IMG/VR virus record: IMGVR_UViG_3300025869_002029
Span: 1-20,278 of that record
DNA length: 20,278 bases
Source of the DNA: a virus
Strand: one strand, 5' to 3'
Part shown: piece by piece, positions 1 through 20,278 of the stretch
How positions within the stretch are numbered: the stretch's first letter is position 1
Layout: every line of letters starts with the position of its first letter
Position numbers and translations under genes: made by a program
Notes under the pieces: generated by a model
Database searches by the model: none
What the model saw: only the letters and a program-made list of their open reading frames with translations
What the model was told of the DNA's origin: nothing

Positions 1-991
1 CTAAAAATTGGTCTGAGTTTGCCATAACCATTGGTTCATCATTATCTATAAATTTCTTAGCTAGTAAAGTGGTACAAGCAGCACCCTCTGTTATACCATC
101 TACTTGTACTATCTCACAATTATTATTGGTTATCAAATTTAGTAAATACTTCAAATTGTATTTTTCATAATGACTCCTTTGAACTATAAATATATGTTTA
201 GCATCTATGTTTAAGTTTTCAACTACAACCTGTATCATAGGTTTACCATTAACTTCGATTAATGGTTTAGGAAATGTATAACCAGCTTGTTCAAATCTAG
301 AACCAGCGCCAGCCATCGGAATCAAAACATTCATATTACCACCCTGCCACTTCGGTTTAACTTCTTCATTTTTATTAGCCCTTTCTATAACTTTATTTAT
401 CTTATCGTAAGACACATCATTACTATCTTCTACTGCACACAAATAAGCACCACTACTCAGAGCTCCTTTTCTACCAATATGAGAATCCTCTACAATAACT
501 GTTTGATTAGGATTAACTTCAGCTTTAATCATACATTTTAAATACATCTCTGAATTTGGTTTTGGATTCTTGACATCTTGATTAGAATACATAAAATCTA
601 TATACTCAAAGAATCCTTTTCTAATCAATTGCAGTTTAGCAGTCTCTCTTATTGAATTTGTAGCACAAGCCACCATATAACCATCAGATTTAAAACTTCT
701 TACAATACTTCTAATTCTATCATCAGCAGAGAACCCATCTATGATTTCAATTGTCATTTTCTGTTTTAATTTCCATACAGTATTATGTAACTCTTCTGAC
801 AAACCTTTATTATGAGTTAGCATATTTAATTTTTTAGTGGTAGATAACCCATCATATGTAGATAGATGTTCATCTCTACTTATTACATATTTTTCATCAA
901 TCGAACCCAAAGCTTTATTTAAGGCATTATAATGTAATTCTCTAGCATCTACTAACACACCATCCAAATCAAATATAATTAATTTAATCAT
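1..991 (-). CDS. HAD-family phosphatase fused to a sugar nucleotidyltransferase (3' end outside window)
   Basis: The first 330 codons are open to the window edge. Residues 1-200 look like a HAD-superfamily hydrolase: the nucleophile motif DLDGVLVD is at 8-15, a motif II-like ATNS at 110-113, a lysine in NPKP at 142-145 and the acidic motif VEDS at 167-170. From about residue 220 a nucleotidyltransferase domain begins, with LIPMAGAGSRF at 223-233, PKPLIEVNGKPMI at 241-253 and NSDQ at 325-328. HAD enzymes remove phosphate from small molecules, and such nucleotidyltransferases make NDP-sugars, so a sugar-nucleotide role is likely. There is no stop between the domains; an internal ATG at residue 220 might allow separate translation of the second. 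The start overlaps the upstream gene's stop as ATGA and follows a ggag/agga ribosome site. The sugar cannot be named. Confidence 0.82.
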   Translation of the reverse strand, partial: MIKLIIFDLDGVLVDARELHYNALNKALGSIDEKYVISRDEHLSTYDGLSTTKKLNMLTHNKGLSEELHNTVWKLKQKMTIEIIDGFSADDRIRSIVRSFKSDGYMVACATNSIRETAKLQLIRKGFFEYIDFMYSNQDVKNPKPNSEMYLKCMIKAEVNPNQTVIVEDSHIGRKGALSSGAYLCAVEDSNDVSYDKINKVIERANKNEEVKPKWQGGNMNVLIPMAGAGSRFEQAGYTFPKPLIEVNGKPMIQVVVENLNIDAKHIFIVQRSHYEKYNLKYLLNLITNNNCEIVQVDGITEGAACTTLLAKKFIDNDEPMVMANSDQFL

Positions 992-1737
992 ATCCTACTC
1001 TCCAAATAATAATCTTGTACATTAATGTGTCCTACATGTAATATAATCTCATTACCACAACCTATGTAACCACTACCAACTCCCCATTGTTGTGGCATTG
1101 AGTATGGGTGTATACCAGTATTCCAACTAGCTCTACTCATTTGTAATGGAGCTCTCTTAGGATTGGTTTCCATTAATCTACAGAACTCGCTCAACCAAGC
1201 CCTACCTCTATTGTCTTCTGTATTAAAACTACACCACCACAAATCGTAAGTTAACAGATTACCTTTACTTTCATCTTCATCTAAATGATAATCACCGTCA
1301 TTATTTCTAGTATAAATACCATCAACCTTAACCATTTGTCTTTCATTGGTTGGAACACATACTCCAAACTTCTTTGTTATTGGTAAAATCGTTCTGACCT
1401 CATCTGAGACAAACATCAAATCAGAATCCACAGATACAGCAACATCAGCTGTAGATTCTAATAAACCCTTAGCCTCATAATAATCGCAACAATGCCAACC
1501 CCATCTATGATTAGACTTTGTAAATGGGCTTTCCTCTACATCAATTAACCTAACCTCTACATCAGAATAGTTCTTTCCTAACTCAGGTATATCAGTATAA
1601 AGTGTTAGTTTTGCTTCTGGAAAAAACTTCTTAACAGAAGAGTAAGTTGGGTCTAATCTAAACTCATCAGTAAAACTACCAGGCTGATTAGCAGTAGACC
1701 TAGTACCAAATTCTGAAAATACAAATTCTACATTCAT
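988..1737 (-). CDS. Putative GT-A-like glycosyltransferase with DSD motif
   Basis: This 249-residue protein begins with a beta-strand (NVEFVFSEFG) and has a hydrophobic strand ending in VSVDSD at residues 101-106. That resembles the metal-binding DxD motif of GT-A glycosyltransferases, which hold the nucleotide-sugar through a divalent metal. The C-terminal half is rich in tryptophan, histidine and glycine, including SWNTGIHPYSMPQQWGVGSG, which could be the acceptor side. No signal peptide or membrane segment is visible, so it is probably cytoplasmic. The ATG overlaps the upstream cytidylyltransferase stop as TAATG, with gaggag about 9 bases upstream. I do not recognise the exact family. The call rests on the DSD strand and on its place inside a glycosyltransferase operon. 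Confidence 0.6.
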   Translation of the reverse strand: MNVEFVFSEFGTRSTANQPGSFTDEFRLDPTYSSVKKFFPEAKLTLYTDIPELGKNYSDVEVRLIDVEESPFTKSNHRWGWHCCDYYEAKGLLESTADVAVSVDSDLMFVSDEVRTILPITKKFGVCVPTNERQMVKVDGIYTRNNDGDYHLDEDESKGNLLTYDLWWCSFNTEDNRGRAWLSEFCRLMETNPKRAPLQMSRASWNTGIHPYSMPQQWGVGSGYIGCGNEIILHVGHINVQDYYLESRI

Positions 1738-2162
1738 TAAGTTCTCTCCTCAATTATTTTTGCTATGGTATTAGTAGTGCTGTAGTCATGATTTCTACTA
1801 TTAAACATTATATCTATTTTTAAATCATCACCCGTAAATGGTTTATCTTTGTGGTCATCTCCTAGTATACGAACATCTATTCTATCACTATTGTAAAATA
1901 GATAATCATATAAACCTTCCTCGCCATCGTAAAGAAAAGCCTCATCCACAAACTTACAAGCTTCAACCATCAACAACCTTTCCTTTGGTGTCCATATAGG
2001 TTCATTCTTTTCTCTACCATCTGGCTGTTTAGTCTTAGTTCTATATTCATTGACTGCAACTATTAGATAATCACAATACCTCTTACATTCTTTTAACATC
2101 AATACATGACCTGGATGCATAATATCAAAATAGCCGCTCGTAAATCCTACTATCTTTCTCAA
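1737..2162 (-). CDS. Glycerol-3-phosphate cytidylyltransferase-like nucleotidyltransferase
   Basis: The 141-residue protein is a compact cytidylyltransferase of the TagD/RfaE2-like group, which joins CMP (or AMP) to a phosphorylated small molecule. The signature GYFDIMHPGH lies at residues 10-19, matching the family GxFDxxHxGH nucleotide-binding motif. A second conserved element, NHDYSTT at 124-130, corresponds to the STT segment that contacts the triphosphate. Length fits this family (about 130-160 residues). The start codon is TTG at 2162: it overlaps the upstream stop as TTGA, has gagga about 6 bases upstream, and puts the signature at the expected distance from the N-terminus. It probably activates a polyol or sugar phosphate for the neighbouring transferases. 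The true substrate cannot be read from sequence. Confidence 0.85.
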   Translation of the reverse strand: MRKIVGFTSGYFDIMHPGHVLMLKECKRYCDYLIVAVNEYRTKTKQPDGREKNEPIWTPKERLLMVEACKFVDEAFLYDGEEGLYDYLFYNSDRIDVRILGDDHKDKPFTGDDLKIDIMFNSRNHDYSTTNTIAKIIEERT

Positions 2163-2962
2163 AGTAGTTCCTCGTATACTCTTTTCATCCAGTAAGTTCT
2201 ATCTCTTCCCATATTACTTGGTGGTATAGCATTAAATTGGTATACCCAAGCTGAATTGTATAGGTTAGTTAAACTATCTTCCCAATAACAACTCTCGTGA
2301 AAATAAAATAGCTGCTTTCTAACCATATCCATCATACCAAATTGTCTTGGTAGTAAATTTAGTTCTAAACCAAATTCTTTTCTCATACAATTCATCAATG
2401 TTATGTCACTGCCAGTCAATAATATATCATATGAATCAATAATCTTTTGTTTGTTCTTCTCATAAAAATCAAATACTTTATTGAAAAAGTCTTTGTGTGT
2501 TTTATTGATAATAACAAAACCAGTTTGAAAGAACTCAAAAGATGGTATACAAAACTCTTTGTTCCAAAACATTTTAGAGTAACCATTTATAGCTCTGTTC
2601 ATCCACTCAAAATCCCCATCAGTTAAAACACTTGTAAATTTACCATCTGTCATCTCAAAAAAGTTAGGACAATCAGGATGAACTACTGAATCAGCATCGA
2701 CAACTAATACTTGGTCGTATTCTATTTCGTTGTGTTCTAATATATTTAGAACCTGCCATCTCTGCCAGGTTATTAACATTTCAGATTCAGGACAAATTAA
2801 GTCTGACATAACATATACTTCGTGACCATTCTTTTTAGCCCAAGCTTTCCAAGACTTTATTCCCCATTCATAACCTTGATGTCTGTTTGAATGACCAATA
2901 CTTGATGCGCCAGTTAAATCTTTTTCTCTTTTGATATAAGGTATAAAAATTATATTCTTCAT
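2159..2962 (-). CDS. GT-A glycosyltransferase with DADS motif
   Basis: The 267-residue protein has the strand VLVVDADSVVHP with DADS at residues 89-92, a clear DxD metal and nucleotide-sugar site. It lies about 50 residues after a segment that reads as the second strand of a Rossmann-like GT-A fold (GHEVYVMSD). The middle part, with FFQTGFVIIN around residues 144-153, resembles the acceptor-loop region of GT8/GT34-type galactosyl- or glucosyltransferases. There is no signal peptide or membrane segment. The ATG overlaps the upstream stop as ATGA and has cagga 7 bases upstream. The transferase class is well supported; donor and acceptor are unknown. Confidence 0.75.
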   Translation of the reverse strand: MKNIIFIPYIKREKDLTGASSIGHSNRHQGYEWGIKSWKAWAKKNGHEVYVMSDLICPESEMLITWQRWQVLNILEHNEIEYDQVLVVDADSVVHPDCPNFFEMTDGKFTSVLTDGDFEWMNRAINGYSKMFWNKEFCIPSFEFFQTGFVIINKTHKDFFNKVFDFYEKNKQKIIDSYDILLTGSDITLMNCMRKEFGLELNLLPRQFGMMDMVRKQLFYFHESCYWEDSLTNLYNSAWVYQFNAIPPSNMGRDRTYWMKRVYEELL

Positions 2963-3663
2963 TTTTTTCCTGTATGTTTTTCTAAGTAGAAGTAAGAGTT
3001 GTCTCTACAATCACCATCCATATAATTAAATTTTAATTTGTTCTTCCAAGCACAATAATTAAAACTAAGTTGGTCTCTCTTACTACCATACTTAATTTCT
3101 GTCCACCAATCTTCCATAGTTTTTATACAATCTTGTTCATTGTGCTTTCTCAATATAACACCACCTGTTATTAACCCATTTTGTTTTGGGTATTCATCTT
3201 TTACATATCGTTGCATTTGATTTATTATTAGTTCTGGTTTATCTTTGAAATTCAACTCTCCCCTTTCAGGTGTAAGTTTCATATTTTTTTCAGCTAATTG
3301 TAAAATAGTGTTAGCCTCATCGTAAATACAATTTCTTTTATCATAATCTGGCTGCAAATTATGATTATGAAAAGCTATATTAGCATCACTTAAATATTTT
3401 TTTACCAACTCATCTACATTACCTTTGATAATGTAATTACCATCTATATAAATACTAATATCATATTCGCTAAAATATCTATGAGGAAGTATTTTATAAC
3501 GCTTAGCATTTCTCATATTATCATCATACAAAGGTATACTGTTACTTTCACTAAAACATTTAAAATCCCAACCCTTTGGTAAATTTGGTTTTACTACATC
3601 ATCATAATCACCAAATACAGATGTATAAACAATACATTTTGGCATATCAGACTGCTTTACCAT
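2959..3663 (-). CDS. DUF616 (TOD1/MUCI70-like) glycosyltransferase
   Basis: This 234-residue protein matches what I know of the DUF616 family, a GT-A-like group named for plant TOD1/MUCI70 and also found in bacterial polysaccharide clusters. Visible family features are YTSVFGDYDD at 13-22, an NAKRYKILPH segment at 52-61, and SIYIDGN at 70-76 in place of a classical DxD. Two starts are possible: the ATG at 3663, which overlaps the upstream stop, and an in-frame ATG at 3645 (MPKC) just before the first strand. Neither has a clear ribosome site, so coupling to the upstream gene is likely. The sugar and acceptor are unknown. Confidence 0.7.
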   Translation of the reverse strand: MVKQSDMPKCIVYTSVFGDYDDVVKPNLPKGWDFKCFSESNSIPLYDDNMRNAKRYKILPHRYFSEYDISIYIDGNYIIKGNVDELVKKYLSDANIAFHNHNLQPDYDKRNCIYDEANTILQLAEKNMKLTPERGELNFKDKPELIINQMQRYVKDEYPKQNGLITGGVILRKHNEQDCIKTMEDWWTEIKYGSKRDQLSFNYCAWKNKLKFNYMDGDCRDNSYFYLEKHTGKK

Positions 3664-4534
3664 TTAGATAAATTTCACCACGAACAAAATTATGAGCTAT
3701 TGGAAATTGTCTTTGGACTGTATAGACTTTTGAATATCTAGAAACCAATTGAGTTGTTCCACATTGATTTCCAACATTGTACTTGGCTTTACATCTAATA
3801 TAAAGTTGTATTCTAATTGGCATATGCCTCATATCTAAAGCCAGGTTTATGGAATTAAAAGAAGTTTTACTAATTGGCACCGATGACCAATAAAAATGCT
3901 TTAAAGATGGGTCTATGACATCTAACATCAAATTATCATTCTCATAGTCATACCTATCTGATAACAACAAACAACCGAATTTATCATCTGTATATTCTTT
4001 TATAATAGCATCACCTAATTTCTTTTCTTCTTCGCTAAAGTATAATTCAGGAGCAGAGTCTTTACATTCATCTTCTTCAAGTTGCCAAAACTTTAACATC
4101 TGTTCTAACATTGGGATATTTGGATTATCTTTGTTATAAACTCTGTAATGGTCGTGGAATATTTCTCCTTTAACGCTGTTTACAAAACCATCAACATATG
4201 GATTATTCTTAAAAACATTCACGCCGTTTTTAAATGGATTTTTCCAACTACTCCATTCGTCTCCAATATCTCCACATATTTTCTCTTGTAATTTTGCTGT
4301 AGGTACATAAACTTTACAATCAGGATATTTTTGTTTGAGTAATCTTGGCATAGCAGACACTACACCCCAATCTCCAATACCCAAACACATTCTCATAACT
4401 ACAAATATTTTATTGCCAAGATATTCATCAGGTATCCGTAACCCTTCTGATTCTTCAAAACCCAAAACATCAACATCACCAGCTTTATATAACAAATTAT
4501 CGACAATTCTAAAAAATACCATTGGTTCTATCAT
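3647..4534 (-). CDS. GT9 (heptosyltransferase)-like GT-B glycosyltransferase
   Basis: The 295-residue protein contains GIGDWGVVSAMPRLLKQKYP at residues 52-71. This is the glycine-aspartate loop, proline and LKxxxP helix typical of the N-terminal Rossmann domain in GT9 proteins such as ADP-heptose:LPS heptosyltransferases. A second nucleotide-binding half follows: CLLLSDRYDYEND in the middle, then CGTTQLVSRYSKVYTVQ near the C-terminus, where the family has a GxxH/GxxT loop. It is somewhat shorter than full GT9 enzymes (about 320-350), so it may be a trimmed or divergent member. The ATG overlaps the upstream GT2 stop as ATGA, with gagg about 9 bases upstream. The substrate is not predictable. 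Confidence 0.65.
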   Translation of the reverse strand: MIEPMVFFRIVDNLLYKAGDVDVLGFEESEGLRIPDEYLGNKIFVVMRMCLGIGDWGVVSAMPRLLKQKYPDCKVYVPTAKLQEKICGDIGDEWSSWKNPFKNGVNVFKNNPYVDGFVNSVKGEIFHDHYRVYNKDNPNIPMLEQMLKFWQLEEDECKDSAPELYFSEEEKKLGDAIIKEYTDDKFGCLLLSDRYDYENDNLMLDVIDPSLKHFYWSSVPISKTSFNSINLALDMRHMPIRIQLYIRCKAKYNVGNQCGTTQLVSRYSKVYTVQRQFPIAHNFVRGEIYLNGKAV

Positions 4535-5175
4535 AGCTGCCTCACATTCATTTCTTTACTAAAATTCTTATTATAGAACATATTCTGTTTCTCTTGCTTT
4601 TCTATAGTTTTCGGATGATACAAACTCAATTCTTCTTGTGGTGGTAAATGAGCATATGTTTTACAACCTGTAATATATTCATGTAGTGGTCTAGTCCATC
4701 TTATAGATTCAGCCCTTCTGAATACACGAGCTTGATAATCAGGATAGTTTACCCAACCATTGTCTGTAACTCTCCAACCCCATCTTTGTATATGTTCTTC
4801 TTTCATATCTTCAATTGTATTCACTCTTGGTATCCAAATCAAATCAACTTCGTTTATCTTTAATATTTCTTTTAATTGTTTTACTAATATTTCGTTTGGA
4901 TACTCATCAGCATCTATATGAAATACATAATCACCACTACTCTTTTCTATAACTGAATTTTTATGTTCTGCAAAATTACCATCAAGTTTTCTTTTGTAAA
5001 CTATAGCTTTGTTTTCAGATAGATATTCGCCTAAAACAGCTTCTACCCTTTCGTCATCACCATCTACACAAACTACTATCTCATCTTCATCATCTATGTT
5101 CTTACTTAATACTTCTAATAACTTAATCAGTTCTTCAGCTTCATTGTGAACTGTAATGCCATAACTAATTTTCAT
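4531..5175 (-). CDS. GT2 family glycosyltransferase
   Basis: This is a compact 214-residue GT-A enzyme of family 2. The N-terminus SYGITVHNEAEEL (4-16) is the usual first strand and nucleotide-binding loop. VCVDGDDE (35-42) is the second strand acidic motif, and FHIDADEYP at 85-93 holds the DxD metal site. WTRPLHEYI near residue 160 resembles the catalytic-side loop of WaaE/KdtX-like lipopolysaccharide glucosyltransferases. It lacks a membrane segment. The gene overlaps the upstream one by 11 bases. The fold assignment is firm. Specificity is open: this subfamily acts on lipopolysaccharide core in bacteria, but phage members may act on other acceptors. Confidence 0.85.
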   Translation of the reverse strand: MKISYGITVHNEAEELIKLLEVLSKNIDDEDEIVVCVDGDDERVEAVLGEYLSENKAIVYKRKLDGNFAEHKNSVIEKSSGDYVFHIDADEYPNEILVKQLKEILKINEVDLIWIPRVNTIEDMKEEHIQRWGWRVTDNGWVNYPDYQARVFRRAESIRWTRPLHEYITGCKTYAHLPPQEELSLYHPKTIEKQEKQNMFYNKNFSKEMNVRQL

Positions 5176-5605
5176 TCTTTAACTCTTGTACAAATTGTGT
5201 TGGTAATCTTAAATCCTCTAATGTTACTGAACTCTTCCTAGCCTTATCGTAATTATAACTTCTGTAGATACCATATTTGTTTATTATAGTTCTCATCTTT
5301 TTGTAAAGTTGTTTAGCAGTACCATCCAATTGAACTCTGTATATCTTTTTCTTCTCATCTACTATTTCAGTTGTACCTGCTTGTTCTAATAAAGTCTTCA
5401 TCTGTACAAGTGTTGGTTTATTAGATACCTCTAACTGAATACCATGAACTAAATACTGACTTGATTTGTTCTTAGCTCTGTTTCTTAACTTTGGGTCTAA
5501 CACTAAAATAGTTCTACGAAGTTTTCTACCATCTCTATTTTCATAAACGAAAGATACTATATCACCAGGACTAACTTTATTCCAACTATATGGTAGCTTA
5601 GCCAT
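5165..5605 (-). CDS. Unknown protein with a basic beta-barrel-like N-terminal domain
   Basis: I do not recognise a named family for this 146-residue protein. The N-terminal part, with SPGDIVSFVY (12-21) then RTILVLDP (31-38), looks like a small SH3/PemK-like beta barrel that often binds nucleic acid. The rest is rich in lysine and arginine and includes a helical segment around residues 98-112 (KQLYKKMRTIINKYG). It overlaps the upstream zinc-finger gene by 8 bases and the downstream GT2 gene by 11, so it is translated with them. A nucleic-acid-binding role is only an inference from charge and fold impression. Confidence 0.6.
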   Translation of the reverse strand: MAKLPYSWNKVSPGDIVSFVYENRDGRKLRRTILVLDPKLRNRAKNKSSQYLVHGIQLEVSNKPTLVQMKTLLEQAGTTEIVDEKKKIYRVQLDGTAKQLYKKMRTIINKYGIYRSYNYDKARKSSVTLEDLRLPTQFVQELKNEN

Positions 5606-6053
5606 TATCTTTTATAACTCCCATAGCTTGACAAGCATCCATAAATTCAAACTGACCAAACTTTTGTGCATTCTCAACATCCAATCTTTTCTCATGACCA
5701 TCGTATTTTTCTCTATCCTCTTTAGGTATTTCTACCACCCCAGCATAATACCAATGCCAGTTACTGACAGTTCCTTCGGGATATATTATACCTTTTTCTC
5801 CCATATTAATCACAGATGGAAACCAAACGATATCTCGTTCCTTATCAAATATTTTTAAGTCGTTCATCAATTGACTATGACTCTTTGTATATTCTTCTAA
5901 TTTTTCACTATCGAAAGCAAGATAAGAATTAGATGTCATACCACATTGAAAACAGATATAAGATTCAAAAGGCTTACCTTCTACTTCTGTTTTCTCTACA
6001 AAGCAATTACTATGTAAATCTTTACATAAGGGGCAATTTGTTTTTTCTTCCAT
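5598..6053 (-). CDS. Unknown protein with N-terminal CxxC...CxxC zinc finger
   Basis: The 151-residue protein carries two CxxC pairs, C7/C10 and C34/C37 (CPLC and CFQCG), which form a plausible zinc ribbon. The remainder is acidic and rich in tryptophan and tyrosine (for example NWHWYYAGVVEIP), with no motif I can name. The gene starts one base after the stop of the GT-B gene, behind gaagg, and overlaps the next gene. Zinc ribbons of this kind are common in phage accessory proteins that bind nucleic acid or other proteins; which applies here is not visible. Confidence 0.65.
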   Translation of the reverse strand: MEEKTNCPLCKDLHSNCFVEKTEVEGKPFESYICFQCGMTSNSYLAFDSEKLEEYTKSHSQLMNDLKIFDKERDIVWFPSVINMGEKGIIYPEGTVSNWHWYYAGVVEIPKEDREKYDGHEKRLDVENAQKFGQFEFMDACQAMGVIKDNG

Positions 6054-6054
6054 T

Positions 6055-7389
6055 CTATACCTTCTTTAGTTTTGGTAACTTCATCTCAGTTGGTTTGGCA
6101 CTAGATACTTTCTTTAACTTTGGCAACTTTAAGCTAACCGACTTTGGTTGTTCTTCAAATTTAGGTAGATGATTATCTAATATCCTACCAAATTCAGTAG
6201 TCATTTTGTCCATAGTAAAATTAACTCTATTGTGCATAGCCTGTCTTTTGGCTTTCATTGTATATTCTCTATTCTTTTTAAATACATCCATCATAATTTG
6301 TGAAGCGTATTGGTAGTTTGCGGTAAACCATTCAGCACCTTCAACGAATATTTCTTTCGGTAGAGCTGATGGGTGTACTTTAGTTAATGAGCCTGGCAAA
6401 AGAACTGAGTTATTCTTATTAAGAAAATCCTTATGTCCACTCCAATCAGGAGCAATAACTATCTTCTCTGATATACTAGCCTCTAATAAAGGACGACCGA
6501 AACCCTCACCATGCGTAAAACTAACATGCGCTTTTACTTTTGGATGATTATACATCTGATTCATCTCTTCATCAGTTAAATCTCCGTGTAGTAAATAAAC
6601 AGGAGGAAGCTTGCCGCTTACAGTATCTTTAATATCTTTTATCTTCTGCTTTATTTCATTCCTATCTATAATAGAAAAGGTAGCACCACTTGTTTTCATA
6701 ACTAACGCTGGTGGATTAGGTTTGTTCTTAAAAGTTTCTAAGAATGTCTTTAACAACATACCCGTATCTTTTCTATCCTCTCCTAAGTTACCTTGTAGCC
6801 AATGTCCAGTATAAAGAAATGCAAATCTTTCTTTAATTTTATCCATTTCAGCTTTAAGACTATCTGATATTTCTTTTGTCTTCTTATAAATATTTGTGTC
6901 AGCACCTTCAAATAAAACTTCTATTGGTGATGTTACTTTTAACTCACCAGTTTTCTGTTTTGTTTGTTCATTTATTTCCTCATAAGATACTCTTTCAAAT
7001 ATCCCCTTTACAAACTTCGAGGGTACAATGTTCATATTCATTTTGTTCATACCCTGAATCCACTCTACCTTTGGAGCAGTATTTTCAATACCAGCAGTAA
7101 CTCCTATATTATACTTTCCTAATGAACTAAATTCATTTGGTACGCTGATGTGTAGATGAATGTCGGGTTGTCTTTCTAATTTATTATCAGTAATAATTCT
7201 ATCGATTATTATCTTATCATTTGGCTTTTTATCATCAAGCGCATTCATTGGACAATTTCCCCAACGAAGTGAATTAATTTTTATATCAAACTTATCCATA
7301 GATATAAGACTTCTAACTAAATCTCTACTATGAGAACCATATCCACTTCTTGTGGCAACAGGTCCTGTAATTAACATTAATGGTTTCAT
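6055..7389 (-). CDS. GT4-type GT-B glycosyltransferase with C-terminal KLPKLKKV repeats
   Basis: This 444-residue protein has two Rossmann-like halves. The N-terminal half starts LMLITGPVATRSGYGSHSRD, with the glycine-rich acceptor-side loop usual in GT4 enzymes. The C-terminal half contains FTHGEGFGRPLLEA (291-304), the E-x7-E motif that binds the nucleotide-sugar. After the catalytic part (about residue 410) comes a lysine-rich tail carrying the octapeptide KLPKLKKV twice, at 421-428 and 437-444, the second copy being the very C-terminus. The start has aagagg upstream. It may work with the second GT4 gene just upstream. The tail could tether the enzyme to an anionic partner such as DNA or a membrane, which is inference. 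Confidence 0.85.
   Translation of the reverse strand: MKPLMLITGPVATRSGYGSHSRDLVRSLISMDKFDIKINSLRWGNCPMNALDDKKPNDKIIIDRIITDNKLERQPDIHLHISVPNEFSSLGKYNIGVTAGIENTAPKVEWIQGMNKMNMNIVPSKFVKGIFERVSYEEINEQTKQKTGELKVTSPIEVLFEGADTNIYKKTKEISDSLKAEMDKIKERFAFLYTGHWLQGNLGEDRKDTGMLLKTFLETFKNKPNPPALVMKTSGATFSIIDRNEIKQKIKDIKDTVSGKLPPVYLLHGDLTDEEMNQMYNHPKVKAHVSFTHGEGFGRPLLEASISEKIVIAPDWSGHKDFLNKNNSVLLPGSLTKVHPSALPKEIFVEGAEWFTANYQYASQIMMDVFKKNREYTMKAKRQAMHNRVNFTMDKMTTEFGRILDNHLPKFEEQPKSVSLKLPKLKKVSSAKPTEMKLPKLKKV
6058..6129 (-). repeat. Duplicated segment encoding two KLPKLKKV octapeptides
   Basis: Two 24-base units, 6129-6106 and 6081-6058, encode the same eight residues at the end of the GT-B gene and are separated by 24 bases. 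They differ at several third codon positions, which suggests selection on the peptide rather than a very recent DNA duplication. Confidence 0.75.
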
Positions 7390-7398
7390 ATTTACCTC

Positions 7399-7533
7399 TT
7401 AGTTAAATGGGCTTTTTAAAAATTCAATAAATCCATCACGGACTTTTCTCATAAAAATATCCTCAGAACCTCTAAAGTTTCCTACTATATTTCTTCTACG
7501 ATATGTTCTTTTAGTTTTATTTCTTGCTGGCAT
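7399..7533 (-). CDS. Small basic protein, 44 residues, unknown function
   Basis: This ORF fills most of the gap between two glycosyltransferase genes. It starts MPARNKTKRTYRRRN and ends EFLKSPFN, with a strongly basic N-terminal third (several Arg and Lys in the first 14 residues) and a mixed helix-like remainder. Its ATG has taggagaag upstream, a good ribosome site that partly covers the end of the preceding gene. The next gene starts 9 bases after its stop, with its own ribosome site. Translation therefore looks likely. No family is recognised; a short basic peptide could bind DNA, RNA or a partner enzyme. Confidence 0.6.
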   Translation of the reverse strand: MPARNKTKRTYRRRNIVGNFRGSEDIFMRKVRDGFIEFLKSPFN

Positions 7534-7542
7534 ATTCTTCTC

Positions 7543-8940
7543 CTATACTTCGTGCATTGTAAATCGTTTACGTGGTGTCCACTTTTCAAATGCTGTATTC
7601 ATATGACTTACAAAGTTGTTAGACATAGCAGTTGCTGACATCATAGCGTCATCACTCATAACAAATTCATGACCTAACCTACCACACTCTTCTCTTTTTT
7701 CTTTACCCATATCATACCATTCTTTGATGGCATCTGCAAAGTCATCTGAGCGAGGCCTGTCATCATAGATGTATGGTGTAGGTATTGAACCCTGCAAACT
7801 TCTATTAGACGGCCAAATCGGTTTACACCAATCACCCCAAGTCAAATCTTCATTGTCTTTCCATTTCTTATCATCGTGCAATGAATCAATCCAACTGTAG
7901 TCTTCGTAGGTTATGAACTTATCCTTATACTTAAACCCAACTTGGTCTTGTAATCCACCTGTAACAGTAACCGATATCGGTGTTCCACACATCAGAGCCT
8001 CACAAGTGGTTAAACCAAATCCTTCATTGGATGCCATATTAATTTGAACATCTGCTATATTGTACAGATAACATAATTGCTTATCGTCTAATTTTTTATG
8101 TGAAAATATAACATCATAGTTAGGACAAAGCTCTCTGACAACCTCAGGTAAATCTGTACCATTTTCATCACGCGGCTGAGTGTGCATTATGAGAGCACAC
8201 TTATCAGATTGTTCTTTTGGTAACATATCACAGAATTGTTTGTAAGCCATTATCACGTCACCTGGCAACTTTCTTCTGATGTTTCTATTGTTCCAAAATA
8301 CTATAAATTCATAGTCTTTATTTTGGGTTACGTTTCTTTTAAATTGTAGTAAATCACCCCACTCTTTTGTGTTTAATGGTGTGACAGGATAAAAGTTTTT
8401 TTCATTTATACCATGTGGTACGTAAGTATTATCCCAATCTGTTCTTGGTTTTATCTGACAAACGTTATCTACTATATTAACTGTCTGTTTAGATATATTC
8501 ATAATCAAATCACAAGACTCATAGAATGGTTCGTTCCATCTTGGATAAGGCAAGTCATCCCAAATATTATAATAGAATATTGGAGTAGTTTGTCTTAACT
8601 CGTGCTCCATCTGATATAACCATCCCCAAAATCTAGGGTCTGTATAGTGAAGTATAGCATCGACTCCATTTTCTAATTCAATAACCTGTTTGACTATACT
8701 AGAACTACCGTATCCGCTGACTGGATATATTTTAAGATAAGCATCTTCTATACCTGTATCCTTTCTTACAGATTCGTTCATGTCTACAATCTTACCTTCG
8801 TCAGGATGCTTTATAGCACCACCAACTTGTACCCAATCGTATTCTTTCAATGTTCCAAGTACAAATTCACGAGACATCGTACCCACACCGGATGACATTC
8901 TTAAATCATCCGATAATAATAAAATCTTTTTCTTAGCCAT
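7543..8940 (-). CDS. GT4-type GT-B glycosyltransferase
   Basis: The 465-residue protein has an N-terminal Rossmann-like start (KKILLLSDDLRMSSGVGT, 4-21) and the C-terminal donor site ASNEGFGLTTCEALMCGTP at 303-321, a textbook E-x7-E motif of group 1 (GT4) glycosyltransferases. FWNNRNIRRKLPGD around 215-228 matches the conserved basic loop that contacts the sugar-nucleotide phosphates. The C-terminal helix expected to cross back to the first domain is present. It overlaps the upstream small gene by 8 bases, with agagg 8 bases before its ATG. It is probably cytoplasmic. The product cannot be specified. Confidence 0.87.
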   Translation of the reverse strand: MAKKKILLLSDDLRMSSGVGTMSREFVLGTLKEYDWVQVGGAIKHPDEGKIVDMNESVRKDTGIEDAYLKIYPVSGYGSSSIVKQVIELENGVDAILHYTDPRFWGWLYQMEHELRQTTPIFYYNIWDDLPYPRWNEPFYESCDLIMNISKQTVNIVDNVCQIKPRTDWDNTYVPHGINEKNFYPVTPLNTKEWGDLLQFKRNVTQNKDYEFIVFWNNRNIRRKLPGDVIMAYKQFCDMLPKEQSDKCALIMHTQPRDENGTDLPEVVRELCPNYDVIFSHKKLDDKQLCYLYNIADVQINMASNEGFGLTTCEALMCGTPISVTVTGGLQDQVGFKYKDKFITYEDYSWIDSLHDDKKWKDNEDLTWGDWCKPIWPSNRSLQGSIPTPYIYDDRPRSDDFADAIKEWYDMGKEKREECGRLGHEFVMSDDAMMSATAMSNNFVSHMNTAFEKWTPRKRFTMHEV

Positions 8941-9166
8941 TTATAACCTCTTTATTATTTTCACCTTCATCAAAATATTTAATTAGAACATTCAACTTAT
9001 CTTCATAGGAAGCAATGATATCCAATTCTTTTTCTATTGTTTCTACATGATCTGAATGTTCAGCCACACCTGTAGAATTTTCAAGATGGACATTTACATT
9101 TGCGATATGTTTATCTATGTGTCCTTTTAAATAACTCTTCAGAGCTTTTACTATTGTCAATCTCAT
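8933..9166 (-). CDS. Small conserved-looking phage protein, 77 residues
   Basis: The protein is predicted to be almost wholly helical. It begins MRLTIVKALKSYLKGHIDKH, then has a histidine-bearing middle and a helix ETIEKELDIIASYEDKLNVL. The overall pattern recalls small conserved proteins of marine T4-like phages, as far as I remember them, but no function is known to me. The ATG overlaps the preceding stop as ATGA, with gggag about 9 bases upstream, and its end overlaps the glycosyltransferase start. It may form a dimer or coiled coil. Confidence 0.7.
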   Translation of the reverse strand: MRLTIVKALKSYLKGHIDKHIANVNVHLENSTGVAEHSDHVETIEKELDIIASYEDKLNVLIKYFDEGENNKEVING

Positions 9167-9351
9167 AATCGACTCCCACTTGGTTTAAGATTTTCCCATT
9201 CGTTTATTTGATTTCTAAAGTCCTCATTATGAACATACAAGTCCATTGAGCGATTGATTAGTTTTTGTAATGTAAAGTTATCATCTAAATTACTTATTTT
9301 GAATTTTTTGTATAGATTGTCCAATAACTTCACGGATGTTAGTTTCAACAT
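9163..9351 (-). CDS. Small protein, 62 residues, first gene of the glycosyltransferase operon
   Basis: This is a short helical protein (KLTSVKLLDNLYKKFK, then NFTLQKLINRSMDLYV). The second part looks like a ribbon-helix-helix or other small helical DNA-binding fold, but this is only an impression. It has the strongest ribosome site in the region (ggagg, 8 bases before the ATG), directly after an AT-rich leader, so it probably opens a transcript. It overlaps the next small gene as ATGA. A role as operon regulator is possible but unproven. Confidence 0.65.
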   Translation of the reverse strand: MLKLTSVKLLDNLYKKFKISNLDDNFTLQKLINRSMDLYVHNEDFRNQINEWENLKPSGSRL

Positions 9352-9364
9352 AACATTTCCTCCG

Positions 9365-9378
9365 TATATATGTATATA
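9365..9378. promoter_or_regulatory. AT-rich palindrome in leader of the glycosyltransferase operon
   Basis: The gap between the SLOG gene and the 62-residue gene holds tatata-tg-tatata, a perfect inverted repeat, next to a direct repeat of gtatataag-like units (to 9388). A very similar palindrome precedes the sliding-clamp gene. It may be a promoter element or operator. No clear -35/-10 pair can be fixed here. Confidence 0.35.
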
Positions 9379-9390
9379 AGTATATAAGAA

Positions 9391-9792
9391 CTAACTTATT
9401 ATACAATATTTTTTTTCTTTTTTTATTGCTTGTTTTAAAGCGCTTTCTGTTCCTTTGGATGTGGTATTTTTAGGGATGAAAGCAGCCATCACGTCTGTGT
9501 ATTCTGCTATCTCTTTGTTTCTATCATGATAATGCCATGCAGCATAAGGTCTACTATATTTAAAACTTTCAAGAACACAATGTTGATTGTAGGTATAATG
9601 AACAGGTGGGAACTCTGAATATTTTATATCGAACTCTAAAGCATACTTTTTAGCATATCCATCAGCACCTTCTTTTTGTCCACCACTTACTATCTCTAAC
9701 TCTTCACCATACTTTTGCTTTAGTTTGAAGATGAACTCCTGTATACGCCTTTTGTTTGTATACCTTCTACTTCCTACTATAGCTACTCTCAT
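9391..9792 (-). CDS. SLOG-superfamily (DUF2493/YspA-like) protein
   Basis: The protein of 133 residues begins MRVAIVGSRRYTN, the first strand and loop of a Rossmann-like nucleotide-binding fold. It continues with EIVSGGQKEGADGYAKKYA, the glycine-rich GGxxGAD motif of DUF2493/SLOG proteins. This superfamily includes sensors or enzymes acting on nucleotide-derived ligands. I chose the ATG at 9792 because agagga lies about 7 bases upstream; the longer frame to 9861 adds a basic stretch lying in the preceding gene with no ribosome site. It overlaps the upstream gene by 26 bases. Its role in the phage is unknown; ligand sensing or counter-defence are possibilities only. Confidence 0.75.
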   Translation of the reverse strand: MRVAIVGSRRYTNKRRIQEFIFKLKQKYGEELEIVSGGQKEGADGYAKKYALEFDIKYSEFPPVHYTYNQHCVLESFKYSRPYAAWHYHDRNKEIAEYTDVMAAFIPKNTTSKGTESALKQAIKKEKKYCIIS

Positions 9793-10201
9793 AGTCATTC
9801 CTCTTTTGTTTCTTTGGTGGTTTTTCTGATAAGCAAAATACAGCACACTTATGAAACTCATTTAAACCTTCTACTATGTGTTCCTCACTACTATAAGTAT
9901 ATTGAAATCGAATCCTATCAGACATATTAACATCTTTTTTACTAATAATATCATACCATATAAAATCATTCTTTTTAAGTTCATCGCCAACTTTTATGGT
10001 TGTCTTAAAGTGTAATCTTGATTCATAGTCTACCAAGAATCTTTTTAAATCTTCTGATGATACAGAGCCTTTCTCGTACCACAAGGTTAGATAGTATGTT
10101 ATAGAATCATTGTGAATTTCTTCTAATTTACTTATCACTTCTTCTTCATGAGATTTGTTTAAAAAATCAGATAGGTTTAGTCTTAAAGTTATTTTAACCA
10201 T
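9767..10201 (-). CDS. Unknown protein, 144 residues
   Basis: I recognise no family. The N-terminal 35 residues read as a strand and an acidic helix (KSHEEEVISKLEEIHND), the middle contains alternating strands (FKTTIKVGDEL; FIWYDIIS), and the C-terminus is basic and polar (KPPKKQKRNDYESSYSRK), probably disordered. Its ATG overlaps the nuclease stop as TAATG with ggag upstream, so it is likely co-translated with the nuclease and could be its partner. Confidence 0.6.
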   Translation of the reverse strand: MVKITLRLNLSDFLNKSHEEEVISKLEEIHNDSITYYLTLWYEKGSVSSEDLKRFLVDYESRLHFKTTIKVGDELKKNDFIWYDIISKKDVNMSDRIRFQYTYSSEEHIVEGLNEFHKCAVFCLSEKPPKKQKRNDYESSYSRK

Positions 10202-11067
10202 TACTTTACTCCTGCGTCACAAAATTCTGTTTGATTGAAATCACAATACCTGCAATTTTTCTTAGATGCCACTTTACTATAAGTATGTTCAGTATTGTAT
10301 TCTCCATCTTTATCAAAGCATTCTTTCATAAACTCATTCAATCTGTTTGTTACTTGATTGATTGATGGTTTACCATTTGCTGGTATAAACTTCTGAACCC
10401 TCTTCTGAGGAAAGTCTAAGTTCTCATACAACTTTCGTTTCACAATAAAGTATTCAACCTCTATCTTATCTAACGGATGATTGAATTGTTTTGAGTAGAA
10501 TTGTTTATACAATAACAATTGGTCACTCTTTAGTTTATCAGCCTTCTGCCATTTGTTCCAGCCCATAGTAGATGTTTTGATATCATATATCTTAATCACA
10601 TCTCTAACTGTATCTCTTATAACTACATCCAAATAACCTATAAACTTAATACCATTAGGTAAGTCATAGTCAAGCGGAACTTCTATACCGATAAGTTCGT
10701 AACCTTTCTTACTGAAGTATTGAGCTCTCTTCTTTTTAAGGAAGTCTAATATCAATAGTCCGTGTTCATAAAACTCTACCATATCAGCTTGTGTACAGAA
10801 CTCAACTCCACCATTCTTAGTCATAGCGTTTTCGTAGTTCTTCTTCATTCTGATTCTTAACATATCATCTAATGGGAGAGCCTCTGCCTGTTTAGCAGTA
10901 TCATTATACATTACAGTTAAGAATGTTTGTATTACCTCATGCATCGATGTTCCAAAGAGAGTATGAATACTTTCTGTGAACTCTCTATTTCCTTCTATGT
11001 ATGCAGTTTTCCATCTGAATGGACATTGAGCCCACATAGAATACTGACTATAACTTATTTTTTTCAT
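10201..11067 (-). CDS. PD-(D/E)XK nuclease with iron-sulfur type cysteines (RecB/Cas4-like)
   Basis: From the ATG at 11067 the protein has 288 residues. Expected nuclease residues are visible in order: H43 in GTSMHE, E129 (IGIEVP), D147 (GYLDVV), D162-x-K164 (YDIKTS) and the QLLLYK element at 183-188. Cysteine C15 in AQCPFRWK and the C-terminal group C272, C275 and C283 fit the pattern that holds a 4Fe-4S cluster in AddB and Cas4 nucleases. Such enzymes trim DNA ends during replication, recombination or packaging. The start was moved from a GTG at 11076 because the ATG overlaps the upstream stop as ATGA. Its neighbours suggest work on phage DNA. Confidence 0.85.
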   Translation of the reverse strand: MKKISYSQYSMWAQCPFRWKTAYIEGNREFTESIHTLFGTSMHEVIQTFLTVMYNDTAKQAEALPLDDMLRIRMKKNYENAMTKNGGVEFCTQADMVEFYEHGLLILDFLKKKRAQYFSKKGYELIGIEVPLDYDLPNGIKFIGYLDVVIRDTVRDVIKIYDIKTSTMGWNKWQKADKLKSDQLLLYKQFYSKQFNHPLDKIEVEYFIVKRKLYENLDFPQKRVQKFIPANGKPSINQVTNRLNEFMKECFDKDGEYNTEHTYSKVASKKNCRYCDFNQTEFCDAGVK

Positions 11068-11495
11068 TTTCCCCACTTACCATTCTTTACGATGGTGGCC
11101 ATAATACCATAATTACTCACATCTAAGTAAGCATCTTCCATTGGTTCACCATCTACTGCGTTTTGTTTATTGCCCATCAATAGGGTTTTTAATCTTTGTA
11201 TCTTATCATTCATCCTAAACCATAAACCTGTAAGAGATAGATGTATTTCCTCTTCAGTTTGTAACTGAGTTCCGACACTTATATTACCAGGACCGTAGTC
11301 ATGCTGCTTATGTAGAAACAATTCGTATTGTTCCTTCTGTAATCTCCTAAACTCCTTAGTCATCTTCGGCCACTCCTTCTCCATCTGAGCTACAATGTTA
11401 TCAGATTTTACTGGCGTAGGCTTTTGTGGTGCATAATCACCCATTACTGATTCTGTTACTGATTCGTATGTTGATGTTTCTTTTATATTACTCAT
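11064..11495 (-). CDS. Nmad1/DUF1599-like protein (nucleotide-modification associated)
   Basis: This is a 143-residue, mostly helical protein. After a flexible N-terminal 35 residues come HDYG (65-68), GLWFRMNDKIQRLKTLL (90-106), and a C-terminal acidic helix with EDAYLDVSNYGIM (120-132). These match my memory of DUF1599, also called nucleotide modification associated domain 1, which is encoded beside base-modification genes in phages. The family biochemistry is not settled. I took the ATG at 11495 (gggag just upstream) over a TTG at 11507. It is the first gene after a strong promoter and lies directly downstream of a Mom-like gene, which supports a DNA-modification context. Confidence 0.7.
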   Translation of the reverse strand: MSNIKETSTYESVTESVMGDYAPQKPTPVKSDNIVAQMEKEWPKMTKEFRRLQKEQYELFLHKQHDYGPGNISVGTQLQTEEEIHLSLTGLWFRMNDKIQRLKTLLMGNKQNAVDGEPMEDAYLDVSNYGIMATIVKNGKWGK

Positions 11496-11518
11496 ATAGT
11501 CTCCCAATCTAACAACTA

Positions 11519-11548
11519 AATATACACAATTTTATGTATACAAGTCAA
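11519..11548 (-). promoter_or_regulatory. Sigma70-like promoter for the Nmad1-nuclease operon
   Basis: On the minus strand, TTGACT (11548-11543) and TATATT (11524-11519) are separated by 18 bases. The -35 box lies in the last codons of the upstream Mom-like gene. The wider pattern TTGACTTGTATA-N12-TATATT is identical to the one before the DNA polymerase gene. The ATG follows about 24 bases after the -10 box. Confidence 0.7.
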
Positions 11549-12164
11549 GCTTTTTTATTTGTCTTTTAATTTTTTTGTTTAGATAGTATGTATAAATATG
11601 CTTTGGTTTTGTCTTCTTCCAAAATATATTTTCATCACCAGCTTTATATCTACGATTTAGTTCCCTACCATAAGGCCTGTCCAGCTGATTTAAAGACCTA
11701 CTATGCATCTCTTTACCATCCACCATTAGTATTCTACCACCCGATGTCTCACCTAAGTAATCAAAGTTACTAGCTTTATAGATTACGCCAGTATGTCCGT
11801 GGTGTTGGTCAGCAAATGAAACTATAACTTCCATATCTGTAGTTTGTTTCAATAACTTAAATGTTTTTCCTATGAAATAACTTTCTGTATTCTTAGGTGT
11901 ATCATCAATGCAAACTAATCTTCTAAGTTCTAAACACTTATCAGGATTGATAGGATTATACTTAGCTGCTGTAGCTGGCATTGATGGATGAGCATACATC
12001 ATAGCTCCAATCATCTTTGGTATCCCAAAGTTTCCTTCTCTATATAACCCATAGTGATATAAAGACTGAACACCATTTACATTGTGTGAGTAATGGTGCT
12101 TTTCTATGAAACTAACAAGTGACTTTCTAGATATTAACTCTACTGTAAAGTCCTTTACCGACAT
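11532..12164 (-). CDS. Mom-like DNA modification protein (first of two; GNAT-like fold)
   Basis: The 210-residue protein carries the pattern I associate with phage Mu Mom, the GNAT-like enzyme of adenine methylcarbamoylation. Visible elements are HHYSH (23-27), KMIGAMMYAHP (50-60), LELRRLVCID (78-87), SFADQHHGHTGVIYKASN (116-133), HSRS (154-157) and KHIYTYYL (188-195). The same elements recur in the gene at 13850-14617, which strengthens the assignment. Mom acts on double-stranded DNA in the cytoplasm and protects it from restriction. The start overlaps the gp62 stop as TAATG. Mom is normally made late in Mu, but here the gene follows gp62 in a replication operon. Substrate base and added group cannot be read from sequence. 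Confidence 0.75.
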   Translation of the reverse strand: MSVKDFTVELISRKSLVSFIEKHHYSHNVNGVQSLYHYGLYREGNFGIPKMIGAMMYAHPSMPATAAKYNPINPDKCLELRRLVCIDDTPKNTESYFIGKTFKLLKQTTDMEVIVSFADQHHGHTGVIYKASNFDYLGETSGGRILMVDGKEMHSRSLNQLDRPYGRELNRRYKAGDENIFWKKTKPKHIYTYYLNKKIKRQIKKLDLYT

Positions 12165-12640
12165 TATATAAATCCAAGCTTTCTAACTTCTTTTTCTTCA
12201 ATACCATACTTAAATAACATATCAGCTAACTCTGACTGACCACCGGCAGATATTTCGTACATATCTACAGCATCACTAGCCTCTTTCATACTACATTGTA
12301 ATTCTTTAACTACGATTTCGTAAAGCCATTTTGGATACTTCATCTTTTTGTCTCCTTTAATATATCTTAACCATTCTTTTCTTTTTGGTAAGATGCTTGT
12401 ATAAAATTTATATAATTGTTTTGGTTCTAATGGATACTTCTGAATCTCATTTACCAAGTCAATCCAATCAGGCTTCATAGATAGAAACCTATTAACCATA
12501 TAGTTAGACCAAGTCTTCTTATCTTCGTCTGAGATGTCTTCCCAATAATTAGGATTTTGAACCGCTGTTATCTGACTTATGTGGTCGAACAGACTCTTCT
12601 TTTTTACCAAAGATTTTTTCCCACTTTTTGTTCCACTCAT
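12164..12640 (-). CDS. 62: Clamp loader small subunit gp62
   Basis: The 158-residue protein fits T4-type gp62 (187 residues in T4), the small subunit that with four gp44 copies loads the clamp at primer ends. The pattern SLFDHISQIT (16-25), SNYMVNRFLSMKPDWIDLVN and FYTSILPKRKEWLRYIKG is typical of marine T4-like gp62, and its position near gp44 agrees. The start is uncertain. The ATG at 12640 has ggggg only at a loose distance, and its first 30 codons overlap a small ORF in another frame. A TTG at codon 11 (VKKKSLFDHI) would be closer to related proteins. Confidence 0.8.
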   Translation of the reverse strand: MSGTKSGKKSLVKKKSLFDHISQITAVQNPNYWEDISDEDKKTWSNYMVNRFLSMKPDWIDLVNEIQKYPLEPKQLYKFYTSILPKRKEWLRYIKGDKKMKYPKWLYEIVVKELQCSMKEASDAVDMYEISAGGQSELADMLFKYGIEEKEVRKLGFI

Positions 12641-12701
12641 TCTGAGTTATCCCCCTTCTTAGTTTATCACCCTTACCAGCTCCAGCATCTTTCTTACTCA
12701 T
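12549..12701 (-). CDS. Small conserved-type phage protein, 50 residues, overlapping the gp62 start
   Basis: This ORF starts with an ATG overlapping the last 8 bases of the zinc-ribbon gene and reads MSKKDAGAGKGDKLRRG, then NEWNKKWEKIFGKKEE, then a polar tail. The pattern GDKxR...NWxxIFGKK recalls small proteins I have seen in many tailed phages, of unknown function. It fills the gap between the zinc-ribbon gene and gp62 and overlaps gp62 by 92 bases in a different frame. The ribosome site (cagga) is very close to the ATG, so translation is probably coupled to the preceding gene. Confidence 0.6.
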   Translation of the reverse strand: MSKKDAGAGKGDKLRRGITQNEWNKKWEKIFGKKEESVRPHKSDNSGSKS

Positions 12702-12942
12702 TTCCTGTTGGCATCAGTTTATCTGGAACCTTACCACAATTACCACAACTATATACCTGAACTGGAATCATAGCTTCTTGTCCTGTTGGTGACATCAGAG
12801 CTGATAACCTTCTTAGAAAGAAAGCTTGAATGAAAGATGCGTTTCCACAATCGTCACACTTTACCATTTCTGTATCGTTAATGTCTACTTGCGCCTGTGG
12901 TGGTTGTCCACCCTTTATAGGTTTCATTGGTTTTGTACTCAT
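12694..12942 (-). CDS. Small zinc-ribbon protein, 82 residues
   Basis: The protein has two CxxC pairs, C29/C32 (VKCDDCGN) and C66/C69 (YSCGNCGK), separated by a hydrophobic and basic middle (FFLRRLSALMSPTG). This is a classic zinc-ribbon arrangement after a disordered proline-rich N-terminus. Similar small proteins sit in the replication region of marine T4-like phages as far as I recall. The ATG overlaps the gp44 stop as ATGA and has aggag 8 bases upstream. Its place within the clamp-loader block suggests a replication or transcription accessory role, which is inference. Confidence 0.75.
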   Translation of the reverse strand: MSTKPMKPIKGGQPPQAQVDINDTEMVKCDDCGNASFIQAFFLRRLSALMSPTGQEAMIPVQVYSCGNCGKVPDKLMPTGNE

Positions 12943-13862
12943 CTTATTACTCCTAATAATTCTATTACCATAGCCATAGCATTTATCTCTTTATCAACTA
13001 CCTGACCATCCGATAACTGATACTTAGCAATAATCAATATACATTCAGCTATATGTCCTGTACCATATGAATCAACCTCATCATACATTAACTTATATAA
13101 CTCAGCAAAGTCTGTTACCTGACTATTAGCCAATAACTTTCTTACACTTTTAAATGCATCCTTCTTACTTTCCTTACTGATTATCTCTAACAACTTAATT
13201 TTATAATCATTTTCTACTAATGATTGTTTATCTACAATCAACATCCCATCTACGACTTGTCTTTGACAAGAGTTTATCACCCTACGGATATCAGGATAAC
13301 CAGCATTTACCAACCCAGCTATATCATCCATCTTAGAAACTACATCTTCTTCCTTTAATATGTTAGTCATATGGATAGCAACTTCTTTCTTTGATGGTGG
13401 TATTACCTGAAATGATTGACAACGACTTTGTATCGGGTCAATTATTCTTTCTACAAAGTTACAAGTAAGAATGAACCTACAATGTTTAGAGAAAGTCTCC
13501 ATAAGGTTACGTAAAGCGGCTTGAGCGTTAGGTGTGATGTAATCACACTCATCTAAGATTATTATCTTATAATCTTTGAACCCCATAGTCGAAGCGAACC
13601 CACGAACTTTGGTACGGACTGTATCCACACTATTCTCATCAGAGGCGTTAATATACATATAGTCACATTCTATGTTATTAACTAATAACTTAGCGAGAGT
13701 GGTTTTACCTGTACCGGCTTTCCCATATAATAAAAGGTGTGGTAAGTCACCACTCTCAAGATAAACAGATACTTTACTTTTAAGATGTTCATTCCCAATG
13801 TAAGTATCCAACGATGTTGGCCGGTATTTCTCAACCCATAAACTATGCTCTAATCTTTCCAT
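12939..13862 (-). CDS. 44: Clamp loader AAA+ ATPase gp44
   Basis: This 307-residue protein (T4 gp44 has 319) is the ATPase subunit of the clamp loader, which opens the gp45 ring and closes it on DNA. It has the RFC-type N-terminus WVEKYRPTSLDTYIGN (9-24), Walker A GKAGTGKT (47-54), Walker B ILDECD (102-107), sensor 1 TCN (133-135) and the SRC arginine-finger motif at 146-148. The C-terminal collar helices follow. It overlaps the upstream Mom-like gene by 13 bases. All key residues are present, so it should be active. Confidence 0.95.
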   Translation of the reverse strand: MERLEHSLWVEKYRPTSLDTYIGNEHLKSKVSVYLESGDLPHLLLYGKAGTGKTTLAKLLVNNIECDYMYINASDENSVDTVRTKVRGFASTMGFKDYKIIILDECDYITPNAQAALRNLMETFSKHCRFILTCNFVERIIDPIQSRCQSFQVIPPSKKEVAIHMTNILKEEDVVSKMDDIAGLVNAGYPDIRRVINSCQRQVVDGMLIVDKQSLVENDYKIKLLEIISKESKKDAFKSVRKLLANSQVTDFAELYKLMYDEVDSYGTGHIAECILIIAKYQLSDGQVVDKEINAMAMVIELLGVIR

Positions 13863-14617
13863 TTGTTATTTTCTACCTCTATTTTTGTTATCGTAACATC
13901 GTGTTTGTAATCCTTTGGATAGTCCATAACAGGATGTTTCATCATTTTATGAAAGTTTCTATTCTCTCTTTTGTTACCAAGAAAGTAAATGTATCTATGT
14001 TTACTAGCTTCTTTCTTTAACCAAAAGTCTCTACCGATAGCTTTGATTAAGTTCTTAGGAGCAGCAGAACCATACTTAGAATACACGCTTCTACTGTGCA
14101 TCCAATCATCATCTTCACTTACTCTTAATGAGTATGTTGGTGCTAACTGAAAGTCTCCACAACCTTGGTATATCCAATTAGTAGCCTGATAGATAGCACC
14201 ATCGTGACTTTGTTCAGGATCAGCGTAAGATATTAAAACCTTTATGTCTTTAGCATATTGCTTCATCCATTTAAATGAGGCTGAAATAACATGTGACTCT
14301 ATATTCTTACCATAACCATCGTGTATGAATAATCTAGTTAGTTCTAATACATTTTTGTTTTCTATAATCTCTTCTTTGAATATAGAACCAACAACTCTTC
14401 TACCAACTGGAAATCCGTAACAAGCTACACCTATTAGTTTCTCTTCAGTTTCATCGAAGAATTGATGAGGGTTGTCTGTCTTGTAGAAAACTCCTAATGG
14501 ATATCTACAAGACGACAATCTTCCGCTGTAGTGATTTTTCTCAATCATATCTTTAGCCAATGGTTTATATATTGGTCTAATAGTTACTCTTGATTTATCT
14601 ACATACGTTGTTTCCAT
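13850..14617 (-). CDS. Mom-like DNA modification protein (second, divergent copy)
   Basis: The 255-residue protein repeats, in order, the elements of the other Mom-like gene: NHYS (28-31), KLIGVACYGFP (60-70), LELTRLF (91-97), SYADPEQSHDGAIYQATN (130-147), MHSRS (173-177) and KHRYIYFL (206-213). Outside these blocks the two proteins differ strongly. This one has an extra insert around 45-60 and a C-terminal extension of about 40 residues, rich in lysine and histidine. It lies between the clamp and the clamp loader and overlaps both neighbours, starting as TAATG on the gp45 stop with no clear ribosome site. It may modify a different base or target, or be a partner of the first copy. Confidence 0.72.
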   Translation of the reverse strand: METTYVDKSRVTIRPIYKPLAKDMIEKNHYSGRLSSCRYPLGVFYKTDNPHQFFDETEEKLIGVACYGFPVGRRVVGSIFKEEIIENKNVLELTRLFIHDGYGKNIESHVISASFKWMKQYAKDIKVLISYADPEQSHDGAIYQATNWIYQGCGDFQLAPTYSLRVSEDDDWMHSRSVYSKYGSAAPKNLIKAIGRDFWLKKEASKHRYIYFLGNKRENRNFHKMMKHPVMDYPKDYKHDVTITKIEVENNKWKD

Positions 14618-15333
14618 TACACATCGGTGTCTGCAACTAGATAGTAAGTAGCATCATACTCATCAATCTTAAAATTGATACGAGCCAATCCACCTGAACT
14701 AACCTCTAATGTAGCACTTTCACATTCTTTGTTAGCAACCAATACATCTCTGAATAGATTTGCATTAAAAGAAACGTTCTCAATCTTATCATAAGACTCA
14801 GTTTCTACAGGTAAGGTAACACGATTAGTATTAATCTCAGCATAACCTATCACAACCTTTACTCCATCATCACCAGTAATAACTGTAAAGTTATCTGTAT
14901 CAGCAAGAGCACCTTTACCAGCAATAAATTTGCTCATAAAAGTTTTATCAACTTTAATCTTTACCTCAAAATCAGGTATAGATTTAAGATTAGGTGGTGA
15001 ACTTATAACCGATAGGTCTGAAAGCATGTAGTTGACATCAGACTTTGTATCTGATATCTTTAGAGATACGGCTTTATCTCCAGCTTTAGTTAGGTTCATC
15101 GATATATTCTCTGATAGAACAGAAAGTAGTTTAACAAGCTGCTCTGTGTTGTACACACCTAAATCAGCTTCATCAAATTTCCATCCTGTCATATGAAGTT
15201 CTCCAAGAAGGTTCTTATCACCTGTAATGAATCTAGTAGAAAGTTTATCACCCTTACTATTAATCACCACCGATGAGCAGTTCCCACCAAGATAGTATTT
15301 ATCGATAAAACGATTCAATGAATGTTTATTCAT
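14617..15333 (-). CDS. 45: DNA polymerase sliding clamp gp45
   Basis: This protein of 238 residues (T4 gp45 has 228) has the sequence character of the T4-type trimeric clamp. It begins with a helix (HSLNRFIDKYYLGG), followed by repeated strand-helix-strand units, and TEQLVKLLSVL and LFRDVLVANKE read as clamp helices lining DNA. The position directly after gp43 and before gp44 agrees. The clamp tethers gp43 and in T4 also activates late transcription. The start has aaggag upstream and follows a 59-base AT-rich gap with a palindrome, so it may have its own promoter. Confidence 0.9.
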   Translation of the reverse strand: MNKHSLNRFIDKYYLGGNCSSVVINSKGDKLSTRFITGDKNLLGELHMTGWKFDEADLGVYNTEQLVKLLSVLSENISMNLTKAGDKAVSLKISDTKSDVNYMLSDLSVISSPPNLKSIPDFEVKIKVDKTFMSKFIAGKGALADTDNFTVITGDDGVKVVIGYAEINTNRVTLPVETESYDKIENVSFNANLFRDVLVANKECESATLEVSSGGLARINFKIDEYDATYYLVADTDV

Positions 15334-15357
15334 TTTTTACTCCTTATTTGTTAATAT

Positions 15358-15375
15358 GATATATACATATATATC
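15358..15375. promoter_or_regulatory. 18-base perfect AT-rich palindrome upstream of the clamp gene
   Basis: The only gap between gp43 and gp45 holds gatatata-ca-tatatatc, a perfect inverted repeat with a two-base centre. On the minus strand it overlaps TTGATA, with TATTAA 15 bases after it, a possible but short-spaced promoter. It could be a regulator-binding operator or part of an AT-rich phage promoter. Confidence 0.45.
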
Positions 15376-15392
15376 AAAGTTATTTGTGAAAA

Positions 15393-17888
15393 TCAAAAAA
15401 ATCTTTCCATAGATGCTTTTTTGTTTACCGGCTCATTCCATTTTAGAGATTCATAGAACATCATTATCTTTTTCTCTAACATCTGAGCATACATCTTTTT
15501 GTAATCTATATTAGCCTTAATAAAATCTATTATTTGTGGTGGGTCTTCATAACCTTTGTAGCCACAGGATAATAATCCCAAATCATTCTGTTTAAGATAT
15601 ACCCATCTTATCTTTTCAGAGTTACTTATCTTCTCATATTTGTTACCGATTCCGAAATGTCTTAGTAAATCGTTATAGGTTAGAGCAGCTTTGATGTGAG
15701 CAGGCGCTCCTTTGGCAAACTTTGTAAACTTACCCTTCTTACCATCTGTATATTTCTTTAGATTATTTATGCCTGTTGGCATCGCTATCCTATCGAAGTC
15801 CAATAGTTTCATAGATTCTTTGAAGTTTATAATTCTCTCATCTATCTTATCCTTTGGTACAGTAGCTAGAATATCTTCCAACACACTCTTCAGTAACTCA
15901 CCCATAGCTTTTGGAAAGTTACTACGAACTAAGTCCAAACCTTTTACATGCAGTTTGTTTACCTTAACTCCATTATCGTTGATTATCTTCATACCATATC
16001 TTTTCTTTACAATAAACAAACCTGATTTAGCTATCAACTCCTGCTTTATCTCAAACCTATGTACATCTAAGTTTAGGAACTTCTTAGCAAAGTAATCATA
16101 AGACTTATTTAGAAACCCCTGCATCTCATCAGCTACATCTAATATCCTCTTACTCATCATAGTCTCGCTATCGAAATCCATAGTAGGAAATCTCTTCTTA
16201 ACTAATGGAAGAGCTGAATAGAATACTGAATCTGTATCGATGTAAATACAATAGTCCTTATCATCTCCTAACTCTTTGTTGTAGAAATGATTACCAATCT
16301 TCTTAGTAAACTTAATTAGTTCTTGACCTGTGAGTGTTGTAGCCTCAGCATTATCTAAGTCATAGAAACGAAATACTGGCAAACCTAACACACCATAGAG
16401 AGAGTTTAGAACCACCTTCTGAATTAACTGACGACTTTTGAAGTATGTATATTTTTCATTGTCACCAGCATCACCAAACTTCTTCATTAACTTTCTATAC
16501 TCCACACGAGTATCGAACCACTTTTCTAGTAGGGCTGGAATCAAACCTTTCTTATCGCTACGATACAGAACACCATTGGATGATACAGAAACTTTATTGT
16601 TCTCAAAGAAATCTTTTAGTTCTGTTTCTGTAAGCTTGCCCATCTCCTTATCATTTTGTACAAGAGTATATGTCTTCTTAGTACCTTTCATAAACTCTTC
16701 TACATCCCAACCTTTTAGTTTACCCATTTTTGTTTCGGGTGATACATTTAGAGACATAATAACAGATGGGTACATAGATGTGATATCTAAATCAAATACC
16801 CAATCGTGTTTACCTCTCTGTGGCGATTGAACATAAGCGCCTGTAAATTTGTCACCATCTTCTTTCATTACTCTAGGTGGTTTGTTTGGTGCAACTATAT
16901 CTAAGTTCTTTAGATAAACTAAGATAGCACCTTCCAAATAACGTGAGGAAAAATAAACATCCTCATAAGGAACATGACCTACGTGACATACACCTCTAGC
17001 CATATCGATAAAGTCTAACTTATCATGCAATCTCTTTACAAGTCTAACATCATGAATGTTATACTCTACAAACTTATCTATATTGTTTTCATATAAGTCG
17101 TTGAGCGTTCCACTATATTCAACTTTCTTTTCACTAAGTTCGTGTTCAGCTACAGCATCTAATCTGTAAGATGATAGCTGGGTATAAGTAAATAATTTAT
17201 ATAGAGCTAAGTAATCTAAACAACTAACACCAGCAAACATATATCTCTTACGATGTTTGTTCCACTTAACTTCTCTTATAGGAGATATTAGTTTAGCTAT
17301 ATCAGAGCCAACAATCTTACAAGCTCTATTGTATACGTAAGGCATATCGAATGAGTCTGAGTTCCAACCTGTAATTATGGTTGGTTTCCAATCTAAATAT
17401 AATAGAAAAAATCTTTGTAGTAAATCAAATTCTGTTTCAAATGATTCTATGATTACATTGTCTTTTGATTTTAAACTGAGTTTCTTCTTCTCATCTAAAA
17501 CCAAGCAATAATACTCGTCCTCTTCTGAGTTATGAACTGCGATAGCAGTTATCTTATCTTTAGAATCTTCGGGATATGGAAAACCATCTGTTACTTCAAC
17601 CTCTATATCGATTGTCATAATACGATGACCATTTGAGAGTTCTTCTGAATCCGTATAGTTGTCTACCAATACACGAGTTTCAGGTGGTACATCTGATTCC
17701 CATAGGTTTGGTGTTTCTGGATCGAATCTGTATACTTTCTTTAACTTATCTCCATACAAAGATATATGAGTACCAGCCCTATCTTTCATATAAGCATATT
17801 TCTTATATGGTAAAGTATAGTAGCCTGTTTCGTCATCCCAAATATGGACTGTTTGTGTTTTATTGTCGTAATATATGTTTTGATACAT
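15393..17888 (-). CDS. 43: Family B replicative DNA polymerase gp43
   Basis: The polymerase has 831 residues (T4 gp43 has 898). All proofreading motifs are visible: Exo I DIE (94-96), Exo II GWNSDSFDMPY (174-184) and Exo III YNIHD (276-280). So are the polymerase motifs: motif A DITSMYPS (368-375), motif B KVVLNSLYG (491-499) and motif C YIDTDS (549-554), with catalytic aspartates D368, D551 and D553. The C-terminus ends SMERFF, close in kind to the clamp-binding tail of T4-like polymerases. It is the first gene after a strong promoter. The ribosome site is weak (aggg about 14 bases before the ATG). No intein or split is present. Confidence 0.97.
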   Translation of the reverse strand: MYQNIYYDNKTQTVHIWDDETGYYTLPYKKYAYMKDRAGTHISLYGDKLKKVYRFDPETPNLWESDVPPETRVLVDNYTDSEELSNGHRIMTIDIEVEVTDGFPYPEDSKDKITAIAVHNSEEDEYYCLVLDEKKKLSLKSKDNVIIESFETEFDLLQRFFLLYLDWKPTIITGWNSDSFDMPYVYNRACKIVGSDIAKLISPIREVKWNKHRKRYMFAGVSCLDYLALYKLFTYTQLSSYRLDAVAEHELSEKKVEYSGTLNDLYENNIDKFVEYNIHDVRLVKRLHDKLDFIDMARGVCHVGHVPYEDVYFSSRYLEGAILVYLKNLDIVAPNKPPRVMKEDGDKFTGAYVQSPQRGKHDWVFDLDITSMYPSVIMSLNVSPETKMGKLKGWDVEEFMKGTKKTYTLVQNDKEMGKLTETELKDFFENNKVSVSSNGVLYRSDKKGLIPALLEKWFDTRVEYRKLMKKFGDAGDNEKYTYFKSRQLIQKVVLNSLYGVLGLPVFRFYDLDNAEATTLTGQELIKFTKKIGNHFYNKELGDDKDYCIYIDTDSVFYSALPLVKKRFPTMDFDSETMMSKRILDVADEMQGFLNKSYDYFAKKFLNLDVHRFEIKQELIAKSGLFIVKKRYGMKIINDNGVKVNKLHVKGLDLVRSNFPKAMGELLKSVLEDILATVPKDKIDERIINFKESMKLLDFDRIAMPTGINNLKKYTDGKKGKFTKFAKGAPAHIKAALTYNDLLRHFGIGNKYEKISNSEKIRWVYLKQNDLGLLSCGYKGYEDPPQIIDFIKANIDYKKMYAQMLEKKIMMFYESLKWNEPVNKKASMERFF

Positions 17889-17920
17889 TTAGATTATAAT
17901 ATCCCTATTTTCGATACGTT

Positions 17921-17950
17921 AATATACAACTAAAACCTTATACAAGTCAA
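17921..17950 (-). promoter_or_regulatory. Sigma70-like promoter for the replisome operon
   Basis: On the minus strand TTGACT (17950-17945) is followed after 18 bases by TATATT (17926-17921), about 32 bases before the polymerase ATG. The extended pattern TTGACTTGTATA-N12-TATATT is shared with the promoter at 11519-11548. It lies just downstream of the receptor gene's terminator, so it starts a fresh transcript. Confidence 0.72.
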
Positions 17951-17967
17951 GGTTTATTTTGATAAAA

Positions 17968-17987
17968 GGGGGAGATTGAACTCCCCC
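17968..17987 (-). terminator. Rho-independent terminator of the receptor gene
   Basis: A perfect 7-bp stem (gggggag/ctccccc) with a six-base loop lies 13 bases after the receptor stop codon. On the minus strand it is followed by TTTTAT and preceded by an A-run; read on the plus strand it is followed by a T-run, so it could act in both directions. Confidence 0.8.
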
Positions 17988-17999
17988 ATTTTTTACCAT

Positions 18000-20278
18000 T
18001 TAGAAATTGACTGATAGTCCTACGTTAAAGTGTCTTGGTGTTCCAAGAAATACTTCAGCGTTATGAGCAGCGTGAACTTTGTCACCGAACCCATTGTATT
18101 GGCTATTGTCAACAGCATCTTGAACATAAACATCGTCAAGAGCATTAAAGAGATGACCACTAAGTGTCATATCTAATCCACCAACTGTTGGTAGTTTGTA
18201 AGATAGGTGTAAGTCTAACTTGCCATAAGATGGAGTTTTCCATACTTGAGCTCTGTCAACATCACCACTAACCTCACGAGAATCTGGACTCCAATCAGAA
18301 TAATGATTGTCGTACCATTTGTAAAGACCTTGTATTCTAAGTCCTTCGATTGGTTTAACTGTAAGACCACCAACATAAGATGTCTGTGGCATATCTCCTA
18401 CCTTTAAACCATCAAGAGCGTATTCATACTCTGTAGTAGTCTGTCCTATGACTTGACCATCTTCATTGTACTCCATCTCTTGGTAGTCACCTTTCGCGTC
18501 TCCATCGAACTTCCAAACACCATTACTAATAGCTAAATTTAAGTCAACCATTTCGTGAAGAGCAATCTGTGATTCCACTTCCCAACCTTTATGACTTTGA
18601 TTTACGCCAGTTAGATAAATAATGTCTGTGTCACCTGAATCACCTTGACCTGTGTTTACAGATTTAGTGAGGTTTCTATCTTTCCATTGAGTATTATAAG
18701 AACTCAACTTAACAGAAACTTTATCACTATTGTATTCTCCACCGAACTCATTAGATATGAATTTCTCATTATCAGGATCCTGTGATACAGTTCCATCATA
18801 AGCAATTACATTGTCTAAGATTGGTGGTTTCTGAACGTACCCAATGTTAGCAAATGCTGACATTCTGTCGTCAAGATTATACCTACCACCACCTTTAATC
18901 TGAAAGGTTGTGATATTATCTGCTTCAACAAGTTCCTTCTCTACAGAGAAATGGTCTTTGTAAGTGTAACCGATAGTAGAGATTCCACCCATACCATATA
19001 AGTTAAACTTAGCTACATCGTACTTACCTTGTAAGAAAGCACCAAACCAATCGACAGTCGTAGAATTATGATAAGCAATCTCATCACCTAATCTAACAAC
19101 TTTTCCATCGGGAGCATTCTTATCAGCAAAGTCTACATAGTAGTCTCCACCAAGTAAGTCACGAACTTCTCTAGCGTGTTCAATACCAGCAGTTCTCCAA
19201 TCAATACCAACCTGTAGTTCAAGAGCGTCTGAAACAACATAATTTAACTTTGATATTAAACCATAAGTATCTTGTCGGTTAATTGAGTTACGAAGAATAC
19301 CAGTAGAACGATTTTCGGTATCAGAGAAAGCAGAATCTACATTAGCAGAGTTCTGTGCAATTTCTCCATCCCAATCCCAAGTCCAAGGTGAAGATGAATA
19401 CCATCTTTCTCCCTCAACTGCAGGTTGTCTACTGACACTACCATATGTTCCAGTACCACCACCTGAACCACCACTCCAATAAGCAACAGAACTTAAACTA
19501 AGTTCGTCATTTATATCAAGAAAGTGATTGATGTTAACAAGCGGTTTATGGAAATAGTTCTCTCTTTCATTTAAGAAATCAGAACTAAATCTATCCGTTG
19601 TCTTAGCACCATACATATACCAATACTGTTGTCCTTTATAGTCGGAACTAATTGGAGCAACGTTTTGGTTAAAGAACCTACCAGCTTCAGTTTCAAACTT
19701 GTTACCAGCAACATAAGCAGAATCATCATACCCATCAATACCACCAGCCAACTCTTGAGAGTAAGTAGCAATATTCTGTTTGTATAGATTCTGTCCATGC
19801 CTTTGTGGAGCACCGATAGCATATAACTCAAACCTTTGGTCATCACTTACAGCATATGAACTACCTAAGTAGTATGCCCAAGCATCAGTCCAAGTTCCAT
19901 CAATAAACCCATCACCAGTTTTACGAACTACCGCACCACTTATTGCTAGTTTATCATTGATAAGACCTGAGTTATAGGTTAGAGTGGATTTTTTAAAACC
20001 ACCTTCACCAACTTCTTGTTTGAGTTTACCACCCTTTTCCATAGCTGCAGGATCGGTAATAATATTCATAGTTCCACCTATAGAAGGCGTTGCTAGATTG
20101 ACGGCTGATAGTCCTCTTTGCATCTGAATTGAGGAAGTAGCATCACCTACCCCATCCCAATTAGACCAATAAACCCATCCGTTCTCCATATCATTTTGGG
20201 GAACACCATTAATCATAACAGCAACGTTTCTTTGGTTGAAACCACGAACATTGATACGAGCATCACCCGCACCACCAC
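18000..20278 (-). CDS. TonB-dependent outer-membrane receptor (5' end outside window)
   Basis: About 758 codons are visible, with no start: the frame is open to the edge upstream of the ATG at 20216. The visible N-terminal part is a TonB receptor plug domain, with ARINVRGFNQRNVAVMINGV, then DMENGWVYWSNWDG and the typical NLATPSIGGTMNII segment. The rest is a long beta-barrel region of alternating aromatic and polar strands ending HFNVGLSVNF, with the terminal phenylalanine expected for outer-membrane assembly. Such receptors import siderophores, vitamins or glycans using TonB energy. The VYWSNW plug style recalls Bacteroidota-type receptors. No stop or frameshift breaks it. It is isolated by a terminator. 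Ligand and host of origin are unknown. Confidence 0.9.
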   Translation of the reverse strand, partial: GGAGDARINVRGFNQRNVAVMINGVPQNDMENGWVYWSNWDGVGDATSSIQMQRGLSAVNLATPSIGGTMNIITDPAAMEKGGKLKQEVGEGGFKKSTLTYNSGLINDKLAISGAVVRKTGDGFIDGTWTDAWAYYLGSSYAVSDDQRFELYAIGAPQRHGQNLYKQNIATYSQELAGGIDGYDDSAYVAGNKFETEAGRFFNQNVAPISSDYKGQQYWYMYGAKTTDRFSSDFLNERENYFHKPLVNINHFLDINDELSLSSVAYWSGGSGGGTGTYGSVSRQPAVEGERWYSSSPWTWDWDGEIAQNSANVDSAFSDTENRSTGILRNSINRQDTYGLISKLNYVVSDALELQVGIDWRTAGIEHAREVRDLLGGDYYVDFADKNAPDGKVVRLGDEIAYHNSTTVDWFGAFLQGKYDVAKFNLYGMGGISTIGYTYKDHFSVEKELVEADNITTFQIKGGGRYNLDDRMSAFANIGYVQKPPILDNVIAYDGTVSQDPDNEKFISNEFGGEYNSDKVSVKLSSYNTQWKDRNLTKSVNTGQGDSGDTDIIYLTGVNQSHKGWEVESQIALHEMVDLNLAISNGVWKFDGDAKGDYQEMEYNEDGQVIGQTTTEYEYALDGLKVGDMPQTSYVGGLTVKPIEGLRIQGLYKWYDNHYSDWSPDSREVSGDVDRAQVWKTPSYGKLDLHLSYKLPTVGGLDMTLSGHLFNALDDVYVQDAVDNSQYNGFGDKVHAAHNAEVFLGTPRHFNVGLSVNF

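Follow-up and report, generated by a model that had tools for sequence, protein, structure and literature searches.

Known Mom proteins and related phage enzymes

To our knowledge, no other enzyme of the Mom kind has been studied well, and Mom has almost always been seen as a single gene per phage. The mark that phage Mu Mom places on adenine is a carbamoylmethyl (glycinamide) group. As the initial annotation of the present DNA had stated, Mu has one mom gene, which lies outside the replication genes. The gene overlaps the regulator com. Mom-family proteins are also present in the cultured phages RaK2, ICP1, S-SSM7, Geobacillus PK3.6, Polaribacter P12002L, and HGTV-1. A check of 14 cultured phages with Mom gave a single copy in 13; a second match in RaK2 was weak, partial, and located within a 584-aa frame. 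No Mom in a clamp-loader operon was found in the regions seen of the cultured Mom phages. In jumbo phages, which are large myoviruses, Mom-family GNAT domains are fused to REase-fold nucleases, with a predicted role in self-protection (PMC7824862). Phage T4 has two DNA-modifying enzymes, alpha- and beta-glucosyltransferase, of which the alpha enzyme is a binding partner of the clamp gp45 and is believed to work alongside replication (PMC13216743). One of them is enough unless glucosylation falls below about 80%, and the second becomes important for counter-defence under the combined action of Brig1 and restriction (PMC13216743).

The window, that is, the whole stretch of DNA analysed here (20,278 nucleotides), comes from an uncultured phage that probably infects Bacteroidota. 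In the open literature searched, no paper on phages with several Mom genes was found. The two proteins of the window, MomA and MomB, belong to the same family as the Moms of the cultured phages. Whereas Mu has a single mom, this phage group has two or three, located within the replisome operon or close to it and lacking a neighbouring com, and whereas the jumbo-phage Moms are fused to nucleases, MomA and MomB are standalone, full-length proteins encoded among replication genes. Like T4 with its glucosyltransferases, this phage has two unequal enzymes of a DNA-modifying family, but the T4 enzymes are unrelated in fold and in chemistry (glucose on 5-hmC), and the T4-type pair is rare (six phages) while the Mom pair occurs widely in its clade.

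Identification of MomA and MomB

MomA (11532..12164, minus strand) was a Mom-family GNAT of 210 aa in the slot between the gp62 and DUF1599 genes, and MomB (13850..14617, minus strand) was a Mom-family GNAT of 255 aa in the slot between the clamp and gp44 genes. Both exceeded the curated cut-off of the Pfam Mom profile (PF25680, 27.1 bits), MomA with 143.5 bits and MomB with 149.7 bits. Both also matched phrog_1384, 'Mom-like DNA modification protein' (MomA, E 1.5e-56; MomB, E 3.6e-47), and Mu Mom (PDB 8bv8) was matched by sequence with E 2e-14 and 7e-10 for the two Moms. The identity between MomA and MomB was 31% (BLASTP E 3e-19). An ordered motif set was shared by the two proteins and was reproduced in 0 of 200,000 shuffles of them.

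The initial annotation had described two proteins with this common motif set around gp44 and gp62, and the ORFs, positions, and motifs were confirmed. Its reading of both as Mom-type GNATs was borne out by profile, fold, and active-site conservation; the profile search that it had proposed against Mom and GNAT families led to Pfam Mom and phrog_1384 for both. Some details needed correction. The motif H-G-IY-A-N was present in MomA and MomB, but its histidine (H124 in MomA, H138 in MomB) is an arginine in Mu Mom. The copy after the clamp had been described as carrying an insert and a basic C-terminal extension. MomA was the shorter copy, and the insert in MomB was found as a longer loop at about residues 45–58, with a second insert near 160–172. 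The basic extension was not found: the C-terminal part of MomB up to residue 235 (...YPK) aligned with the Mu Mom C-terminus (...QPYPK) and is not an extension, and the extra tail (residues 236–255) had a net charge of −1, while the last 25 residues of MomA had +7.

Predicted structure and conserved residues

The AF2 models of MomA and MomB both had a pLDDT of 87.2. Fold comparison with 8bv8 gave Z 20.1 and rmsd 3.2 over 188 residues for MomA, and Z 20.5 and rmsd 3.2 over 183 residues for MomB; the next-best GNAT folds gave Z 14.3 and 11.9, respectively. The structure prediction suggested in the initial annotation thus placed both folds nearest to Mu Mom, far ahead of other GNATs.

Invariance of residues was scored in two 41-sequence alignments (A1 and A2) plus Mu. 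Mu Mom S124 corresponded to S95 in MomA and S108 in MomB and was invariant; the 8bv8 chain itself has alanine in this column (S124A), a mutant called inactive in the entry title. The further invariant residues in MomA/MomB were H24/H29, Y25/Y30, R82/R95, S116/S130, D119/D133, Y129/Y143, and N133/N147. The family-invariant elements HY, ELxR, SxxD, GxxY, N, and K-Y near the C-terminus were present in both Moms and also in Mu, except for K, which is Q there. Mu Mom shares with MomA and MomB the family profile, the GNAT fold (Z about 20), the S124-equivalent serine, and other invariant residues. Some positions were fixed within each clade with different residues in MomA and MomB (F134/W148, P90/G103, and K130/Q144). 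From the models and alignments, MomA and MomB are most likely catalytically complete Mom-type GNATs.

Organization of the replication operon

The genes described below were all on the minus strand. The family B DNA polymerase (gp43-like; 15393..17888; phrog_262 E 2e-185, Pfam DNA_pol_B) ended in the tail KKASMERFF. The sliding clamp (gp45-like; 14617..15333; phrog_223 E 3.6e-12) was directly upstream of MomB, which was followed by the clamp-loader large subunit (gp44-like; 12939..13862; phrog_168 E 4.7e-84). An 82-aa zinc ribbon (ZnR) protein with two CxxC pairs (12694..12942) gave weak Zn-ribbon matches and belonged to the operon core. It preceded the clamp-loader small subunit (gp62-like; 12164..12640; phrog_225 E 9.7e-14), whose start was overlapped by a small ORF of 50 aa (12549..12701) found in close relatives only. 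Beyond MomA, the operon core continued with a DUF1599 'nucleotide modification associated domain 1' protein (11064..11507; PF07659 29.3 bits, cut-off 25) and a PD-(D/E)XK nuclease (10201..11076; Pfam PDDEXK_1 75.2 bits).

The operon genes were tightly spaced, with overlaps of 1–13 bases. A promoter TTGAC-N20-TATATT was predicted at 17921..17950 on the minus strand, 32 bases before the polymerase start; the element was present upstream of the polymerase in 32 of the 34 loci tested, window included, and in 0.8% of shuffles. A GC-rich hairpin terminator was predicted at 17968..17987, also on the minus strand, separating the TonB-receptor gene from the operon, and a similar hairpin was found at the corresponding place in 19 of the 34 loci. 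The gene overlaps, the tight spacing, and the one conserved promoter agree with the earlier proposal that the Moms are co-transcribed with polymerase and clamp; the promoter element supports probable co-transcription of the operon. The T4 late promoter TATAAATA was rejected as a candidate signal, with 5 matches against 4.0 expected by chance and 0 on the operon strand.

A Mu-type com zinc-finger gene overlapping the mom start was not found in the window, where the clamp gene precedes MomB and the gp62 gene precedes MomA. The ZnR protein as an analogue of Com was unsupported, and it was conserved in operons with and without Mom. The initial annotation had also suggested that modification is coupled to DNA synthesis. 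In the physical sense this was unsupported: while T4 alpha-glucosyltransferase binds the clamp, the ERFF-type tail of the polymerase (KK-S-MERFF) was present in 0 of 40 MomA and 0 of 40 MomB proteins, a weak test since other binding modes are possible.

Distribution of the Mom genes in related phages

The order clamp-MomB-gp44-ZnR-gp62-MomA was kept in dozens of marine relatives and recurred, with 72–100% protein identity, in dozens of independently sampled contigs. In a census led by gp44 (40 operons), 13 had both Moms, 3 had MomB only, and 24 had neither; overall, the pair was present in 40 of 70 distinct operons. The two copies reported at the outset are thus real, but the number is not limited to two: three full Mom genes were found in 10 of 50 related contigs, the third sited elsewhere, beside epimerase-like and hypothetical genes.

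In Mom-less relatives, the clamp-gp44 slot was empty or contained a DNA methyltransferase or unrelated genes. An N6_N4 DNA methyltransferase occupied it in one Mom-less clade (L233, L235, L243, and L252), and a dUTPase-like gene (L152) and a MazG-like gene (L144) were read there from sequence. Across relatives, the Mom slots contained ClpP, sugar epimerase, dUTPase-like, and MazG-like genes. Since the clamp-gp44 slot takes genes unlinked to DNA modification, position alone is no proof of function. On the gp44 tree, Mom presence and absence changed only 3–4 times, too few independent changes for statistics on co-gain of MomA and MomB, so their co-retention could partly reflect shared descent. 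Direct homology between Mom and DruA was rejected, as a profile comparison between strict DruA proteins and Mom gave a probability of 0.5%; a link to Mom was made only by 200-aa intermediates.

Ancestry and selection

In the family tree, MomA clustered with the Moms of RaK2, S-SSM7, and Geobacillus, and MomB with that of Polaribacter P12002L. The AU test against MomA and MomB as one clade gave p 2e-5. A recent tandem duplication as the source of the pair was ruled out by the tree and this test. The median dN/dS was 0.115 for MomA and 0.096 for MomB, compared with 0.078 for the clamp and 0.123 for gp44, values that are approximate because dS was near saturation (about 1.1–1.2). Both Moms are under strong purifying selection.

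Proposed function of the Mom pair

The family, fold, active-site residues, separate ancestry, constraint, conserved placement, and shared promoter were computed here; the acyl donor, target base, and sequence context cannot be read from fold and motif. The best overall explanation, to which we assign a probability of about 70%, is that two non-redundant Mom enzymes expressed from the replication operon shield the phage DNA from restriction. Both would most likely be active, adenine-modifying, and coexpressed with the replisome, and would protect new phage DNA. The Moms may have entered a T4-like operon (polymerase-clamp-gp44-ZnR-gp62-DUF1599-nuclease) independently of each other, at two of its junctions, and each would transfer an acyl-type group to adenine N6 in DNA. 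With expression from the polymerase promoter, new phage DNA would be modified while it accumulates and may then resist host restriction. Since the two proteins belong to separate deep lineages of the family and both are strongly conserved, we infer non-redundancy; most likely they recognise different sequence contexts and together would cover more sites than one Mom. The earlier idea of copies with different targets or a joint action is plausible and compatible with deep separate ancestry, purifying selection, and joint retention. The conserved pair in the replication operon suggests that the phage DNA receives several disguises while it is being replicated. More tentatively, two or three ancient, separately evolved Moms (A, B, and C) might form a combinatorial code, acting during replication on different contexts or with different groups, with the clamp-gp44 junction as a site where Mom, DNA methyltransferase, and DruA-like genes are exchanged as host restriction changes.

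This large marine phage clade with two or three divergent Moms provides natural variants for probing the target sequence and acyl donor. Alongside the two T4 glucosyltransferases, the pair would offer a second example in which to study why a phage bears the cost of more than one DNA modification enzyme, and the exchange of Mom and DNA methyltransferase in one slot makes a testable link between the replication operon and DNA modification.

The strongest competing explanation, though still rather doubtful, is that the Moms are ordinary cargo at insertion-prone operon junctions, placed there for early expression only and tied neither to replication nor to each other. The operon core without Mom in 24 of 40 cases, the unrelated genes in the Mom slots of relatives, the lack of the polymerase clamp-tail motif in both Moms, and the third Mom elsewhere are consistent with it, but fixed slots, short gene overlaps, a broad clade, and strong constraint on both Moms argue against it. 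Such cargo could still consist of DNA-modifying enzymes. It is unlikely that the two Moms perform the same reaction on the same target with different timing or dose, kept for a protection threshold or as mutual backup against defence. The T4 precedent (PMC13216743), the common operon, and the identical core residues fit redundancy; the 31% identity, the different branches, and the clade-specific fixed positions do not, and pure dose could be supplied by one gene.

A changed substrate for one copy, for example DNA adenine for MomA and another base, RNA, or protein for MomB, is less probable again. The GNAT fold is a versatile one, and additional loops surround it in proteins of the MomB lineage, but both Moms retain every family-invariant residue, with the S124 equivalent among them, and their folds fit Mu Mom equally well. 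A misassembled or chimeric contig would be conceivable for an uncultured metagenomic record of 20 kb; since dozens of independently sampled contigs show this gene order, such an origin of the pair has a negligible probability and was ruled out. The TonB-receptor gene at the window end was considered as a sign of misassembly and dismissed, as it is located upstream of the polymerase in many relatives.

Organization of the replication operon

All long genes of this uncultured virus record (20,278 bases) lie on the minus strand. The replication operon is transcribed in the order family B polymerase (Pol), clamp, MomB, clamp-loader large subunit (gp44), zinc-ribbon protein, small ORF, clamp-loader small subunit (gp62), MomA, DUF1599 protein and PD-(D/E)XK nuclease. 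Junctions are abutting or overlapping at clamp/MomB (1 base), MomB/gp44 (13), gp44/zinc-ribbon gene (4) and gp62/MomA (1). The initial annotation had proposed two Mom-like proteins, and both were found at its coordinates: MomA at 11532–12164 (−) and MomB at 13850–14617 (−). Its ordered motif set was present in both, and 0 of 200,000 shuffles matched the pattern. Downstream of the operon, a series of glycosyltransferase-like genes and a CTP-transferase-like gene (988–8940, −) are kept in many relatives.

Family, fold and active site

MomA and MomB matched phrog_1384 and Pfam Mom, the latter with scores far over the cut-off. In a sequence search of solved structures, 8bv8 (Mu Mom; entry title 'phage Mu protein Mom inactive mutant S124A') was the sole convincing relative of both. 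AlphaFold models (pLDDT 87.2 each) were made from 41-member alignments of window and contig proteins. The fold search against solved structures again placed 8bv8 at the top, with Z of 20.1 for MomA and 20.5 for MomB, and the next-best GNATs were well below (14.3 and 11.9). The Mom-type identity suggested earlier was thus upheld by both profile and predicted fold.

Mu S124 corresponds to the invariant S95 in MomA and S108 in MomB. Further invariant residues (MomA/MomB) are H24/H29, Y25/Y30, R82/R95, S116/S130, D119/D133, Y129/Y143 and N133/N147. Since these residues are present in both copies, both appear catalytically complete. What was once ascribed to MomB as a basic C-terminal extension corresponds for the most part to the usual C-terminus of Mom proteins, and the 20 residues that are truly extra carry a net charge of −1. 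In-frame stops occur near the end of three MomA matches in related contigs (G009:C1:9893-10510, G008:C1:6605-7222 and G027:C1:31630-32250). The profile match continues beyond the stop, and these probably have only a shorter C-terminus.

Ancestry and copy number

In a tree of 47 Mom proteins, with some weakly supported deep forks and Mu Mom as a long branch, MomA grouped with the Moms of RaK2, Vibrio F100, S-SSM7, DSL-LC03, Geobacillus PK3.6, Corynebacterium Darwin and Aeromonas G2. MomB fell in a separate group with Polaribacter phage P12002L. Constraining the A and B clades together cost 65 log-likelihood units (AU p 2e-5). Nested within the B branch is a further lineage, C. The third Mom of several marine contigs, 15–60 kb distant, belongs to it, and in a second, distinct contig clade, where two Mom genes stand in tandem upstream of Pol, so does the first of the two. 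Three full Mom genes were present in 10 of 50 contigs examined, and a single Mom in 13 of 14 Mom-bearing cultured phages checked, RaK2 having an additional weak partial match. Three consecutive overlapping Mom-family genes lie upstream of Pol at L128:3270-5503.

Operons with and without Mom genes

A census led by gp44 rather than Mom covered 40 operons from clamp to DUF1599: 13 had both Moms, 3 had MomB only and 24 had neither. Among 28 contigs from this search, 26 lacked Mom over their whole length, three of them 132, 91 and 86 kb long, and the other two carried MomB in its slot as sole Mom. The cultured Microcystis phage Mel-JY01 also has the bare operon and lacks Mom altogether. The Moms are therefore additions at fixed junctions of an older operon. 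All 70 distinct operons collected, a partly Mom-led set with biased proportions, comprised 40 with A and B, 3 with A only, 3 with B only, 6 with a B-lineage Mom after DUF1599 and 18 with none. Presence of A and B changed only 3 and 4 times on the gp44 tree, too few events for a statistical test of their co-retention.

The clamp-gp44 junction is empty in some Mom-less relatives. Within one clade, four Mom-less contigs have an N6_N4-type DNA methyltransferase in precisely this slot (L233:5814-6986, L235:2473-3684, L243:2402-3607 and L252:5775-6986). Other Mom-less relatives carry a 465-aa protein there (L209:5578-6978, L229:4308-5735 and L256:5586-6977), which had no Pfam match and, in members tested, no PHROG match; by eye, its sequence resembles a GT-B glycosyltransferase. 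Further clades have a DruA-domain protein, a dUTPase-like gene or a MazG-like gene in the slot. Between MomA and DUF1599, one sub-clade has a ClpP-like protease gene (L205:5227-5820, Clp_protease 136 bits, and L240:4493-5047).

DruA-domain proteins occur in phages with tandem Mom genes (L128:11789-13003, L153:1438-2673, L144:6481-7749, L152:9914-11164 and L129:9527-10528). The L128 protein (81.6 bits) fills the clamp-gp44 slot, and those of L129 and L153 directly follow a Mom gene. ORFs of about 200 aa also lie directly 3′ of a Mom (L014:1490-2083, L037:1963-2544, L040:8611-9210, L057:5882-6487, L071:6558-7172, L245:8309-8914 and L168:8036-8647). They match both Druantia DruA (24–28 bits, near the cut-off of 27) and phrog_1384 Mom, and hhalign of their profile against MomB gave 96% probability. 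These ORFs may connect the DruA protein of Druantia, a defence system, with the Mom/GNAT superfamily.

Proposed function

By homology with Mu Mom, each protein would modify the N6 of adenine in DNA with an acyl-type group and so block restriction enzymes. Median dN/dS was 0.115 for MomA and 0.096 for MomB, with clamp, gp44 and gp62 at 0.078–0.154 and dS near saturation. Because the two copies are divergent and strongly conserved, the most economical reading is that they act in different sequence contexts. A tested precedent exists in T4, whose two modifying enzymes are unequal and one of which binds the clamp; the second enzyme gives extra protection only under combined defences (PMC13216743). 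Redundancy of the two Moms, for dose or counter-defence, so stays a serious rival to action in different contexts.

That Mom is a family of GNAT type occurring in large phages is already known, and Mom domains fused to nucleases have been reported from jumbo phages (PMC7824862). In the open literature searched, no report described a phage with two or three stand-alone Moms or one whose Moms lie within the clamp-loader operon. In Synechococcus phage DSL-LC03, a gene annotated as type II restriction endonuclease overlaps the Mom gene start (L188:2424-3594), an arrangement suggesting that the phage carries a restriction-modification unit in which Mom is the protector.

Promoter and probable host

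A hairpin terminator (17968–17987) directly upstream of Pol is followed by a promoter element, TTGAC-N20-TATATT (17950–17921, −), 32 bases from the Pol start. Of 34 loci tested, 32 have the same element with this spacing ahead of Pol, usually at the 32-base distance, against 0.8% of shuffles. There is thus good support for the Moms being transcribed together with the replisome, and with such expression modification would keep up with replication. In a physical sense, the coupling to DNA synthesis proposed earlier is not supported: the polymerase-terminal ERFF tail, sought in the Moms, was carried by none.

The TTG/TAnnTT spacing is similar to that of the Bacteroidota promoter. In many related phage contigs, the gene immediately upstream of Pol encodes a TonB-dependent receptor with Plug and CarboxypepD_reg domains; it is cut by the window end here (18000–20216, −) and full length at L098:1847-4606. 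Promoter spacing and adjoining receptor fit a Bacteroidota host, which we infer. The phage-encoded outer-membrane receptor perhaps serves superinfection exclusion or nutrient uptake.

What the first reader, a model, noticed from the sequence alone, without database searches (positions are those of the whole stretch)
18000..20278. TonB-dependent receptor gene beside the replisome operon of a T4-like phage
An apparently intact receptor reading frame, over 750 codons in the window, lies directly upstream of the polymerase promoter. Outer-membrane receptors are usually host genes and often phage receptors. A phage copy could boost nutrient uptake during infection, replace or mask the host receptor to block superinfection, or change host uptake range.
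Basis: partly seen in the sequence, partly recalled or inferred. Interest (0 to 1): 0.82.

Follow-up and report, generated by a model that had tools for sequence, protein, structure and literature searches.

The report
Phage-carried outer-membrane nutrient receptor gene
A large family of uncultured T4-like viruses, probably of the ocean bacteria called SAR406, carries an intact gene for a bacterial nutrient-uptake receptor, led by a previously uncatalogued folded RNA, which suggests that these viruses control what their host takes in during infection.

Summary
Window 18000-20276 (-) encodes the last 758 codons of a TonB-dependent receptor (TBDR), separated by a terminator from a T4-type polB operon. 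It is not a chimera: 327 IMG/VR stretches encode close relatives, and the 80 best come from 70 datasets with the same neighbourhood. Complete copies (907-934 aa) have signal peptide, CarboxypepD-like domain, TonB box, plug and barrel. They evolve under purifying selection (dN/dS about 0.13); the TonB box core is invariant in all 41 viral sequences examined. The viral receptors form one clade inside Fidelibacterota (SAR406). The gene follows a B12-dependent ribonucleotide reductase (nrdJ) in 171 of 177 loci. Aligned leaders all hold a 34-nt H-type pseudoknot, supported by compensatory changes, with no Rfam match. Related phages that lack the receptor have nrdJ directly beside polB. Eight of 19 long receptor-bearing contigs also encode a secreted, stand-alone TonB C-terminal domain.

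Most likely it is an auxiliary uptake receptor working with host TonB; receptor shut-down is the main rival. Adjacency to nrdJ suggests cobalamin, but the SAR406 B12 riboswitch controls a different, BtuB-like receptor, so the substrate is open. Phage TBDRs have been noted before; this conserved receptor-plus-RNA cassette I did not find described.

The parts
18000..20276 (-). TonB-dependent receptor gene, 758 codons in the window, 5' end cut by the contig edge (about 150 codons missing: signal peptide, CarboxypepD_reg-like domain, TonB box)
   Evidence: ORF; Plug PF07715 E=6.7e-6; 78-90% identical to 80 viral loci; 65-67% to the closest SAR406 genes
20070..20276 (-). C-terminal part of the plug domain (profile positions 41-107)
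   Evidence: Pfam match to residues 1-69; the plug is the most conserved part of the protein, 82% of columns invariant in 28 viral sequences
18003..20069 (-). beta-barrel of the receptor with extracellular loops
   Evidence: AlphaFold2 model of the full-length relative L002, pLDDT 84.6; VIA-align Z 33-41 to Fiu, BtuB, FecA, FhuA
17968..17987 (.). bidirectional intrinsic terminator separating receptor gene and polB operon
   Evidence: 5 terminator-like matches versus 0.2 expected
17921..17950 (-). candidate polB promoter, TTGACT-18-TATATT (weak evidence)
   Evidence: 10 of 12 consensus positions, but such matches are not above chance in this stretch; a TTGACT element is also present in the nrdJ-polB intergenic sequence of several receptor-less phages
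15393..17888 (-). T4-type family B DNA polymerase (gp43-like)
   Evidence: phrog_262 E=2e-185; PF00136
14617..15333 (-). sliding clamp (gp45-like)
   Evidence: phrog_223 E=4e-12
12939..13862 (-). clamp-loader large subunit (gp44-like)
   Evidence: phrog_168 E=5e-84
12164..12640 (-). clamp-loader small subunit (gp62-like)
   Evidence: phrog_225 E=1e-13

Best explanation
A host-derived outer-membrane transporter kept by T4-like phages as an auxiliary metabolic gene. Shown: one viral clade captured from the SAR406 lineage; a complete receptor with signal peptide, invariant TonB box, plug and barrel; strong purifying selection including the extracellular loops; a fixed place downstream of nrdJ, and upstream of polB, in nearly all relatives; a private pseudoknot leader before the gene; loss of the receptor unit leaves nrdJ beside polB. 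Inferred: the gene is expressed with the replication genes; the pseudoknot tunes its translation or mRNA stability, as a ligand-sensing or protein-binding element; the protein is exported, inserts in the host outer membrane, couples through its TonB box to the host TonB-ExbBD complex and keeps or increases import of one scarce substrate while the host's own gene is shut off. Substrate unresolved: cobalamin for the neighbouring B12-dependent ribonucleotide reductase, or an iron or other chelate.
For: Full-length ORFs with signal peptide, nearly all behind a Shine-Dalgarno, in 71 viral loci. CarboxypepD_reg_2 + Plug domains. Receptor fold, Z 33-41 to siderophore and B12 transporters. Median dN/dS 0.13; loops 0.14, plug 0.06; TonB box core EVLASRA 100% identical in 41 viral sequences; viral loops more conserved (0.83) than those of SAR406 homologues (0.71). 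Single viral clade nested in Fidelibacterota, support 100 for the clade. nrdJ (TIGR02505, 372 bits over cutoff 340) directly upstream in 170 of 177 loci, plus L170 where nrdJ carries a large insert. No class I RNR small subunit in 28 phage records. Pseudoknot: 99.2% of cells paired, 37 double changes versus 8.3 in shuffles; 180 of 184 motif matches are followed by the receptor, and of the other four three run off the contig and one is chance.
Against: No transport, expression or localisation data. The SAR406 cobalamin riboswitch (one in each of 16 of 20 genomes) lies before a different, BtuB-like receptor, about 25% identical or less to this family, in the genomes where the gene could be read, which weighs against B12. 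No cobalamin riboswitch near 22 bacterial family members. In some divergent phages (L176, L202, L255, L269) the receptor with its pseudoknot lies elsewhere, after a membrane-protein gene, so the nrdJ link is not obligatory. Some phages carry a secreted TonB C-terminal domain that should hinder, not help, TonB-driven import. Host assignment rests on gene phylogeny only: no phage of this group in 245 Fidelibacterota genomes.
Confidence: 0.6

Rival explanations
1. Receptor control or superinfection exclusion: the phage receptor replaces or dilutes the host receptor used by competing phages, and in phages that have it the secreted TonB C-terminal domain occupies TonB boxes so that TonB-dependent phages and toxins cannot enter.
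For: 8 of 19 receptor-bearing phage records of 50-165 kb also encode a signal-peptide + TonB_C protein of about 105-115 aa without TM anchor or Pro-rich linker; 54 viral loci in all; predicted fold matches receptor-bound TonB CTD (6i97_D, Z 11.6). A free periplasmic TonB domain is known to inhibit TonB-dependent import in E. coli (own knowledge, Howard et al. 2001; paper not held).
Against: Extracellular loops are conserved, not diversified, unlike an arms-race surface. The TonB box is invariant, needless for a mere decoy. The TonB-domain gene and the receptor do not always co-occur. SAR406 genomes also hold a few short TonB_C proteins, so the architecture is not unique to phages.
Confidence: 0.2
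2. Specifically a cobalamin importer that feeds the phage's adenosylcobalamin-dependent ribonucleotide reductase next door (a more specific version of the best explanation).
For: nrdJ lies immediately upstream in 171 of 177 loci; no class I RNR small subunit found in 28 records; BtuB is among the best structural matches (Z 39.4, rmsd 2.7), but siderophore receptors score as high.
Against: In SAR406 the B12 riboswitch controls another receptor family. Receptor-less relatives also have nrdJ, so B12 need does not predict the gene. nrdJ and polB belong to the same replication cluster anyway, so adjacency may be passive.
Confidence: 0.2
3. Assembly chimera or host DNA wrongly joined to a phage contig.
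For: Higher GC (38-40% against about 33%) across the receptor gene.
Against: The same junction in contigs from many of 70 datasets; phage-private leader RNA; viral clade separate from bacterial genes except one long-branch MAG gene.
Confidence: 0.01
4. Hitch-hiking cargo: a mobile receptor gene with no lasting benefit to the phage.
For: Patchy in phages with about 62% identical polB; receptor identity does not track polB identity (rho 0.22); a deletion scar in L306.
Against: dN/dS about 0.13 over long divergence; the 80 best loci all give one open frame over the matched length, with no broken copy among them.
Confidence: 0.05

Closest known systems
Host-derived auxiliary metabolic genes of T4-like marine phages (psbA, pstS type; own knowledge)
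   Same: Captured from the host lineage, complete, under purifying selection, probably recombining among phages, conserved place
   Different: Encodes an outer-membrane active transporter rather than a photosystem, metabolic or periplasmic binding protein, and comes with its own phage-specific RNA leader
Fidelibacterota (SAR406) TonB-dependent receptors with CarboxypepD_reg-like N-terminal domain
   Same: Same architecture, mostly 57-67% identity, same TonB box; source of the viral clade
   Different: Bacterial genes lie beside dnaG, cvpA, lon and similar genes and lack the pseudoknot
Virus-encoded TBDR/plug domains reported in gut Bacteroides and Alistipes viruses (PMC8857322) and an annotated TBDR in pelagiphage Skadi (PMC10504331)
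   Same: Phage genomes with a receptor-like gene
   Different: Those reports give a domain count or a single annotation, read as entry receptor or as a hint of which receptor is used. Only four records in 50,697 phage genomes resemble the present family, at about 30% identity or less
BFVD A0A8D9FQQ5, 'TonB-dependent receptor SusC', uncultured marine phage; phrog_5687 (unknown function)
   Same: Viral proteins with receptor fold or plug-domain similarity
   Different: 13% identity to the BFVD protein; only a 41-bit match over the plug to phrog_5687
T5 Llp, a phage lipoprotein that blocks FhuA (own knowledge; complex 8a60 appears)
   Same: Small secreted phage protein acting on a TonB-dependent receptor, the possible parallel to the phage TonB domain
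   Different: Llp is a lipoprotein; the protein here is a TonB C-terminal domain
H-type pseudoknot leaders: T4 gene 32 operator, preQ1-I and SAM-II riboswitches (own knowledge)
   Same: Short pseudoknot in a 5' leader
   Different: No Rfam family matched; precedes only the phage receptor gene

Membership tests
TonB-dependent receptor/transporter | Plug domain PF07715 | tested here: met
   Over the curated cut-off in the window protein and in full-length relatives
TonB-dependent receptor/transporter | 22-strand outer-membrane barrel with internal plug | tested here: met
   AlphaFold2 model pLDDT 84.6, pTM 0.78; Z 33-41 to solved TonB-dependent transporters over residues 106-912; strands were not counted one by one
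TonB-dependent receptor/transporter | TonB box near the N-terminus | tested here: met
   SALEVLASRA, core EVLASRA 100% in 41 viral sequences; assigned by position and by analogy to BtuB, not by experiment; lies upstream of the window
TonB-dependent receptor/transporter | Signal peptide | tested here: met
   Hydrophobic N-terminus, usually ending A|Q, in 71 loci; judged by a simple script and by eye, no predictor run
TonB-dependent receptor/transporter | TonB-driven substrate import | not testable with these tools
   -
SusC/RagA (TIGR04056) | Curated score of 368 bits over the whole protein | tested here: not met
   53 bits, N-terminal part only; no SusD-like gene was recognised beside the gene either (by inspection)
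BtuB cobalamin transporter | B12 riboswitch control of the gene or its bacterial relatives | tested here: not met
   RF00174 absent from 22 bacterial family loci, and in SAR406 placed before another receptor family
BtuB cobalamin transporter | Cobalamin binding and transport | not testable with these tools
   -
T4-like phage | polB/gp45/gp44/gp62 gene set and gp23 capsid | tested here: met
   gp23 PF07068 in G001 and G013, not found in six fragmentary records
Known riboswitch or leader RNA family (Rfam 15) | Match to any covariance model | tested here: not met
   No match at gathering threshold over the element in 7 loci and no relevant match at E<=5 on a 318-base stretch; covariance models do not score pseudoknot pairs, so this test is weak
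TonB protein (phage gene in related contigs) | C-terminal domain PF03544 | tested here: met
   35-50 bits against a 24.6 cut-off; fold Z 11.6 to TonB CTD
TonB protein (phage gene in related contigs) | N-terminal membrane anchor and Pro-rich periplasm-spanning linker | tested here: not met
   Phage proteins are signal peptide + about 20 aa + CTD; most SAR406 TonBs found are 205-230 aa, those read have anchor and linker

The most novel reading that the evidence does not exclude
These phages run their own TonB subsystem. A pseudoknot RNA that senses a nutrient or a phage protein sets the level of a phage-encoded outer-membrane receptor, while in part of the group a secreted phage TonB C-terminal domain jams the host's receptors. 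The infected cell is closed to TonB-dependent competitors yet keeps one chosen import route.
Probability: 0.15. Interest if true: 0.92.

Novelty: new variant of a known kind. Interest (0 to 1): 0.74.

Why it matters
Phages are known to use TonB-dependent receptors as doors; here a whole phage group carries one. If it works as a transporter, viruses steer micronutrient import of infected SAR406 cells, a largely uncultured ocean lineage, and a viral gene would count in vitamin or trace-metal budgets. The private pseudoknot is a ready candidate for a new phage regulatory RNA family. The secreted TonB domain would be a new way to shut receptors from the periplasm. Each part can be tested in laboratory strains without the phage or its host in culture.

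Tried and rejected
Chimera or host DNA: rejected by the repeated junction across datasets. SusC/SusD polysaccharide receptor: the TIGR04056 match covers only the N-terminus and no SusD-like neighbour was seen. Cobalamin by guilt of association with nrdJ looked compelling, then the host B12 riboswitch was found before another, BtuB-like receptor, so it is kept as a rival only. Substrate from host gene neighbourhood: neighbours are housekeeping genes (dnaG, cvpA, lon and others, named from their sequences), no clue. Substrate from structure: siderophore, haem, copper, PQQ and B12 transporters all match about equally. The pseudoknot as an nrdJ element: rejected, because in divergent phages it travels with the receptor to another place, and the nrdJ-polB junctions without receptor lack it. 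The pseudoknot as inherited from the host: no enrichment over reversed-pattern controls in 20 SAR406 genomes. Direct host link through phage polB in 245 Fidelibacterota genomes: only three genomes with distant matches at about 34%. An FMN riboswitch upstream of a receptor pair in one Bacteroidales genome (L140) precedes a 32% identical paralogue and was not generalised. Literature: ten full-text searches of open-access PMC found no account of this family; subscription papers and preprints were not searchable.

Full report
Observation. The minus-strand frame 20276-18000 is open for 758 codons up to the contig edge and carries the C-terminal part of a TonB plug domain. Behind its stop codon are a strong bidirectional terminator (17968-17987) and a promoter-like TTGACT-18-TATATT (promoter matches are not above chance in that stretch), then polB, clamp, gp44-like and gp62-like genes. 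GC is 38-40% in the receptor against about 33% elsewhere. The record is a 20,278-bp IMG/VR virus record.

It is real and widespread. A protein scan of IMG/VR found 327 stretches that encode relatives; the 80 best are 78-90% identical over essentially the whole window protein and come from 70 datasets. In 73 of them polB lies downstream on the same contig; 38 of these have a gap under 160 bp, about 115 bp in the nearest relatives. A reverse scan with polB gives the receptor upstream in 49 of 80 loci; among phages with polB at least 81% identical I saw only two receptor-less loci (L306 and L299), while at about 62% polB identity presence is patchy.

What the whole gene looks like. In 71 of the relatives the start of the protein could be placed: signal peptide usually ending A|Q, CarboxypepD_reg-like domain, TonB box, plug, barrel; 907-934 aa. 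An AlphaFold2 model of L002 built on 98 viral and bacterial sequences (pLDDT 84.6, pTM 0.78) matches solved TonB-dependent transporters across residues 106-912 with Z 33-41. Pairwise dN/dS has a median of 0.13; plug 0.06, long loops 0.14, N-terminal domain 0.34. The TonB box core EVLASRA is identical in all 41 viral sequences, and the loops are better conserved among viruses than among SAR406 homologues. This is the pattern of a working transporter, not of a decoy whose surface diversifies.

Origin. The closest bacterial homologues are Fidelibacterota (SAR406/Marinimicrobia), up to 67%; other FCB phyla follow at 44-51%. In a quick maximum-likelihood tree the 41 viral sequences form one clade (support 100) nested within Fidelibacterota, with one SAR406 MAG gene (L082, long branch, bacterial flanks) inside it. 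So one capture from the SAR406 lineage is the simplest reading; L082 may be a return transfer or a misplaced long branch. That SAR406 cells are the hosts, and that the phages are marine, is inferred from this; polB of this group was not found in 245 Fidelibacterota genomes, and the sample habitats were not shown to me. No cultured phage has the gene: the best matches among 50,697 phage records are at 30% identity, and the nearest cultured polB (Microcystis phage Mel-JY01, 46%) has no annotated receptor or RNR beside it.

Neighbourhood. The gene upstream is an adenosylcobalamin-dependent ribonucleoside-triphosphate reductase (TIGR02505, over cutoff; best PDB match 1l1l, E=4e-101). It is directly upstream, median 84 nt, in 170 of 177 testable loci, plus L170, where nrdJ has an intein-sized insert. 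No class I small subunit was found in 28 phage records. Receptor-less relatives have nrdJ directly before polB, and in L306 the nrdJ tail is fused to the last codons of the receptor, a deletion scar. In four divergent phages (L176, L202, L255, L269) the receptor lies elsewhere, after a membrane-protein gene. The receptor's identity to the window copy does not track that of polB (rho 0.22; 53 loci have polB at 65% or less but receptor 78-86%), which points to exchange of alleles as well as slow evolution; the search favoured similar receptors, so this is only suggestive.

A private RNA. The aligned leaders contain ACAGG-CAGnn-GACACA-CCTGT-nnAAAAA-TGTGTC, or close variants, between nrdJ and the Shine-Dalgarno: two interleaved stems of 5 and 6 pairs, an H-type pseudoknot with A-rich third loop. 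On 88 distinct sequences 99.2% of cells pair, with 37 double changes against 8.3 in shuffles, and slid registers fail. An independent pattern scan of IMG/VR and a structure-only scan of 5.1 Mb both find it before the receptor: 180 of 184 motif matches, where three of the other four run off the contig and one is chance. It is not found in the 80 bacterial loci nor, above reversed-pattern controls, in 20 SAR406 genomes, and has no Rfam match.

A second TonB part. 8 of 19 receptor-bearing phage records of 50-165 kb encode a small TonB_C protein; 54 viral loci have one. It consists of a signal peptide, about 20 residues and the TonB C-terminal domain, without a further anchor or linker. Its predicted fold matches receptor-bound TonB CTD best (Z 11.6). 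SAR406 TonBs mostly have anchor and linker, though short forms occur there too. A free periplasmic TonB domain is dominant-negative in E. coli (own knowledge; the paper is not held), so this gene hints at receptor shut-down. It was not found in the 130-kb and 165-kb relatives, so it is not an obligate partner.

Substrate. nrdJ adjacency suggests B12. But each of 16 SAR406 genomes has one cobalamin riboswitch, and where the downstream gene could be read it is a BtuB-like receptor of another family, about 25% identical; no cobalamin riboswitch was seen near 22 bacterial family members. Structure does not discriminate. I leave the substrate open.

Verdict. Shown: the gene, its viral residence, completeness in relatives, selection, origin, neighbourhood and leader RNA. 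Inferred: expression during infection, outer-membrane insertion, TonB-driven import, control by the pseudoknot. Phage TBDR domains have been noticed before (PMC8857322, PMC10504331), so the kind is known; this conserved receptor-plus-RNA cassette is a new variant of it.

Noticed in passing
L354 4936-5257, L355 4728-5067, L356 4996-5428 (-), L389 10001-10330 and other viral loci: Phage-encoded secreted TonB C-terminal domain of about 105-115 aa; no relative in 50,697 phage records
   Followed up: partly
upstream of the receptor, e.g. L002 8128-8173, L004 6892-6937, L178 1469-1514: 34-nt H-type pseudoknot with covariation, no Rfam family; candidate new phage regulatory RNA
   Followed up: yes
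L306 4300-4560: Natural deletion scar: the nrdJ tail is fused to the last codons of the receptor, ending FNLGLSVNF
   Followed up: yes
L170 9220-12255; L346: nrdJ of about 1011 aa instead of 670: an intein-sized insert in the B12-dependent ribonucleotide reductase
   Followed up: no
window 11532-12164 and 13850-14617 (-): Two Mom-like DNA modification proteins (PF25680) in the replisome cluster, one between clamp and clamp loader
   Followed up: no
window 2-8940 (-): A run of glycosyltransferase, HAD/nucleotidyltransferase and cytidylyltransferase-like genes beside the replication genes, perhaps for glycosylated DNA or surface sugars
   Followed up: no
L015 2373-2573: manA RNA (RF01745) in a relative, about 7 kb upstream of the receptor
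   Followed up: no
L077 12287-12436: Two tRNA genes directly behind the receptor gene
   Followed up: no
L140 4995-5119: FMN riboswitch before a tandem pair of receptors in a Bacteroidales MAG, the second of which belongs to this family: a possible flavin link
   Followed up: partly
L082 986-3733: SAR406 MAG receptor on a long branch inside the viral clade, with bacterial flanks: possible phage-to-host return transfer
   Followed up: partly
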